Source: Candidatus Poribacteria bacterium
Lineage (GTDB): Bacteria > Poribacteria > WGA-4E > WGA-3G
Direction of reading: 5' to 3'
NCBI GenBank assembly: GCA_026706025.1
Contig: JAPOZO010000026.1
Coordinates: 1 to 64,000 of the forward strand
DNA length: 64,000 bases
Position numbers and translations under genes: made by a program. The notes under the pieces are model-generated. The model was not told the origin of the DNA. It saw nothing but the letters and a program-made list of their open reading frames with translations, and searched no databases. Positions 1 through 64,000 of the stretch are shown piece after piece. Positions within the stretch are counted from its first letter, which is position 1. Every line of letters begins with the position of its first letter.

Positions 1-35
1 TCTAATATTCAGTTTAATCCCATAGGAGGAAATCG

Positions 36-1049
36 ATGATAAGGTCCGAGCTAGAAATGCCGGAGCGGCTAAAAACTGACACTGAATCCTTACGGCCCGA
101 CTACGCAAAATATACCGCTGAACCTTTCGAGCGCGGATTTGGAACAACTCTCGGTAATTCACTACGCCGAGTCCTTCTTTCCTCAATTAAAGGCGCAGCG
201 ATCACGGCTGTTCAAATCGAACAGGTAAAACACGAGTATGCCACAATTCCCGGAGTACTGGAAGACGTGGTACAGATTATTCTTAACCTCAAAGAGGTTC
301 GGCTGAACATCTCAACAGATGATCCGATGGAACTTACATTGAAAGCCGAAGGATCCGGCGAAGTCACCGCTGCTGACATCCGTCCCAACGCACACGTTGA
401 GATTATAAACCCTGACCAGCACATCGCAACACTCGACGAATGCGAGGGGTTAGATATAGAGATCCACGCCCAAACAGGTAGAGGATACTCACTTGCCGAA
501 GAACATAGAACGTTAGGACAGAACATCGGGTTAATCCCTGTCGACGCGAAATTTTCACCCGTTGAGAAAGTCAACTTCTGGGTAGAGGAAACGCGCGTCG
601 GCGATATGACAAACTTTGATAAACTTAACCTCGAAGTCTGGACAGATGCAACCATCACAGCAAAGGAAGCTGTTACGCGCGCTGCCAGTATCTTGCTACA
701 ACAACTTGAACTGTTTACAGAATTCGATGAAAACTACGTTGAACCCGAACCTGAGATTGACGAGGCAAAACTACGGCGAAACCGATACCTCGCCAAGCCT
801 GTCTCCGAACTTGAACTCTCTGTCCGAGCCAGCAACTGCCTCGAAACCGCAAACATTAAGACCATACGCGAACTCGTCGCAAAAGAGGAAAAGGATATGT
901 TGGAATACAAGAATTTTGGGCGAACTTCGCTCAACGAAATCAAAGAACAACTTGCCAACATGGGACTTCAACTCGGAATGGACCCAGATGATATGGACGA
1001 CGCAGACATCGGTGAAGATGATTTAGAGCAAGCCGCCTTACAATCATAA
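36..1049 (+). CDS. rpoA: DNA-directed RNA polymerase subunit alpha
   Basis: The 337-aa product is the alpha subunit, which dimerises to nucleate RNA polymerase assembly and contacts upstream promoter DNA and activators. The N-terminal assembly domain (about 1-235) carries the hallmark segment RGFGTTLGNSLRRVLLSS near residue 35, followed by IPGVLEDV. An acidic linker (about 236-255) leads to the C-terminal domain with a helix-hairpin-helix-like ELSVRASNCLETANI segment and GRTSLNEIKEQL (about 260-320). AGGAGGA at 25-31 sits correctly before this ATG. rplQ follows after 33 bp, the usual end of the S10-spc-alpha ribosomal operon. The C-terminal tail is acidic. Confidence 0.98.
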   Translation: MIRSELEMPERLKTDTESLRPDYAKYTAEPFERGFGTTLGNSLRRVLLSSIKGAAITAVQIEQVKHEYATIPGVLEDVVQIILNLKEVRLNISTDDPMELTLKAEGSGEVTAADIRPNAHVEIINPDQHIATLDECEGLDIEIHAQTGRGYSLAEEHRTLGQNIGLIPVDAKFSPVEKVNFWVEETRVGDMTNFDKLNLEVWTDATITAKEAVTRAASILLQQLELFTEFDENYVEPEPEIDEAKLRRNRYLAKPVSELELSVRASNCLETANIKTIRELVAKEEKDMLEYKNFGRTSLNEIKEQLANMGLQLGMDPDDMDDADIGEDDLEQAALQS

Positions 1050-1082
1050 CGCTTCACAACAACGTATATATGGAGGAAAAAA

Positions 1083-1487
1083 ATGCGTCATAGAAAACGC
1101 GGCAGGAAATTGGGACGGACGACAAGCCATCGAAAGGCTCTTTTTCGCAACCAAGCCACTGCCCTATTTGAACACGAGCAAATTCGGACAACGATTCCTA
1201 AATGTAAGGAACTCCGCCGAGTAGCTGAAAAATTAATCACACTCGCGAAACGGGGGGACTTGAACGCACGGCGCCAAGCCGCAAAAATGCTTTACGGGAC
1301 AAACTTGCACTATAAACCCGGCAGAGGTGAAAACCCTACGGCACTTGATAAGCAGGCGGTCCTACGCAAACTCTTCGATGACATCGCACCCCGCTACCAA
1401 GATCGGAACGGTGGATACACGCGTATCATCAGAGGCGAACTCCGAAAAGGCGATGGAACACAGATGGGCTATATCCAACTTGTTTAA
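1083..1487 (+). CDS. rplQ: 50S ribosomal protein L17
   Basis: The 134-aa L17 protein binds 23S rRNA in the large subunit. It opens with the family signature [17 protein letters not shown] and contains [19 protein letters not shown], and it is of normal length. GGAGGA precedes the start. It is co-directional with and 33 bp after rpoA, so the two are almost certainly co-transcribed. An inverted repeat at 1495-1555 lies just after the stop codon. Confidence 0.98.
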
Positions 1488-1494
1488 TGGCAAT

Positions 1495-1555
1495 CGGCTA
1501 TCAGCATGCTTCGCAGTGAGAATAAAGAGGTTCTCCTTCTGACCGCTGATAGCCG
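1495..1555. repeat. Inverted repeat after rplQ (CGGCTATCAGC arms)
   Basis: Perfect 11-bp arms CGGCTATCAGC (1495-1505) and GCTGATAGCCG (1545-1555) enclose 39 bp. It lies between the convergent rplQ and the FadL-like gene, so it may help end transcription, although there is no clear U-tract. The right arm runs on into GACTGCTGAC, the same words found in the intergenic repeat at 35090-35170, so this is a dispersed repeat family. Confidence 0.6.
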
Positions 1556-1569
1556 ACTGCTGACAACTA

Positions 1570-2850
1570 TTAAAACCGATACGCAGCAGAGACGAAAACC
1601 CTATGGGTCAACTGTTCTGTTGTCAATTCATACCCACTCCGCTGCCAGCTGCCAAGCATATATCCAACATCACACTTGAGTGAGTCTTCAAAAATCTTCC
1701 CCACACCCATCGTTAAGAAGTCACGTGCGTTTTCAACCTCAAATTCTGTGAACGGAATCGTATCCCGAAAATAACCGACACGGACATGGGTGTCAATTAC
1801 AGGTATCCTATACTCCACGCCGAGCCGTGCCTGAAGCGTTACTGCATAGTATTTCTCAAAATTATTCTTTGGAATGTCATCTGCAGGCGCTGGATCGTAA
1901 CGCGTCTGTGTCCAATCCGTAAGTTGAACATCGCCTGCCAAAATCAGCTGCTTGTTTAACAATTTCACAGCGACCCCGGCACCAACTTCAAAGGGACGTT
2001 CAATGTCATACGTTTGTTCACCATTTACGGAATCCGTCGTCTTTTCGCCATCATCAAATACATCTACCGTAGATTGATACCAGACCTCGTCAACGCCTAA
2101 CTCAATAGGCGCGACCAGTGTCACACCAAAGTTGATCGTATCTGTCAGATGTGCAAGGAGTCCTACCCTACCACCAACACCTGAATACTCTCGGTCAATC
2201 TCGTCGTTGTCTCTGAAACGCGACCACTGATTATCCACGTCTCGGATGTCCCTGGCTTCCGTATCCAACGCATGCAGGCTATTACCATTCCAGAAATCCA
2301 ACGAACCACCGACCAGCATCCGTTTTGTGACATACACACTCGCGCCAAAACTCCAAATCCCAATGCCACCGCTGTTTATATTGCTTTCGTCAACAGCAAA
2401 TCCACTGAAATAGGTATCAGAACTCGGATCAATGCCCTGAATCGCAGTCTGATAATCGAAATTTTGCGGACGATTGTAACCAAAACCGACCGCCAAGCCA
2501 CCCTGTTTTGTCTCCAATGGATAGACAAACCCTATAGAGTTCGGACGCATCTGTGATCGACTCGTTCCCGTCGTCTCATCACCGGTAAAATAGGTATTCG
2601 TCCTTGCTCTGTTATGTGAGAAACTACTAAAAAACTCGAACTTCTGAATCTGTGCCATACCCGCGGGATTCCAATAGAGCGCCGTGAAATCATCAGCGAG
2701 TCCGAGTGAGGCACCCCCCATTCCCATCGTCCGCGCCCCAACCCCGAATGTATTTCCGATCGCCATCTCTTCTACCTGCGCCATACCAACAGTGGTAAAG
2801 AACACTACGGCGAATAAACAGATAAGACTTGCATACACTGCACGTTTCAT
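1570..2850 (-). CDS. FadL/OMPP1-like outer-membrane beta-barrel protein
   Basis: The 426-aa product has an N-terminal signal peptide (about 1-24, ending near GMAQ). It is followed by the family-typical GARTMGMGGASLGLADD and ALYWNPAG segments (about 38-63). The remainder is rich in alternating strands (GGLAVGFGYNRP, VGYMLGSW) and ends in an aromatic YRF, as outer-membrane barrels do. Members transport hydrophobic solutes or act as surface barrels; the substrate cannot be told. The gene is convergent with rplQ, and a GGAGGAATCG-type ribosome site precedes it on the minus strand. A general type IX PorV-like barrel is an alternative. Confidence 0.8.
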   Translation of the reverse strand: MKRAVYASLICLFAVVFFTTVGMAQVEEMAIGNTFGVGARTMGMGGASLGLADDFTALYWNPAGMAQIQKFEFFSSFSHNRARTNTYFTGDETTGTSRSQMRPNSIGFVYPLETKQGGLAVGFGYNRPQNFDYQTAIQGIDPSSDTYFSGFAVDESNINSGGIGIWSFGASVYVTKRMLVGGSLDFWNGNSLHALDTEARDIRDVDNQWSRFRDNDEIDREYSGVGGRVGLLAHLTDTINFGVTLVAPIELGVDEVWYQSTVDVFDDGEKTTDSVNGEQTYDIERPFEVGAGVAVKLLNKQLILAGDVQLTDWTQTRYDPAPADDIPKNNFEKYYAVTLQARLGVEYRIPVIDTHVRVGYFRDTIPFTEFEVENARDFLTMGVGKIFEDSLKCDVGYMLGSWQRSGYELTTEQLTHRVFVSAAYRF

Positions 2851-2984
2851 CGTTCCGATTCCTCCATTATTATACCATTTCTGTTAATAAATCCCTCTTT
2901 ATGTAGAATAAACTGTTAGTTTGTTCCGCATCACTGAACATTCCATGAAAACTGGTAATGTGAGATAAACATTTAGAAATAGTA

Positions 2985-3569
2985 TTATTTTTTATTCCGA
3001 TCTCGCGTCCGCAGTCGTTCGGATCTCGATCTTGGTGAAGTCACACTGCGTGAACTTCGCGAACGCCGATTTTCAAGCCGTAAATCGCCTTTTTTGTAAG
3101 TCCGCCGTGAAAGTGGTGTATACCGACTCCCACTGTGATATCGGCGATAGACGTTTCTATAAGGATAATAACCGCTATAGTAGCGGTAGTACGGCGCGCG
3201 ATAACCGTAATAATACCTGCTGTATCCATAAAATGGACGATAGTAGGGGTAATACCAAACCGGCGGATATGCGTACGCGTAAGGCACCCGATAGGTATCG
3301 TACCTATAAGGTTGAGTGTACGTGGTCCGATAACTACGCTTCCGTCGCCCGTAATAGCCTTCCGAATCCCCGTCATCCGCATGCTTTAACTCAGACGCAT
3401 CCGAATCTGCTGCGTCAGCATGCGCCACCCCTGTTTCCTCTTTTGTTAGACCTTCATGGTGTACCCGACCCAAATCTGAAGACGCATGGTAACCGAGTTT
3501 CGTATAACACCCAACAAATGTTACCATGACTAAAAGCAACAGTATCGCAAAAGATATTTGAAACTTCAT
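2985..3569 (-). CDS. Tyr/Arg-rich putative lipoprotein, unknown function
   Basis: The 194-aa product begins with a lipoprotein-like signal whose hydrophobic stretch ends in FVGC (about 18-21). A short acidic, Ala/Asp/His-rich spacer follows (about 30-70). The central part (about 72-150) is extremely rich in Tyr, Pro and Arg (YYPYYRPFYGY-type repeats), and the tail (about 155-194) is basic Arg/Ser. I do not recognise a family. Lipid anchoring is inferred from the cysteine; the Tyr-rich part could be adhesive or a cross-linking substrate. AAGGAGATAGAGAG precedes the ATG on the minus strand. The antisense ORF is a composition shadow. Confidence 0.65.
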   Translation of the reverse strand: MKFQISFAILLLLVMVTFVGCYTKLGYHASSDLGRVHHEGLTKEETGVAHADAADSDASELKHADDGDSEGYYGRRKRSYRTTYTQPYRYDTYRVPYAYAYPPVWYYPYYRPFYGYSRYYYGYRAPYYRYYSGYYPYRNVYRRYHSGSRYTPLSRRTYKKGDLRLENRRSRSSRSVTSPRSRSERLRTRDRNKK

Positions 3570-4070
3570 CTCTCTATCTCCTTTGGATTTACCCGTCAGT
3601 GTTGACCATTATAACATATTATACGAAAGACCCACCAAAAAAGTTTACATCCACCTTACCTTTCCTTGTGTGTTATTGGCAATGAGATAATGTTTGCAAA
3701 GCACTATGAAATTTTTGCATAAAATCACGAAATTTTTGCATCCACGCGCGATTCCTGCGCATTAGCGATAGGAACGCAATATGACTTTTTGGATTCTTTT
3801 AACGCTTTGCTCTGTTTTTTAATAAATATAGTGTACACAAACATTTTAGAAAAATTAAAATTCTATATAGTCATATAATCTTACATTTACTAATATTATC
3901 CATAGAAAGTAACATGCCTCACACAGATGCTGGCACGAAATTTGCCTAAGCATTAACAATGCAAATCGGCTTAAAAAAATATTTTGTGTCGGAATTCACG
4001 CAAAATTTGTGTCATGTATATATGAAGGCAATCATAAAATTGCCGCCAAATGAATCGGTAAGCAATTGAA
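3570..4070. other. AT-rich 500-bp gene-free stretch before the ECF sigma gene
   Basis: There is no convincing ORF in either strand. The stretch lies between two divergent genes, so it should hold both promoters. The only structure I see is a pair of direct repeats at 3708-3741 and long A/T runs around 3830-3900. Confidence 0.6.
3708..3741. promoter_or_regulatory. Two direct repeats GAAATTTTTGCAT, 21-bp period
   Basis: GAAATTTTTGCAT occurs at 3708-3720 and again at 3729-3741. The 21-bp period is two DNA turns, as expected of tandem operator half-sites on one face. It lies between the divergent lipoprotein gene and the ECF sigma gene. No binding protein is known. Confidence 0.35.
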
Positions 4071-4867
4071 ATGGTGGATGACGTTAGTTTAAATTAAACC
4101 GGCAATTCTTAGAAACTGGTGATATAGAGGCATTCTCACTGATTTTCAAAAAGTATTATCCAATTGTCTACGCTCGCGTTGCCAGAATGATGCGGAATCA
4201 TCCCGATCCCGCTGTAGATGCCGAGGATATCGCGCAGGAAACCTTTATCCAAGCCTTCAAAAAGAGGAACGAAGTCCGAGAACCGGAAAAATTGTTAGGG
4301 TGGTTGCTAAGGATCGCGAAAAACTTAACGCTGAATGAAATTAGAGATGCAGAGCGGCGAAGGCAAGCAGGAAATTCACCACTTGAATCACTTGACAGTC
4401 TTTCTATCGGCGAAAGAGAGGCACGCTACGCGACATCTCTCGCGGAAATCAATACCGAACGAGCTGAAGTAGAGCGGGATATGAAAGCAAAACTCCTCCG
4501 TCTCCTCCAAGGTAAGGACCGAAAGGTTGTAGCGTTTATGCATGACGGATTCACCATCCAAGAGATAGCGGAAGCGATAGACGCAACACCCGATGCAGTT
4601 CAGAAAAGATCGGAACGCATCCGCAAGTGGTTGATACCTATCGCACGCAATTTAGAAGCATTGGTGGACTGCCTTCCCGAAAAGAAAGACAGATGGATTA
4701 TAGAACGGTACTTGGATGGACAACCTCTCTCGGAAATTGCGCAAGCAATTGGTCTTTCTCGTTCTGCCGTTGAGCAGACAGTGAAATGTGTAATAGCACA
4801 GTGGAAGAAAGCTGCAAAGCAAAATTCCATGGATCCTGTTTCCGCAATTGTTAACAACAGCGGATAA
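4071..4867 (+). CDS. ECF-type sigma factor with tandem region-4 HTHs, read through a -1 frameshift
   Basis: From the ATG at 4187 the frame gives 226 aa but lacks the start of sigma region 2. The missing part lies upstream in the same frame (4094-4186: LNRQFLETGDIEAFSLIF and onward) with no ATG, GTG or TTG. The only sensible start is ATG 4071 in another frame, which reads MVDDVSLN and then stops at 4095. A -1 slip on T TTA AAT (4088-4094) joins them into about 265 aa. Region 2 follows (DAEDIAQETFIQAF). Two helix-turn-helix blocks come next, at about 149-188 (FTIQEIAEAIDATPDAVQKR) and 205-248 (PLSEIAQAIGLSRSAVEQ). It probably drives the peptide genes starting 17 bp downstream. A sequencing error is the main alternative to frameshifting. 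Confidence 0.75.
4088..4097 (+). promoter_or_regulatory. Candidate -1 frameshift site (slippery heptamer plus stop)
   Basis: In the frame of ATG 4071 the bases at 4088-4094 form T TTA AAT, a perfect X XXY YYZ slippery heptamer. It is followed at once by TAA (4095-4097). Slipping back one base puts ribosomes in the sigma-factor frame. I could not identify a convincing stimulatory hairpin downstream. Confidence 0.5.
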
Positions 4868-4884
4868 CTTTAAGGAGAAATTCA

Positions 4885-5214
4885 ATGTTAATGTCTTATC
4901 TTAGAAACAAAAAGATCGCTAGATCTATCGCGGCCCTACTTATGGCAATGTTCGTATTAGGGCTTTACATGAGTTATGGCGTATTTGAGCAAGAAGTTAA
5001 CGCAGCAGAAGGTGGAATAGAAGGGGAAATCGCCGTGGACAAGGACGGGAACGTTACAAAAAAAATTAAAGCGAAAGTGACTTGGAGCGATATCGGTAAC
5101 GTCATTTCGTGGGTTGGTGGCCTCTTCAGCAGTGACTCCGGTAACAACGAGAGCAATACTGACAGCCAGTGTTCTTGTGGTTGTGGAAGCACTAACAGCA
5201 GCTGCAGCTGTTAA
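4885..5214 (+). CDS. Small membrane-anchored Cys-rich C-terminus peptide 1
   Basis: The 109-aa product is preceded by AAGGAG (4872-4877). It has a basic N-terminus (LRNKKIARS), a hydrophobic segment (about 15-33) and an Ala-Glu-rich region after NAAEGG that could be a signal-peptidase site. An amphipathic block (ISWVGGLF, about 73-80) is followed by an Asn/Ser-rich linker with Asn-x-Ser sequons (NES, NSS). It ends in C-x-C-G-C-x(6)-C-x-C as the last residues. Three paralogues share this plan at 5474, 7416 and 7796. I know no described family; an exported metal-binding or modified peptide is possible. Confidence 0.8.
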   Translation: MLMSYLRNKKIARSIAALLMAMFVLGLYMSYGVFEQEVNAAEGGIEGEIAVDKDGNVTKKIKAKVTWSDIGNVISWVGGLFSSDSGNNESNTDSQCSCGCGSTNSSCSC

Positions 5215-5224
5215 CGCCCGTCCC

Positions 5225-5403
5225 GTGGCCCAATAGGAAATTTAAAAATATATAGACATTTCAGTGGGCATTAGGGTCGCGAACATTTTCTTATATTGGT
5301 GGGGTTTGATAAAGATGAGAAAGTAAACCGAATAATTTCTTAAGTTTTATTAACCCCGCCCACCTTTCAATGTATAGGTAATCGTAAGTTTTATGTTAAA
5401 TCG
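5225..5403. repeat. Degenerate relative of the family A inverted-repeat element
   Basis: GGTGGGGTTTGATAAAGATG (5298-5317) pairs loosely with TTAACCCCGCCCACC (5350-5364). The outer words resemble those of the 11196-11455 element (GGGGTTTGATGAAG near its left, TATAGGTGTATCG near its right). It separates peptide genes 1 and 2 and has no coding capacity. Confidence 0.45.
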
Positions 5404-5473
5404 TATCTCGTAAAGGTAAATACCCTTGCTTACGAAAATCTTGATCAATCTTGAGCATTATAAGGAGAAACCA

Positions 5474-5833
5474 ATGTCTTTTATATCTGATGTTAGAAAC
5501 GTGACAGTTATCCGATACGTATCAACCGTTCTGCTTATAATTTTTACATCTGCTTTCTACACGTATTATACGAATACAGTTGTAGAAGCGCGGTCACTAC
5601 TAGAACCACAAGAAAACCCAGCACCTCCACCTAACAGCGGAAAGAGCGGGATAATACTCGAAACTGATGGTAGTGATTGGAAGGCAGGTGGTTACGTGAA
5701 TTTGGACGATATTAAAAGTGCTATTTCATGGATCGGTAACCTTTTCGGTGGTGACTCTGATAACAACGACTCCAATAACGATAGCATGTGCGGATGCGGT
5801 TGTGGAGAAAGCAACACCAGCTGCGATTGTTAG
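5474..5833 (+). CDS. Small membrane-anchored Cys-rich C-terminus peptide 2
   Basis: I start at the ATG at 5474 rather than an upstream ATG at 5426, because AAGGAG lies 5-11 bp before it and MSFISDVRN aligns with the starts of the paralogues. The product is 119 aa. A hydrophobic segment (about 15-36) is followed by a Pro-rich stretch (about 45-55), the block AISWIGNLFGGDS and an Asn/Asp/Ser linker with three sequons (NDS twice, NTS). It ends in CGCGCG-x(5)-CDC. Five cysteines and the C-terminal carboxylate position match the other three copies. Confidence 0.8.
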   Translation: MSFISDVRNVTVIRYVSTVLLIIFTSAFYTYYTNTVVEARSLLEPQENPAPPPNSGKSGIILETDGSDWKAGGYVNLDDIKSAISWIGNLFGGDSDNNDSNNDSMCGCGCGESNTSCDC

Positions 5834-5979
5834 GTGTAGATTTTCGTCCAATAGAATAGGGCACATAGCACAATTCACGATTCATATACATTCGTTATGC
5901 GGGTCTCACGTCCTTCTGGATATTACCCACTCGGTGATACTCAGAAAAGCACTCAAACGAAAGAATAGGAGATTATAGC

Positions 5980-6933
5980 ATGAAATTACATGAATGGATT
6001 TCCCCTCGTAACATGGCAATCATCGGTATTGTAGTCGTTCTGATTGCTATCGGTTTCCACATCTACATGCAGCAGGATATCAGACAATTTGAAGCACATC
6101 TACCAAAAACGCCAACTGCACAATCCAGCCAATTGGGTGGGTCATCTATCTCAGTTCCATTGACAGAGGAAACCTCCCCTGGACCAGCAAAGGCTTCCAT
6201 CACTGAAGAATCCGCGCAAATTACACCTGTGTCAACGGCTGAACTGGTAGAAGTTTCCCAAAACGATGAAGCTGCCGCAGGTTGCAACATGTCAGGTGGG
6301 ATGATGATAGCATCCGAAGACGATGGTAAGGATGAACCCACACTTTACGCAGGACTCACTGAGGAAGAGGTGCAACAACTAATTAAGGAACTTTCATCTT
6401 TTTCTGTGACGGACCTCGACGAAAAGCTAGGTATGTTAGAAAATGTCTTAATCTCGAAATTTGGTCCCGATCCAGAAATCCCTCATCTCATAGGCAATCT
6501 CAACACTGCATATACCCTTATTGAAATGGGAAAAAATGCCAACGCTGTTCAGGGAGACAACACAAACGAAGTGAACGACTTTCTCAATCAGTTACCAGTT
6601 GTTGTCGTCAGTGATATGGTGGAAACCGCCATCAACTTATTTGATCTGAGCGAAGAAGAGGCTGCCGTAGGACGTGCCCACGTGGACGCGTTGCGAAGCA
6701 AAATTGATGGACTCGAACTCTTACAAGATGTAAAACCTATGGTTATAGAGGGCATAAGTGCAGGAGATATAACACCTGAAGAAGCCGAAGCGTTTTTGGA
6801 AAATTTATCAGGTTTAGATGTTACAGTGTCAGAACCAGACCGCACGCAAAGAACTAAGGAATTGGAAAAACCCACAACGCTTGATGGAACTGAACCGATT
6901 GTCCCGAAGATTCCGGACCACGGAGATTTTTAA
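5980..6933 (+). CDS. Membrane-anchored protein of unknown function in the peptide cluster
   Basis: The 317-aa product has a single N-terminal transmembrane helix (about 13-29, MAIIGIVVVLIAIGFHIYM). A Ser/Thr/Pro-rich extracytoplasmic linker (about 35-100) follows, with a lone GCNMSGGMM segment. The acidic C-terminal part (about 115-300) is predicted helical (LTEEEVQQLIKELSSF, DLSEEEAAVGRAHVDAL, DITPEEAEAFLENLSGL). I recognise no family. AATAGGAGATT precedes the start. The next gene begins 14 bp later, so they are likely co-transcribed. A scaffold or carrier for the exported peptides is possible, but this is only inference from position. Confidence 0.65.
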   Translation: MKLHEWISPRNMAIIGIVVVLIAIGFHIYMQQDIRQFEAHLPKTPTAQSSQLGGSSISVPLTEETSPGPAKASITEESAQITPVSTAELVEVSQNDEAAAGCNMSGGMMIASEDDGKDEPTLYAGLTEEEVQQLIKELSSFSVTDLDEKLGMLENVLISKFGPDPEIPHLIGNLNTAYTLIEMGKNANAVQGDNTNEVNDFLNQLPVVVVSDMVETAINLFDLSEEEAAVGRAHVDALRSKIDGLELLQDVKPMVIEGISAGDITPEEAEAFLENLSGLDVTVSEPDRTQRTKELEKPTTLDGTEPIVPKIPDHGDF

Positions 6934-6947
6934 AAAGGGATTGACCT

Positions 6948-7355
6948 ATGAAAACTTCTCGCATTTTCACACTCGTAGGAATCTCCGTGATACTTTTCAG
7001 CATTAGTCTGGCACCTTTAGCGAAAACGCCACCTCAAAAAATGACTGAGGCGGATGTCAAGGCATTTCTGGAGATGGCACCTCAACAATTCGGGTGCACC
7101 ATTCACAGACAACAACTCCAAAATTGGAATTATGCAGAAGCTAAAATCCCCATTGGACTGGCAAACTGTGCGGACTGCGCCCCCTATATCACTGTCTTTC
7201 GGGAAAGAGGCACAAATGGCATGCCTACTGTAGGAGCAAGGGTATCATGGTCCACTTTATGGAAAATTCCGAGCATATTAGTGCACTATGCCAAAACCTT
7301 ACCCAAACGAGGTTGGGTATTCCTTCGTAAAGGTTTTCAAAAACTCTTCTCGTGA
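6948..7355 (+). CDS. Exported protein of unknown function with a CADC pair
   Basis: The 135-aa product has a signal peptide (about 1-25, ending near PLAKT). A charged segment (MTEADVKAFLEMAPQQFGC) and ANCADCAPYITVFRERG (about 72-88) follow, giving three cysteines, and the C-terminus is basic (LPKRGWVFLRKGFQKLF). I do not recognise it. It lies between peptide genes 2 and 3, with no terminator visible, so it belongs to the same cluster. The Cys-x-x-Cys pair could be redox or metal-binding, but thioredoxin-fold features are not evident. Confidence 0.6.
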   Translation: MKTSRIFTLVGISVILFSISLAPLAKTPPQKMTEADVKAFLEMAPQQFGCTIHRQQLQNWNYAEAKIPIGLANCADCAPYITVFRERGTNGMPTVGARVSWSTLWKIPSILVHYAKTLPKRGWVFLRKGFQKLFS

Positions 7356-7415
7356 TGGCTAACCCTCTGTAATTTGTAGAACCCTGTCCTTCAACAGAAC
7401 CAAAGGAGAAAAGTT

Positions 7416-7736
7416 ATGTCATTATGCACAATCAGAAATAAAAAATTTGCGACACTTATCGTAATCCTTTTCATGGCGACATTTTTATTTACCCTATATA
7501 CATTCACAACCAATCTCACACCAGCAAGCGCAGATGATGTATCAGTAGACGCAAGTGTTGTAGACGATTCTGGCACGTTAGAGATCCACCTCTATTATGA
7601 TTTGGATGACGTTATTGACGGACTTTCTTGGTTCATAGATCAGTTCACTGACGTGTTCAGCAGCGATAACAATTCCGATAACAGCAATAGTGAATGTGAA
7701 TGTGGTTGTGGTGAGGGTAGTAGTTGTTCCTGTTAG
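7416..7736 (+). CDS. Small membrane-anchored Cys-rich C-terminus peptide 3
   Basis: The 106-aa product is preceded by AAAGGAGAAAAGTT. It starts MSLCTIRNKKFAT, close to peptide 1 (RNKKIAR) and peptide 4 (RHRKIAT). A hydrophobic helix (about 14-31), a plausible cleavage region (TPASADD) and an acidic mid-part follow. Then come GLSWFIDQFTDVFSSD, an Asn/Ser linker with one NNS sequon, and the terminal ECECGCG-x(4)-CSC. The conserved basic leader plus invariant tail with variable middles is the pattern of a precursor peptide family. Confidence 0.8.
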   Translation: MSLCTIRNKKFATLIVILFMATFLFTLYTFTTNLTPASADDVSVDASVVDDSGTLEIHLYYDLDDVIDGLSWFIDQFTDVFSSDNNSDNSNSECECGCGEGSSCSC

Positions 7737-7795
7737 TTAATTCGCACATGTTAATCAAAAGGAACGCACTTCAGGAAATCGAATAGGAGAAAGTT

Positions 7796-8098
7796 ATGTC
7801 TTTACACACACTTAGACATAGAAAAATTGCGACACCTATTGCAATCTTTCTTGTTGCAATGTTCTCATTTGGCGTGTATATAGTCTGGATAGACTCAGTA
7901 CCCGCATCCGATGACCATAACGATGATAACCCCCGGCCTATCCCTCCTGCTGAGATTGGTTGGACAGAACTACCGGTTATCGGGGAGGCTATTAGCTGGG
8001 TGTTAGATAAAATTACCGACGACGATCCTAATAACGACAGTTCCAATAACAGCGAATGCAATTGTGGTTGTGATGATGGCAATAGTTGTTCCTGTTAA
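7796..8098 (+). CDS. Small membrane-anchored Cys-rich C-terminus peptide 4
   Basis: The 100-aa product follows AATAGGAGAAAGTT. Order: MSLHTLRHRKIAT leader, hydrophobic helix (about 13-32), acidic and Pro-rich stretch (DDNPRPIPPAE), EAISWVLDKI block, linker with NDS and NNS sequons, and C-terminal ECNCGCDDGNSCSC. The start codon and ribosome site are almost identical to those of peptide 3 sixty bases upstream, which suggests a recent tandem duplication. The STT3-like gene begins 27 bp after its stop. Confidence 0.8.
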   Translation: MSLHTLRHRKIATPIAIFLVAMFSFGVYIVWIDSVPASDDHNDDNPRPIPPAEIGWTELPVIGEAISWVLDKITDDDPNNDSSNNSECNCGCDDGNSCSC

Positions 8099-8125
8099 CT
8101 ACTAATGCTGAAGTAATAGTAACCG

Positions 8126-10471
8126 ATGCTGAAAAGGTTTTTGAGTAGTATTCTCTTAATTTGCGTCCTGCTTATCGCTTTCTGGATTCGTACCCAAGGT
8201 ATAAGTAGAATACCCGACGGGCAGTTTACTGGATATGATGCTTATCTCTATTACTGGCAAGCAAATATCATTTCCGAACACGGGGATCTCCCAGAACGTG
8301 ATATGCACCGTTGGTTACCCCTCGGTAGAGATTTAGGGCAAACCCTGAATCTCTACTCTTTTGCCCTCGCTTACGGGCACAAAGCAATCTCCTTATGCTT
8401 CCCAAATGTCTCGCTTTATCATGTCTCTGTTTATGCACCACCCATCTGTTTTGTTATCGGTCTCGGTGTGCTTTGTCTTTTCCTTTATCACACCTATGGA
8501 CTCCTCTTTTCTGGCATCGTTGGTGTACTCTTAGCAACCTTTCTCGGCACCATCGGACGCAGCTCCGCCGGTTTTGGAGATCGGGACAGTTGGTGCTTTA
8601 TGCTCGCTGTCCTTGCCGCCACAACCTATCTTGCGTCTTTGCAAACACAACACCCGCGTAAACGTATTTTATGGAGCCTTGCAAGCGGTGGTGTTGTTTT
8701 CCTCGGTGGTCTCAGCTGGGAGGCTTTCGGTTTTTTTGTTTTAATGATAGTTGCTGTAGAACTCTGGAAATTCTGCACCACAGATAGCGAACAACATCTA
8801 ACAGAATACATCTTGTGGGTGTTCATGTTCGTACCGGGGCTCTATCTTGTCAGTCCTGCGTATCGAAATGGTTATGGGTTCGCAGCACATGTCACCGCTC
8901 TGCTGCTCTTCCCCCCACTCGTTATCCTCGGAATCCGCAGTGTCAGGTATCTGCTTCTCGATTTTTTCCAACAACTCCGACCCTACGCACGCCCTCTCGC
9001 CTGGCTTCTAACACTTAGTAGCATCGCATTGGGTATCATTTATCTTCTGATCAACCTTGATAACTTTGATCATACCGCTTATCAGTTTAGCGAAAACCGT
9101 TTAATGCGAAGCATCGGGGAGCTTGCTAACCCACGTTTTGACTACTGGATGGAACGCTATGGAAGTTTCTTTATCTTAGGCAGTCTCGGATTCGTCATTG
9201 AAAGCCTCCGGATCTGGCGATGGAAAGCCATACCTCTGGCAGCTTCTCTCACTCTCTTCTTTACAACCACTTTTTTCCGATGGCCCATTAGTCAATGGAT
9301 CGGTACAGATGTATGCAATATACTCTTTTTCGCTTCGTTTGCACTCGTGCCTATCGGAATCGGTATTGCAAGCCACCGAACAGAAAACTCACCAACGGAA
9401 TTTGTAATGCTTCTCGTTATCGCGTGGGCACTCCTATGGATAGGTCTCGCGCGCGGTGGGAAACGATTTGACTTCTTTATCGGCGTTCCTATTGCCTTTG
9501 GCACTGCCTCACTGCTATGTCACCGTTCTCTACAACTCATAGAAAAACTAAAAACAACTAAAAGACTGCCCGCTCATTTCAAGGAACCTTGGGTCGTCGC
9601 TTGTATCACAGCCATAGTGTTTATTCCCCTGCTTCTTTGGGCACCCTTGGGGGGGCACGCTACACGCGCCCTGAAAAACGCCAAGAAAATCCGAGGACCG
9701 ATTCCTGGACGAGGAGAAGTATTAGAGACATTTCAGTGGATGAATTCTACACTCCCAGATAATAGCGTTATGGCGGCGCATTGGAGCCATGGCAGTCAAC
9801 TCAACATCTTTGGTGGTGTCAAAACTATTATTGACCAAGACCATTATTTACCGCACTGGATCCATCTTTACTACCGACATGTCTTCAGTGCCCAGTCCGA
9901 GCGAGAAGCACTCTCTTTTCTCATCACTCATGGAGCAACACATCTTATGTTGACACAAAACGAGGTTATTAGATTATCACGAAGCCTTTCCTTCATCGGT
10001 AGTGACAAAAAGGCAGATCGCCGCTTTGGTCTCACTAAACTGGACCGAAACAGAAAAACTGCAACTGAAACATATACCAAGTTACTACCGCGGCGCGGCA
10101 CTCCTTTGGAATCCATTGAGGTTGTTAGCATTACCCCTGAAAAGCGACTTGTGACTATTCAATTCAAAACACAGGATACTGTGACCAAAGAGGTGGTATG
10201 GAACGCCAACATCCCCTCAGTAATAGAACTTGGAACAAGTGGTATGATACTCTATTTTGACTTTGAAGGTAAACCCTACATCGGTTACTACATTTCCCCA
10301 ATCGGTTGGAACAGTCTCGCAGTTAAACTATTCATACGTGGTGAGCATAGCACAGCCTTCATACCTGTCTATCCGGTTAACAAAAAGGATTTTGCCAAAC
10401 TCAAAGTTTGGAAAATTCACTATCCGTCTGATATAAAGCCAAATCCCAGATATCTTGCAACTGAACCTTAG
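8126..10471 (+). CDS. STT3/AglB-like oligosaccharyltransferase (GT66-type) membrane protein
   Basis: The 781-aa product has a multi-span N-terminal half (roughly 12 hydrophobic segments up to about 525) and a soluble C-terminal domain. STT3 proteins transfer lipid-linked glycans to Asn in N-x-S/T on the outer face of the membrane. A first acidic motif is seen in GYDAYLYYW (Asp38) and a second in GFGDRDSW (Asp152, Asp154), both as in STT3/AglB. At the start of the soluble domain, where WWDYG is expected, this protein has HWSHG (552-556), followed by a fitting IIDQDHY. That change in the sequon-reading motif is notable, so function may be altered. It sits directly after four peptides with Asn sequons. 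A GT39-like mannosyltransferase or a catalytically altered relative remains possible. Confidence 0.72.
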   Translation: MLKRFLSSILLICVLLIAFWIRTQGISRIPDGQFTGYDAYLYYWQANIISEHGDLPERDMHRWLPLGRDLGQTLNLYSFALAYGHKAISLCFPNVSLYHVSVYAPPICFVIGLGVLCLFLYHTYGLLFSGIVGVLLATFLGTIGRSSAGFGDRDSWCFMLAVLAATTYLASLQTQHPRKRILWSLASGGVVFLGGLSWEAFGFFVLMIVAVELWKFCTTDSEQHLTEYILWVFMFVPGLYLVSPAYRNGYGFAAHVTALLLFPPLVILGIRSVRYLLLDFFQQLRPYARPLAWLLTLSSIALGIIYLLINLDNFDHTAYQFSENRLMRSIGELANPRFDYWMERYGSFFILGSLGFVIESLRIWRWKAIPLAASLTLFFTTTFFRWPISQWIGTDVCNILFFASFALVPIGIGIASHRTENSPTEFVMLLVIAWALLWIGLARGGKRFDFFIGVPIAFGTASLLCHRSLQLIEKLKTTKRLPAHFKEPWVVACITAIVFIPLLLWAPLGGHATRALKNAKKIRGPIPGRGEVLETFQWMNSTLPDNSVMAAHWSHGSQLNIFGGVKTIIDQDHYLPHWIHLYYRHVFSAQSEREALSFLITHGATHLMLTQNEVIRLSRSLSFIGSDKKADRRFGLTKLDRNRKTATETYTKLLPRRGTPLESIEVVSITPEKRLVTIQFKTQDTVTKEVVWNANIPSVIELGTSGMILYFDFEGKPYIGYYISPIGWNSLAVKLFIRGEHSTAFIPVYPVNKKDFAKLKVWKIHYPSDIKPNPRYLATEP

Positions 10472-10534
10472 GAGTAACATCAAATTTGCAAAGGTAAATT
10501 TCTGTATTCGGCCATGTAAACTTGATACAAGTAT

Positions 10535-11095
10535 ATGATAGCAAACGCAGTAACGTTCCTAAGGCTTTTTTTAACCGTCGTAGTGGTGGCACTATTCAAC
10601 GTAAACTATTATCTTGACATAGGACTGATTGTAACAATCGCCGGTATCTTTATACTTGATGTTGTTGGTGGAATCATCGCCCGCAAATGTAACCAGACAA
10701 CCAAGTTAGGAACCATCCTTGATACCGTAGTAAACAGAAGTGTTGAAAATACTTTCTGGATTTATTTTACAGTAACTGGTTTGATTCCGTTATGGATGCC
10801 TATTACGGTCCTCGCTCGCGGTTTTTTCACAGATAACTTACAGCAGTGTATCCAACTATCAACAACTGGATGGGCACACATTTTAACCCGTTCTCGGACA
10901 ATCCATGCACTTTACGACATCGCCAAAATGAGTACTTTCCTTTGCCTCGCAGGCATTAGTGCTTTTAAACCTGAGAATCCCGTGATAGAACTAACAAGTA
11001 TAATACTCGCTACTGGCACCATTGGCTTTTGTATCCTCCGCGGGATTCCGCTATTCATAGAAACATGCAAAATTTTCACTGTTAACCCACAATAA
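10535..11095 (+). CDS. CDP-alcohol phosphatidyltransferase-like membrane protein, degenerate motif
   Basis: The 186-aa product has several hydrophobic spans. It also has a recognisable but altered CDP-alcohol phosphatidyltransferase signature: LDVVGGIIARK then GTILDTVVNR (about 46-73). The usual D-x2-D-G-x2-A-R-x8-9-G-x3-D-x3-D is present except that the second Asp is Gly and the last Asp is Asn. Family enzymes join a CDP-activated lipid to an alcohol. Loss of two metal-site acids suggests reduced or changed activity. It is 63 bp after the STT3-like gene in the same direction, which hints at a lipid carrier or membrane-lipid role in the same pathway. Confidence 0.65.
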   Translation: MIANAVTFLRLFLTVVVVALFNVNYYLDIGLIVTIAGIFILDVVGGIIARKCNQTTKLGTILDTVVNRSVENTFWIYFTVTGLIPLWMPITVLARGFFTDNLQQCIQLSTTGWAHILTRSRTIHALYDIAKMSTFLCLAGISAFKPENPVIELTSIILATGTIGFCILRGIPLFIETCKIFTVNPQ

Positions 11096-11195
11096 CACAG
11101 GATCCACAGCACAACCGGATTGCCTGCAATATTTTGTGCCTGATACGCATAAGTTGCAGGTATGTATGTCGCGACATAGGTAGATTTGTTTGGTA

Positions 11196-11455
11196 TTTAT
11201 AGTGAAACCTAAAAATAAATGGACACTTTAGAAAACAACAAACCTCTCCTTTGCTGGCGGGGTTTGATGAAGTTTCAGGAAATAATTCGGTATTTCCCCA
11301 GGTCCGGTAGGTACGATTTTGCGGCGTACTTGACCAAATGCGATCTGCATTCCTAACCGCACCGGGCTTCGTCGAAAAATTACTGAATTAATATTTTAAT
11401 CTTCATTACCCCCACCTTCTATAGGTGTATCGTTAATTGTAGGTTTTACTATAAA
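11196..11455. mobile_element. MITE-like element, family A copy 1
   Basis: The ends TTTATAGTGAAACCTA (from 11196) and TAGGTTTTACTATAAA (to 11455) form an imperfect 16-bp terminal inverted repeat. No ORF lies inside. It holds a degenerate copy of the hairpin module seen at 16697, 21104 and 48040, and nested inverted words (GGGGTTTGATGAAG near the left, CTTCATTACCCCC near the right). Its right end touches the next element. Confidence 0.65.
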
Positions 11456-11872
11456 TACTAAACTTTGGACAATTTGACAATTTTAAGATGGCCCTAAGGT
11501 TTCTGGTCGGACGTTATCTTTCGTAGCATAGGCTGTTAGCCTGTGTGCCTGTAGCATAGAAACCCCTTCGTATCGGAGCCGATTCTTGACGCGCTTGGGT
11601 GATTTTTCTCTAAGTTCCGAGACGGATTGAAACTCATAGAAAAATCCATGCACATGAGTTTTCTCTTTTCTCGCTTATCTTGTTAGGTTGCATCCCTACA
11701 CGCACAGGCTAACAGCCTATGCTACAAGAAATCCCTGTTTATAAGCAGCACGGAGTGGTAGTAAAAATAGGCTTCCAAACTCGAAAACTTAAGAGTCTTG
11801 TAGAAAGATCCCTTGATCCTTGAAAATTCAACCCAAATGTAATAGGAATTGTCCAAACTTTAGTATAAATAT
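11451..11872. mobile_element. MITE-like element, family B
   Basis: The end words TACTAAACTTTGGACAATT (from about 11456) and AATTGTCCAAACTTTAGTA (to about 11866) are inverted repeats with one mismatch over 19 bp. Inside, TAGCATAGGCTGTTAGCCTGTG (11524-11545) and CACAGGCTAACAGCCTATGCTA (11704-11725) form a second inverted pair. No transposase is encoded, so it would move only in trans. It lies directly before the ribosome site of the next gene and may supply or alter its promoter. Confidence 0.6.
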
Positions 11873-11890
11873 CAGAAAAGGAGGAATTCA

Positions 11891-12925
11891 TTGAAAAGTC
11901 AGGCAACATTTTTAACAAACGCCCTGCTTATATTCACTTTTGTGGCACTTACTTATGGAGACACGCCCAAGCAGATTCGACCCGATAGCCACGCCCCAAT
12001 TGGTGTGATGGGCGACCATGGACACAAAACTGGCGAAATGATGCTCTCGTACCGTTTCATGACAATGGACATGCGGGGCTTACAATCTGGAACTGTCCCC
12101 CTCAAAACCGCAGATGTCCTGAAAGATTTTATGATGGTACCAACACAAATGGATATGCAGATGCATATGCTCGGCGTAATGTTCGCGCCACACAACAGTA
12201 CCACATTTATGGGAATGATAAACTACCAACAACGTAACATGGAAATGGAGAGCATCCAGCAACACACACATGGCGAGCATAGAGAACCCGTTGGACATCA
12301 TGAAATGTCCAGTGTAGGCATCGGCGATACCAAATTAGAGGCACTTATTACGCTCTGGAAAACACCAGATTTGACGTTCCTTACCAACGTTGGTGTATCA
12401 TTCCGAACCGGTTCCATCGCACAAACGGGAAATGGTAAACAAACCCTACCGTATCCTATGCAACTTGGGAGCGGTTCTTTTGAAGCACGCCCAGGTATTA
12501 CGCTCTTTGGATTTTACAACACCTGGTCCTATGGTGGGCAATTGCGAGGCGCATTCCCTTTGCACACCAATTCCAGCGAGTACCGACATGGTGCCACCTT
12601 CGTTGTCACAGCATGGGGTGCGCGACGGATCAACAATTGGATTAGCCTCAGTAGCAGATTACTATTGTCACGACAAGGAAATATCACCGGAAGCAACCCA
12701 GATTTAAATATAGGCATGAGCCCCAGTCACCGCTCCGACTTTCGCGGGCACACGCGACTTGATTTCGCGGTCTCCTGCAATCTCACCGTTCCGACAGGCA
12801 CTTTTGCTGGGCAAAGATTTGCCATTGAGATGCAGATGCCCCTCTATCAAAACTTAAACGGAATTCAGCTCAAGAGTAAATGGCTACTCACCCTCGGTTG
12901 GCAATACGCCTTTAAGGTCTTATAG
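11891..12925 (+). CDS. Met/His-rich outer-membrane protein (phenol MetA-degradation/transporter-like family)
   Basis: The 344-aa product starts at TTG after AAAGGAGGAATT. It has a signal peptide (about 1-23), then HAPIGVMGDHGHKTGEMMLS with a run of Met and His (SYRFMTMDM, PTQMDMQMHMLG), and later strands typical of a beta-barrel (GIGDTKLEALITLWKTP, LPYPMQLGSGSFEARPG). This resembles a family often annotated as putative transporter and found near copper or heavy-metal genes. A copper-related role is inference from the Met/His richness. No terminator is seen after it. Confidence 0.65.
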   Translation: MKSQATFLTNALLIFTFVALTYGDTPKQIRPDSHAPIGVMGDHGHKTGEMMLSYRFMTMDMRGLQSGTVPLKTADVLKDFMMVPTQMDMQMHMLGVMFAPHNSTTFMGMINYQQRNMEMESIQQHTHGEHREPVGHHEMSSVGIGDTKLEALITLWKTPDLTFLTNVGVSFRTGSIAQTGNGKQTLPYPMQLGSGSFEARPGITLFGFYNTWSYGGQLRGAFPLHTNSSEYRHGATFVVTAWGARRINNWISLSSRLLLSRQGNITGSNPDLNIGMSPSHRSDFRGHTRLDFAVSCNLTVPTGTFAGQRFAIEMQMPLYQNLNGIQLKSKWLLTLGWQYAFKVL

Positions 12926-13164
12926 GGACAGGACACCAGTAGCCTGTTCAGTCTAAAATTTGGGTTTATTTTGAATCAACCGATTTATTTTATAGGACGC
13001 CAGGCGATGAATTGCCCTACTACGAACGAGTCCACCCACAATTCAAAGGTGGATAGACTACTGGCGAAGGAAAGGGTTCGTATTTCTAAAGTATCCACGT
13101 ATTTTCGGACTTCACCATATAAAAATTGGAATCCAAACACGGCATCCCGATATCTCAGATGGTC

Positions 13165-15357
13165 CTATTCTAAAAGGCGAAGAGCTTCTTCAATCTCGGT
13201 TTTGAGCGATTTGGCCCCCTCCTGCTCTGCAAGTTTTAGGGCAGCTTGGAAATCCGATTTTGCTTTTAAAACATCGCCCATTTCAACCTTTGAGCGTCCG
13301 CGTTTATAGTAGGCTTTGGCGTAATCCGGTTTTAGGTGGACAACCTTATCATAGTCTTCAATCGCACCGTTGTTATTCCCGAGGTTTGACTTCGCGTCTC
13401 CCCGAGTTTCGTAGGCTTCAGCAAGATCAGGATTCAGACGAATCGCCGTATCACAATCCTCAATAGCACCTTTATCGTCACCCAGATTGAACCTCGCATC
13501 AGCACGATTGACATAGACAACGGCAAGAACAGTATCTTTCGGACCAAGACGAATTGCCATATCACAGTCTTCAATCGCTCCTTTGCTATCACCTAAACGT
13601 AATTTCGCAAGTCCACGATTGACATAGGCAACGGCATCTGTCGGTTTAAGCCGAATAAGAGTATTGTAATCTTCAATAGCACCCTTATTATTGCTTAGGC
13701 GTAACTTCGCGGAGGATCGCCTGCGGTAGACGTAAACAACCAAAAGAGTATTCTGGGGATTAAGGCGAATCGCTTCATCATAGTCTTCAATAGCACCTTT
13801 ATAGTCGTCTAAGTGCAATTTCGCATCGGCACGATTGACATATGCGGTGGCAAGAATAGCATTTCCCGGTTTTAAACGAATCGCTTCATCATAATCTTCA
13901 ATAGCACCCTTCCTGTCTCTTAATTCTGTTTTTCTTAGACCGCGGTTGACGTATGCAGCAGCAAGAATAGCATTTCTCGGTTTTAAACGAATCGCTTCGT
14001 CATAGTCTTCAATAGCACCTTTCGCGTCGCCTACGTCTGACTTCGCGTCAGCACGCTTGACGTAGATAGTGGCAAGAATAATATTTCCCGGTTTTAAACG
14101 AATCGCTTCGTCATAGTCCTCAATCGCCCGCTTAGTATTTCCTAAGCTAGATTCTGCGTCAGCACGAATACCGTAGGCAGTGGCAAGAACAATAGTATCT
14201 TCCGGCTTTAGGCGAATCGCCGTGTCACAGTCTTCAATCGCTCCTTTATAGTCCCGTAAATCTTTCCTTGCAAGCCCCCTATTGACATAAGCATCGGCGT
14301 AATCTGGTTCAAGACGAATTGCTGTATCATAATCTTTGATAGCACCTTTATAGTCGCCTAATCCTTTCTTCGCAACACCCCGACTGGAATAGACATCCGA
14401 ATAATCCCTGCCGAGGCGAATGACAGTATTATAATCTTCAATAGCCCCCTTATAATTCCCCAAGTCTGATTTTACAAGTCCCCTTTTGAGATAAACATTG
14501 GCAAAATCGGGGTTTAGATGGATAGCTGTATCATAGGCTTCAATAGCCCCCTTATAATCGTCATCAAATTCTCTTTTTTTATCACCTTGATTGGCATAAG
14601 CATAGGCGTGTATAAGAGGCTCCGCTTGCCATTTTTCCAAAGGTTTCGCTTGTACCGGTATATCATCAAGCAACACCTTGATATGATTTGAAGGAACAAC
14701 AGCTCCCGAACTTCTCCTTTCCCCACCTTCCATAGAAATCGCTATCACCTCTCCTTTGTCGTTTAGCACCGGACCACCACTATATCCTGGAAGCAGTAAG
14801 GCTTTTATCCGATAGAAATCGGCAGTAGTTCGGCTTATTGTACCATTCTTGATTTTGCCTTCTGCTCCCTTATGGGTCCCTACAACAATAACTCTGTCAC
14901 CAGGTTTTACCATTTCACTATCACCAAGAGGCAGGGCTTCTACTTCTTCACCTTCAACTTTTAAGATAACCAAATCGCGTTTCGGATCACTCGCCATGAC
15001 CCCTTTGATAGTATATTGTGTCGGTTGATTAATTAGGTTTACACGCCAGTTATAGGATTTCCCATGGATGCCAGCAAGGACGTGAATATTGGTAACAATC
15101 AAATCACGCCGAATAAAGAAACCACTACCGTAACCTCCTGTTTCATCAGCAGCTTTACCAACCAAGATTACTGTGGCATCTTTCCCGATTTGCGCAATTT
15201 GTTGTTCGAGATTCGGGCGCGTAGTGGTTTTTTCGAGTTGTTCAGTTTTTTGCTTGACGCTCAAAGCACAAGATAAGAAAGCACATAGGGCAACGGCTCC
15301 AACTAACACTAATCCTTTTTCCAAGAAATTTAATACGACAGTTGATTGCAATTTCAC
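13165..15357 (-). CDS. Trypsin-like serine protease with about 13 TPR repeats
   Basis: The 730-aa product has a hydrophobic N-terminal anchor or signal (about 15-33) and a trypsin fold (about 55-225). The catalytic triad is visible as His92 (VTNIHVLAG), Asp128 (PKRDLVIL) and Ser193 (GYSGGPVL). From about 250 to 715, about thirteen tetratricopeptide units follow (A-Y-x-N-R-G-x-A-K then G-x-Y-K-G-A-I-E-D-Y). Such proteins are exported proteases whose TPR array binds partners. Several repeats are nearly identical in DNA (13840-14130), which indicates recent expansion. CTCCTTTATG on the plus strand at 15360 is the minus-strand ribosome site, supporting this start. Confidence 0.88.
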   Translation of the reverse strand: MKLQSTVVLNFLEKGLVLVGAVALCAFLSCALSVKQKTEQLEKTTTRPNLEQQIAQIGKDATVILVGKAADETGGYGSGFFIRRDLIVTNIHVLAGIHGKSYNWRVNLINQPTQYTIKGVMASDPKRDLVILKVEGEEVEALPLGDSEMVKPGDRVIVVGTHKGAEGKIKNGTISRTTADFYRIKALLLPGYSGGPVLNDKGEVIAISMEGGERRSSGAVVPSNHIKVLLDDIPVQAKPLEKWQAEPLIHAYAYANQGDKKREFDDDYKGAIEAYDTAIHLNPDFANVYLKRGLVKSDLGNYKGAIEDYNTVIRLGRDYSDVYSSRGVAKKGLGDYKGAIKDYDTAIRLEPDYADAYVNRGLARKDLRDYKGAIEDCDTAIRLKPEDTIVLATAYGIRADAESSLGNTKRAIEDYDEAIRLKPGNIILATIYVKRADAKSDVGDAKGAIEDYDEAIRLKPRNAILAAAYVNRGLRKTELRDRKGAIEDYDEAIRLKPGNAILATAYVNRADAKLHLDDYKGAIEDYDEAIRLNPQNTLLVVYVYRRRSSAKLRLSNNKGAIEDYNTLIRLKPTDAVAYVNRGLAKLRLGDSKGAIEDCDMAIRLGPKDTVLAVVYVNRADARFNLGDDKGAIEDCDTAIRLNPDLAEAYETRGDAKSNLGNNNGAIEDYDKVVHLKPDYAKAYYKRGRSKVEMGDVLKAKSDFQAALKLAEQEGAKSLKTEIEEALRLLE

Positions 15358-15671
15358 TTTCTCCTTTATGCGTAAATTTTAATCATTATAGCATATTATC
15401 TGTGGCACATTCAAGTCCTTATACTGAAAATTGCAATAAGTCACATAGGCACACCAACTGAACCAGCAACGTTGGTGAATCCAATTGTATTGACCATAAA
15501 CATCAAACAATTCGCCCTATTATAGGAGCGATGTTTCAACCACAACTTCACTTTCTCAATCGGTAATCCATCAACGTCCTTTAACGTTTTTTAAATTCCA
15601 AACAGTGTTTTCGGATCGTTTTTCTCGGTTTCTCACTTGATCCAATTCCACGTCCATGCTAAACTCACGGC
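15358..15671. other. Gene-free divergent intergenic region
   Basis: About 310 bp separate the protease gene and the cytochrome gene, which point away from each other. I see no repeat, hairpin or small ORF that stands out; both promoters should be here. Confidence 0.6.
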
Positions 15672-16577
15672 ATGAAAGTCTTTATCCAAATCGGACATGG
15701 CATCGTCGGTGCCGCTGTTATCTCAGGTCTATGTATCTATCAGGCAGGCAGTTTCGGTGAGGCGAGACATACTATTAGCATCATCGGTGCCATCGCCATC
15801 GTTATTGCCAGCCTCTACCTGCTGCGAAGTCGCTGGATCCGATGGGGCAATCGCCAAACATGGCTGAAATACCACCAACGCCTCGCCTCCTTAGGCTTAT
15901 GCTTGGTGCTATACCATTCAGCGTTCCAACCGCTCGCGTGGCATTCATGGCTGACGTTTCTACTCGCTTTGTCGAATTTAGGGACGGGTATTGCAGTGAG
16001 TCTAACCGCTCGTAAGACGAGACAGATTCTGCTCCGATGCCACCTCATCCTCGCACCAATCCTACTTGTCAGCATCGTCCTTCACGGACAACAAAAACTG
16101 GAGCACGACGAATTCTTCCCACTCACGGATGTCCACGACGTGCCTTGCGCAAGATGCCATACACCTGAACGCCTACTGTTTCATGTCAGTACAACCCTTC
16201 CTGAAGATTTGGACACGTCAGACACTATTCCTGAAGACTTGCACTGGTGGTTCTTACAAAATGAACGCAGAGTACCCACAACAGCACCTATCGCAATCAA
16301 GGAAAAAGGAAACGCTTGGACGGTCACCGATCCTGAAGATGGACACACCTATCACGTCCGGAAGGTCGCAGACCAAATCGCCATCCACGCCGATTCCGAT
16401 TACCGGAGTTATACCTGTCTCAAATGCCACGTGCATAACACAGAAGAGATTCAGTTAGTGCATGAACTGCACGGTGTTACCGAAGCACATAGATGCCTCA
16501 TCTGCCATCAGACCGAAATTGATGGCGTAACTTACGGACGACAGCGTTTCGATTGGGAATATGCACCGCACCGGTAA
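15672..16577 (+). CDS. Membrane triheme c-type cytochrome
   Basis: The 301-aa product has four predicted membrane helices (about 7-27, 33-53, 70-95, 115-138) with several His (KYHQRLASL, LYHSAFQPLAWH, RCHLILAP, LHGQQ) that could hold b-type haem, as in cytochrome b561 or ferric-reductase-like domains. The extracytoplasmic C-terminal part has three CxxCH haem c sites, at Cys159 (CARCH), Cys249 (CLKCH) and Cys275 (CLICH). This is a transmembrane electron carrier; donor and acceptor are unknown. A hairpin terminator follows at 16591-16627. Confidence 0.75.
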   Translation: MKVFIQIGHGIVGAAVISGLCIYQAGSFGEARHTISIIGAIAIVIASLYLLRSRWIRWGNRQTWLKYHQRLASLGLCLVLYHSAFQPLAWHSWLTFLLALSNLGTGIAVSLTARKTRQILLRCHLILAPILLVSIVLHGQQKLEHDEFFPLTDVHDVPCARCHTPERLLFHVSTTLPEDLDTSDTIPEDLHWWFLQNERRVPTTAPIAIKEKGNAWTVTDPEDGHTYHVRKVADQIAIHADSDYRSYTCLKCHVHNTEEIQLVHELHGVTEAHRCLICHQTEIDGVTYGRQRFDWEYAPHR

Positions 16578-16590
16578 ATTGACACAAAAA

Positions 16591-16627
16591 AACGGCTCGA
16601 ACACAGGATCCCTGTGCACAAGCCGTT
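16591..16627 (+). terminator. Hairpin after the cytochrome gene
   Basis: AACGGCT (16591-16597) pairs with AGCCGTT (16621-16627), and ACAGG-ATC-CCTGT pairs inside. A run of A precedes it and a T-rich stretch follows, so it could act in both directions for the convergent cytochrome and LamG genes. Confidence 0.65.
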
Positions 16628-16635
16628 CAGTTGTA

Positions 16636-16793
16636 TTTATAGTAAAACTTAGAATTATGTAGACACCTATCCTTTAACAAATACTCGTTCGTAGTAGGGC
16701 AATTCTGCGGTGTACTCACCCAAATGCGAAGTGCATTATTGCCCGTTGCGGCAGGAAGTGCCCTGATATTTTTAGGTTCACTACAGAATAAAA
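16636..16793. mobile_element. MITE-like element, family A copy 2
   Basis: The ends TTTATAGTAAAACTTAGAA (from 16636) and TTTTTAGGTTCACTACAGAA (to about 16789) form imperfect terminal inverted repeats. The middle carries the 48-bp hairpin module (16697-16744) with arms GGGCAAT and ATTGCCC. Nothing is encoded. Confidence 0.6.
16697..16744. repeat. Covarying hairpin module, copy at 16.7 kb
   Basis: Arms GGGCAAT (16697-16703) and ATTGCCC (16738-16744) enclose the conserved TGCGGTGTAC and AAATGCGAAGTGCATT words. The interior is nearly the same as that at 48040-48087, but both arms differ in a matched way. Confidence 0.65.
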
Positions 16794-16802
16794 ATAGAGA
16801 CT

Positions 16803-17600
16803 TTAGCGTCTTGATTTAATGCTGCCCCAGGTTGTGGTGAGCTTATCTGCCGGTTCTACTGACAGAAATTCGCCATCCATCACCTCTTTAATCTCATCTT
16901 TGGATAACGCACGGCCGAAAATATAGAACTCATCCATCAGCCCATCAAACCAGCGACCATTCTTATGGTGTCCGATCGCAGCTGAGACGCCCCAGTTATC
17001 TGAAAGTTCGCCTTTACCTTTCGCCTCGTGTGTCATCTTCCCATCGACGTAGGTTTTCGTGTCACCGCTCTTGCTATCGTAGGTGCCAGTGAAATGCACC
17101 CACTCTCCACCGTCGATAACAGGACCGGGGTTGATATTGAAAATTTCTGCTTGGGCACCATCTCGATGGAACCATCTGAAGCCAGCAGGACGGATTTCCA
17201 CGTGGAAGAGACCGCTCCCGTGATCAGTGCCAATCGCGTCAAAGATGCTCTGTGGTTCGGGTGAATCGTTATGATTGACCCAGACAGCAAGGGTGAAACC
17301 GTCAACGGGCGCGTTTTCAAATTCCGGTCCGTTCAAGTTCACCCATGTATTTGGCTCTAAAACGACGGCTTTACCGAAAACACCATCTTCTCGTTTAACT
17401 TTCCCTTCAATTATCCCATCGTTCCCATGAATGGAACCGTCTTTGACGGTATCTCCATTCTCGTCGAAATTATAGTAGACAGACAGTGTCGGGTCCTTGA
17501 GGTCAGCGTGTGTTGAAACAGCAAAGGCGATTACCATTGCCACAACGACGAAGACCATCGACAACTTCCCGACACGTAGACGTGTTAACTCGTAGAACAT
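16803..17600 (-). CDS. Secreted LamG (concanavalin-like) domain protein with C-terminal WGxxK tag
   Basis: I start at the Met at 17600, nine codons inside the longest ORF, because GGAAGGA lies just before it. The 265-aa product has a signal peptide (about 11-32, ending THAD). A LamG/concanavalin-like jelly-roll follows (about 38-240: SVYYNFDENGDTVKDGSIHG, WVHFTGTYD, FDGLMDEFYIFGRALSKDEI), a fold that binds glycans. The last residues, VEPADKLTTTWGSIK, match the tails of four other secreted proteins in the window. Ligand unknown. Confidence 0.85.
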   Translation of the reverse strand: MFYELTRLRVGKLSMVFVVVAMVIAFAVSTHADLKDPTLSVYYNFDENGDTVKDGSIHGNDGIIEGKVKREDGVFGKAVVLEPNTWVNLNGPEFENAPVDGFTLAVWVNHNDSPEPQSIFDAIGTDHGSGLFHVEIRPAGFRWFHRDGAQAEIFNINPGPVIDGGEWVHFTGTYDSKSGDTKTYVDGKMTHEAKGKGELSDNWGVSAAIGHHKNGRWFDGLMDEFYIFGRALSKDEIKEVMDGEFLSVEPADKLTTTWGSIKSRR

Positions 17601-17815
17601 TTTATGTCCTTCCTTATGTAATTTCATGAATTATAGTGTGGTTCGCATAGATACAAACCCTATATTTGCCCAATATTATACCATAAAAATGCTTAAAATC
17701 AAAGCAAAATTTAGGCAAATTGAATCCTATTAGACATACGTTCGCAATGCATGCTAATATATAGACAATCATTCACTTACCAAACGCAAATTTCCAAACC
17801 AAAGGAGTCAAGACA

Positions 17816-18673
17816 ATGAAACATTCGCTAACAGTACGATGCCTGTGTCTAACGCTTCTCATTGCAGCATGTGCGATTGTGCCAGTGTATTCAGCAGACG
17901 TAACCGTTGGGCTACTCGCTGGCAGCAACAAACTCGGTGAAGTAGAAGAAGCCGCTTACGCGTGGGCGGAGGATAACTTTAAAACCACGACACTCCTCGT
18001 AGACAAAAGCGGTAATTTCAAAAATAAGGGCGGCACTGCATTGCAACCGGAGCAGTTCGCTGTGTTATGGATGTTCTATACAGAAACAAACACATTGCCA
18101 GATCCGTTCCTCGCCGATGCAACTCAAAAAGCAATCCTTGACTATGCTGAGGCAGGCGGAGGCGTATTTCTCTCAGCGTTAGCACTCCGCTATGTCTTTG
18201 AACTTGATGTTGAAGATGGCGGAGACCCACGAGTTTTCGGTCCCCTCGGCAAGGAGCCTCCAGAAATTGGTGTGGTACCAACCGCTGATGGCAAAAACCA
18301 TCCCGTCTTTGAAGGGTTTGATACCAGCAAACCGGTCTTTCTCACGAGCATGCAGCAAGATGGGTTTACCTCAGATTTCTTTAACTTTGGAGATGATCCG
18401 TCTGGTACAATTCTTGGAACAAAAACACGCGGCGGTGGTGCTGGTGGTGGAGAGCGTCCTTTCGTTGAATATGAGGTCGGCGACGGAATAATTATCACCC
18501 TTGGACACCACAACGGTGTTTATACCGATGCGAAATCGAAAGAGGGAACCAACCTGAGAAACCTAACAGCAAATGTGCTGAATTATCTCGGTGAAAATTC
18601 AGCGTTCTTCGCCGTTGAACCGAACGGTAAATTAGCAACGACTTGGGGAGACCTAAAGGCAGCGTCGAAATAA
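17816..18673 (+). CDS. Secreted ThuA/GATase1-like protein with C-terminal WGxxK tag
   Basis: The 285-aa product has a signal peptide (about 1-26, ending VYSAD) and a Rossmann-like domain (GLLAGSNKLGEVEEAAYAW, then AILDYAEAGGGVFLSAL near 105-120). HPVFEGFDTSKPVFL and GDGIIITLGHHNG follow, as in ThuA or glutamine-amidotransferase-like folds. I see no certain catalytic Cys, so it may bind sugars rather than hydrolyse amides. It ends in VEPNGKLATTWGDLK plus five residues. CCAAAGGAGTC precedes the start, and a strong terminator follows at 18699. Confidence 0.7.
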   Translation: MKHSLTVRCLCLTLLIAACAIVPVYSADVTVGLLAGSNKLGEVEEAAYAWAEDNFKTTTLLVDKSGNFKNKGGTALQPEQFAVLWMFYTETNTLPDPFLADATQKAILDYAEAGGGVFLSALALRYVFELDVEDGGDPRVFGPLGKEPPEIGVVPTADGKNHPVFEGFDTSKPVFLTSMQQDGFTSDFFNFGDDPSGTILGTKTRGGGAGGGERPFVEYEVGDGIIITLGHHNGVYTDAKSKEGTNLRNLTANVLNYLGENSAFFAVEPNGKLATTWGDLKAASK

Positions 18674-18698
18674 ACGATCCTACCATTTTAGATGCCTC

Positions 18699-18768
18699 AA
18701 AAAGCCCATGCTTGCAATATTGGCTTTCAAGTTACACCAATATGCAATCGTCATGGGCTTTCTTTTTT
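18699..18768 (+). terminator. Long two-part intrinsic terminator
   Basis: AAAGCCCATG (18701-18710) pairs with CATGGGCTTT (18752-18761). Inside it, TTGCAATATTGG pairs with CCAATATGCAA. TCTTTTTT follows. It ends the ThuA-like gene. Confidence 0.85.
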
Positions 18769-18825
18769 CCGCGCAGTTGACAATTTCCCACGTTCTCTGT
18801 ATAATGAAATTGGGAAACTCAAAGC

Positions 18826-20784
18826 ATGTCAAACAACTTTAGTAGAGCAAGTTTTGGCTCGCAAACTACGCCAAAAGTCAGCCTCCGCGCTGTGCTGCTC
18901 GCACTCCTCATCACTATCCCGAACTCCTACTGGCTCATGATTAATTGGGGTCCCAGCGGTTATGGCACAGGTCAGAGTTTTCCTACCGTCTCAACCGTCT
19001 ACTTCAACGTCATCTTTGTCGTGCTGGTTTTAATGGCGTTAAACCCGTTGCTCCGCACAATTCGAAAAAATGCAAGTCTCACCGATGCGGAATTGATGGT
19101 AGTCTATCTACTCGTATCCATCGCCTCCTCTATCGCTGGACACGACACACTCCAGATACTGTGGCCCCTCCTCACCTATCCTATCTGGTTCGCAAGTCCA
19201 GAGAATGAATGGGGTGAACTATTCCACCGACACATGCCAGATTGGCTCACGATCAAAGAGCGAAGTGTACTGGCAACTTTCTATCAAGGCGATGCCTCAC
19301 TGCACACCGTCCAACACCTACAACTCTGGATGACACCCGTACTCTGGTGGTCGGCTTTGATCATTGTGCTAACGTGCATGATGTTCTGTATCACGATTCT
19401 CATCCGGCACCAATGGGTGAACCACGAAAAACTCAGCTATCCTGTCATTCAAATTCCACTGCACTTAACAGAAAACGGTGGACGGACGCTCCTGAGCAAT
19501 CGGTTATTTCTGTTAGCAGCAGTCCTCGCAGGTGGGATGAACCTCCTTAACGGACTCCATTTTCTGTTCCCTGTTGTGCCGGGTTTAGGTGGGAGCCTCT
19601 ATAATTTAGGGCAACACTTTCAGACGAAACCCCTGAACGCTATCGGTAGGCTGCCTATTGCAGTCTATCCTTTTGCGATCGGGATGAGTTTCTTTATACC
19701 GTTGGAGCTTTCGTTCTCTATCTGGTTCTTCTATCTTTTTCATAAGATCACGCGCGTCTGGGGAACGATGGCAGGCATCGGGCATCTACCGGGATTCCCA
19801 TTTCTCGACGCGCAATCCTTCGGCGCATGGTTCTGTTTAGGTGTCTCTGCAATATGGCTGACTCGGAAATTCATCGCGCGACAGGTGAAAAACGCCTTCC
19901 GAGGCAACCCTACCGAACTTGACCCAACCGGTACACCTTCGACACATATCCGATATGCAATCATCGGCTTGATCATCGGGAGCATCTTCATCCTTGTCTT
20001 CTTCAAAAGCACAGGCACGCCGATCTTCAGTATCTTCGGTTATTTCACGCTTTTCTTTGCGTTAGCGATTGCGATCACACGTATTCGGGCAGAAGTCGGA
20101 CCCCCAGCGCATGACGTGCCGTGGCGACCGGATAAGGTACTCGTCTCTTTTCTCGGCACACGGCGTATCGGTGCGGAGGGGTTAACGACCTTCAGCATGT
20201 TTCACGGCTTCAACCGTTCCTACCGTTCGCATCCGATGCCGATTATGTTAGAAGGTTTCAAGGTAGCACAAGTTCGCGGACTATCACATAACCGCTTTAT
20301 CGTAGCTGTCATCTTGGTGACTATCGTCGCAACAATTTCCTCAGCGTGGGCGTATTATGCACAAGGCTATTACTACGGTGGCGCAGTCTATGGCGAGCAA
20401 GCACAGTGTCGCTGGACTTATGAGCAGTTGAAGCAGTGGCTCATTAACCCACAATCTATAGACGTTGGTGCTGTCTCTGCCTCTGGTGGTGCCATCGCCT
20501 TAACGACGCTCTTGATGGTACTACGCCGTCGATTTATCTGGTGGCCCTTCCATCCTGCAGGCTACGCACTCTCGCTGAGTTTCTGGAATACAAGTTGGTA
20601 TTGGTTCTCGATTTTCTTGTCGTGGGGGATGAAAGCGATTCTCTTTCAGGCAGGCGGTTTACGAACCTATCGCCGCGCGATGCCGTTCTTCATCGGTTTG
20701 GTCATCGGAGAGTTTTTCGTCGGAGCAATCTGGACACTCATCGGCATCGCTTTAGAACGCCCAATGTATCGGTTTATGTTTTAA
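18826..20784 (+). CDS. Large polytopic membrane protein (DUF6784/DUF6785-like)
   Basis: The 652-aa product has about twelve or more hydrophobic spans (for example 22-40, 58-76, 90-110, 170-195, 225-245, 275-300, 385-405, 500-520, 555-575, 590-610, 620-645). Conserved-looking loops include LTDAELMVVYLLVSIASSIAGHD and the cytosolic WVNHEKLSYPVIQIPLHL. It resembles a large membrane protein family common in Poribacteria and Planctomycetes, annotated only by DUFs and somewhat like oligopeptide transporters. That assignment is from memory of the pattern. Transport is a reasonable guess; substrate unknown. The gene stands alone between terminator 18699 and repeat 20822. Confidence 0.6.
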   Translation: MSNNFSRASFGSQTTPKVSLRAVLLALLITIPNSYWLMINWGPSGYGTGQSFPTVSTVYFNVIFVVLVLMALNPLLRTIRKNASLTDAELMVVYLLVSIASSIAGHDTLQILWPLLTYPIWFASPENEWGELFHRHMPDWLTIKERSVLATFYQGDASLHTVQHLQLWMTPVLWWSALIIVLTCMMFCITILIRHQWVNHEKLSYPVIQIPLHLTENGGRTLLSNRLFLLAAVLAGGMNLLNGLHFLFPVVPGLGGSLYNLGQHFQTKPLNAIGRLPIAVYPFAIGMSFFIPLELSFSIWFFYLFHKITRVWGTMAGIGHLPGFPFLDAQSFGAWFCLGVSAIWLTRKFIARQVKNAFRGNPTELDPTGTPSTHIRYAIIGLIIGSIFILVFFKSTGTPIFSIFGYFTLFFALAIAITRIRAEVGPPAHDVPWRPDKVLVSFLGTRRIGAEGLTTFSMFHGFNRSYRSHPMPIMLEGFKVAQVRGLSHNRFIVAVILVTIVATISSAWAYYAQGYYYGGAVYGEQAQCRWTYEQLKQWLINPQSIDVGAVSASGGAIALTTLLMVLRRRFIWWPFHPAGYALSLSFWNTSWYWFSIFLSWGMKAILFQAGGLRTYRRAMPFFIGLVIGEFFVGAIWTLIGIALERPMYRFMF

Positions 20785-20821
20785 AAGTTGTCAGTCTTCA
20801 GCCATCAGTTATTATAATCCT

Positions 20822-21056
20822 GTAGGTTGGGTTGAACGGATACTCCCAAAACCCTGAAAAGGCACACAAGAATCAACCCGCACTATAGATAGTACGCCAA
20901 GCAGAAAACCGAGAGAAACCCAACGCATTAGCGGTTTCCGAGACCTTGACGGTGTGAAGTTGGGTTTCACTGCGTTCTTGATTACGGACGACAACCCGCT
21001 GGATTCGAGAAGTATTTAGAAAATATATCTACCTTCTGAGTTCCGTTCAACCTAGG
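20822..21056. repeat. Inverted-repeat element, family C copy 1
   Basis: GTAGGTTGGGTTGAACGGA at the left (20822-20840) faces TCCGTTCAACCTAGG at the right (about 21042-21056). Inside are further AACCCAAC and GTTGGGTTTCAC words. It shares the family C ends with the element at 25379-25609. Non-coding. Confidence 0.55.
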
Positions 21057-21084
21057 GGAAACACTCAAGCAAAAACACCTACGG

Positions 21085-21154
21085 GACTAAATTGACACCT
21101 ATGGTGCGGTTTTGCGGCGTACACGCCCAGATGCGATCTGCATCGCAACCGCAC
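21085..21154. repeat. Family E end word plus covarying hairpin module
   Basis: CTAAATTGACACCTATGGT (21087-21105) is the same end word as at 30834-30852 and near 58873. It runs into the hairpin module with arms GTGCGGTT (21104-21111) and AACCGCAC (21147-21154). The following AAATTACTGAATTAATC segment also occurs in the 11196 element. Confidence 0.6.
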
Positions 21155-21231
21155 CGGACCTCGCCAATAAATTACTGAATTAATCTTTTAATCTTCATCA
21201 AACCCTGTCCAGCGAAGAAAGGAAATTAACA

Positions 21232-22062
21232 ATGAAACTAAGCTGCCTTCCCGTTTCACTTTACAACGACATCTTCACAGGAAATAGTACTGTCGCCGAT
21301 TGGATTCAATTCGGTGCCGAATTAGGGTTAGACGCTGTCGATTTCAGTATTAAATTCTTCCCAAAGCGCGACGCGGAAACGATAAAACAGACGCGCGCCG
21401 TCCTTGAAAATCACAATATAACCCCGTGTATGCTTGCCTGCTATTCTGACTTCACGCATCCCGACCCCGCACAACGCGCACAAGAACTAACAGATTTGAA
21501 GGCTGACATCGCACTCGCGAAAGCATTGGGAGCGGAATTTATTCGTGTGACGGCAGGGCAAGACCATCCCGGCACCCAACGCACGGCAGGCGTGCAATGG
21601 GTAACAGATGGATTTCGACGCGCGCTTGACGCAGCGGAGAAACACGGCATCACGCTCGCTTATGAGAACCATACGAAAGGCGCGCCCTGGGACTACTGGG
21701 ACTTCTCACAACCGACAGAAATATTCTTGGAAATCTTAGATGCGCTCTCCGACACGCCGCTCGGGGTCTGCTTTGACACCGCGAACCCGCTTGTTCTCAG
21801 TGAAGATGTTCTCGCACTTCTGGAGCAGGTTGTCCACCGCATTGTTGTCGTCCATATTTTCGATCTGCGTGAAGTCGGTGTATTTGAACCTGTCCGCGTC
21901 GGTACGGGGGCATCACCCATTCCGCAAGTCTTCTCTCGCATGAGACAAGCAGGCTATGATGGCTGGCTCAGTATCGAGGAAGCCAGCCGTTCAGGACGGG
22001 AAGGCTTCACAGAATCCATCGCGTTCGTTCAGCAAACCTGGCAACACGCGTTAGCCGCGTGA
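21232..22062 (+). CDS. Sugar phosphate isomerase/epimerase-like TIM-barrel protein
   Basis: The 276-aa product fits the xylose-isomerase-like TIM barrel (AP endonuclease family 2 fold). Visible strand and metal-site segments are LGLDAVDFSIKFF, GAEFIRVTAGQ, ITLAYENHTKG (Glu ligand), LGVCFDTANPL (Asp ligand), RIVVVHIFDLRE (His/Asp) and GYDGWLSIEEAS (Glu). Such enzymes isomerise or epimerise sugars or inositols; the exact substrate cannot be read. GAAAGGAAATTAAC precedes the start. It overlaps the convergent PhyH gene by 12 bp. Confidence 0.85.
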   Translation: MKLSCLPVSLYNDIFTGNSTVADWIQFGAELGLDAVDFSIKFFPKRDAETIKQTRAVLENHNITPCMLACYSDFTHPDPAQRAQELTDLKADIALAKALGAEFIRVTAGQDHPGTQRTAGVQWVTDGFRRALDAAEKHGITLAYENHTKGAPWDYWDFSQPTEIFLEILDALSDTPLGVCFDTANPLVLSEDVLALLEQVVHRIVVVHIFDLREVGVFEPVRVGTGASPIPQVFSRMRQAGYDGWLSIEEASRSGREGFTESIAFVQQTWQHALAA

Positions 22063-22902
22063 GGGTTCACTCATCCGCTCTTGTGCTTGGCGTGAGAGTT
22101 CCGCCAAATGCCCGTCATTTGCTCTAACCTGTTCAAGATGTATCCACCGCTCTGGTGTCGCCGTGCGTATCATCTTCTCACCATATTTCCGGTCAATCCA
22201 GAAGCGCGCAGATCCGGCGATATATGCCTGTAGCGCATCTAATTTCTCATCAGGATAGCGTTGACAGAGATTCATCGTAAACATCCGCCGACGTGCGCCT
22301 CCGCCGAAAGCAGCATGCTTCGTATTATGGTTAAACAGCACCAGATCGCCGGGCGTCGTCTCAAAGACTGTTGCAGGAACATCTTTCCCATGCATCTCCC
22401 ACAACTCTTGGCTCTTACCAACTCGTTGAGCCAGGGCATCGGCATAATTATCGCCGAAGAGGTGGCTCCCTGGAATGACGCGGAGCGCGCCGGTATCGCG
22501 AGTCAACGGATCCAGATAAAACGCAATCTTAATATGCCTCGGATCTTCTAACTTATGTCCACCATCCGAATGCCACCCGGTATCACCGACGTAGAAATTG
22601 CCATCGCTGCCCATGTAGTTGAAATCATCACCGAGGAGTGCTTTTGCAATCGCCAAAATCCGCGGGTCATCCAATAGTGATGACAACTCTTCACTCTGAT
22701 CGATGAACGGGACAATACAGGAACGTGCAGTACCTTCGTGCGGTTTACCGTCATGTCCGCCGCCTCTTTCCTCCCAGACGGCTTCAAAAGCGTCTTGGAT
22801 CGCCGTAATCCGGTCCGCCATCAGTTGCGGAAAACTGAGATAACCGAACGTCTCGAAAAAACTAATCTCTGAATCGGTGACGGTGAAATCATGCTGATTC
22901 AT
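22051..22902 (-). CDS. Phytanoyl-CoA dioxygenase (PhyH) family protein
   Basis: I start at Met 22902 because TTGGAGGATG lies just before it; the longer ORF to 23040 would read through a repeat. The 283-aa product is a Fe(II)/2-oxoglutarate oxygenase. The iron ligands are His and Asp of GWHSDGGHK (about 114-122) and the distal His in NTKHAAFGGG (about 200-205), with Arg (GARRRMF) for 2-oxoglutarate just after. Substrate unknown; small oxygenated metabolites are typical of this group. It converges on and overlaps the TIM-barrel gene. Confidence 0.87.
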   Translation of the reverse strand: MNQHDFTVTDSEISFFETFGYLSFPQLMADRITAIQDAFEAVWEERGGGHDGKPHEGTARSCIVPFIDQSEELSSLLDDPRILAIAKALLGDDFNYMGSDGNFYVGDTGWHSDGGHKLEDPRHIKIAFYLDPLTRDTGALRVIPGSHLFGDNYADALAQRVGKSQELWEMHGKDVPATVFETTPGDLVLFNHNTKHAAFGGGARRRMFTMNLCQRYPDEKLDALQAYIAGSARFWIDRKYGEKMIRTATPERWIHLEQVRANDGHLAELSRQAQERMSEPSRG

Positions 22903-22955
22903 CGTTACATCCTCCAATATCATACAATAGAACCTTACACTCATCCGGTTCCTCT

Positions 22956-23087
22956 TGTAGTGAAGCCCATAAATAAGTGGACATCTTTGTAGCATAGACT
23001 GTTGGTCTCCTGTGCCAGTCTGAATGCCTGTTATAGGCATTCAGACTGTTTGAGAGCACCCAATTAATTATAGGTTTTACTATAACA
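22956..23087. mobile_element. MITE-like element, family A copy 3
   Basis: The ends TGTAGTGAAGCCCATAAATA (from 22956) and AATTATAGGTTTTACTATAA (to 23084) are imperfect inverted repeats of the family A type. The core contains a perfect 14-bp stem (CAGTCTGAATGCCT with AGGCATTCAGACTG, 23016-23048, five-base loop). It lies upstream of the PhyH gene and may carry its leader. Confidence 0.55.
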
Positions 23088-23260
23088 CGCGAAAATCTCA
23101 TGATTGATACGGTATCATAGCATATTTACATTTAATTTTGCAATCCGATCTTTAAACGAAAAAACAATGCGATGTCATTGCTATAATCCTAAAATGATTT
23201 GCTAAATGTACAGATTAATGTTAATATTGTTTAAGATTCTCATCCCGCGAAAGGCTATAG

Positions 23261-24055
23261 ATGGCAACCAAAGTAAACACATTCCCTGCTTACTTTTTAC
23301 TTTTCAAAGTGACATTGCGCCAGATGTTCTGGAGTCGGCGAACTGTGCTGATTTTGCTCGGGTGCGCGTTATCGCTTTTTATCGCTCTCATATTCCGGTT
23401 TGCAGTGGGAGGCAGGGTAAGCATCAACAGGTTCATACCACAGATGACGCTAATCCTGTATGGACTTTTGGTGAACTTATGCGCAATTTTCTATGGGACC
23501 GCAATCATCTCTGACGAAATTGACGGTAAAGGGTTAACCTATCTTCAGATGCGACCGCTCCGCAAATCGACAATCCTACTCAGTAAGTTTGCTGCCTATC
23601 TCGTTGGCACCCTCGCCATCATAGCCTGCTCCCATCTGATTTTAACCGGTATTGTCGCAACACACCCAAAACTTGATAAAAATGTGGTGTATCATATAGG
23701 TATGAGTCTGCGCTATACCGCATCAATGGCATTGTCATTGTTAACGTATGGAGCACTCGCCGCTGCATTAGCAGCGAAGTTCAAGTATCCTGTTCTATGG
23801 GGGTTGTTGTTTGTGTTGGGATGGGAACGTATAACCGCAGCACCATTCCTACAGGCGGGAATCAAGAGGCTCTCTATATCACACTACCTTTTCACTGTAT
23901 TCCCGCATTACAAGCTGTCTCGAAGCCTAACAACTGACCTTCTTGGAACATCGCCAGTGCCAGCGTGGGTAGCACTCCTCGTAATTTTCCTGCTAACAGT
24001 AGGTTTGCTGTGGCTCGCTATCCGAATTTTTCGAGAACGAGAATACCTGATGTGA
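23261..24055 (+). CDS. ABC-2 type transporter permease, orphan
   Basis: The 264-aa product has six hydrophobic segments (about 27-48, 62-85, 110-130, 155-178, 185-205, 236-257). An ABC-2 style cytoplasmic segment, SDEIDGKGLTYLQMRPLRKS (about 87-106), lies after helix two. Such permeases form exporters with a separate ATPase, but no ATPase gene lies next to it; the nearest is at 31714, paired with its own permease. It converges on ackA. Confidence 0.75.
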   Translation: MATKVNTFPAYFLLFKVTLRQMFWSRRTVLILLGCALSLFIALIFRFAVGGRVSINRFIPQMTLILYGLLVNLCAIFYGTAIISDEIDGKGLTYLQMRPLRKSTILLSKFAAYLVGTLAIIACSHLILTGIVATHPKLDKNVVYHIGMSLRYTASMALSLLTYGALAAALAAKFKYPVLWGLLFVLGWERITAAPFLQAGIKRLSISHYLFTVFPHYKLSRSLTTDLLGTSPVPAWVALLVIFLLTVGLLWLAIRIFREREYLM

Positions 24056-24107
24056 AATGGTCTCATTCTTTTTCTAAGAGCGAGCGGCACCCGCGACTTC
24101 CATCAAT

Positions 24108-25310
24108 TCAATTACCCGCTTTGAGAACCCTTGCAGTTTCACGCGACACAATTAATTCTTCATTCGTAGAGACAACCAGAATCTTAGCACGACTCTTATC
24201 TGCTGAGAGGTCTGTCTCACCCGTCGCTTGTTCATTTTTCACGGCATCCAAATGAATACCGCACCACTCAAGTCCTTCGCAAATCTTCGCGCGAGTTGTA
24301 GCACTTTTCTCCCCGATACCCCCCGCAAAAGCGATCACATCTACACCACCCAGCGCGGCGATATACGCGCCAATATACTTCTTCACGCCATAAACGTAAG
24401 TATCCAGTGCCAAACGCGCATTATCATCGCCTGCGGCGATCGCTGCCTCTACATCGCGCATATCGCCACTCGTGCCAGAGATGCCCTTCAACCCCGAATC
24501 TTCAATCAGCTGACGACGAATCTCATCCGTAGAGTATCCCTCTTTATCGAGCATATACAACACGGCAAATGCATCTAACTCGCCACAACGGGTAGACTGA
24601 ATCATTCCGTATTGCGTAGACGTTCCCATCGATGTATCAATAGACTCACCATCTTTGATGGCGCAGAGAGAAGAACTCCCACCGAGGTGGCACGAGATAA
24701 TACGCAGCCCTTGTCCCGATTCTCGTCCGAGCAATTGCGGCACGCGTTCAGAGATATATCGGTGGGACGCGCCGTGGTAGCCGTAGCGACGAATGTCGTG
24801 TTGTTCTACCCAGAAGCGAGGCACTCCGAATTCAGCGGCGTAATCGGGAATCGTCTGATGGAACCACGTCTCAAAGACTGCAACGAGGGGTGTCAATGGC
24901 AGCAGCTCCTGAAAGGCGCGGATGGAGGCAATATAGGCAGGATTATGCATCGGGGCGAGCGGCGTGGATGCCTCCAGCGCAGCGATCACATCATCAGTAA
25001 TCCGTGCCGAACGCCAATAGCCTTTGGCGAGAATAGTTTTGAATCCAACCCCGTCCAACTGTCCTAAGTCTTCAAAGCAACCGACTTCGGCATCGGTAAT
25101 CAGTTCCATTGCGTGCGCGATTGCTGCCGTATGTGTTGGGGCATCAATTTCGCCTTCGCGCGCAGGTTTCCCCGGTACGGCATGCGTAAAGGCAGACGGC
25201 GAATTACCGATACGTTCCACACCTCCCTTGACGAGAGAGGTCGTGGTTTCCATATCAATAATTTGGTATTTGAACGAGGTACTACCTACGTTGGCACAGA
25301 GGATATGCAT
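24108..25310 (-). CDS. ackA: Acetate kinase family protein
   Basis: The 400-aa product interconverts acetate and acetyl phosphate with ATP. Family signatures are present: NVGSTSFKYQ (7-16), FHQTIPDYA (about 149-157), RYGYHGASHRY (about 174-184), CHLGGSSSLCAIKDG (about 205-219), DTSMGTSTQYGM and FAGGIGEKSATTR (about 328-340). The length is normal. No phosphotransacetylase gene is adjacent. The NxGSTSFKY variant of motif 1 suggests a divergent subgroup, so another short-chain acid is possible. Confidence 0.88.
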   Translation of the reverse strand: MHILCANVGSTSFKYQIIDMETTTSLVKGGVERIGNSPSAFTHAVPGKPAREGEIDAPTHTAAIAHAMELITDAEVGCFEDLGQLDGVGFKTILAKGYWRSARITDDVIAALEASTPLAPMHNPAYIASIRAFQELLPLTPLVAVFETWFHQTIPDYAAEFGVPRFWVEQHDIRRYGYHGASHRYISERVPQLLGRESGQGLRIISCHLGGSSSLCAIKDGESIDTSMGTSTQYGMIQSTRCGELDAFAVLYMLDKEGYSTDEIRRQLIEDSGLKGISGTSGDMRDVEAAIAAGDDNARLALDTYVYGVKKYIGAYIAALGGVDVIAFAGGIGEKSATTRAKICEGLEWCGIHLDAVKNEQATGETDLSADKSRAKILVVSTNEELIVSRETARVLKAGN

Positions 25311-25378
25311 AGTATTTTCGTTCCTCTCTGAAAATAAAGATATATTTAAGGGAGTTCAACATTAGAATTCGAGTGTTC

Positions 25379-25609
25379 CGTAGGTTGGGTTGAGCGGTAA
25401 AAGACCAAGAACTCGTCAGTTTATACAGAGCATTTTGATTTTCGGTGCCGTTTAGATTGAGATGGCGAAACCCAACACCTAAAACGCTGCTGATGTAGGA
25501 ATACGTTGGGTTTCACTCGGACCTTGGTAATTTTTAAGCTCTTCGGTGAATTTAAAAGTTATTTTCTTTCTAAGGCTTTCAGTAAGATAACCGTTCAACC
25601 CAACCTACG
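25379..25609. mobile_element. MITE-like element, family C copy 2
   Basis: Ends CGTAGGTTGGGTTGAGCGG (25379-25397) and CCGTTCAACCCAACCTACG (25591-25609) are inverted repeats with 18 of 19 matches. The interior again has AACCCAAC and GTTGGGTTTCAC words, and no ORF. It ends two bases before the stop codon of the antitoxin-like gene. Confidence 0.7.
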
Positions 25610-25611
25610 TG

Positions 25612-26022
25612 CTATTGTGACAAAGTGGGTGGGGGCGGTTCACCTATTTGCTCCACGCCTTTCTGCACAACCGCGTTTACGTCTGTTCCTTCTTCGCACT
25701 TGGGTTTAAAACGATGATCTGTGTCTGCTATGGGTTCAATCGAGAGCTGACATCCGAGTGCGTTGAAGATAGTGCTGAGCGTATCAATCCGCGGTGCTTC
25801 GTCGTTGGACAAAATGTCGGAGAGAGCTTCTGGAGCAATTTTAGTTTTCTTGGCAAGTACGGAAATCCCACCTTGTGATTCTACGACAGTCCGCAGTGCC
25901 AGCAGCAGCAAAGGTGTGTCACCGTCAACTTGGTATTCTTCAAGAGAGAACTTAAAATACCGAATTGCCGCCTCTTGATTGGCAGCAAACCGTTCAGTTA
26001 GATATGCGCGCCATGTTCTCAT
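25612..26022 (-). CDS. HigA-2/COG3636-like antitoxin, HTH protein
   Basis: The 136-aa product has an Xre-type helix-turn-helix at about 50-100: QGGISVLAKKTKIAPEALSD, then PRIDTLSTIFNALGCQLSIEP. This matches the addiction-module antidote family that represses its own toxin-antitoxin operon. The usual RelE/ParE-like toxin gene is not next to it, so it may be an orphan. The last 35 residues (after SIEP) are unlike the family and end against a repeat element, so the C-terminus may have been altered by that insertion. Confidence 0.7.
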   Translation of the reverse strand: MRTWRAYLTERFAANQEAAIRYFKFSLEEYQVDGDTPLLLLALRTVVESQGGISVLAKKTKIAPEALSDILSNDEAPRIDTLSTIFNALGCQLSIEPIADTDHRFKPKCEEGTDVNAVVQKGVEQIGEPPPPTLSQ

Positions 26023-26155
26023 ACGTTCTATGTTCCCTTGACTAAAACAGTTTTGGTTTCCGTATCAAGAATTTAATATTTTAACGAGTAACTGTCTATA
26101 CTGGCACAGAGTATAGACATAGTGGCATTTTCCCCTTTACTAATTTCTGTTTTTA

Positions 26156-26644
26156 TCATTCGCCTGCTTTCATCATTGCTTGGTAATAGAGATTTCGACT
26201 GATTCGTGTTCCGTGAGCGCGAAGGTCATCAAGGATCGGTCTGACAGTCGGAATCACGCCGCGGGTTTTGGCAATAAGCAAGATACCAACTGTCCCTATA
26301 ACTGGCAATCCTCGCGCTATTGCTTCCCGTCGCGCAGCGTTATCATCAAGAACCGCCTGTTCAGCATTAATTTCTTGAGCAAGGATAATAGTCGCACATT
26401 CCCCTAAATGAAGCGAGTGTTGGCTTTGAAGAACCCTAACTTGATCAGCGTCTGTCACAGTTTGTCGGTGGATCCATTGGGCTTCTTCTACTTCTGCAGC
26501 ACCGGGTTTCCCAGTTCCATCAATGACCACTTCAACGTAAACCTCCTCTGGAATAAGGATTGTACCGTACACCTCTAGAAGAAGATTCAACTGCTTGATT
26601 TTCGAGAGTTCAATTAACGGCGTACTATTCGTGACAACCTTCAT
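26156..26644 (-). CDS. PIN-like toxin/nuclease, DUF3368 family
   Basis: The 162-aa product begins VTNSTPLIELSKI, where the PIN-type first acidic residue is replaced by Asn-Ser as often seen in DUF3368. It keeps LHLGECATIILAQE (Glu, about 79-92) and VLDDNAARREA (Asp pair, about 97-107), the metal-site region of PIN ribonucleases. It overlaps the UPF0175 gene by 20 bp, the standard arrangement of this toxin-antitoxin pair. Confidence 0.82.
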   Translation of the reverse strand: MKVVTNSTPLIELSKIKQLNLLLEVYGTILIPEEVYVEVVIDGTGKPGAAEVEEAQWIHRQTVTDADQVRVLQSQHSLHLGECATIILAQEINAEQAVLDDNAARREAIARGLPVIGTVGILLIAKTRGVIPTVRPILDDLRAHGTRISRNLYYQAMMKAGE

Positions 26645-26933
26645 TATCTTGACTATCCAAAACCTTCAAGGCAGTTTCAACTTCGGCTTCCAATTCTTCA
26701 GCGGTAACCTCAGCAAAAGGAGAAATTCCAGCCTCAGACATCAAGTCTGAGAGATCCCACCGAGAAATATCAAGGAGTTCTGCAGCTCTACCTGCACTGA
26801 TATCCCCGTGCCGAAGCAGTTCAAGTACAAATGCCTCTTTCGCTTTACGTTCTGCATCAGTTTTATGTTGCAGAAAACTTTCAGCAATAGGAAGTGTGAA
26901 TGTGAATTGGACTTCAACTTCTGTCTTTGCCAT
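26625..26933 (-). CDS. UPF0175 family antitoxin
   Basis: I start at Met 26933 (MAKTEVEV) because TGAGGTAG lies 8 bp upstream. The 102-aa product has the UPF0175 core: EAFVLELLRHGDISAGRAAE then LLDISRWDLSDLMSEAGI (about 35-75), a helix-turn-helix-like fold. It is the predicted antitoxin and repressor for the overlapping DUF3368 gene. Confidence 0.82.
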   Translation of the reverse strand: MAKTEVEVQFTFTLPIAESFLQHKTDAERKAKEAFVLELLRHGDISAGRAAELLDISRWDLSDLMSEAGISPFAEVTAEELEAEVETALKVLDSQDNEGCHE

Positions 26934-27041
26934 ACAGACTACCTCACTCATCTATTTGCTTTTGGCAAATGCTGCCTTAAATCTAACGAGAAAAAGTTCA
27001 CTTGCTCCGCCTCTCCCGCTCTTCGATAATAGCACGACTAC

Positions 27042-27169
27042 CTATGTTATCCTCTGACTTACCCCTTCTTCCAATTGAAGCTGCTGGAGTTCTTCTGCCG
27101 TAAGGGTTTCAACATCTCCCACTCAAGTTGCTCAATTTTTATGATTAACTCCGTTATAGTCGGGACCAT
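27042..27169 (-). pseudogene. Small frameshifted gene remnant
   Basis: A minus-strand start at 27169 (MVPTITELIIKIEQLEWEM) has AAGAGGATT upstream and stays open for 36 codons to a stop at 27059. After about codon 19 another frame continues more naturally as DVETLTAEELQQLQLEEG and stops at 27042. Together they look like one short acidic, coiled-coil-like protein broken by a frameshift. It could be an intact unrelated small ORF. Confidence 0.35.
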
Positions 27170-27192
27170 AAGTTTAATCCTCTTTATTTTTT

Positions 27193-27223
27193 AAGGGATG
27201 TGCCAGCAAGAGGCACATCCCTT
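27193..27223. repeat. Perfect 12-bp stem-loop beside the tricorn gene
   Basis: AAGGGATGTGCC (27193-27204) and GGCACATCCCTT (27212-27223) with a 7-base loop. No U-tract follows on either strand, so a classic terminator is doubtful, although it lies 27 bp past the stop of the minus-strand tricorn gene. Attenuation or 3'-end protection of the mRNA is possible. Confidence 0.6.
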
Positions 27224-27250
27224 TCCACGTATAACATTATACATATCATA

Positions 27251-30200
27251 TCACGCTTTTGGGAGCGTGGGCAACGTTAAACGCGGACGCTCACCGAAAT
27301 CGGGGAGTTCGGGTGGGTTCTCTTCCATCTGTCGGAGGAGTTCTTCGATTGCACGGTCAAGCTGCGGATCGGCATCAGTGATATAGTCCTGCGGACGATA
27401 ATCTACCTCAATATCCGGATCAGTGCCGTAGTTCTCAACGCTCCAACCGACATCAACGAACCAAAAAGAATACTCCGGTTGCGTCGTACCGCCTCTATCC
27501 ACAAACGTCTGATGCGGCGAAATACCGATAACACCACCCCATGTCCGTTTTCCGATGAGCAATCCTAACTCCATCAACTTGAAACAGTGCGAGAAAATAT
27601 CACCATCGGAGCCAGCGTTCTCATTGGTGACAGCCACCATCGGACCCAAGACAGAAGCATCTGGATACGGATGCGGCGTACCCCAACGCGGCACGTCATA
27701 CCCAATCCGCCGCCGAGACAACTTCTCTAAAAGCAGCTGCGAAACATGCCCACCGCCATTGTAACGCACGTCAACCAACAGACCGGGATAACTCACCTCT
27801 GTGAGAAAACCGCGGTGAAACTCCGCATACCCACGCCTCCCCATGTCAGGAATATGGACATACCCGACTTTACCGTCCGTCTTTTCGTGGACATATCGTC
27901 GATTCTGTGACACCCACTCACGATAACGTAGCTCGTGCTCACCGCCGAGCACTTTGAGCGTCACGACCCGTTTTTCGTCATCTTCCGCATTTTGGAATGT
28001 TGCTTGGACTTCCTGATTCGCGAGGCTCACGAGCAGCTCACCCGGCGAAACGGTTTCGCTGACACGTTGCCCCCCGATCGCAAGCAGAATATCGCCTTTA
28101 CGGACATTAACGCCCGGTGCGTTGAGTGGCGAATCCTTCGACGCTTCCCAACCATCGCCACGTGGAATGTGCGTGATACGATACCCATTGCTCTCCGCAT
28201 CGTAGGCAAAATCGGCACCGAGAAACCCCTGCGCATAGTTCGGTGAACTCCGGTAATCACCGCCCATCTCATACGCATGTGAAGTGCCAAGTTCACCCTG
28301 CATCTCCCACATTAGGTCCGAAAACTCACCGCGCGTCGCAATCCGATCAAGGAGCGGTAAATAACGCTGATACACATGCTCCCAATCCACACCGGACATA
28401 TCCTCTGTCCAAAAGAAATCGCGCTGGAGTCGCCATGCCTCTCGATACATCTGGTGCCACTCGGCTGTAGGCACAACGGAGGCTTTGATACGATTGAGGT
28501 CGATCCACCCCGTTTGTCGGTTCGTTCCACCTCTACTTTCGGATTTCTCAACTTTCTTGCCAGCTCTGATAACACGCAAACGGTTTCCGGCTACATAAGC
28601 GAGCGTCTTAGCGTCGCGTGAGAGGCGAAAACCGTCAATACCGGAAACAAGCGTATCCTTCTTCTGTTCCTTGAAGTCGTAGACGTGAAGTGTGCCTCTG
28701 GGTCCATCACCGCTATCGCTACTGGGCGGTGTATCTTCTCCCGGAAACGCGGTAAAAATCACTTTGCCTTCAATACCGGCAATCTGTCCGTAACGTCCAC
28801 GTGGATACGGGAATGCGACGACACGTTGTGAAATCCCTTCTACATCTATGGTGATTGGTTCAGGCTTATCCTTCTTCTTCTCAGATTTCTCGTCAGATGC
28901 CTTACCACCATCGTCCTGCTTTTCGTCCTCATCTTCCTTGTCCTTATCCTCTTTCTCCTCCTCAAGCGGACGCGGTTCCGGCACGAACGGATTCCCTAAA
29001 GTCTCCTGCAGAGTTATTAACAAGGGACGCATCGCCGTAGGAAAACCGAGATCAAAGTGGAGTGCATCGTAAACCGGATTGAATTCCCGATAGGAGAGGA
29101 AATAGAGGTATTTCCCGTCCGGATCCCATGCAGGTGCGAAATCGCTGAATTCAGATTCAGTGGCGAGCCAGGTCTCACCCGTTTCAATCTTGCAGAGTTT
29201 TATTGAGCGAGTCGTCTCTGTCGGTGCGAAACTATAGGCGCACCACTTACCATCAGGCGACCAAGACGCACCTCGAATGCTTTGATAATGACCTTTGTCA
29301 AGCGTACGGAGTTCGTGTGTCTTTAAATCAATGTGCAAAAGTTCAAAACGGTGATTAACGAGAAGCACAGTGTCATTTTCACCGCTTTCAGTTTGCGGAG
29401 AGACCGACAGTTCCCGGACATGTCCGATGTCAAGCGCGTCAAGGCGGACGACATCAGCACTGCCATCGCGAGTGTGAATCTCAAGTGCCTCTTCCCCGCC
29501 AGCATCTGAGATAGTGACAAGACGTTTACCGTCGTTAAGCCACTGTGTGAAGCGATAGCGCGCGCCATCACGCTCACCGTGCTGAAGGACTGCCCCTTCC
29601 CAATTTGCCATCGTAAAGGGTTTACCGCGGACTGTTACTGCTAACGCATGACCGTCTGGTGCTGGTGCGAACTCTTGCATGTACTCCGATGCCCTGACGA
29701 ACTTTCGTTGTCGCTGGATACGCGGGCTTCGGAACTCAACATCAACGTGGGTTTCAGTGTCATTCTCAATATCATAAACAAACAGGTCCGCGCCAGCGTG
29801 ATAGACAATACGTGTGCCATCCGTTTGTGCTAAACGGCAGTAGTAGGTATCTTGGTGCGTGTGGCGTTGAATGTTTTCACCGGTAGGCAGGCAGGAATAT
29901 ATATTCCCAACGCCTTCGTGGTCAGAAATAAAATAGATCCGTTCGCCGATCCACATTGGGGTCGTGAAATTACTGTCCACAGGATTGAGGGGCTGAAATT
30001 GCCCATCGCCTTCAATGTCTATCCAGAGTTGACCTGCCGTACCGCCGCGATAGCGTTTCCAGCGTGCGGGTTCTCGCGTCAACCTGCCGAGGACAACACC
30101 GCCGGTATCGCCAAAATCAATGTGGTTTGCGGGACCGTAAGGTAGGCGTTCTGGTTCTCCTCCGTCCGAACTAACTTTCCATATCCACGGATCAAATGCT

Positions 30201-30520
30201 AACCCCGCGCCGCTTGAATAGAGAATATCCTTCCCATTAGCATCCCAACCGACAACAGACACATTACTCCCCTGATAGGTAAGCCGTTTCGCTTCACCGC
30301 CAAGCGCAGGCATGATATACACCTCTGACGGTCCCTCTTCACGCCCGGAAAAAGCGAGCAATTCACAATCTGGTGACAAACGCGGTGAACCCGCAAGACC
30401 GAGATTCGACGTGAGCCGCCGCGCAACACCGCCTTCAACTGGCACTGTCCATAAATCATCTTCACATACAAAAACAATGGTATCTTGACATATTGTTGGG
30501 GATCTATAATATCCTGACAT
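27251..30520 (-). CDS. Tricorn protease homologue
   Basis: The 1089-aa product is close to the usual tricorn length and cleaves peptides in a giant hexameric particle. Order: a six-bladed propeller (about 1-320; GYYRSPTICQDTIVFVCEDD), a second propeller (about 325-680) interrupted by a long Glu/Lys/Asp-rich insert (about 510-555), and a C1 domain with the catalytic His near 747 (GELGTSHAYE). A PDZ domain follows (about 770-870; LNAPGVNVRKGDILLAIGG). The C2 domain holds the nucleophile Ser near 970 (NENAGSDGDIFSH). No signal peptide is visible, so it is likely cytoplasmic. The charged insert is unusual. Confidence 0.92.
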   Translation of the reverse strand: MSGYYRSPTICQDTIVFVCEDDLWTVPVEGGVARRLTSNLGLAGSPRLSPDCELLAFSGREEGPSEVYIMPALGGEAKRLTYQGSNVSVVGWDANGKDILYSSGAGLAFDPWIWKVSSDGGEPERLPYGPANHIDFGDTGGVVLGRLTREPARWKRYRGGTAGQLWIDIEGDGQFQPLNPVDSNFTTPMWIGERIYFISDHEGVGNIYSCLPTGENIQRHTHQDTYYCRLAQTDGTRIVYHAGADLFVYDIENDTETHVDVEFRSPRIQRQRKFVRASEYMQEFAPAPDGHALAVTVRGKPFTMANWEGAVLQHGERDGARYRFTQWLNDGKRLVTISDAGGEEALEIHTRDGSADVVRLDALDIGHVRELSVSPQTESGENDTVLLVNHRFELLHIDLKTHELRTLDKGHYQSIRGASWSPDGKWCAYSFAPTETTRSIKLCKIETGETWLATESEFSDFAPAWDPDGKYLYFLSYREFNPVYDALHFDLGFPTAMRPLLITLQETLGNPFVPEPRPLEEEKEDKDKEDEDEKQDDGGKASDEKSEKKKDKPEPITIDVEGISQRVVAFPYPRGRYGQIAGIEGKVIFTAFPGEDTPPSSDSGDGPRGTLHVYDFKEQKKDTLVSGIDGFRLSRDAKTLAYVAGNRLRVIRAGKKVEKSESRGGTNRQTGWIDLNRIKASVVPTAEWHQMYREAWRLQRDFFWTEDMSGVDWEHVYQRYLPLLDRIATRGEFSDLMWEMQGELGTSHAYEMGGDYRSSPNYAQGFLGADFAYDAESNGYRITHIPRGDGWEASKDSPLNAPGVNVRKGDILLAIGGQRVSETVSPGELLVSLANQEVQATFQNAEDDEKRVVTLKVLGGEHELRYREWVSQNRRYVHEKTDGKVGYVHIPDMGRRGYAEFHRGFLTEVSYPGLLVDVRYNGGGHVSQLLLEKLSRRRIGYDVPRWGTPHPYPDASVLGPMVAVTNENAGSDGDIFSHCFKLMELGLLIGKRTWGGVIGISPHQTFVDRGGTTQPEYSFWFVDVGWSVENYGTDPDIEVDYRPQDYITDADPQLDRAIEELLRQMEENPPELPDFGERPRLTLPTLPKA

Positions 30521-30552
30521 TCACGCCTCCGTGTTAGATAGTTACATTTACT

Positions 30553-30871
30553 GGTAAGGTCTGAAATCGCACCATAAGTGTCAATTTTAGAAAAAATAAC
30601 TGCCTCGGTACCAGGTCCGGTAGGTTCGGTTTCCTAACCGAACCGGATTTTACATAGAAACCTTAAAGACTTCAAAAACCTCTTGAATCCTGTAGGGTTT
30701 ATTTGCTTGGGTGTTTCTTTAAGTATCTCTGTAGAAAAACGGAACCTCACAGACCTAAGCCCCATAGGGGGTTTTTGATAGGGTGTTTCTTCAGCATTTG
30801 TAGAGACGTTCCCACAAAATGCCGTGAAAAGTCCCTAAATTGACACCTATGGTAAGGTCCGAAATCGCACC
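30553..30871. mobile_element. MITE-like element, family E, with flanking direct repeats
   Basis: ACCATAAGTGTCAATTT (30571-30587) and AAATTGACACCTATGGT (30836-30852) are inverted with 16 of 17 matches. Directly outside, a 21-bp word starting GGTAAGGTC and ending ATCGCACC occurs at 30553-30573 and 30851-30871 with one mismatch. A perfect palindrome lies inside at 30617-30646. No ORF. Confidence 0.6.
30617..30646. repeat. 30-bp hairpin shared with 47816-47845
   Basis: The 30-bp hairpin word begins CCGGTAGGTTCGG and ends AACCGAACCGG. It is identical to the copy at 47816-47845, 17 kb away in a different element type, so it behaves as a movable cassette within these repeats. Confidence 0.7.
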
Positions 30872-30903
30872 CTGAGATTTAAACGCAAAGCGGACATAAC
30901 AAC

Positions 30904-31710
30904 CTACCCGCTCCGCTTTAACCGCCCCACGCGTTTCGCGTACTTCTCACCGAGATGGAAAACCCAAAATCCGAGCGGGATGAGCAGCACACCGATGATA
31001 AGTAATAGAAACAAATTCCCTAATTGGCTCTCAAGCGATGCATTATCAAGCATCGCCGCCCGAATGGATTTGAGCGTATAGGTCGCAGGCGAAATTTTGG
31101 AAATCGGTTGGATCCATTCGGGTAATACCTCAATTTCATAGTAGATACCGGAGACCAACAGTAGCCCCGATTCGATGATACCTGTTGCAGCTTGTCCCTT
31201 TTCTGGCGAGAGTAAGGGGAAAATCGCTGCCATCAGACCGATACCGATGAAAGAGAGGCTTGAGATTGCAACAGTGACCATCATTGTCAACCAATTCGCG
31301 TTTCTTAAGTCAATGTGCTCACCGAAAAAGAGCGGCATTATCGCCAATACCAGACCGGTTCGCAAGAGTCCATATAGGATCGCAAAGAAGCAAGACCCGA
31401 CGAGATGCGTGATCCGGTAGATCGGTGCCATAAAGGTATACTCAATCGTGCCTTCCCACCGTTCCCACGTAATCGCATCACTAACCTCGCGCATCATAAT
31501 CGAGAGGAACCCCCAGATTAATGCGCCAATCACGAGGTAAAGCACATCTTTACTGCTGCCACGTCCTACCATAATCAAGCCGATTGTTAAGGCGTTGACA
31601 ATAGAATAACTGAAAAAAAGTATTTCCCAACTCAGATACCGCTTCAACAGATTGAAGTTGCGTTCAATGAACGCATAGGAAACAATAGTTTCGCGTAGAA
31701 GACTCAGCAC
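30904..31710 (-). CDS. ABC-2 type exporter permease
   Basis: The 268-aa product has six membrane spans (about 32-50, 56-75, 100-125, 138-160, 172-192, 235-255) and the ABC-2 fold. A cytoplasmic MMREVSDAITWERWEGTIEY segment lies after span two. It forms an exporter with the ATPase encoded 3 bp upstream in the same operon. Substrate unknown; lipid, glycan or drug export are the family options. Confidence 0.85.
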   Translation of the reverse strand: MLSLLRETIVSYAFIERNFNLLKRYLSWEILFFSYSIVNALTIGLIMVGRGSSKDVLYLVIGALIWGFLSIMMREVSDAITWERWEGTIEYTFMAPIYRITHLVGSCFFAILYGLLRTGLVLAIMPLFFGEHIDLRNANWLTMMVTVAISSLSFIGIGLMAAIFPLLSPEKGQAATGIIESGLLLVSGIYYEIEVLPEWIQPISKISPATYTLKSIRAAMLDNASLESQLGNLFLLLIIGVLLIPLGFWVFHLGEKYAKRVGRLKRSG

Positions 31711-31713
31711 TAC

Positions 31714-32589
31714 TTATTCGTCCTCCTCAATCTGTTTACCAGTCAACGCGATAAAGACATCTTCCAGCGTCGTAGGTGCACCGTTCTCTGATGGTGTATT
31801 AGCGATGAGTTCTTCAACAGTTCCCTCCGCGATAAACCGCCCTTTATCAATAATTGCGATCTTATCGCACAACTTTTCAGCTTCCACCATATCGTGTGTC
31901 GTCAACACGATCACAGCATTCCGCTCTTGACGGATCTCCTCAATAAAGGCTTGCACATCGCGCTTAGATTTCGGATCAAGCCCGGTTGTCGGTTCATCGA
32001 GCAGGAGGAGCATTGGCGTTGTCAGCAGCGCACGTGCAATTGCGACTTTTTGTTGCATGCCGCGCGATAGCTGCTCCATCTCCTCGTCCATCCGGTCCGC
32101 ATCAAAGCCGAGCTTTTCTAAAATCCGTTTTGCTTTTCGCTCGGCTTCCGCGGCAGTGATGCCATAGAGACGGGCGGCATAAATGAGGTTTTCTGATGAA
32201 GAGAGCCGTTTAAAGAAAGAGGCTTCAACAGAGACGCGGTTCATTACTTGTCTCACTTTCAGACTATGTGTTACAACATCATCTCCGAAAACGTGAATAC
32301 TGCCAGCATCAGGTAGAAGTAACGTCGAAATTAGACGAATCAGCGTCGATTTTCCTGAACCATTTGCACCGAGAATCCCATAGATTTCGCCGATGCCAAC
32401 TTCCAGAGAAATATCGTCAACTGCGCGGATGACCTCTTTCTCTCGCTTGAAAAAGTTGAAAATCTTTTGATAAAAACGGAGTTTATTCTTCGTCCGCTTG
32501 GTGCGCTGAAAATGTTTCGTTACGCCGCGGACAGCCAAACCGTGGATAGGGTTTTCCAACACTTTGATTCCTTTCGCTAAACTGAACAA
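31714..32589 (-). CDS. ABC transporter ATP-binding protein (ABC-2 partner)
   Basis: The 291-aa ATPase has Walker A GANGSGKST (about 75-83), signature LSRGMQQKVAIARALL (about 173-188), Walker B LLLLDEPTTGLD (about 193-204) and the switch His in LTTHD. A basic stretch (about 25-50; HFQRTKRTKNKLRFYQK) precedes the fold. The gene lies 3 bp before the permease gene 30904-31710, so both are one transcript and one transporter. Confidence 0.92.
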   Translation of the reverse strand: MFSLAKGIKVLENPIHGLAVRGVTKHFQRTKRTKNKLRFYQKIFNFFKREKEVIRAVDDISLEVGIGEIYGILGANGSGKSTLIRLISTLLLPDAGSIHVFGDDVVTHSLKVRQVMNRVSVEASFFKRLSSSENLIYAARLYGITAAEAERKAKRILEKLGFDADRMDEEMEQLSRGMQQKVAIARALLTTPMLLLLDEPTTGLDPKSKRDVQAFIEEIRQERNAVIVLTTHDMVEAEKLCDKIAIIDKGRFIAEGTVEELIANTPSENGAPTTLEDVFIALTGKQIEEDE

Positions 32590-32755
32590 TCCAAAACCCT
32601 TGACATTTCATAGGGACTTCTATATATTATACCCAAAGTTCATGAACATTTGGTAATTTATTTTTCGTCTATTCAAAACAGCGTGGTATATTTAACAACA
32701 ACACTGATACCACTTATGTTGTTAGAACTTACACGAATACAAGAGCGGAGGAACA

Positions 32756-33805
32756 ATGCCGAAAATCAAAGGTCCTGCTATCTTCCTCGCCCAATTCATG
32801 CGGGACGAGGCACCATACAACACTATAGAAAACATCGGACGATGGGTCGCGAGTTTGGGGTATAAAGGCGTTCAACTTCCGGGTTGGGACGAGCGTGTGC
32901 TTGACCTTGGGAAAGCCGCTGAATCCAAAACCTATTGCGATGAATTTAAAGGAACACTTAAGGAGATGGGGCTTGAAGCGACGGAAGTGGCGGGCTACCT
33001 CGCTGGACAGGTCTTGGCTGTACACCCGGCATACGAAGTCATGTTTGAGGCGTTCCACCCACCCGGCTTGCGCGGCGATGAAAGAACAACGTGGGCAACT
33101 GGTGAATTGACGAAATGTATCCACGCTTCAGTGAACATGGGACTGGATGTTATTCCGGTACTTTCAGGCGGTTTCGCGTGGCACACTGTTTATCCGTGGC
33201 CCCAACGTCCCGACGGCATTATTGAAGAGGCGTTCAAGGAACTCGCATCGCGGTGGTCACCGTTGTTGGATCTGGCACACGATAACGGCCAGGTCTTCGC
33301 CTACGAACTTCATCCGGGTTCAGATATTTACGACGGTGCGACATACGAGATGTTCTTGGATTATACGAACGACCATCCGGCTGCCTGTCTCAACTACGAT
33401 CCGAGCCATTTTCTTCTCCAACAACTCGATTATATCGACTTCATCCGACTTTACGGGGAACGCATTCAGGGGTTTCATGTTAAGGACGCTGAATTCCGTC
33501 CGACAGGTCGGGTCGGGGTTTATGGTGGCTACCAATCTTGGGCTGGACGTGCCGCGAGATTCCGTTCACTCGGTGATGGACAAGTGGATTTCACGCAAGT
33601 GTTTACGCTCCTCACTGAAGCAGGCTACGACAGTTGGGCAGTCCTGGAATGGGAGTGCTGCGTCAAAAGTCCAGAACAGGGCGCGGCAGAAGGAGCACCG
33701 TTTATTGCCAAACACATCATCGAAACAACCGATGTCGCCTTCGACGACTTTGCTGGCGGCGAGACGGATACGGCGCGAAACCGAGACATCCTCGGCTTAA
33801 GTTGA
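32756..33805 (+). CDS. Sugar phosphate isomerase/epimerase-like TIM-barrel protein
   Basis: The 349-aa product has the xylose-isomerase-like barrel: SLGYKGVQLPGWDER, DVIPVLSGGFAWH, VFAYELHPGSDIY (Glu), ACLNYDPSHFLLQ (Asp/His), IQGFHVKDAEF (His/Asp) and SWAVLEWECCVKSPEQG (Glu). These acidic and His residues are the metal site. It is longer than the one at 21232. It directly precedes two Gfo/Idh/MocA-type genes, a setting typical of sugar or inositol catabolism by oxidation and isomerisation. GCGGAGGAACA precedes the ATG. Confidence 0.87.
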   Translation: MPKIKGPAIFLAQFMRDEAPYNTIENIGRWVASLGYKGVQLPGWDERVLDLGKAAESKTYCDEFKGTLKEMGLEATEVAGYLAGQVLAVHPAYEVMFEAFHPPGLRGDERTTWATGELTKCIHASVNMGLDVIPVLSGGFAWHTVYPWPQRPDGIIEEAFKELASRWSPLLDLAHDNGQVFAYELHPGSDIYDGATYEMFLDYTNDHPAACLNYDPSHFLLQQLDYIDFIRLYGERIQGFHVKDAEFRPTGRVGVYGGYQSWAGRAARFRSLGDGQVDFTQVFTLLTEAGYDSWAVLEWECCVKSPEQGAAEGAPFIAKHIIETTDVAFDDFAGGETDTARNRDILGLS

Positions 33806-33912
33806 AGATTACTTTGTCGGTTTCTGTTTAAAGGACGGTTCATACTTATCAGCAGGCTCTTTAACTGAATACTGATAACTGATAACCGATAACCAAACTG
33901 GAGTGAATCACT

Positions 33913-35073
33913 ATGGAATCTTGGAAACGGAAATTACGGATGGGTATGGTAGGCGGTGGACAAGGCGCGTTTATTGGTGGCGTTCACCGCATCGCGGCCA
34001 CGCTCGATCAGCAAATCGAAGTCGTCGCTGGATGCTTCTCGCGGGACCCGGAAAACACACAGATCACCGGGGCAGAGTTATATCTCACCCCAAACCGTTG
34101 CTATAACAGTTACGCAGAGATGGCAGCTGCCGAAGCAACACTTCCCGAAAATGAACGTATCGACTTCGTGAGCATCGTTACGCCCAATATCTCCCACTTT
34201 GAGATCGCAAAAACCTTTTTGGATGCGGGTTTCCATGTCGTTTGCGATAAACCGATGACTTATAGTCTTGAGGAAGCCGAGGCACTTGTTCAACTCGTTG
34301 AAAATTCGGGGCTTGTCTTCGCGTTGACACACAATTATACGGGGCATCCGCTCGTGCGGCATGCGCGGGCATTGTTCGCTGAAGGTTCAATGGGACAAAT
34401 CCGTAAGGTTATCGTGGAATACCTTCAGGACTTTTTGATGGTGCCACACGAGAAACTCGGTCAGAAGCAGGCTGCATGGCGCGTGGATCCGGCACAGTCA
34501 GGTATCGGTGGCACGATGGGCGATGTCGGCACGCATTGCGTTAACCTACTCGAATACGTCACCGGCGACCCGATTACCGAACTCTGTGCTGATAAAAGCA
34601 CCTTCCTTCCCGACAGAGTGCTAGATGAGGATGTCAATGCCCTGCTCCGTTTCAAAGGCGGTGGGAAAGGTGTTTTAAGCATAAGCCAGGTTGCTACTGG
34701 CGAAGAAAATGGACTCACCCTCCGCGTCTACGCCGAACAAGGCGCGGTGAAATGGGCGCAAGAGAATCCGAATTATCTCGAACTCTATCGTTATGGTGAA
34801 CCGAGGCAGACGCTTACCCGCGGTCAGGGTTACCTTTCCGAGGCAGCAGCGGCAGGCGCACGGATTCCGACTGGGCATCCCGAAGGATATTTGGAGGCAT
34901 TCGCGACGATTTATGTCGGTGTTGGCGAAGCCATCCGGCGATACATTGATGGCGACCCGATGGAAACCGAGGCTTACGATTTTCCAACAGTCTATGATGG
35001 ATTGCGGGGTATGCAGTTCATTTACAAAGCGGTTGAGTCTTGTGAGAACAGCTCGACCTGGGTCACAATGTAA
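33913..35073 (+). CDS. Gfo/Idh/MocA family NAD(P)-dependent oxidoreductase
   Basis: The 386-aa product has a dinucleotide-binding start, RMGMVGGGQGAFIGGVHR (about 9-26). VSIVTPNISHFEIAKTFLDA follows, then CDKPMTYSLEEAEAL, where Lys-Pro is the conserved family pair. GGTMGDVGTHCVNLLEYVTG (about 197-216) carries the catalytic Asp/His region. It oxidises a sugar or inositol hydroxyl. It lies between the TIM-barrel gene 32756 and the third gene at 35189 in one direction. Substrate unknown. Confidence 0.88.
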   Translation: MESWKRKLRMGMVGGGQGAFIGGVHRIAATLDQQIEVVAGCFSRDPENTQITGAELYLTPNRCYNSYAEMAAAEATLPENERIDFVSIVTPNISHFEIAKTFLDAGFHVVCDKPMTYSLEEAEALVQLVENSGLVFALTHNYTGHPLVRHARALFAEGSMGQIRKVIVEYLQDFLMVPHEKLGQKQAAWRVDPAQSGIGGTMGDVGTHCVNLLEYVTGDPITELCADKSTFLPDRVLDEDVNALLRFKGGGKGVLSISQVATGEENGLTLRVYAEQGAVKWAQENPNYLELYRYGEPRQTLTRGQGYLSEAAAAGARIPTGHPEGYLEAFATIYVGVGEAIRRYIDGDPMETEAYDFPTVYDGLRGMQFIYKAVESCENSSTWVTM

Positions 35074-35089
35074 GTAGCTATCAGCCGTC

Positions 35090-35170
35090 AGCAGTCAGCA
35101 GTCAGAAAAGAGGGCTACGACGCGTATCATACACCTCTTACTGAAAGCCGATAGCCGACTGCTGACTGCT
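35090..35170. repeat. Inverted repeat of AGCAGTCAGCAGTC words between oxidoreductase genes
   Basis: AGCAGTCAGCAGTC (35090-35103) pairs with GACTGCTGACTGCT (35157-35170). The GATAGCCGACTGCTGAC words are shared with the repeat after rplQ (1545-1564). Related TGATAACTGATAACCGATAA words occur at 33873-33893 before the previous gene. No coding content. Confidence 0.6.
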
Positions 35171-35188
35171 ATTCAAAAGGAGACAAGC

Positions 35189-36217
35189 ATGCAAGCACCT
35201 AACACTGAACCTTTCCGCGTTGGATTCCTGAACGTTGACTCGTATTCGCACATGCCGCTGTGGGCACCGCATATTAACCCACGCGCAGGCGAAAAAGACA
35301 CGCCGTTCACAGGCATGCGAATTACGCACTGCTGGGATATTGAATACGAGAAGGCACAAGCGATCGCGGCAACTTACGGATGCGAAGTTGTTAAAAATTT
35401 TGATGACATGTTGGGAAAAGTAGATGGCGTGATCTCTGGTGGTTACTATAATCATCCGTGGAACCATATCCTCCACGAACCGTATCTCGAAGCAGGACTG
35501 CCGAACTTGATCAACCGCCCGTTTGCAAACTCACTCGCCAAAGCGCAGCAAATGGTTGAACTCGCAGAAAAAAGCGGTGCGACCATCCTTGCGCCGTCAA
35601 GCCATGAACATAACGATGCTATCTCGCGCGCGAAGGCATGGGCAAGCGATAAACAGGTCGTCTGCTACACGGCGACCAATTCGTTTGACGACTATCCGAC
35701 ACACGGGATTCACGGGGTCTATATGGTCTGCAAAGCGATCGCAGAAGCGGGAAACTCGGTCGTGTCAGTCGCCTACCGAGCCGACAGTTGGCATAGCCCA
35801 CCCGGAGTTATCACTCTGGAGCATGTTGATGACAATGGACGACAATTTTACGGCACACTTCATCAAGTAAGCGGCTCTTGGGGCACAGTACAAATTCATA
35901 CGCAGGAAGCCTATGGCGGCGAGAATTTTAGAATCCACACCGGCACCGGTTACCCCTATGACAAAACAGAAATCTGGTTGCCAACGATTTGGGCGTTCCA
36001 GAACATGGCACTCCACAACGAAATGCCGCAGACGTTTGATCAAATTATGCACAAAACGAACGTTTTCCTCGCAGGTTGGAAATCGGTACTGGAAAACGAT
36101 GGTAAGCCTGTGAAATTAACAGATGTGGCTGAAGAATGGACGGCACCGGCTGAATTGCCAAACCATCCCGATCACGATACGGTCTCACTGTTTCAGAAAA
36201 AGTTCGGGGATGTCTAA
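35189..36217 (+). CDS. Divergent Gfo/Idh/MocA-like oxidoreductase
   Basis: The 342-aa product opens EPFRVGFLNVDSYSHMPLW. It has the Rossmann pattern MRITHCWDIEYEKAQAIAAT, then YGCEVVKNFDDMLGKVDGVI, typical of this family. However, the usual Glu/Asp-Lys-Pro is LINRPFANS, so the family's key Lys is Asn-Arg here. The C-terminal half has YGGENFRIHTGTG and HEHND. It may bind a sugar without classic hydride transfer, or use another residue. AAAAGGAGACAAGC precedes the start. It is the last gene of the 32756-36217 group. Confidence 0.75.
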   Translation: MQAPNTEPFRVGFLNVDSYSHMPLWAPHINPRAGEKDTPFTGMRITHCWDIEYEKAQAIAATYGCEVVKNFDDMLGKVDGVISGGYYNHPWNHILHEPYLEAGLPNLINRPFANSLAKAQQMVELAEKSGATILAPSSHEHNDAISRAKAWASDKQVVCYTATNSFDDYPTHGIHGVYMVCKAIAEAGNSVVSVAYRADSWHSPPGVITLEHVDDNGRQFYGTLHQVSGSWGTVQIHTQEAYGGENFRIHTGTGYPYDKTEIWLPTIWAFQNMALHNEMPQTFDQIMHKTNVFLAGWKSVLENDGKPVKLTDVAEEWTAPAELPNHPDHDTVSLFQKKFGDV

Positions 36218-36282
36218 ATAGAGTACTTCGGATAGTAGGACTGATACAGAAACACTTAGGAAGGATGCTTTTATAATAGTAG

Positions 36283-36301
36283 GGGCTGGGTAACCCAGCC
36301 C
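36283..36301. terminator. GC-rich hairpin after the oxidoreductase group
   Basis: GGGCTGGG (36283-36290) and CCCAGCCC (36294-36301) with a three-base loop. There is no clear T-run, but it lies between convergent genes. Nearby ATAATAGTAGG and TTTTACTATAGTAC words suggest it is the core of a degenerate family A element (about 36270-36370). Confidence 0.45.
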
Positions 36302-36404
36302 TTACGAGCGTGTAATGTGGTACTCTCGCGGAGGGCGCACATATTTTCCGATTTTACTATAGTACACATCAACATGCAACAGGAACATCAATGCGCATAG
36401 AAAT

Positions 36405-37172
36405 CTAACGCCACGCTTTGACACTTGCCCAAGTAGTTGCGAGTTTATCCGCGGGATCTACAGGTAAAGCAGTTAGGTCTTCCATGCTCCGCGCAATATC
36501 GTCTTCCGACAAAGCCCGATCCCAGACCGTCACCTCATCAATGATCCCGTTGAACTTTTGTCCGGTCGCGCCCCATGAGCCGACCATCGTATCACCAGCC
36601 GTTCCAAGGTACTCAATCCCCGCTTTGCCAGCGTCTTCTACGACTGACTTACCATCAATGTAAATTTGTCGGGATTTGCCTTTAACATCCAACCAGAAAG
36701 TGATATGGGCCCACTTGTCGGCTTTGACGGCGGCAGGTGCGTCAAGATCGTTGGCATAAAATCCCATGCGAACCGTGCCGCTGTTGTAGATACGATAATG
36801 TAGGCTTGTGTTCTGTGCGTTGACCTGCGTCTGTGAGAAAACGCACTGCTGGTCGGCACCGCTTAATGCTGGCTTGACCCACATTGTTACCGTAAAACTC
36901 TTTTCGTTGATTTCAATATAAGGTGCCTTGACTTCGCCTGCTTGCTCGAACCCCAAGGCTTTTCCGAATTTACCATCAACCCAATCCGCATCTCCGACGA
37001 GTTCTGCATCGTTTCCATGTGGGGAAAGATCTTCCATGGCTTTTCCCTTGCCTTCGTTGAAAGAAACATAGAGCAGTAACTCCTTATCCTTCAGGTCCAA
37101 CGCTGTAGCACTGAAGGGCATCAGCACTAAGCCAGCGAGGATCAATGCGGAAAGTAATATCCGATATAGCAT
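36405..37172 (-). CDS. Secreted LamG domain protein with C-terminal WAxxK tag
   Basis: The 255-aa product has a signal peptide (about 1-24, ending ATALD) and a concanavalin-like LamG fold (about 30-225: LLLYVSFNEGKGKAMEDLSP, FTVTMWVKPALSG, WAHITFWLDVKGKSRQIYID, FNGIIDEVTVWDRALSEDDI). Such domains bind polysaccharide or protein. It ends VDPADKLATTWASVK plus three residues, the shared tail. AAAGGAGATC lies before the start on the minus strand. Confidence 0.87.
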   Translation of the reverse strand: MLYRILLSALILAGLVLMPFSATALDLKDKELLLYVSFNEGKGKAMEDLSPHGNDAELVGDADWVDGKFGKALGFEQAGEVKAPYIEINEKSFTVTMWVKPALSGADQQCVFSQTQVNAQNTSLHYRIYNSGTVRMGFYANDLDAPAAVKADKWAHITFWLDVKGKSRQIYIDGKSVVEDAGKAGIEYLGTAGDTMVGSWGATGQKFNGIIDEVTVWDRALSEDDIARSMEDLTALPVDPADKLATTWASVKAWR

Positions 37173-37546
37173 AAAAAGTGATCTCCTTTTAAATTAAGTG
37201 TAAGTGAAGTTTCTCTAACTAATTTCATACCCGTTCAGACTAACACAGAAATTGGCAAATGTCAAGATTTTTTATCAGTATGTAACCCAAGTTGGCACCT
37301 AAAAGGTTATAGACAGCCTGAGTTATTAGGTATGCCCCATTTCGTGCAGTTGCCTCTAAAGAATGCCCTCTTTTGGGCAGGATTTCCCTACGTTTTGTAG
37401 CAAACTCCGCCAGTATGGTATTGCTCGGATTGGCACGGAACTTGCTAAATCTGCCAATGTGTAGATCGGTTTGCTGCCACCACAAAAATTATGTTATGGG
37501 TGGCAAGTTGGATTGTTTTAACACACTTTCAAAAGGAGCAATCACA
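37173..37546. other. Gene-free region between divergent LamG genes
   Basis: About 370 bp lie between two divergent LamG genes. An ATG at 37373 opens in the frame of the second gene but has no ribosome site and would place 58 extra residues before the signal peptide, so I treat it as non-coding. I see no repeats. Confidence 0.55.
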
Positions 37547-38401
37547 ATGAAAAGCGGAATCCATTTTATGACATTTACGATAATCATCAGTATTCTCTCA
37601 CTCAATACGGCACAGGCATCTATTGTAACAGATGGGCTTGTCAGCTATTGGACCTTTGATCAAGTTCACATTATTAATAAAACAGCAAAAGATGTTTGGG
37701 GTGACAACAACAGCGCAATCAGAGGAAATCCTAAAATTGTTCCAGGTAAGATAGGAGAGGCACTTGCGTTCGATGGTGCCAGCGACCTTGTTAACCTAAC
37801 CACGCTTGGAGATTCTGGTAGATGGATTGGTACATCTTCGTTTGAAGCCTGGATCAAAACCACTAACAAAAAGGATTGGATGACGCTTTTTAATACGCAT
37901 GGTGATGAATGTCCTAATTGGGGAATAGAACTCAATGGCATTAATATAAGAAATAAATTTGAGATTAATGAGGGAACTCTTCATTACTACTTTAACTTTG
38001 AAGGATGGAGAGGATGTGTCGGTGATGGTAGTACAATGCGTGCGGATATTTTTGATGGAGAATGGCATCACATTGTTTATACAATTGACTATATGATACA
38101 TGAAAGCGGCGGAAGCGGGAAAAGAATTATCTATATAGACGGTGTATCCGGTTCTACAAGCAATCATGGATTTGGGGAGAAGAGAGCACTTGCGCCATTT
38201 ACAGCCCCTGTCCATCTCGGCGCGAGAAAGTTTCCGGGGAAAGCACATGGGCACTTCATGGGTATGATTGATGAAGTCCGTTTTTATGATCGGCCGCTCA
38301 CAGCAGATGAAGTGATCCAGAATTTTCAATCAATCGAACCTTATAACGTCGCGCCTAAAGGAAAATTGTCAACCCTCTGGGCGACATTGAAGACAAAATG
38401 A
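37547..38401 (+). CDS. Secreted LamG domain protein with C-terminal WAxxK tag (second)
   Basis: I start at the ATG at 37547 because AAAAGGAGC is just upstream and a signal peptide begins there (about 1-24, ending AQAS). The 284-aa product has a LamG fold (about 30-260: LVSYWTFDQVHIINKTAKD, SFEAWIKTTNKKDW, EWHHIVYTID, HFMGMIDEVRFYDRPLTADE). Family proteins bind glycans or surface polymers. It ends VAPKGKLSTLWATLK plus two residues. It is divergent from the LamG gene at 36405. Confidence 0.87.
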   Translation: MKSGIHFMTFTIIISILSLNTAQASIVTDGLVSYWTFDQVHIINKTAKDVWGDNNSAIRGNPKIVPGKIGEALAFDGASDLVNLTTLGDSGRWIGTSSFEAWIKTTNKKDWMTLFNTHGDECPNWGIELNGINIRNKFEINEGTLHYYFNFEGWRGCVGDGSTMRADIFDGEWHHIVYTIDYMIHESGGSGKRIIYIDGVSGSTSNHGFGEKRALAPFTAPVHLGARKFPGKAHGHFMGMIDEVRFYDRPLTADEVIQNFQSIEPYNVAPKGKLSTLWATLKTK

Positions 38402-38503
38402 GAGCGTTATCCACATTCAAATTGTGGTGATAGCGAGTTTCGGCGGAAAATATATAAAGCGTTTTCGCCCCAAAATTGGTAATAACACCTTTGGGCATTA
38501 GTT

Positions 38504-39385
38504 TTACACAAATAGACGATTCCAGTCGTGATGAGACTTGGCAATACTTTCAGGATTTGCCCGACTCCGAGCAACAAAACCCGGAACGGATGCACGACCC
38601 GTCGGTAAACCGATTTGACTATAACGTGTATCAACGCTCCAACGGACAGTGTCAGAACGGTTCGGAAGCCCACGATGAACAACCCGTTCACTCGTTAGTA
38701 TGACATCACCTCCATCAAGTTCGGCAGTGACGATGTCGCCGGGCGGTAATTCCGCATCGCTGATGCCCTTGCCACCAGTATGCCCAGGCGTCGGATCTTG
38801 GTAGTTGTGTCCAATCAGATTAAAGCGGTGTGAACCTCGGATGACCTGCATGCACCCATTTTCTTCTGTCGCTTGAATAAGCGGAAGCCAGACATTCACA
38901 ACCAATGTTTCACCGGCTTCTTCGGGTATGAGATACGCCAAATCTTGGTGCCAGGGGATGACGGTAATATCTTGATTGGGTAGTTTGGCGCGATAATTAA
39001 ACTGTGGATGCGCCAAAATCTCATCACCGATGAGGGATCCAATAACATCAAGAAGGGCAGGCGCAGTTCGGAGGATGAACATCCCAGCAGTCCGAATCTT
39101 CTGGTCACGGAAAAAGTTGCTCCAAATCCAGTTCGGATCGGAACAGGCACTTGATACCATGCCCAGTCTCATTTCAAAAGGTGCGTCGTCATAAGTATTC
39201 GATGGGTCAAGGATTCCATGTTTGACTGCTGCCTGAGTGCCATCATCAACCCACTGCGCCAGTTCATCAATCAAAGGTTGAAGTGCCGCATTCGGCAGTA
39301 CGTCCCGAACAAACAGAAAACCATCCTCGTGAAACTGATGCTTCTGCTGTGCCGTGAGTCCGACTTGATTGTGTTGTGTAGACAT
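38504..39385 (-). CDS. Phytanoyl-CoA dioxygenase (PhyH) family protein (second)
   Basis: I start at Met 39385 (MSTQHNQVG) because CCGGAGAATAG is just upstream; the longer ORF would overlap the preceding gene. The 293-aa product has the iron motif PWHQDLAYL (His-x-Asp, about 144-152) and distal His in RVVHRGLPN (about 238-246), with Arg (TVRWSVD) just after for 2-oxoglutarate. It starts 19 bp after the Gfo/Idh/MocA gene 39405, so both probably act in one pathway on a small hydroxylated molecule. Confidence 0.88.
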   Translation of the reverse strand: MSTQHNQVGLTAQQKHQFHEDGFLFVRDVLPNAALQPLIDELAQWVDDGTQAAVKHGILDPSNTYDDAPFEMRLGMVSSACSDPNWIWSNFFRDQKIRTAGMFILRTAPALLDVIGSLIGDEILAHPQFNYRAKLPNQDITVIPWHQDLAYLIPEEAGETLVVNVWLPLIQATEENGCMQVIRGSHRFNLIGHNYQDPTPGHTGGKGISDAELPPGDIVTAELDGGDVILTSERVVHRGLPNRSDTVRWSVDTRYSQIGLPTGRASVPGFVARSRANPESIAKSHHDWNRLFV

Positions 39386-39404
39386 TGCTATTCTCCGGTT
39401 TGAA

Positions 39405-40463
39405 TTATGAAATTGGCTGAATTGAAACGGCACTGCCACTCTCACTGGATTTCATCGCAGCATCAAGCATTTGCATTAACATCACCGCTTGCGAACCGGG
39501 ATTGAGCGGTTCATCTTCTTCTCGAATCGCTCGGATGAATTCTTGTGCCTGAAGCGTTATATCATCTGCTTTCTGCGGTGATGGTTTCATGGGCTTGACC
39601 TTAACGCCATCCGGTGTTCCAACCAGCAGTTTCCCGTTTTCAAGACCTGCCTTCGTGCCGTAGAGGTGAAACTCTTGCGTCTCACTTTTGACGAGATCGC
39701 TCCCTTTCGCCGGCGCGTGCCGGTTTGTGGTATTCAGCGAAAATGCGACAGCGAAGTGTAAGGTACATCCATTTTCAAATCGCACAAATCCGCACGCAGC
39801 ATCATCTGCGGTATAGGTTTGCTCAGGCGGTGCGAGATGCGCGAAGTTGCAATATAACCCAGCCATTGCCTCTGTCGGACGCGGACACCCCATCATAAAC
39901 CAGACATTGTCAATGGCATGGATACCGAGATCAAGGAGTACACCGCCGCCTTTTTCCTTATCGTGCCGCCATCCGCGGGCGGAACACCACCGGGTCCGTA
40001 TCCACCGCGTCTCGGCGTAGTACACATCACCGAGTTCACCGGCTTGCACCAGTCTACGTCCTTCCATCAACTGCGCTGTGAACCGAGATTGCCGAACAAA
40101 CATATAGACCAAGCCTTTGCTTTCGGCAAGTTGTGTGACGGGTATCAACTCCGCCGCATCGTTTGAGGGCGGTTTTTCGCAGAGTACATGCATCCCGCGC
40201 TCCACTGCTTCCAATGAAACTGGCGCGTGCATCCACGTCGGCAGTCCAATGCAGACAGCGTCTAAATCACAGGCATCAAACATCTGTCGATAATCGTCAA
40301 AAAGGCGAACACCTTTAATGTCACCCAAGACACTTTTCCTGCGTGCTGGGTCTAAGTCTGCCAAAGCGACGAGTTGAACATTCGGTTCTCCATTGAGAAT
40401 CACAGTTGTGCTACTGATTGTCCCTCCGACACCGATGATTCCGACCTTGACTGCATCTTTCAT
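39405..40463 (-). CDS. Gfo/Idh/MocA family oxidoreductase
   Basis: The 352-aa product has the NAD(P) site VGIIGVGGTISSTTVIL (about 7-23), LDAVCIGLPTWMHAPVSLEA, then MHVLCEKPPSNDAAEL with the conserved Glu-Lys-Pro. GGGVLLDLGIHAIDNVWFMM carries the catalytic Asp/His region (about 172-191). It is first of a two-gene unit with the PhyH gene 38504-39385. It oxidises a sugar-like alcohol; substrate unknown. Confidence 0.9.
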   Translation of the reverse strand: MKDAVKVGIIGVGGTISSTTVILNGEPNVQLVALADLDPARRKSVLGDIKGVRLFDDYRQMFDACDLDAVCIGLPTWMHAPVSLEAVERGMHVLCEKPPSNDAAELIPVTQLAESKGLVYMFVRQSRFTAQLMEGRRLVQAGELGDVYYAETRWIRTRWCSARGWRHDKEKGGGVLLDLGIHAIDNVWFMMGCPRPTEAMAGLYCNFAHLAPPEQTYTADDAACGFVRFENGCTLHFAVAFSLNTTNRHAPAKGSDLVKSETQEFHLYGTKAGLENGKLLVGTPDGVKVKPMKPSPQKADDITLQAQEFIRAIREEDEPLNPGSQAVMLMQMLDAAMKSSESGSAVSIQPIS

Positions 40464-40704
40464 CTACACACCCCATTCTGTAAATCTTGTACAAACAACA
40501 AAAATTGAACGGTTCTAAAATTAAAATCGTTGACATTTTCGCTTCGTTCTTATAGAGTATAGGCAGACCTGGATTAGAATTAGAATGAGATCGAATTCCG
40601 ATTCCCAATTACAATCGGATATTTGCCCACTACTGGTCCAATCCGAGGGCTGCTTTCAAGTTCCCACATTACCAAAACACATTCCAGAAGGAGGAAACTC
40701 TTTT

Positions 40705-41433
40705 ATGTATCGTCACCTGTTCTTACCCATTCTGATGTTACTACTCTTAACAAGCACTGCTATAGCGAAAGGCGAAAAACTCGTTCTCGTTGGATCGGGT
40801 GCCCCGGATCCGAAGGACGATCTCCTCATAGAATACCTCGAAGAGTGGGGATACGTCGTCGAACCGCATGAGCACTTGGCGAAGCACCCCGTCAATCTCG
40901 CAGGTATAGATCTGGTCTTTATTTCAGAATCAACGTCGAGTGGCAACATTTTGGACGCTTATAAAGATTCAGCTGTTCCTGTTGTCAACGCCGAGACATG
41001 GACTTACGACGACATGGGGTTTGCCGCAGACGGCACATTTAACTCTGATGCAGGCGACAAACTGACCATCGTCGATACCGAGCATCCGATAACCGAAGGG
41101 TTTAAAGGCGACATCACAGTCAGCAAACCTGCGGCACAGTTGATGACGTGCAGTGGCTTTGAAGGCGATATTGACATCTTAGCCGTGCGCGCTGACAATG
41201 ATGATTTAGTCGCCATTTCCGTTTATGAGAAAGGCGCGAAAACGATAAAAGGTACAACGAAAGCGATACACGTTAACATCTGGCCCCACTCCACCGCTTG
41301 GCAGCAGGTAACAGAGGAAGGTTGGGAACTCGTCCACCGCTCAATCCTCTATGCCTTGGGTCAGATTCCGTTTGATGTTGAACCACAAGAGAAACTCGCT
41401 GTCACTTGGGGACAGATTAAAACGGCACACTAA
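40705..41433 (+). CDS. Secreted ThuA-like protein with C-terminal WGxxK tag (second)
   Basis: I start at the ATG at 40705, after AAGGAGGAAAC and at the beginning of a signal peptide (about 1-20, ending AIAKG). The 242-aa product has KLVLVGSGAPDPKDDLLIEY, then LAGIDLVFISESTSSGNIL, VPVVNAETW and EHPITEGFKGDI, a Rossmann or GATase1-like fold related to ThuA. It ends VEPQEKLAVTWGQIK plus three residues. It resembles the 17816 protein in fold and tail but is shorter. Confidence 0.7.
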   Translation: MYRHLFLPILMLLLLTSTAIAKGEKLVLVGSGAPDPKDDLLIEYLEEWGYVVEPHEHLAKHPVNLAGIDLVFISESTSSGNILDAYKDSAVPVVNAETWTYDDMGFAADGTFNSDAGDKLTIVDTEHPITEGFKGDITVSKPAAQLMTCSGFEGDIDILAVRADNDDLVAISVYEKGAKTIKGTTKAIHVNIWPHSTAWQQVTEEGWELVHRSILYALGQIPFDVEPQEKLAVTWGQIKTAH

Positions 41434-41465
41434 GTCAATGTTGCTCGCAAGGGCTAACCTTTCCC

Positions 41466-42197
41466 TTATAGCAGAGATGCTGACCCAGCATCCAAAAACA
41501 CCGTGCAATCCGGATGCGTTTGCAAGATAGAGGCGGGGTGCATCGGCGTAATCTCACCATGTAAGCAGTTTCGCACTGCCTCCGCCTTTCGTTCATCTGG
41601 TACGGTACAAATAATCGTCTGTGCTTTCATAATCTGACAGATAGACATCGAGATCGCTTGGCTCGGCACTTCATCAAGTCCTGTGAACCAACCTTCACCT
41701 ACCTGTTGAAGACGACACGCCTCATCTAATTCCACAAGGATGTATGGAGCCTCTGTCTCAAAATCTGCTGGCGGATCGTTGAAGGCGAGGTGTCCATTCT
41801 CACCGATGCCGACGAACGCTACATCAATCTGATGCTGCGAGATTATCTGATTGAGTCGATCGCATTCGGCTTGCGGTTCATCTGCTTCACCGTCCAGAAA
41901 ATGCACCGTGCCGGGCTGAACAATATCCACAAGGCGTTCCCGCAGATACTTGCGAAAACTGGCAGGATGCGTCTCAGGGATACCGATATACTCATCGAGA
42001 TGGAACATCGTCGTGTTGTCCCAGTCAATCGTCTCATCTGCAGTCAGTGCTGCGAGAAAGTCAAATTGTGACGCGCCCGTCGCGACGATGAAACTCGCTT
42101 GTCCATTAACGTTAAGTGCCTCTCGCAGTTTTCTGCTGGCGACGTGCGCTGCTGCTTCGCTGGTCTCTTGTTTGGTGGTTGCTTTAAAAATATTCAT
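41466..42197 (-). CDS. nagB: Glucosamine-6-phosphate deaminase
   Basis: I start at Met 42197 (MNIFKATT). The 243-aa product converts glucosamine-6-phosphate to fructose-6-phosphate and ammonia, linking amino-sugar catabolism to glycolysis. Motifs: [11 protein letters not shown] (about 39-49), [19 protein letters not shown] (about 63-81), [18 protein letters not shown] (about 127-144) and a [10 protein letters not shown] segment. The start overlaps the stop of the MOSC gene (ATGA), so translation is probably coupled. A 6-phosphogluconolactonase is the related alternative. Confidence 0.87.
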
Positions 42198-42835
42198 CCG
42201 TTCAAAATCTTCGTGAAATCCCGCTTCCAACTTGGTGAAAGCGCAGGTAGTTTTCTGGCGTGTGCGATTTTCTCATGATTGTCTCTATCAAAATAGCGGA
42301 GATTGACGATCTCCGTGACACTCATCGGTTCCGGTGCGATCTCACTACGTGCGATTGCATCGCCAGCAGTGATTTCGCCTTCTTCAAGCACTCGGAAATA
42401 GAAACCGACGCGCCGACTCTCTAAGAACTGTTTCGGAAATTCCGGCAGTCCCATTTTATATGCCAGTTTGAAGCAAGGTACGCGCGGTTGCGTAATCTGT
42501 AATTTCACTGTCGCGCCTATCTCGAAGATATCGCCGATATGAACTGCTTCCTCCAGCAGGCCTTCAACGGTGAGATTTTCGCCAAACTGTCCATAACGCA
42601 AGTCATCTCTTTGCAATTCCTGTTGCCAATAAGCATAATGCTCAAACGGATACCCGTAGATAGCTTTATAAGTGCCGCCATGTACCCGCAGATCGCCTTG
42701 CCCGTCGCCATCAATATTCTTTTCCCTGAGCATGACGGTGCCGGATACCGGTTCTTTGAAGATGCCGGTTCGGATCGTCTTGCCGCCGTATTGAATAGGC
42801 TTCGGTTTTGATACGTTTATAGATAGAAGTTTCAT
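42194..42835 (-). CDS. MOSC domain protein (YiiM-like)
   Basis: The 213-aa product starts [20 protein letters not shown] and has the MOSC core: [20 protein letters not shown] (about 43-62), [13 protein letters not shown] (about 81-93) and [14 protein letters not shown] with the conserved Cys (about 115-128). YiiM-type enzymes reduce N-hydroxylated compounds with a molybdenum cofactor; that role is family knowledge. The next gene, nagB, overlaps it by four bases. Confidence 0.87.
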
Positions 42836-42925
42836 ATATGCTATAATATAATGATTTATCTAAGTTATGTCAAGAGAAACATTTTGGGCTGATCATGCTT
42901 AAGTTAATAGATTTTTTTCCACTAT

Positions 42926-42952
42926 GCAACCTTTCGCATTTTAAATCGCGTC
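42926..42952 (+). promoter_or_regulatory. Predicted ECF promoter of sigma-propeller gene 1
   Basis: GCAACC (42926-42931), a 17-nt spacer and CGTC (42949-42952), preceded by a T-rich run (TTTTTTTCC). The same arrangement lies before the two paralogous genes. The end is 71 bp before the start codon. GCAACC with CGTC resembles known ECF promoters. Confidence 0.65.
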
Positions 42953-43022
42953 ATTAATAGTAACAGCGGTTCAATGACCGCGCATCAAAAACGCGCACCC
43001 ATAGTTCAGGGAGGAGTACCTG

Positions 43023-45947
43023 ATGAAAAACGAAGATGCACAACTCATTAATCGATTTTTGACAGGCGACGAACATGCTTTCACCATATTGGTAAAGAAG
43101 CACCAAAAGCGGGTTCATGCGCTCGCTTGGCGAAAGGTTGGCGATTTCCACACCGCAGAGGAATTGACACAGGATACATTCCTCAAGGTCTACCAAAAGC
43201 TCGGCACATTGAAGAACCCGAATCAATTTGCCGGATGGCTCTATGTTATCACCGATCGGATCTGCACTGCTTGGCACCGAAAACAGAAGCCACAAATGGA
43301 ATCGTTAGAAAACACAAGCGAAGAAGAAATCGACGGATTATCCTACCGTTCCTACGAAGATGAACAACGCGAGAATGCCTCTGTTGAATATCGCCGCGGA
43401 TACATCAAAAACCTCCTTGAAAAACTACCAGAAAGCGAACGTACGGTTGTGACACTTCACTACCTTGGAGAAATGACGTGCAAAGCGATTGGTGAGTTCT
43501 TAGGTGTATCGCCAAATACCGTTAAGAGTCGTCTCCAACGCGCCCGTAACCGTTTAAAGGAGCAGGAAAACATGGTTCAGGAAACACTCGGCAGTGTACA
43601 ATTACCTGCCAACTTCACAGAAAACATTCTGAGACAAATTGCCGACATAAAACCAGTAGCACCTACAAGCAGTAAACCGTTAGTGCCGTGGGCAGTCTCT
43701 GCTGCAACAGCGATTTTTATTTTTCTACTAATAGGCGTAGGTTCCGAATACCTTGCCCGTTTCCAGACCCCTTACAACGTAAATGCCCAATCCGAAACTA
43801 CTATTGAAATCATTGACGCACCGATTGTGCTTGATACGCAGGCAAAACCTGATTTACGAAACCAAGCCGGTCGTTTTGAAACTGACAGTAAACGCAGTGG
43901 CATCGGACCGCAAGCCTCCGAACCTTTTGTACTGGCTGCGGCTACGGAGGTAGCGGATGAAAAAAGCACGTCAACAGAACAGCATTGGATGCAAGCGAGC
44001 GGTCCAGAAGGCGTTTCCATCTTAGGCATCCTTGCGAGTGCCAAAGGCGATGTCTACGCCGCCTCACCCATCGGTATCTACAGACTGACACCAGACAAGG
44101 AAACGTGGACACTCGTCAATGCAAGTGTAACGAATGGACAACTCTATCCAATGCCGATGGCAGAACAAGATGATAGACTTTACACTGTCTCTGTTAAAGA
44201 GCTGCTATCTTCCACCGATCGCGGCAAGACGTGGCATCCTCTTGGTAGTCGTCCAGCAGGCAAAGCAAAAGGGTTGATCATAACGGACGAAGCGTTCTAC
44301 CTGGTCACTGACAAAAAAGGTGTTTTTCGATCTACGGATGCCGGTAAACAGTGGACAGCCTTCAACGACGGCTTTAAGTTTGACGCAGAAGCATCAGCCC
44401 CCAAAATTACCACGGCTACATCTATTGGCAATACCGTGTTTGTGCTTACGGACTTAGAACTCTACCGGCTTCATTCGGACAGATGGGAAAAATTGCCGAT
44501 AGAGCCTCCGAATACCTCCGATTCCTTTGACTCTTTGGCAGTCTCTGGGAACACCCTCTATGTGGCAGCGTGCCACGATTATTCACGGATGAAGATAAAG
44601 CCATCCGAGCTCACGATAGATGATGCCGAAGTCAAGGCGCACTTAGCATCACTCACAAGCGGCAAAACCCGTTGGACGCTTTTCCGTTCAACCGACCTGG
44701 GCAATTCATGGGTTGAGATCACACCCAAAAACGCACCTTTCGCTATGCGGCAAGCGATAGACATCAAACTCATCGCTGCGGATGAGACGCTTTTAGTAGC
44801 CGGTGGTCGCCATGGAATGCGTTCAAGGGATGATGGACAAACATGGACGGCCCTCGGAGAAATTCCGTATACCCCCAGTTACACCCCGGCTGCAGGAATC
44901 AACGACAATACCTTTTATGCAGGTAAATATGAAGTCTATCGGACGACCGATGGCGGCGAATCATGGCACCCGTTTATGCAGGGAATGATAGGCACCGGCA
45001 TGCGGAATTTAGTCGCGTTCAAAAACGCGCTCTACGTCCACAACGACTGGAAAATTGTCAAATCAAGTGACAGCGGCGAGACGTGGACTTCTGTTAACTT
45101 CAGGGCCGGTTGGAATTCGCCTCGCGATCCTGATTTTCCTAATCAGAGATTAGTTGTCGCTGACGATGTCCCTTACCGGGTTTTCCTTGAGAAAGGCAAA
45201 AGAGACATTTTCGGTGCACCTACAAGAAAAAGCAAGTTGCGCATTTTCCAGTTGTCTGCTGATGGTAATACGCTCAGCCCCGTTCGCGGACTTCCCTCCT
45301 TTGAATATGATGACAGACTTGACTCAAAGGATCTATTAGCAGGTGAGGTGACACTCGGCGAGCTTGCAGTTAGCGATAAGACGTTCTATATTGAGTATAG
45401 GCGAGAACTTTTCAAATGTAAACCTGGCACATGGAAATGGGTCAGTACAGGCCTCACAGATGCTGGAAAACAACCTTGCAACAGTCGTAAAGGATTTCAG
45501 TTGGCTGTTTCGGGAAAAACTATCTACGTCGGTATGCGAGACGGTAAACTCTTTCAATCGTTCGATGAGGGCACCAATTGGAAAGACCTTACGCCAAACC
45601 TGCCGCTTCAATTTAAACGTTTCAAAGAGATTACTTTCGTAGGGTCAACGGTTTACGTTTCAACGAACAAAGGGGTCTTAACTTCACAAAACGGAGAACA
45701 CTGGCGTGTGCTTACTGACACTGAAGGCGAGCGTCTTATTGTTGCGAGTCTTGCTGTTGATGACACTACGGTTTACGGGGTGTGCAACGCTGGTGCCTAT
45801 CGTTTGGATAATCGTGGTAACTGGAAGAAGGTCTCCCCAGAAGTTCCTGATGGCATTCGAGAACTTGTTTTCGCAAATAACAAACTTTATATTATTACCA
45901 ACCAGCGCGGAATGTTTCACGTTTCGCTTGGAAACGAAAAAGGTTAA
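43023..45947 (+). CDS. ECF sigma factor fused to a TM helix and Asp-box propeller (copy 1)
   Basis: The 974-aa product has sigma region 2 (about 10-90; TAEELTQDTFLKVYQKLGTL) and region 4 (about 135-185; LPESERTVVTLHYLGEM, GVSPNTVKSRLQRARNRL). A transmembrane helix follows (about 222-241). A juxtamembrane segment (about 256-284) is nearly identical in all three paralogues. The outer domain (about 315-974) has seven Asp-boxes such as STDRGKTW, STDAGKQW, STDLGNSW, SSDSGETW and SFDEGTNW, as in sialidase/Ycf48-type propellers. I infer a sigma factor held at the membrane and released on sensing. GGGAGGAG precedes the ATG. Its own predicted ECF promoter lies 71 bp upstream. Confidence 0.88.
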   Translation: MKNEDAQLINRFLTGDEHAFTILVKKHQKRVHALAWRKVGDFHTAEELTQDTFLKVYQKLGTLKNPNQFAGWLYVITDRICTAWHRKQKPQMESLENTSEEEIDGLSYRSYEDEQRENASVEYRRGYIKNLLEKLPESERTVVTLHYLGEMTCKAIGEFLGVSPNTVKSRLQRARNRLKEQENMVQETLGSVQLPANFTENILRQIADIKPVAPTSSKPLVPWAVSAATAIFIFLLIGVGSEYLARFQTPYNVNAQSETTIEIIDAPIVLDTQAKPDLRNQAGRFETDSKRSGIGPQASEPFVLAAATEVADEKSTSTEQHWMQASGPEGVSILGILASAKGDVYAASPIGIYRLTPDKETWTLVNASVTNGQLYPMPMAEQDDRLYTVSVKELLSSTDRGKTWHPLGSRPAGKAKGLIITDEAFYLVTDKKGVFRSTDAGKQWTAFNDGFKFDAEASAPKITTATSIGNTVFVLTDLELYRLHSDRWEKLPIEPPNTSDSFDSLAVSGNTLYVAACHDYSRMKIKPSELTIDDAEVKAHLASLTSGKTRWTLFRSTDLGNSWVEITPKNAPFAMRQAIDIKLIAADETLLVAGGRHGMRSRDDGQTWTALGEIPYTPSYTPAAGINDNTFYAGKYEVYRTTDGGESWHPFMQGMIGTGMRNLVAFKNALYVHNDWKIVKSSDSGETWTSVNFRAGWNSPRDPDFPNQRLVVADDVPYRVFLEKGKRDIFGAPTRKSKLRIFQLSADGNTLSPVRGLPSFEYDDRLDSKDLLAGEVTLGELAVSDKTFYIEYRRELFKCKPGTWKWVSTGLTDAGKQPCNSRKGFQLAVSGKTIYVGMRDGKLFQSFDEGTNWKDLTPNLPLQFKRFKEITFVGSTVYVSTNKGVLTSQNGEHWRVLTDTEGERLIVASLAVDDTTVYGVCNAGAYRLDNRGNWKKVSPEVPDGIRELVFANNKLYIITNQRGMFHVSLGNEKG

Positions 45948-45976
45948 TGCGACGCGGCATTATCTTGAGGAGAAAA

Positions 45977-47755
45977 ATGAAAAAGAAATTTTTACGGTTA
46001 TCCTTCATTATAGTGTTAACATGTCTGACAGTATGCTTTAGGAACGCAGCGTCCGATCAAGCAGCAGGAACGCCTTCACCTACTGTTTCAAGCGACAGTG
46101 TGTTACATCTAATTCCAGAAAAAACCTTGGGCATTATCTATTGTCCCAACGCGATTGAATTGAACAACAAAATTAACACACTGTTCACAGACCTGTCACC
46201 GCAATCAGGATCACCCGAAATTCTCGCCCAAATGTTAGCGAGTGCCCTCGGTGCTAATTTTGAGAGTTTAGCCGACTTTGAAGCCATCGGATTGGATTTG
46301 AACCGAGATTTCGCAATCTTCCTTACCCGTTTGAAACCGCTGCAGCTTTCCGCAGCTATTCATTTAAAGGACACCGAAACGGTTAAACAGGTGATTGAAA
46401 CGGAAACCGGTGGAAGCGCACCAACAGTATATAAAAACGCTGCCTATTGGAGCGAAAACGGCGATGGCAACAGTTTTGCTATTTTAGACGACATTCTCGT
46501 CTTCTCACAGCAGCGCGCGGTCTGTGAAAATGTTATTGATACCCATAATGGAACGATACAAGCTATCACAGAGAACCGAGGCTATCAATCTTTCTTTACT
46601 GATATGTTTGAAGGTACGGATCAGTTAGGTGTCTGTTTCGACCTCAAAGGCGTTATCGCTTTGCTCGATAGTTCACTTGAAGAAGAATGGAAATCAATGA
46701 TAGAGAACCTTGATAATTCTCCTGTATCCTTGGCAATAACACCGTCCCTGAAAAATATATCGGAAGAACAGATAGTGTTCATCAAGCAGCTGCAGTCTTT
46801 AAGTACAAGGTTACAAATAGCGGGAACCGATGTGCAAATCACGCCATCTCTCGAATTTCAAAAGGATAGTGAATTCGTGAACGCTGTCGAAGAGGTAGCT
46901 GACGCATTAACAGACCTCGGTGAACTTCCAAACCGTGCCGCTATGAATGCTGCCTTTCAAGGGAGTTCAAAATTGCAAACTGAGATTAGCACATCTTGGT
47001 TAGATTTTACGCCAAAACGCATTCGAGATAAACAAGAAAAGCGAGATCGACTCCTCGAACAGGTGAAGGATTTTTATGAATCTCTGGCGGACCGATGGAG
47101 TGTCTCTGCCAGCTTTGGGGATGGCACTTTAACTAATTTTCTGTTTATCTATGACCTGAAAGATGAACAGCACGCAAAAACCTATATGGACGAGGTGTTT
47201 CTGGAAAAACTCAATTACAAAGATGCTTACGCAGGTCCATCTACAATGCACAACGGGGTTGAGATTAAAAGTTACATTTTTCCGAATCCGAATGAGGTTT
47301 TTGGCGTAACACCGTCCGATCCGTTTGACCAGATGCCACCAGAATGGCACTGGTATTACGCGTTTAACGAAGGGCAGCTCCTTTTCGCAACAGGGACCAC
47401 GCCGCAATTGATCCAAGCCTCGCTTGATAGGCGCACCGGAAATGATGAGAAATTCTCCGAACATCCGAGTTATCAAAAACTCACGGGTAGATTAGGTACT
47501 GACAATAACGTTCTTCTGGCATTTTCTCCAATTACCGCGTTTAAAAGTATCCTGCCAGTGGCAGAGCGGATAGCAGATCCAAATAGTGCAGCTATGATAC
47601 AAATGGTTTCTGGTGCGTTCATGAGCTTACCAGAGAACTATAGCATCGGTTTCTCTGCCAAAGCGCGGGACAACAGCATTGATGCAAAATTGCTTCTCAC
47701 CCTTGGTGATTTCAAGCCACTCTTTCAAGCGTTTGGAATGATGTTTGGCATGTAG
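45977..47755 (+). CDS. Exported DUF3352-like protein (copy 1)
   Basis: I start at the ATG at 45977 (MKKKFLRLSF) after GAGGAGAAAA. The 592-aa product has a signal peptide (about 1-30). The mature part begins SVLHLIPEKTLGIIYCPN and repeats a layout typical of DUF3352: DLNRDFAIFLTRLKPLQLSA, FAILDDILVFSQQRAVCENV and DQLGVCFDLKGVIALL. Function of that family is unknown. It lies 30 bp after sigma-propeller gene 1 in the same direction and is paralogous to the product of 56705-58546. A ligand or stability partner of the propeller is a reasonable inference. Confidence 0.7.
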   Translation: MKKKFLRLSFIIVLTCLTVCFRNAASDQAAGTPSPTVSSDSVLHLIPEKTLGIIYCPNAIELNNKINTLFTDLSPQSGSPEILAQMLASALGANFESLADFEAIGLDLNRDFAIFLTRLKPLQLSAAIHLKDTETVKQVIETETGGSAPTVYKNAAYWSENGDGNSFAILDDILVFSQQRAVCENVIDTHNGTIQAITENRGYQSFFTDMFEGTDQLGVCFDLKGVIALLDSSLEEEWKSMIENLDNSPVSLAITPSLKNISEEQIVFIKQLQSLSTRLQIAGTDVQITPSLEFQKDSEFVNAVEEVADALTDLGELPNRAAMNAAFQGSSKLQTEISTSWLDFTPKRIRDKQEKRDRLLEQVKDFYESLADRWSVSASFGDGTLTNFLFIYDLKDEQHAKTYMDEVFLEKLNYKDAYAGPSTMHNGVEIKSYIFPNPNEVFGVTPSDPFDQMPPEWHWYYAFNEGQLLFATGTTPQLIQASLDRRTGNDEKFSEHPSYQKLTGRLGTDNNVLLAFSPITAFKSILPVAERIADPNSAAMIQMVSGAFMSLPENYSIGFSAKARDNSIDAKLLLTLGDFKPLFQAFGMMFGM

Positions 47756-47774
47756 CCGATGCCGTAGATCGTTT

Positions 47775-47881
47775 TTTATAGTGAAACCTAAAAATAAAGA
47801 AACACTTTCCTCCCCCCGGTAGGTTCGGTTTCCTAACCGAACCGGTGTAGAGTGTCCTATTAATTCTAAACTTTACTATAA
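47775..47881. mobile_element. MITE-like element, family A copy 4
   Basis: The ends TTTATAGTGAAACCTA (from 47775) and a facing TAAACTTTACTATAA (to about 47881) are family A inverted repeats. The core is the 30-bp hairpin at 47816-47845, identical to that at 30617-30646. It lies between the stop codon of the DUF3352-like gene and its terminator. Confidence 0.65.
47816..47845. repeat. 30-bp hairpin shared with 30617-30646
   Basis: Same 30 bases as at 30617-30646, starting CCGGTAGGTTCGG. It is the core of family A copy 4. Confidence 0.7.
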
Positions 47882-47919
47882 CGTATCCACAAGTATTTTG
47901 TGGATACGTTTTTTTTTTT
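47881..47919 (+). terminator. Strong intrinsic terminator
   Basis: ACGTATCCACAA (47881-47892), loop GTATT, TTGTGGATACGT (47898-47909), then a run of eleven T. It ends the transcript of sigma-propeller gene 1 and its DUF3352-like partner. Confidence 0.92.
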
Positions 47920-47973
47920 GCACCGCAAACTGATTACTGTGAAGTTGCGTCCTATACTGCCACAGGAAACCAA

Positions 47974-48001
47974 ATGAAGATTAAGAATTTAATCGGGTAA
48001 T
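47974..48001. repeat. 28-bp word identical to 58573-58600
   Basis: The word beginning ATGAAGATTAAGAATTTAAT is identical over 28 bp to 58573-58600. Both copies lie downstream of a DUF3352-like gene. Related inverted words occur inside the 11196 element. Confidence 0.6.
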
Positions 48002-48039
48002 GCTAAGACGTGTGATAACAAGTGAACCAGTTCGTAGTA

Positions 48040-48087
48040 GTGCGATTCTGCGGCGTACACGCCCAAATGCGAAGTGCATTATCGCAC
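48040..48087. repeat. Covarying hairpin module, copy at 48.0 kb
   Basis: Arms GTGCGAT (48040-48046) and ATCGCAC (48081-48087) enclose the conserved TGCGGCGTAC and AAATGCGAAGTGCATT words. Sister copies are at 16697-16744 and 21104-21154. Confidence 0.7.
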
Positions 48088-48177
48088 GTCGCGTAGGGAC
48101 AATTACCCAATTTATTTGTTAAACCTCATACGGTTTCCTATGCTACAAGGTTAAAAGTTAATTTTTTTCGGTATTAT

Positions 48178-48204
48178 GCAACCGTTCGGGTATATAATTG
48201 TGTC
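48178..48204 (+). promoter_or_regulatory. Predicted ECF promoter of sigma-propeller gene 2
   Basis: GCAACC (48178-48183), 17-nt spacer, TGTC (48201-48204), after a TTTTTTTCGG run. The element ends 71 bp before the start codon, the same distance as for gene 1. Confidence 0.62.
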
Positions 48205-48274
48205 TTTAACTTTAAAGAGCAAAATGATATTATAAGTTCATATTGGTGATGGACAGAAATTACGGAGAATTCCA

Positions 48275-51175
48275 ATGGTCAACGATAATGTTGAATTGAT
48301 TCACAGGATTTTGTCAGGTGAAGACGAGGCATTCAGCGTCTTAGTCCGAAAGTATCAAAGGCGTGTTCATGCCCTGATATGGCGGAAGATAGGGGATTTT
48401 CACATTGCCGAAGAAATTACGCAAGATGCTTTCCTCAAAGTCTATAAAAAGCTTCCAACACTCAAGAATCCCAACCTATTTGATGGGTGGCTTTATGTGA
48501 TCGCGAATCGCCTTTGTCTTAATTGGATCCAAAGAAACAAACCGGCAATCCGTCAACAATCAATAGAAACTACGCCAATAGAAGAAATCGAAAAATCGTT
48601 TTATGCTAATTATGAATCCGAGCACCGTGAAACCGAGGCGGCTGAACATCACCGTGAAATTGTCAAAAACCTCCTTGAAAAACTGCCGGAGAGTGAACGC
48701 ACGGTTATGACCCTTCACTATCTCGGCGAAATGTCATGCAAGGCGATTGGCGAATTCTTGGGTGTATCCCCGAATACAGTTAAGAGCCGCCTGCAACGCG
48801 CCCGGAACCGTTTAAAGGAGCAAGAAGATATGATTCGCGAAACCCTCGGCAGCATCCAACTCCCTGCCAACTTTACTGAGAATATCATACGGCAAGTTGC
48901 TGAGATCAAACCGATTGTACCGACAAGTAGCAAACCTATCGCGCCGTGGGCAGTTTCTGCCGCAACAGCGATCCTTATGTTCCTAATAATGGGTATCGGT
49001 TCTGAACACCTTGCCCGCTTTCAGAAGCCATATAATTTGATGGCACAATCGGAAGCCACCGTTGAAATCATTGATGCGCCGATTGTCCTTGACACACAAG
49101 CGAAACCGGATTTACGAAACCAAGCCGGACGTTTTGATGCGATTGGTAAAAACACTGGTGCCGGTCCGCAAGTTTCAGCACCTGTTCTGCTTGCCGCTGC
49201 AGAGATAGAAAAGGAGGCGCGCCCGCCAACAAAACAACAATGGGTCCAAGCGAGTGGACCAGAAGAAGGGCGTGGAGTATCAGGTTTATTGGCAAGTTCT
49301 TGGGGCGATGTCTATACGGTTACAAAGATTGGTATCTACAAATTAGCACCAGACGCATCTGCATGGACTCTCATTAGTCCACTTCCGCCAGAAGCATCTG
49401 TAGACGATCACGGAATACAGATGACAGAACGAAACAATACCCTTTATATCCTCTTTACCAATAGCGTGTTCGCTTCAAAAGATAGAGGTGAGACATGGAT
49501 AAAACTTGGCGAGCGTCCAAAGGGAGTCGGTGTCGGTCTCGTGGTAACGGATGATGCATTATACCTCGCGCTTCGAGACGAAGGTATTTTCCGGTCTACA
49601 GATACTGGTAAGCAGTGGACACCACTTAACAATGAAATAGAAGACATCCGTATTAGTGCAATAGCTGCTGTTGAAAATACAGTGTTTATCGGGACAAACC
49701 GAGGTCTCTATCGCTTGCATTCAGAGACGTGGGTAAAATTGCCGATTACCACAAAAATGATTCACTCTTTGTTCGTCTCCGGAAATAATCTCTATGTCGG
49801 GACAGGACGCGACCTTTCTCAAGCAGAAGCCCCGGAAGGAATGCAGGCACACCTCGATGAGGTTATGCGCAATATGAATTCCGATGTACGGACATGGGAG
49901 GTTTTCTATTCAACCGATTTGGGTGATTCGTGGACCGACATAACGCCAACAAGCAAATCACTAATGATGAAAATCTCGTCGGGTGTTAAAGTCTTGGCAG
50001 TCGAACAGAGTGTTCTGATATTAGGAATGGTAAGTTTCCACTCAACCGACGGTGGAAAAACGTGGACAGAATTAGGTCAGGATTCAATGACGATGCTTAG
50101 TTGGATTCCGGCAGTAGCAGTGGATGAAAAAACCTTCTTCAAGGTCGAAATTCCTGGGTTGACACGCTCAACCGATGGCGGAAAATCGTGGCATTCATTT
50201 ACGAATGGGATAATCGGCACTTCAATACGCAACTTAGTAGGGCTCAAAAATGAATTTTACACAAGTACCTCCAAAGGTCTGACAAAATCCACTGATGGCG
50301 GTGAGTCTTGGAAAAATGTTGACGTGAATCCCGGCGAACTCACACTGAAACCACCTGAGAGACCCTACAGTCTAATTTCCCCCAAATTAGCAATCGCTGA
50401 CGGTATACTTTATGGCGCCGCATCAACTTTAGTCCCCGAGCATAAATTGCACATTTACCGTCTCTCGGTGAATCGAAACGTGTTAGTCCCTCTCCAAGGG
50501 GTACCCGCTCTTGAAGACGCGCCTTCCACCATAGATATGGTGAATTGGGCAGATAAAACGACCCTACGCGAAACATACCCGAGCGCGTTTGCAGTTAGTG
50601 GTGAGACATTCTACGCGGAATACATGCGCCAGCTGCTTCGATGGAAACGCGGTGAGTCGGAATGGTTTAACACCGGACTGGTAGATGAAGATAAAAGCAG
50701 AGACGAAAATGATGGCTTTATGAAGAATCTGAGACTTGCTGTTTCTGATGAAACCGTCTACGCTGGAAAACGCGACGGAAGTCTCTTTCAATCGTTCGAT
50801 AGTGGCAACACATGGAAAGATTTGACTTCAAGTCTACCCTTACGTTTTGAGCGTTTCAATGATATAACCTTTGCGGGTTCAACTGTGTATGTTGCTACCG
50901 ACGCGGGGGTCTTGGTTTCAGAAAACGGTGAGCATTGGCGCGCAATCACCGATAAGGTAGGAACGCACACGCTCATTGATCAAATCGCGGTGGATACCAC
51001 AACAGTTTACGGTGCTGGTGACGAGGGTGTCTATAAATTGAATCATCGCGACGAATGGGAAAAGATCTCGCCAGAAGTGCCAGATAGTGTTACCTCTCTC
51101 GTGATTAATAACGATAGACTTTATATCATTACTGAACATCAAGGGATGTTCCACATCTCTCTTGAGAAAGAATAG
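48275..51175 (+). CDS. ECF sigma factor fused to a TM helix and Asp-box propeller (copy 2)
   Basis: The 966-aa product parallels copy 1. Sigma region 2 (HIAEEITQDAFLKVYKKLPTL), region 4 (LPESERTVMTLHYLGEM, GVSPNTVKSRLQRARNRL), a transmembrane helix (about 223-242) and the conserved TVEIIDAPIVLDTQAKP block follow in order. Seven Asp-boxes (SKDRGETW, STDTGKQW, STDLGDSW, STDGGKTW, STDGGKSW, STDGGESW, SFDSGNTW) make the outer propeller. The sigma part is closest to copy 1. No anti-sigma gene is adjacent, fitting a built-in regulator. A terminator-like hairpin follows. Confidence 0.88.
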   Translation: MVNDNVELIHRILSGEDEAFSVLVRKYQRRVHALIWRKIGDFHIAEEITQDAFLKVYKKLPTLKNPNLFDGWLYVIANRLCLNWIQRNKPAIRQQSIETTPIEEIEKSFYANYESEHRETEAAEHHREIVKNLLEKLPESERTVMTLHYLGEMSCKAIGEFLGVSPNTVKSRLQRARNRLKEQEDMIRETLGSIQLPANFTENIIRQVAEIKPIVPTSSKPIAPWAVSAATAILMFLIMGIGSEHLARFQKPYNLMAQSEATVEIIDAPIVLDTQAKPDLRNQAGRFDAIGKNTGAGPQVSAPVLLAAAEIEKEARPPTKQQWVQASGPEEGRGVSGLLASSWGDVYTVTKIGIYKLAPDASAWTLISPLPPEASVDDHGIQMTERNNTLYILFTNSVFASKDRGETWIKLGERPKGVGVGLVVTDDALYLALRDEGIFRSTDTGKQWTPLNNEIEDIRISAIAAVENTVFIGTNRGLYRLHSETWVKLPITTKMIHSLFVSGNNLYVGTGRDLSQAEAPEGMQAHLDEVMRNMNSDVRTWEVFYSTDLGDSWTDITPTSKSLMMKISSGVKVLAVEQSVLILGMVSFHSTDGGKTWTELGQDSMTMLSWIPAVAVDEKTFFKVEIPGLTRSTDGGKSWHSFTNGIIGTSIRNLVGLKNEFYTSTSKGLTKSTDGGESWKNVDVNPGELTLKPPERPYSLISPKLAIADGILYGAASTLVPEHKLHIYRLSVNRNVLVPLQGVPALEDAPSTIDMVNWADKTTLRETYPSAFAVSGETFYAEYMRQLLRWKRGESEWFNTGLVDEDKSRDENDGFMKNLRLAVSDETVYAGKRDGSLFQSFDSGNTWKDLTSSLPLRFERFNDITFAGSTVYVATDAGVLVSENGEHWRAITDKVGTHTLIDQIAVDTTTVYGAGDEGVYKLNHRDEWEKISPEVPDSVTSLVINNDRLYIITEHQGMFHISLEKE

Positions 51176-51334
51176 TAGGTAACCAGACGAGGGAAACAAC
51201 ATCCTTTCATTCGCGCGATTGTAGTGGTCTTCGGAGCGGGTGCGCTGATGTTAACCTTCTGTGTTACGCAGCAAACGATCCTTGAAAAGTAGACCAGAAC
51301 AACAAGTAAAAAATAAAACGCTGCGCTACAATTA

Positions 51335-51395
51335 CAGCCAAGCCATTGTGGGAATTGAAGTTTCCTCATAGGTTTGGCTGTTTGCATTTTATTTT
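51335..51395 (+). terminator. Terminator-like hairpin after sigma-propeller gene 2
   Basis: CAGCCAA (51335-51341) pairs with TTGGCTG (51374-51380), with an inner GGAA/TTCC pairing. TTTGCATTTTATTTTTT follows. Confidence 0.7.
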
Positions 51396-51496
51396 TTAGA
51401 ATCCTTTTAGGGTGTGTTATGATATAAAACTGTCTAACGCACACAGACCATTATGGTGTAAGTTTTGATTATCTTCCAATTTTTTTTCCGAACTAT

Positions 51497-51523
51497 GCAC
51501 CCATTTCGCATCTAACAAGCATC
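51497..51523 (+). promoter_or_regulatory. Predicted ECF promoter of sigma-propeller gene 3
   Basis: GCACCC (51497-51502), 17-nt spacer, CATC (51520-51523), after TTTTTTTTCCG. It shares TATGCA, TTCGCAT and the spacer length with gene 1 but ends only 27 bp before the start codon. Confidence 0.55.
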
Positions 51524-51549
51524 ATTATAAATCAATCGGAGGTGATCCC

Positions 51550-54500
51550 ATGAAAAACAGTGATGTTGAACTCATACACCGCATTCTTGATGGCGATGAT
51601 AGTGCCTTCAGTGAACTCGTGAAAAAATACCAAAAGCCGGTTCACGCGCTTGTGTGGCGGAAAATCGGGGACTTCCATATCGCCGAGGAGATTACACAGG
51701 ATACATTCCTGAAAGCGTATCAGAGACTCGCGACGTTGAAACAACCGCAGCGGTTCACGGGTTGGCTTTATGTCATAGCGGCTAATAACTGTAAGATGTG
51801 GATGCGTAAAAAGCGTTTGCAGACGCAGTCCCTTGAGGAAACAGATAGTGCAGCGTTAGAAAAAGCGACGTATTCTGGATACGTCGTTGAAGAAAACGAG
51901 CGGACAATTGGAGAAGCCAAACGCGAAGTCGTGAAACAACTGCTTGCAACTCTCCAAGAGAGCGATCGGACGGTCATCACACTGCATTACTTCAGCGAGA
52001 TGTCGGCTGCAGAGATTGGCGCGTTTCTGGGGGTGTCTGTGAATACGATTAAGAGTCGGCTCCGCCGGGCACAGCAACGCTTGAAGCAAGAGGAACCGAT
52101 AGTAAGAGAGGCTTTGGAGCATTTTCAAATCACGCCGCATCTGACGGAGAACATTATGCGCGAGATTTCGAGTATGAAACCCATTGCCCCATCTGGTAGT
52201 AAACCGTTAGTACCGGTGGCACTTTCTGCCGCAACAGCGATTCTTATTTTTCTCATAATGGGGGTCGGATCCCAATATCTCGTGCGCTTCCAGAGACCGT
52301 ACAACATAGACGCAGTCTCTGAAACTACCATTGAAATCATTGACGCACCGATCGTGCTTGACACACAGGCAAAACCGGCTTTACGGAACCAAGCGGGACG
52401 TTTTGAGACCACGGGTAAGAGCAGTGCCTCCGGTCCACAACTTTCAAAACCTGTTACACTCGGTGCAGCGCAGATAGAAAAGGAGCCGCGCCCGTCAACA
52501 CAGCAGCAGTGGGTCCAAGCAAGCGGTCCACAAGAAGCCGGGATGATATCAGGTTTATTTTTTAGCTCCAGAGGAGATACGTACGCGGCTTCGGCAGTTG
52601 GCATCTATAGATTGTCCCCTAACGCATCTGCGTGGACACTGATCAACACCTCCGTGGCATCTAAGGGTCTCACACTGATGGCAGAGCGAGATGAGACGCT
52701 TTATCTCGTCTCCGGTCGTGAAGTATACACGTCAACAGACAGAGGCGAGAACTGGCAGTCGCTTGGTGAGCGTCCAAAAGGAGAAGTCATCGGATTGGTG
52801 ATAACGGACAATGGATTATACCTTGCGCTTGCCAAACAGATTTTCCGATCTACGGATGCTGGTAAGCAGTGGGTTCTATTGGACAATGAAGATACAGACA
52901 GAATCAATTTTGCAATCGCTGCTATTGAAAATACAGTGTTCATTGGCACAAACCGAGGTCTCTATCGCTTGTATTCAGACACATTGAAAAAATTACCGGT
53001 GGATACTACCAAAGCCATTCTGTCTTTGGCTGTCTCTGAAAGAAATCTCTATGTAGGGACGGGCCCCAATTTCTCCGACCCAGAACTAAGGGCAACGTAT
53101 ATGGCGCAACTTGCATCAAACGACACTTCAAGTTCATGGGAAATTTTTCACTCCACCGATTTAGGAGATTCATGGACTGAGATAACCCCTACAAGCGAGT
53201 CACTTCCGATGAAAATCTCGCCGGGCGTTAAAGTCTTGGTAGCCGATGAGACACTCTTAGCGTTAGGATTTATGGTCAGCTTCCGCTCAACGGATGCTGG
53301 GAAAACATGGACAGACCTCAGCTTCGATTTTGATAAAGATACATTTGACATGAACGCCTTTATGAATTCAGTGATGATGAGCATGTCCCCTGCTGTAACA
53401 GTGGACGAAAGGACCTTCATCAAAGCAAGCGTTTTTGGGCTTACACGTTCAACCGATGGTGGCAAATCATGGCTTCCATTTATGAAGGGGATAGTCGGGA
53501 CTCACATATTCAACTTAGTCGCATTCAAAAACGCGATCTACACGAGTACTATGACAGGGGTCTCCAAATCCATCGACGGTGGAAATTCTTGGCAAACACT
53601 GTCCCTCAATGCTGGTGAACTCACTCTGAAACCGGCAGAAGACGAGGCTCCGCCTAATCTGTTAATCGCTCCTAAATTATTAATTTCTAATGGTGTGCTT
53701 TACGGCATTACACCAGATTTAGGTGAAAAAGACAAGTGGCGTATTCTCCGTCTTTCTGCGGGTGGTAATGTGCTGGTACCAATTCAAGGTGTCCCCGCTT
53801 TTCCCGAAGGTATCGCTATAGAGACACAGGAGAATGAATCGCGGATAGCATCGAAGCAAGCTATAACGGATGACTCCGCTAAGGATCGTGAGAAACCTGA
53901 TGATTCGATAGATATAGCGCAGCAGACAGATGTTGAAAATCCATCTGATCCATATCCTGATGGGTTCGCAGTCAGTGGCGATACATTTTATGTGGAATAC
54001 AAGCAGCGGCTTTTCCGGTGGACACGCGGCGCTCCTAAATGGACAGATACAGGGTTAAGAGATGTCACTCAACCGCTTGATAACCCGTTTGACAGTGGGT
54101 TCAAAATAGCTGTTTCAGAGGAAATCGTCTATGTCGGTAAACGAGATGGCCATCTCTTGCGCTCCCCTGATGGTGGGAACACATGGAAAGACTTAACGCC
54201 AAATCTGCCATTCCGTTTTGATCGGTTCAACCAGATTGTCATTGCAGATTCAACGGTATACATCGCAACAGACGCAGGCGTTCTAACATCAGCAGACGGC
54301 GAACACTGGCGCGCAATTACGGATAAAGAAGGTGCACACGGCATTATAGCCCGAATTGCTGTGGCAGACGCGGCGATTTACGGTGCTGGCGATACTGGCG
54401 TCTACAAATTGAACAACCGAAGCAGATGGGAACAGATCCTACCAGAGGTTCCAGATCGTGTCATCTCCTTCGTTATCAACAACGACCAACTTTATATTGC

Positions 54501-54552
54501 TACCGAACAGCGCGGGATGTTCCACATCTCGCTTGAAAACGAAAACAATTGA
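51550..54552 (+). CDS. ECF sigma factor fused to a TM helix and Asp-box propeller (copy 3)
   Basis: The 1000-aa product has sigma region 2 (HIAEEITQDTFLKAYQRL), a more divergent region 4 (LQESDRTVITLHYFSEMSAA, VSVNTIKSRLRRAQQRLKQ), a transmembrane helix (about 221-241) and the conserved TIEIIDAPIVLDTQAKP block. Seven Asp-boxes (STDRGENW, STDAGKQW, STDLGDSW, STDAGKTW, STDGGKSW, SIDGGNSW, SPDGGNTW) follow. An acidic, likely flexible insert at about 765-800 distinguishes its outer domain. It starts an apparent operon with 54587, 55753 and 56705. CGGAGGTGATCCC precedes the ATG. Confidence 0.88.
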   Translation: MKNSDVELIHRILDGDDSAFSELVKKYQKPVHALVWRKIGDFHIAEEITQDTFLKAYQRLATLKQPQRFTGWLYVIAANNCKMWMRKKRLQTQSLEETDSAALEKATYSGYVVEENERTIGEAKREVVKQLLATLQESDRTVITLHYFSEMSAAEIGAFLGVSVNTIKSRLRRAQQRLKQEEPIVREALEHFQITPHLTENIMREISSMKPIAPSGSKPLVPVALSAATAILIFLIMGVGSQYLVRFQRPYNIDAVSETTIEIIDAPIVLDTQAKPALRNQAGRFETTGKSSASGPQLSKPVTLGAAQIEKEPRPSTQQQWVQASGPQEAGMISGLFFSSRGDTYAASAVGIYRLSPNASAWTLINTSVASKGLTLMAERDETLYLVSGREVYTSTDRGENWQSLGERPKGEVIGLVITDNGLYLALAKQIFRSTDAGKQWVLLDNEDTDRINFAIAAIENTVFIGTNRGLYRLYSDTLKKLPVDTTKAILSLAVSERNLYVGTGPNFSDPELRATYMAQLASNDTSSSWEIFHSTDLGDSWTEITPTSESLPMKISPGVKVLVADETLLALGFMVSFRSTDAGKTWTDLSFDFDKDTFDMNAFMNSVMMSMSPAVTVDERTFIKASVFGLTRSTDGGKSWLPFMKGIVGTHIFNLVAFKNAIYTSTMTGVSKSIDGGNSWQTLSLNAGELTLKPAEDEAPPNLLIAPKLLISNGVLYGITPDLGEKDKWRILRLSAGGNVLVPIQGVPAFPEGIAIETQENESRIASKQAITDDSAKDREKPDDSIDIAQQTDVENPSDPYPDGFAVSGDTFYVEYKQRLFRWTRGAPKWTDTGLRDVTQPLDNPFDSGFKIAVSEEIVYVGKRDGHLLRSPDGGNTWKDLTPNLPFRFDRFNQIVIADSTVYIATDAGVLTSADGEHWRAITDKEGAHGIIARIAVADAAIYGAGDTGVYKLNNRSRWEQILPEVPDRVISFVINNDQLYIATEQRGMFHISLENENN

Positions 54553-54586
54553 TGTTTCATAACATTGAAAACACAGGAGGTCTCTC

Positions 54587-55756
54587 ATGAAAAATCGTTT
54601 GTTCCCTATTATTATAGGATTGTGCTTTGTCTCTCTGATTGGGGTGGCGTTTTTACGCACACAAAGCACGAGGACCGAGGCACCCGTTGAGTCAGAATCG
54701 ATTCAGGAAAGTATCAAACCAACCGAGATACCCGAAAACAACGGGGCAAACCCGCTTACTGAAACCGATGCATTCTCCCAAGCATTTGGGCCAGACGTAG
54801 ATGTAGAGAAACTCGAAGCGGAGCTCTCCGAAACATTTGGGCCAGACGTAGATATGGACAAACTCAAAGAAGCACTACGTTCAAAAGACCCTGAACGCAT
54901 GAAAGATGCCTTGGGACCAGAGATGGCAGCCCGACTTGATGCCACCATGCAGTTCATGGAGGAAAAGATGGAGGGTTTAGAAGAAGGTGAATTTCCTGAT
55001 TTCAATCTCCAAGAATTCATGAACGTCGTTATGGGTGAAAACGGTCCGAAATTTGACTTGGCGGAAATTTCACAAAAGGCTTTCCGAGAGCATTTTCCCG
55101 AAGGCGAACCTGCGGATTATGAAGCGGAAATGGCGGAACGCATCCATAAAATAGTCGCTGACACACCCGGCGACTTTCACAAGGTAATGGCTGCTGTTAC
55201 GATGGGTCTCCTCAAGGAGCAGGATTTCCAATTCTGGGCACTTGCCAACTTTAAAGGTGAGATAGGTCAACAGATGAAATGGATGACAGAACAAATTCTG
55301 GTAGGCGGCGAATTAGAGAACATCCAGTATACTGTCCCGGAAGATATATCTACAGTTTTTCCAATGCTTACGGAAGTTGAAACGCAAAGCACAGAAACGC
55401 CGACTCCAACACTGCAAGCCACACCATCCGCTACGGCATCAACTGAGCCGCCATCTACCTCTTCAAACGAAAACGGCGTGGTTGCAACAGAGAAATCTCA
55501 AACGGAACCGCCACCACCGATGTCGGTAGAGCGGATAAAATCTATCAGAGAACTCTTATCTCAAGATGGGACGGATGCGGGTCTTTTGAAACTCCTTGAA
55601 GCGGATAAGGACGCAGCAAACTATCTTTTGGAACGTTTTAACTCATCAACCGAAATAGAAGAATGGCTTACTAAACAATCTACAGAGGGACCGCGATCAG
55701 AATCCAATCCGCGCGAAATCCCACCACAACCCTTACCACCGGAGGTTCAACCATGA
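54587..55756 (+). CDS. Membrane-anchored acidic protein of unknown function
   Basis: The 389-aa product has an N-terminal membrane helix (about 5-23) and a Pro/Glu-rich spacer. A duplicated FGPDVDVEKLEAELSE / FGPDVDMDKLKEALRS unit (about 65-105) and a helical middle (EFPDFNLQEFMNVVMGENG, ADYEAEMAERIHKIVADTP) follow. A Thr/Ser/Pro-rich linker (about 268-310) leads to a Pro-rich end. I recognise no family. AGGAGGTCTC precedes the start. The next gene overlaps by four bases, so translation is coupled, and it follows sigma-propeller gene 3 by 34 bp. Confidence 0.7.
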   Translation: MKNRLFPIIIGLCFVSLIGVAFLRTQSTRTEAPVESESIQESIKPTEIPENNGANPLTETDAFSQAFGPDVDVEKLEAELSETFGPDVDMDKLKEALRSKDPERMKDALGPEMAARLDATMQFMEEKMEGLEEGEFPDFNLQEFMNVVMGENGPKFDLAEISQKAFREHFPEGEPADYEAEMAERIHKIVADTPGDFHKVMAAVTMGLLKEQDFQFWALANFKGEIGQQMKWMTEQILVGGELENIQYTVPEDISTVFPMLTEVETQSTETPTPTLQATPSATASTEPPSTSSNENGVVATEKSQTEPPPPMSVERIKSIRELLSQDGTDAGLLKLLEADKDAANYLLERFNSSTEIEEWLTKQSTEGPRSESNPREIPPQPLPPEVQP

Positions 55757-56613
55757 GACTAAACATGAACATCACTGCTATGAGACGCGTTATCCTACTC
55801 CTATTGTTTTTCTTTCCCTGTTTCAATGGCGTTGTTGCAGGCGAAGCAGAAAATCAACCTGAGACGGAAACCGGAAATGAACTTGTCGGAAAAGTGATGA
55901 AACAAGCAGAGGATGCATTTGCACAGCACGAAAAGGACAAAAAGGCACTCAAGGCATTGGTGAGCAAACCTTTGACCGACGCACAGCAAGCATTGCTGCG
56001 CCAACTTCTGCCGCACCCCGGCACGCTCGATGAAATCTTATCCAGCGCACCATACTTAACCTATCTGAAAACCGAAGTGGGAAAAGCATATAAGGATTTT
56101 CCAGCTTATGTTGCCGCGATGCCAACAGCAAAGCAGAAAACCGATGTGCTGTTTTCTTTCAAAAAAGCGTTACCCCCAAAAACAAAAGCAGAAGTACTAT
56201 CGGTTTGCACAGATTACTACTTCAAACTCCGCTCAGCGTCGGTAGAGAATCCGAAGTTTTTTAATGAAACGGGTTCGCTTATTGCATTCCAAACCAAACA
56301 CTTGGCGGAACCCTTGATGGCAATCTATCCAGCAGCAGAATTGTTTTCCCACATGTCAGAAATAACGCAGATGGCGATGGTTACCAATCTTAAAGGACAA
56401 ATGTACACGGAAGTTTACCATGAGGCGTGGCGAGAACGTTTAGAGAAACACGGTTCGCAAGAGGGACTTTTGAGATGTGCTATCGCGACACCCGCTGAAT
56501 TCGCCCTTGTGCGTTCATTTTTTGAAGACACAGCAGCATTTGAAAAATGGATTCAGGCACTTTTGAAGACAGAAAAGGAGTCTGACGAGAAAAAAGAGCA
56601 GTTAGAGAAATAA
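55753..56613 (+). CDS. Exported helical protein of unknown function (family H, copy 1)
   Basis: The 286-aa product has a signal peptide (about 10-30). It is related to the product of 59047-59856: both have LEDEILSSxPYLTYL-type (DEILSSAPYLTYLKTE), PAYVAAMPTAKQKT, HEAWRERLEKHGSQEGLLRC and AIATPAEFALVRSFFEDTAAF segments. Function is unknown. The start overlaps the stop of 54587-55756 (ATGA). A DUF3352-like gene follows after 91 bp. Confidence 0.7.
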   Translation: MRLNMNITAMRRVILLLLFFFPCFNGVVAGEAENQPETETGNELVGKVMKQAEDAFAQHEKDKKALKALVSKPLTDAQQALLRQLLPHPGTLDEILSSAPYLTYLKTEVGKAYKDFPAYVAAMPTAKQKTDVLFSFKKALPPKTKAEVLSVCTDYYFKLRSASVENPKFFNETGSLIAFQTKHLAEPLMAIYPAAELFSHMSEITQMAMVTNLKGQMYTEVYHEAWRERLEKHGSQEGLLRCAIATPAEFALVRSFFEDTAAFEKWIQALLKTEKESDEKKEQLEK

Positions 56614-56704
56614 ACAAGATTTAAACTTAACTCACGTTAAAATTAACGTCCAAATCCAGCGTGGATACGTCCATAAGGATTAATACACCTCAGGAGAAAT
56701 TATC

Positions 56705-58546
56705 ATGATTAAGAAATGTTTGCACTTATCCTTCACCGCGTTGACTCTTATGACAACGCTTCTATGCGTTCGTCTAAGTATCGCAGAAACTGATCTCGCT
56801 ACGGATGACCCTTCACATAAATCAGAAAGCATACCGGTTCCTGTTTCCAAGAATAGTGTCCTGCATCTAATTCCAGAACAGACTTTAGGACTCATTTACT
56901 GTCCTAACCTGCTTGAATTGGATAACAGCATTAATACATTGGAGACAGAACTTCTATCTCACGCGCAAGCCTCCGATGTGTCTGTGGCAATTTTGTCGAG
57001 TATCTTCGGATCTCAATTTGAGGATTTAATTGCGGTGGAAGAGATATTTAATGTGAACCGAGATTTTGCGACCGTCCTTACCGGTTTGAAACCGCTGCAA
57101 TTCGCTGTCCTCGCGCATCTAAGAGACCCTGAAACAATAAAACAGATAGTTGAAAAGGTGACAAAAGCAGATGAACGCACGGCATATAAAGGCATAACCT
57201 ACTGGAACGACAGCGAAGATGGCGAGATTATAGCGATTTTAGACGATATCCTCATCTTCACAAAACAGCGCGAAGTCTGTGAAAATATTATTGACACCTA
57301 TAACGGAACAATACAGGCTATCACACAAAAGCCCGATTATGTCTCTTTTCTTACCGATATATCGGAAGACGACGATCAGTTGGCGTTGTACTTTGATGTT
57401 GAAACCGCCATCGCTACGTTCGACAAACCACTTGAGAAAGAATTGGAATCAATCATAGAAACCCTTGAAAATGAAGACGAAGATGAGAATTCGATGTTCC
57501 CGGTAATTGTGCCGTTCCTTAAAGGTATTTCTGGAGAAAATATGGCATTCATCAAGCATCTGCAATCTGCAAGCGTCCGATTTCAAATGGAAGGTGCTGA
57601 TATACAAATCAAGCCATTCTTGGCATTCGGGAGCGATAACAAATTTCTGAAAATTTTAGGAGAGGCATCCGATGAACTGGTCTTCCTCAGTGAACTCCCA
57701 AATAACGCTTTTCTAAATTGCGCTTTTCAAGGAAGTCCAATTTTGCTAACTGAGACAAGCAAATTTTGGTTTAGTGTTTTTCCAGATGATACCCGAGAAA
57801 AACGAACGCAGCGAGATGCGCTCCGCGAACAGGTGAAAGATTTTTATCAATCTTTGGCGGATCGATGGAGTTTCTCTCTCAATTTAGGGGATCCCCCCAT
57901 ACCTGTGTTCATCTATGAACTGAAAGATGAACACAGTGCGAAAATCTATATGGATGAAGTGTTTCTGGAAAAACTTAAGGATACAGGTGCTTATCCGGGT
58001 AAGTCAATAGTGCACAACCGTGTTGAGATCAAAAGTTACGTGTTTCCGAACTTTAAGGCGGATCTTCCAGAGGAAGTGCCAGAAACTTCTAATTTGGCAC
58101 CCTCCGAATGGCACTGGTATTATGCGTTTACTGAAGGGCAACTCCTTTTCGCAACAGGGACCACTCCAGAGATTATTCAAATGGCTCTTGATCGGAGGGC
58201 AGGAGGCGAGGAGAAGTTTTCTGACCATCAAAGTTATCAGAAACTCATTGGCAAGTTGGGGACCAACAACAACGTGTTTTTAGCACTTTCCCCGATTACA
58301 GCGTTCAAAAGCCTCGCGCCGTTGATGGGAGAGCCAGAGCTAAACGATCCAAACATGGCAATACTACAAATCTTTTCGGGTATGTTCATGAACCTACCAG
58401 AGAACTACAGTCTCGGTTTTGCTGCCAAATCAAAAAACAACGGCCTTGATGCAAACCTGCTCCTTAGCCTCGGTGACTTCAAGCAGCTCGGGGAAATGTT
58501 TGGAATGATGGAACAAATAATGCCTCAAATGATGCAGATGCAATAG
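56705..58546 (+). CDS. Exported DUF3352-like protein (copy 2)
   Basis: The 613-aa product is a full paralogue of the 45977-47755 product. It has a signal peptide (about 1-27), then SVLHLIPEQTLGLIYCPN, NRDFATVLTGLKPLQFAVLA, AILDDILIFTKQREVCENII, DQLALYFDVETAIATF and WHWYYAFTEGQLLFATGTTP. The C-terminus is Met-rich (MFGMMEQIMPQMMQMQ). Function unknown. It lies in the unit led by sigma-propeller gene 3. CAGGAGAAATTATC precedes the start. Confidence 0.7.
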   Translation: MIKKCLHLSFTALTLMTTLLCVRLSIAETDLATDDPSHKSESIPVPVSKNSVLHLIPEQTLGLIYCPNLLELDNSINTLETELLSHAQASDVSVAILSSIFGSQFEDLIAVEEIFNVNRDFATVLTGLKPLQFAVLAHLRDPETIKQIVEKVTKADERTAYKGITYWNDSEDGEIIAILDDILIFTKQREVCENIIDTYNGTIQAITQKPDYVSFLTDISEDDDQLALYFDVETAIATFDKPLEKELESIIETLENEDEDENSMFPVIVPFLKGISGENMAFIKHLQSASVRFQMEGADIQIKPFLAFGSDNKFLKILGEASDELVFLSELPNNAFLNCAFQGSPILLTETSKFWFSVFPDDTREKRTQRDALREQVKDFYQSLADRWSFSLNLGDPPIPVFIYELKDEHSAKIYMDEVFLEKLKDTGAYPGKSIVHNRVEIKSYVFPNFKADLPEEVPETSNLAPSEWHWYYAFTEGQLLFATGTTPEIIQMALDRRAGGEEKFSDHQSYQKLIGKLGTNNNVFLALSPITAFKSLAPLMGEPELNDPNMAILQIFSGMFMNLPENYSLGFAAKSKNNGLDANLLLSLGDFKQLGEMFGMMEQIMPQMMQMQ

Positions 58547-58572
58547 ACTCGTTTCTAACTCGTCCATAAGTT

Positions 58573-58930
58573 ATGAAGATTAAGAATTTAATCGGGTAAT
58601 TTTGCGAGCCCAAAAACGGACACACGCCTGTCACTGTTGCGTTCTGAACTGTGATTTTTCCGATGGCTATGATTCCCATGATAAGAGAACACATCACAAG
58701 AAATTGAACACCGAAAACCCAGGCCTGACGACTCAGCAGTTCCGCAGGAACGTCCTCCCTGTAGAAACTTCAACACCACAATCAGCATCTTATTTTTCTT
58801 CAGAGATTTTATCACAAAAATCAGAGAAATCACAGTTCAGACTGACTCTGCCGAGAATGGCACGAAATATCCCTAAATTGACACCGATGGTCCGCCGCAA
58901 ACCGCACCTACCGGACCTGGGATCCTAAAA
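58573..58930. repeat. Repeat-rich gene-free stretch
   Basis: It begins with the 28-bp word also at 47974-48001. It later contains CCCTAAATTGACACCGATGGT-like family E end sequence (58871-58891) and GGTCCGCCGCAAACCGCACC words related to the hairpin modules. It looks like a decayed composite of elements. No coding region is convincing. Confidence 0.5.
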
Positions 58931-59046
58931 TTGGACGAAAAAACCGAAAACTTAAATAGTCCTGATGATATTGACTTAAAAGGTTGCGATCCGATTTAAA
59001 AAATGCTATGATAAGCGCATAACACTAATCGGAGAAGGTACACCCG

Positions 59047-59856
59047 ATGAAAAAGCCAATATTTCTGATTCTTATCGGTATAGGCGTTCTGATGCTTGTC
59101 AGTGGGATAGTTTTTGTGGTCCCGTGGTTCGGTAGAATGATGGAGGAGATGGATCAGATACACGCGCAACAAGAAGAACACCGACGCGCCTTAGAAGCAT
59201 TCGCTCGCGAACCGTTGACTGAAGACAAAAAAATGCTGCTATCGCAACTTCTTGAAGCCGCCCCGGAAACAGACACATCGCAAAGCCCAAACGATTTAGA
59301 AGCCATCCTGTCAAGCGAACCGTATCTTACCTATTTAAACACACGAGAAGAACAGGATTATGCTGATTTCTTGGCATACGTCGACGCAATGCCGACAGAC
59401 AACATGAAAACCGTCGCGATTTCCAGAATCAAAGCAATGCTCGGAGCAGATAAAAGTGATGAAGAATTAAAAGTTTGGCTGAATTACTATTTTATTGTTC
59501 GTGAGTGGGGGACTACAGTTGAAAATCCACTTGATAATATCAAGGAACTTCACGAACTCCAGCAGACCCATCTAATAGAGCCGTTGATGGAGAACGATTC
59601 AGAACTATCAGGTTTTTCCACTGCAATTGTGCAAATCAGCACGTCTCCCACATCCATAACCGAGGATAACAATGTGTTTCAAGAGGTTTGGCGTGAACGT
59701 TTAGAGGCACATGGAGAACAAGAGGGATTGCTGCGGTGCGCTATTGCATCCCCGAGTGAATTTGCGCTCATGCGTTCGTTTTTCGCGGATATGGCAGCAT
59801 TCCAAAAATGGATTCTCGCACGTCCTGAACCTGAACCCCAAAATATAGAAGAATAA
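59047..59856 (+). CDS. Membrane-anchored helical protein of unknown function (family H, copy 2)
   Basis: The 269-aa product has an N-terminal membrane helix (about 5-27). It is paralogous to the 55753-56613 product, sharing LEAILSSEPYLTYLNT, FLAYVDAMPTDNMKT, EVWRERLEAHGEQEGLLRC and AIASPSEFALMRSFFADMAAF. TCGGAGAAGG precedes the start, and an intrinsic terminator follows. It is separated from its relatives by a 500-bp repeat-rich stretch, so it likely has its own promoter. Confidence 0.7.
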   Translation: MKKPIFLILIGIGVLMLVSGIVFVVPWFGRMMEEMDQIHAQQEEHRRALEAFAREPLTEDKKMLLSQLLEAAPETDTSQSPNDLEAILSSEPYLTYLNTREEQDYADFLAYVDAMPTDNMKTVAISRIKAMLGADKSDEELKVWLNYYFIVREWGTTVENPLDNIKELHELQQTHLIEPLMENDSELSGFSTAIVQISTSPTSITEDNNVFQEVWRERLEAHGEQEGLLRCAIASPSEFALMRSFFADMAAFQKWILARPEPEPQNIEE

Positions 59857-59868
59857 AATCTGTTACGG

Positions 59869-59917
59869 AACTGGCACCAGACGATTCTTGAAAACGTACT
59901 CGGTGCCAGTTTTTTTG
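59869..59917 (+). terminator. Intrinsic terminator
   Basis: AACTGGCACC (59869-59878) and GGTGCCAGTT (59902-59911) with a 23-base loop, then a run of T to 59917. It ends the family H copy 2 gene. Confidence 0.9.
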
Positions 59918-60079
59918 CCGGGCATAACTTGCTCGCGTTAACGATTTCGATAGGAACAGGATACACTAACGTTATTATTTACATCGCCGCACAATTTATT
60001 ATAGAATTCCCAATTTTAAGTGATTTTTTCCAAAGCCTTCGGATTAAACTCGGTAGGCTATTTTTATTGGAGAAAAAAA

Positions 60080-61921
60080 ATGAACGCTGACAATACACAT
60101 CCCACCAACACCGAACCGGAATCCCGCCCGTCAGCGATAAAGACGCTCCGCCGTTTTTTCTTTATCGCTTGGCATGCGAGTCGATTCGGTGCAATTGCGC
60201 AAGCACTTTTGACGCTCGCACACGGGGGCATCCCTATAGGGATTCTTTGGGCAAGCAAGGAACTGGTGAATCTCATCGCTGCGTTTCTCGATGAGGAAGC
60301 GGATTTAAGTTTAGAAACCGCAGCTCCGTGGGTGGTAGCACTCGTGCTTTTGGCAATGCTGAGAAATATAGCAGGCACCTGTGATGGCTACCTACGATGG
60401 AAGATGAACAACCTTATCGGACTCCACCAGCAGGGCGCCTTACTTGAGGCGACAACGCATATCGACTTCGCCGTTTTTGATCAGCCACAGACGTATGACC
60501 TCATACAACGGGCACGACAGGCATTGGGGCATCGGCTCACGAACCTACTACGCTTTCTAACAGAGGTTGGACAACTCTGCGTGACGTTAGTGGGATACGG
60601 GGTACTCCTATGGATAGCCGATCCACTGCTGGTCCTCGTAGTGGCGTTACCCGCGCTACCCTCCGCTTGGCTTAAAGTTAAGACAGCCGAAAGCAGGTAC
60701 AGCCACGATTACGCAGCGACACCTGTACGGCGTATGATGGATTATATGCTGAGTTTATTGCTCGGTACCACCTCCGGACAGGAAGTGCGGCTCTATGGTC
60801 TTTTCAATCTGCTTTTCGGACGTTGGCGAACGAACCACGAAAAATGGAAGGAAGAATCGCTTGCAAAGATCTGGACGGAAGCGAGAGCCTCCATCGGTAC
60901 AACTATTGCTGAAATGATCGCGTACGCAGTCGCGATTGGTATACTCGCTGCGCGTATTGTGGACGGCAATCTCACGCTTGGAGATTATGTGGTTCTTACC
61001 GGCATCGCTGCGTTCTTCCAAGGAGATCTGGAGGGATTGCTTAGAGAAATAAAAAAAATACTTGAAGATGTACCCTTGCTGCGTGATTTGCATTTCCTCT
61101 TAGAACGCGGAAAAACGGCGCGTACGCAGTCAGGCACCGAGACATTCCCGCAGCCCTTACAACACGGCATAGAAGTCCAGAATCTACGCTTTCACTACCC
61201 GGGCGCGACTGACGATGTGTTACAAGACATCAACTTTCACGTGCGTCCGGGAGAGATCGTTAGCATCGTGGGTGTTAACGGTGCCGGAAAATCGACACTT
61301 ATCAAACTATTGCTCGGATTATACAAGCCTGATGATGGCACAATCCGCTATGACGAGAAAAATATTGCCGCGATTGCCCCAGAACAGATGGCACTTAACT
61401 GTGCAGCCGTTTTCCAAGACTTCGCGCGATTTCGTAGACCTGTGCGTGAGGAATTGGTGCCAGGTCCCCCAAACTTCAACATTGACGACGAAGCACTCCG
61501 GCGCGTCATCAATGCAGTCGGTCTTGAGGAGCGTTTTCAGACGCTTCCGCGCGGCCTGGATACATTTTTAGATCCTTCACTCGGTGAAGAAGGTGAGGGG
61601 GCAGAGTTATCTGGTGGTGAATGGCAAAAAGTTGCACTCGCGCGGGCTTTAGTTCGGAATCCTCAAATCCTTGTCCTTGACGAACCGACAGCAGCGTTGG
61701 ATCCACAAGCCGAAGTCGAACTCTATCAACGTTTTGTTGAACTTGCAGCAGGACGGATGACGTTCCTGATTTCACACCGAATTGGATCGGCGCGGCTCGC
61801 AGATCGGATCTTGGTACTGGATTCGGGACGTATTGTTGAAGACGGGACACATGAGGCATTACTTGCCAGAGATGGACTCTACGCCAGATTTTTTCAAGCA
61901 CAAGCACACTGGTATCAATAG
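60080..61921 (+). CDS. ABC exporter, fused membrane and ATPase domains (subunit 1)
   Basis: I start at the ATG at 60080 (MNADNTHPT) because TTGGAGAAAAAA is just upstream. The 613-aa product has a six-helix exporter domain (about 20-340) and an ATPase (about 375-605). The ATPase carries Walker A GVNGAGKST, signature LSGGEWQKVALARALV, Walker B ILVLDEPTAALDPQ and switch His ISHRIGSARLADRILVL. The 62087 gene encodes a second such half-transporter, so they probably form a heterodimer. Substrate unknown; lipids, peptides or drugs are typical. Confidence 0.9.
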   Translation: MNADNTHPTNTEPESRPSAIKTLRRFFFIAWHASRFGAIAQALLTLAHGGIPIGILWASKELVNLIAAFLDEEADLSLETAAPWVVALVLLAMLRNIAGTCDGYLRWKMNNLIGLHQQGALLEATTHIDFAVFDQPQTYDLIQRARQALGHRLTNLLRFLTEVGQLCVTLVGYGVLLWIADPLLVLVVALPALPSAWLKVKTAESRYSHDYAATPVRRMMDYMLSLLLGTTSGQEVRLYGLFNLLFGRWRTNHEKWKEESLAKIWTEARASIGTTIAEMIAYAVAIGILAARIVDGNLTLGDYVVLTGIAAFFQGDLEGLLREIKKILEDVPLLRDLHFLLERGKTARTQSGTETFPQPLQHGIEVQNLRFHYPGATDDVLQDINFHVRPGEIVSIVGVNGAGKSTLIKLLLGLYKPDDGTIRYDEKNIAAIAPEQMALNCAAVFQDFARFRRPVREELVPGPPNFNIDDEALRRVINAVGLEERFQTLPRGLDTFLDPSLGEEGEGAELSGGEWQKVALARALVRNPQILVLDEPTAALDPQAEVELYQRFVELAAGRMTFLISHRIGSARLADRILVLDSGRIVEDGTHEALLARDGLYARFFQAQAHWYQ

Positions 61922-62086
61922 GAATTGCTCAGAAGAATGGAAACTGTCTGTCTTGAGCGAACCCCAAGGAACAATTAATCAGGATAATTCCAAAAAACGA
62001 GTTCGGAACGAAGTGGAGAACGGCTCTACGACGGTGGATAGCAAATGCCAATCCGACCTGACCGAACCGCAAGGAACGATTAAAAG

Positions 62087-63922
62087 ATGCAAAACGTTAA
62101 TGGAAAATGGAAGACATGGGGATTGGCTGCGAAAGAAAGTATCATCGCGTACTTCCGTACTTTTGCGATTGTCTGGCGGAGCGGGGCACTCTCGCTTTCA
62201 GGGATGATGTTTTTCACACTATCCCTCGGCGTTCTGCCTGTAGGCGAGTTTTTCGTGACGGAACACTTGGTCAATGCAATCACCGCAGCCATAGGTGATA
62301 CCGGCTGGTGGCGGCAAGTTGTCCCGTGGTTGCTTGGTCTGCTCGGCCTACAAATCTATAGTACGGTCGCAGACCAGTTACGAGAACCCTTACGCCTCAA
62401 TGTCAGAGAAAACATCGAGATTTGGATTAGTGAGGGGATCGTTCGGAAATCCAATACAATAGAACTCGTCGAATTCCAGACCCCAGAATTCCAAAACGCG
62501 CTGGCGCGAGCGCGCACCATGTCCGGTGATGAACTTGAAGAAATTGTCTGGTGGATTGTTGATAGCATCCAACAATTAATCAGCGTCATCGCGCTGGGTA
62601 TCGTGCTGTGGAGCCTCCATCCGTTGTTAGCATTGCTTCCGATGGTGACCGGTATAGCGTCTTGGTGGAGTGGTTCACGCTTTGCTGTTGATACTTACAG
62701 CCTTGATGTAGAACAGACCCCACAGCGGCGAGAACGAGATGCGTTAGAAGGTATTTTGACAGATCGGGGCGCAGGTAAGGAGGTGCGGTTATACCAAGCA
62801 CAGGACCTCTGGATAGGACGCTGGCGAAAGTTATGGAAAGAACTTATACAAGCGCAACAGGCAATTGAACGGCGTAAATTTTGGGCGCATCTTGCAATTG
62901 GTATCTCACGCGCCTTGTTGTATGCTGGTTCCCTTATTCTTTTATTGCTGGCGGTTTTTCGGGGCGGACTTACCGTCGGTAAGTATATCGCCGCGATCAA
63001 CGCCATTGTCAACTTAGATGGCATCTGGGACAGCGTCGCCGGTTATTTTTTATTGATTGCAGACGATATGCGGCGTTTGTCAGGAGATTTGTATTCGTTT
63101 TTGGATCGCGACACTGCAGCAGTGGCTAAAGACCCTTCAACACCTCAGAAAGCACCGAATCTGACAGCCGCACAGGAACCTTCACATCTGCAAGTAGAAA
63201 ATGTTTCGTTCTTCTATCCAAATGCGCAAGAACCCGTACTTCGTCACGTCAACCTAACATTGAATAAAGGGGAGCGGGTGGCACTTGTTGGCCCCAACGG
63301 TGCGGGAAAATCCACATTGGCGCGCCTGCTGCTTGGTCTCTACCGACCGCAAACGGGTTTAATTCGCGTTGGAGATATACCTTTAAACGAAGCAGAGCGT
63401 CAGCAGTGGCTAACACATTGTAGTGCAGTGTTTCAAGATTTCACGTGCTATCATCTGACTGCACGCGAGAATATTATCTTTGGTGACCTTGAACATCCCG
63501 AACGTATGGAAGTGGCATCGACTGCCGGTGGTGCAGTTTCGGTTATTGACAGACTCAATGCGGGTTATGAAACTGTGTTAGGACCCACTTTTGGGGGACG
63601 CGATCTATCCGGCGGCGAGTGGCAACGCATTGCAACAGCAAGGGGTTTCATGCGGGAAAGCCCATGGCTCGTCGTCCTTGACGAACCGACTGCGGCACTG
63701 GACCCTTTAGCCGAACAAGCGATCTATGAACGATTTATTCAACGAAGTAGCGGACGGACATCCCTTATAATTTCGCATCGCTTGTCTTCAGTCCGCACCT
63801 GTGATCGCATCCTTGTCCTCGATAACGGTACAATTGTTGAAGATGGGGACCATGAAACCTTATTGGCAAATGATGGACTCTATGCACAGTTCTTCAGGGC
63901 ACAAGCGCAGTGGTATGTTTGA
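62087..63922 (+). CDS. ABC exporter, fused membrane and ATPase domains (subunit 2)
   Basis: The 611-aa product has the same order: membrane domain (about 15-340), then an ATPase with Walker A GPNGAGKST (about 403-411), signature LSGGEWQRIATARGF, Walker B LVVLDEPTAALDPL and switch His ISHRLSSVRTCDRILVL. It starts 165 bp after subunit 1. The 24-bp sequence spanning its ribosome site (62060-62083) also occurs at 61955-61978 with three mismatches. Both ATPases keep the full catalytic residues, so neither site is obviously dead. Confidence 0.9.
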   Translation: MQNVNGKWKTWGLAAKESIIAYFRTFAIVWRSGALSLSGMMFFTLSLGVLPVGEFFVTEHLVNAITAAIGDTGWWRQVVPWLLGLLGLQIYSTVADQLREPLRLNVRENIEIWISEGIVRKSNTIELVEFQTPEFQNALARARTMSGDELEEIVWWIVDSIQQLISVIALGIVLWSLHPLLALLPMVTGIASWWSGSRFAVDTYSLDVEQTPQRRERDALEGILTDRGAGKEVRLYQAQDLWIGRWRKLWKELIQAQQAIERRKFWAHLAIGISRALLYAGSLILLLLAVFRGGLTVGKYIAAINAIVNLDGIWDSVAGYFLLIADDMRRLSGDLYSFLDRDTAAVAKDPSTPQKAPNLTAAQEPSHLQVENVSFFYPNAQEPVLRHVNLTLNKGERVALVGPNGAGKSTLARLLLGLYRPQTGLIRVGDIPLNEAERQQWLTHCSAVFQDFTCYHLTARENIIFGDLEHPERMEVASTAGGAVSVIDRLNAGYETVLGPTFGGRDLSGGEWQRIATARGFMRESPWLVVLDEPTAALDPLAEQAIYERFIQRSSGRTSLIISHRLSSVRTCDRILVLDNGTIVEDGDHETLLANDGLYAQFFRAQAQWYV

Positions 63923-64000
63923 GAACGTATCGTTTCAAATCAAACCATCGTTGAGAGTGTTACAGACAGATATCCTAATACCAAAACACCTTGATTGTAT

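Follow-up and report, generated by a model that had tools for sequence, protein, structure and literature searches.

The usual description of STT3 is that of a general enzyme of N-glycosylation with one short sequon as its target. The activity of ordinary STT3s on N-x-S/T is broad, and it is through the WWD motif that STT3 recognises the Ser/Thr at position +2. In the PglS-ComP, TfpO/PilO-PilA and TfpM-pilin systems, the gene of a dedicated O-oligosaccharyltransferase adjoins that of one small exported substrate, and the PglS glycotag has a cysteine on either side (PMC12645811). The locus analysed here lies in a 64,000-nucleotide stretch of a Candidatus Poribacteria genome (the window) and resembles those pairs, since the gene of a periplasmic glycan-transferring enzyme adjoins that of a small exported, here putative, substrate. 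It differs from them in its enzyme, which is STT3-type by its predicted fold instead of WaaL-like, in its partner, a Cys-rich peptide instead of a pilin, and in the presence of several matched pairs per genome. In the open-licence literature, no earlier description of a coupling of Cys-rich peptides with glycosyltransferases was found, nor any paper on Poribacteria that also mentions an oligosaccharyltransferase, STT3, or a glycosyltransferase together with WD40; the Poribacteria single-cell genomics paper contains no mention of glycosyl- or cystein-.

Four open reading frames on the + strand encode the Cys-tail peptides 1 (4885..5214, 109 aa, tail CSCGCGSTNSSCSC), 2 (5474..5833, 119 aa, tail CGCGCGESNTSCDC), 3 (7416..7736, 106 aa, tail CECGCGEGSSCSC) and 4 (7796..8098, 100 aa, tail CNCGCDDGNSCSC). 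A strong AGGAG-type ribosome-binding site precedes each of them (AAGGAGAAATTCA for peptide 1 and AAGGAGAAACCA for peptide 2). Positions and lengths agree with the preliminary description of four genes for proteins of 100-119 aa. A leader, a single hydrophobic helix and the end CxCGC-x(5-6)-CxC are common to all four. The tail pattern was found in 4 of the 443 window ORFs of at least 40 aa, against a mean of 0 across 300 shuffles. As a DNA pattern it occurred at four sites in the 6.27-Mb genome, all at this locus, and once in 37 congeners. TGT and TGC codons alternate at three of the five conserved Cys positions, and the cysteines are therefore conserved at the protein level. Peptide 1 had no match in the Pfam and NCBIfam scans and the family is absent from both collections, as expected from the earlier remark that no described family has such a tail. 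For peptide 2, translation could also start further upstream, at a TTG at 5426, though 5474 is the more likely start.

The family was detected by profile search in 4 of 85 genomes of the phylum (the source genome, G055, G069 and G077), giving seven known members: the four window copies and the relatives in the three other genomes. The relatives found by profile have CxC...CxC, while the exact five-Cys end, present in all window copies, was limited to the source genome. In G055 and G069 the tail reads CACGCGWIV[PS]TCPCD, longer by one residue, and in G077 it reads CNCYSPCNC, which lacks the middle CGC. The tails did not vary randomly, as CxC...CxC was retained throughout. The I/L-S-W block, which had been called conserved, was confirmed in the window copies but does not occur in the relatives from the other three genomes, and Ser and Thr positions vary among these relatives. 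In all four genomes carrying the family, the same STT3 clade lies downstream of the peptide.

Downstream of the hydrophobic stretch, the seven members have an AxA-like putative signal-peptidase site (VNA, VEA, ASA, VPA, AEA or ASG). Since a plausible site occurs in every one of them, the peptides may be released rather than membrane-anchored, as they had initially been named. The surface-peptide part of that proposal fits the exported leaders, conserved ends and free middles. A bacterial lipoprotein was considered and rejected, as none of the seven members carries a lipobox Cys within or just past the hydrophobic stretch. The AlphaFold model of a window peptide displayed a leader helix and a second, short one at the I-S-W block, with linker and tail unstructured; its mean pLDDT of 54 corresponds to low confidence, and nothing beyond the two helices was informative.

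The preliminary description placed any modifying enzyme elsewhere, yet a likely one, a 781-aa GT-C glycosyltransferase of predicted STT3 type (8126..10471, + strand), begins 27 bases downstream of the fourth peptide. A fold comparison was needed because the single-sequence search against the PDB found nothing and the profile search gave a weak match only, to the yeast Stt3 C-terminal domain. The AF2 model (pTM 0.85) showed a GT-C transmembrane fold and an STT3 C-terminal domain, with AglB, Stt3 and PglB as the best PDB matches (E down to 1.9e-15). As modelled, the protein is a divergent STT3-type oligosaccharyltransferase. Its residues D38, R145, D152, D154 and E332 were aligned, by sequence motif and not by structural superposition, with the PglB metal/acceptor residues D56, R147, D154, D156 and E319 (PMC7226087). 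The R-x6-D-x-D spacing is the same as in PglB, and the catalytic residues are invariant or at least 90% conserved in 30 paralogs. Fold, C-terminal domain, metal/acceptor carboxylates and Arg are thus common to this enzyme and to STT3/AglB/PglB. In contrast to these, the Poribacteria enzymes form many paralogs, are linked to Cys-rich peptides and have [NH]W-x instead of WWD. The latter is replaced by HWS (in HWSHG) in the window protein and by [NH]W-[DSGNE]-[YHF]-G in most paralogs. With WWD missing, the protein is regarded as an STT3 homolog and not as a canonical sequon-reading one.

Genes for exported peptides and oligosaccharyltransferases are linked beyond this locus. Poribacteria genomes hold several STT3 paralogs each, and other clades have their own upstream exported Cys-rich peptide family. 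An exported Cys-rich ORF on the same strand, at most 5 kb upstream, was present in 10 of 16 sampled STT3 loci and in 1 of 160 control windows (p about 1e-11, for criteria fixed after the first loci had been inspected and loci not independent by descent). The background, taken from 20 control regions of 20 kb, was 1 candidate per 800,000 strand-bases. By the same criteria, no candidate peptide was identified at 23 of the 55 STT3 loci whose upstream sequence was long enough. When a second peptide family was searched genome-wide, six of its seven members lay 3.4-4.3 kb upstream of a same-strand STT3. The seventh has no STT3 and keeps the order peptide, WD40, MacB-like permease; the STT3 slot is occupied by a PMT_2 glycosyltransferase, followed by GT4 and GT2. 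Peptide families matched STT3 clades almost one to one: seven changes were required against 19.3 in shuffles, and five of the seven families had one STT3 clade each. The other partner families gave no convincing match in the Pfam and NCBIfam scans.

The explanation preferred, though still tentatively, is that the peptides, Sec-exported and rich in Cys, belong to the envelope or are secreted and act as clients, probably glycosylation substrates, of their cognate STT3. Each cassette of such a Poribacteria-wide system would pair a family of small exported Cys-rich peptides with its own paralog of the divergent STT3. After export, the STT3 would glycosylate the peptide, probably in the disordered Asn/Ser linker, and release by signal peptidase would be possible. 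Transfer of the glycan would not need a strict N-x-S/T sequon. Overall, sequons slightly exceeded chance (43 observed, 33.7 expected), and the G069 and G077 peptides have none. N-glycosylation of the linker in its classical form was therefore rejected as the simple story; it is doubtful because neither the sequons nor WWD are conserved. The CxCGC...CxC tail may bind a soft metal ion, Cu(I) or Zn, as suggested by Cys/Met/His clusters in neighbours; alternatively, its disulfides could protect or cross-link the peptide at the cell surface. Metallothioneins and other CxC metal-binding tails likewise present clustered CxC in a short flexible peptide. The Cys-tail peptides differ from them in being exported, in having five Cys only, placed in a C-terminal tail, and in showing no sequence match; their metal binding is putative.

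A broader proposal, held with still more reserve, is that the STT3 paralogs expanded, each dedicated to its own Cys-rich peptide family and freed from N-x-S/T. The result would be a phylum-wide, protein-specific glycosylation of metal-binding or disulfide-rich surface peptides, possibly contacting the sponge host. With several STT3 paralogs, each accompanied by its own Cys-rich peptide and devoid of the canonical sequon-reading motif, the evolution of acceptor specificity would become testable. If the proposal is true, the natural enzyme-peptide pairs would be material for a direct test of that specificity, offer a molecular handle on surface display by uncultured, dominant sponge symbionts and possibly supply new enzymes to attach glycans to designed peptides.

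The linkage could also mean that STT3 acts on a neighbouring TM protein and not on the peptide. Such a target belongs to an unlikely alternative, in which the peptides are unglycosylated and metallothionein-like, STT3 glycosylates the TM protein or the barrel, and the barrel and the sigma factor serve metal homeostasis. The TM protein is a single-TM exported protein of 317 aa (5980..6933, + strand) with the cluster GCNMSGGMM, and its family is found beside STT3s; the Cys plus Met/His cluster occurs in this protein in the four genomes that carry the Cys-tail family, and paralogs elsewhere are without it. Cys/His/Met clusters were found in 20 of 55 exported neighbours and 0 of 34 controls, with thresholds set post hoc and the 317-aa protein itself below the cut. 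The barrel, a Met/His-rich outer-membrane-barrel-like protein (11891..12925, + strand), has family members in 14 of 66 STT3 loci. Its plasmid homologs lie near genes for cytochrome c maturation, DsbD and multicopper oxidase in Ruegeria, and near feoB in Methylosinus. However, the G077 genome and most STT3 loci lack the barrel, and the vicinity of the peptides showed no metal transporter, P-type ATPase or metalloregulator. Several of the other partner families, moreover, appear disulfide-rich or helical and not metallothionein-like. A structural role, with tail disulfides between molecules cross-linking a surface layer and STT3 as a general surface glycosylation enzyme co-regulated by chance, is somewhat less probable again. 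The peptides are exported, present in four copies and rich in cysteines (up to 17 in other partner families), with flexible low-complexity linkers. The small, exported, Cys-rich envelope proteins of Chlamydia are comparable in logic to such a layer, although no sequence relation to them was detected and the Cys-tail peptides differ in lacking a lipobox and having an STT3 partner. The one-to-one match of peptide families with STT3 clades and the PMT swap would be left unexplained, and CxC is a spacing usually found in metal sites and not in inter-chain disulfides.

Poribacteria live as sponge symbionts (PMC3909097), and the peptides might be export- or host-directed effectors or signals, pheromone- or toxin-like, glycosylated for stability and active through the amphipathic I-S-W helix, which in the window copies stands before a polar linker. 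The MacB-like permeases of other cassettes would suit this role. It is considered very unlikely, as the I-S-W block is missing from the three other genomes and no MacB-like gene was seen in the window cassette. Least probable of all is a RiPP precursor family, whose leader and Cys tail would be recognised by an enzyme making thioether or heterocycle rings. Conserved ends around a variable middle and Ser adjacent to Cys in the tail recall such precursors, and the sole model match was that of peptide 2 with the rSAM-modified RiPP model TIGR04149 (NCBIfam), at chance level (E 0.34). Unlike a cytoplasmic RiPP leader, the leader here is a Sec-type hydrophobic signal, and Ser/Thr positions are not conserved in relatives. 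Neither LanM, YcaO nor radical SAM occurred among the typed recurrent neighbours, as had been reported for the window, and the RiPP family was rejected. The earlier idea of a modified peptide is perhaps right in spirit, with nothing pointing positively to a RiPP. An IscA/HesB assignment (CGCG C-terminus) was likewise rejected: profile matches were at chance level (E 0.2-0.5), with no Pfam IscA domain.

Three further + strand genes accompany the cassette. The small exported protein of 135 aa (6948..7355) is probably accessory; no convincing relative was found in the class, and it is therefore not a core part. An ECF-type sigma factor with an apparently frameshifted 5' end (4100..4867), with positionally equivalent homologs in G055 and G069, probably controls the operon. 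The CDP-alcohol phosphatidyltransferase-like protein (10535..11095) recurs in 16 of 66 STT3 loci.

The four ORFs with a Cys-rich tail (4885-5214, 5474-5833, 7416-7736 and 7796-8098, plus strand; 100-119 aa) were present in the window as the preliminary description had it, all with strong ribosome-binding sites. The five tail cysteines are kept among the four despite synonymous codon changes. The tail pattern was matched by 4 ORFs (mean of 300 shuffles, zero), and its DNA pattern occurs four times in the 6.27-Mb window genome, always at this locus, with one further match in 37 congeners. The tail is therefore not a chance product. No Pfam or NCBIfam model matched the four peptides.

Relatives were sought by profile, in the class first and then in the phylum (85 genomes), and single-copy ones were found in three further genomes of the same genus (numbered G055, G069 and G077). 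In common with the window peptides, they have a leader of the form L-[KR]-N-R-K-x-A..., a single hydrophobic stretch and a CxC...CxC end. Among these four genomes, the exact CxCGC-x(5-6)-CxC end and the amphipathic I/L-S-W block are confined to the window genome; poly-Ser takes the place of the Asn/Ser linker in G055 and G069. The peptides had been described as membrane-anchored. In all seven peptides the hydrophobic stretch is followed by a small-x-small, signal-peptidase-like site, which makes release once exported no less probable than anchoring.

A 781-aa protein (8126-10471, plus strand), overlooked in the preliminary description, starts 27 bases downstream of the fourth peptide. It matched NCBIfam archaeo_STT3 with E 1.6e-18, yet below the model's cut-off. 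For an AlphaFold model based on 30 paralogs (pLDDT 85.8, pTM 0.85), the closest PDB structures were AglB, Stt3 and PglB. In PglB, the catalytic metal and the acceptor are held by D56, R147, D154, D156 and E319 (PMC7226087); the counterparts in the window are D38, R145, D152, D154 and E332, nearly invariant among paralogs and spaced alike (R-x6-D-x-D). [NH]W-x stands where the WWD motif, the reader of the +2 Ser/Thr of the sequon, would be expected. The STT3 is thus likely to be active, though not as a classical reader of sequons. N-x-S/T sequons in the peptides overall were not conserved (43 observed, 33.7 expected), so any peptide glycosylation would be either not Asn-linked or not sequon-bound.

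One or more Cys-tail peptides, a transmembrane (TM) protein of the family of the exported, single-TM 317-aa protein (5980-6933, plus strand) and one orthologous STT3 (67-68 percent identity; other paralogs 57 percent or less) occurred together in 4/4 genomes, the G069 cassette being divided between two contig ends. The 317-aa family protein carries a Cys plus Met/His cluster in these genomes (GCNMSGGMM, CAMATMENMATMEM, CAMATMEMG and GCNHAGSHAHGSGSHTH), which is missing from its paralogs elsewhere. A further TM protein, of 103-112 aa and with CGSCGCQ at its C-terminus, is encoded in G055 and G069. An ECF-type sigma factor (window 4100-4867, plus strand) precedes the cassette in the window, G055 and G069; none was identified at the G077 cassette. 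The likely start of the window copy (MVDDVSLN, then a stop; about 4070-4115) is out of frame with its body (RQFLETGD...), which looks like a frameshift or an assembly error, unlike the intact homolog at locus L089.

STT3 homologs were found in 59 of the 83 class genomes, often multicopy (six full-length copies in one complete genome); the organism names attached to loci place the STT3-bearing relatives in Candidatus Poribacteria. Other exported small Cys-rich proteins, from different sequence families, are encoded upstream of other STT3 paralogs. Using one set of criteria, fixed after the first examples had been seen, a same-strand exported Cys-rich ORF was detected within 5 kb upstream at 10 of the 16 STT3 loci taken from genomes that were complete or nearly so, compared with one candidate in 800,000 control strand-bases (Fisher p about 1e-11, related loci not being independent). 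Fixed C-terminal Cys tails were seen in such peptides at L099, L141 and L156 (SGSCDSGSC[GSD]) and at L121 and L125 (GGCGCG[GS]); Cys/Gly ends thus recur in unrelated partner peptides. A genome-wide search with one of these peptide families (alignment A5) gave seven members in nine genomes, six of which have a same-strand STT3 3.4-4.3 kb downstream. The seventh (L201:3109-9043; G080:762000-780000) keeps the order of peptide, WD40 protein and MacB-like permease, but its STT3 slot is occupied by a PMT_2 glycosyltransferase, with GT4 and GT2 enzymes encoded after it. This naturally occurring exchange suggests that the function common to the cassettes is glycosyl transfer and not STT3 in particular.

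When seven peptide families were placed on a tree of 58 STT3s, 7 changes were required, where 6 is the minimum and shuffles gave 19.3. A single strongly supported STT3 clade accounted for each of families A (the window peptides), B, C, D and F; E and G were not confined to one. The match shows stable co-inheritance across paralogs and not substrate specificity, since vertical inheritance of whole cassettes would give the same pattern.

Other recurrent neighbours were counted over 66 STT3 loci: WD40 proteins (31), MacB-like permeases (20), a CDP-alcohol phosphatidyltransferase-like protein (16), a Met/His-rich barrel-like protein (14; window 11891-12925, plus strand), sigma-54 activators (13), a T2SSC-like protein (12), relatives of the trypsin-like protease plus TPR protein at window 13165-15357, minus strand (11), and GT2 enzymes (9). 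His/Cys/Met clusters were found in 20/55 exported neighbours versus 0/34 controls, with post hoc thresholds and non-independent families. In the nine genomes searched, barrel protein copies at least 65 percent identical all adjoin STT3s, and G077 has none; plasmid homologs lie near cytochrome c maturation, DsbD and multicopper oxidase genes, or feoB. Clusters, barrel protein and plasmid surroundings make a metal suspected, on circumstantial grounds. In one clade, a C39-peptidase-like plus DUF1573 protein is encoded upstream of the STT3 (L131:203-1516); its sister locus L134 had no Cys-rich partner by the criteria used.

Beyond the observed linkage, enrichment, co-inheritance, STT3 fold with its catalytic residues and PMT swap, it is likely that peptides and STT3s act jointly in the envelope. 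The chances that the peptide would be the acceptor of the STT3 are about even. That the tail binds a soft metal is somewhat less likely than not, and that it forms disulfides slightly less likely again. The closest known logic is that of dedicated O-oligosaccharyltransferases whose pilin substrate is genetically linked to them, as in PglS-ComP, TfpO-PilA and TfpM (PMC12645811). The gene layout is alike, but enzyme class and partner differ; the Poribacteria pairs may work like the pilin pairs without belonging to their family. No description of STT3 or oligosaccharyltransferases in Poribacteria was found in the open-licence papers searched.

A recurrent motif, V(E/D)P..KL[ATS]TTW[GA]x[LIV]K, was observed 2-5 residues before the C-terminus of exported proteins. 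It was present in 20 ORFs of the loci examined, 18 with an N-terminal hydrophobic signal, including window 16803-17627 (minus), 17816-18673 (plus) and 36405-37172 (minus) and many further loci; variants occur at 37373-38401 and 40585-41433. NCBIfam had no C-terminal signal model at these ends, which look like an undescribed sorting or processing signal. The string TTWGSIK also directly follows the signal peptide of the G069 Cys-tail peptide. Three large paralogs (966-1000 aa) with an ECF-sigma-like domain at the start lie close together at window 43023-45947, 48275-51175 and 51550-54552.
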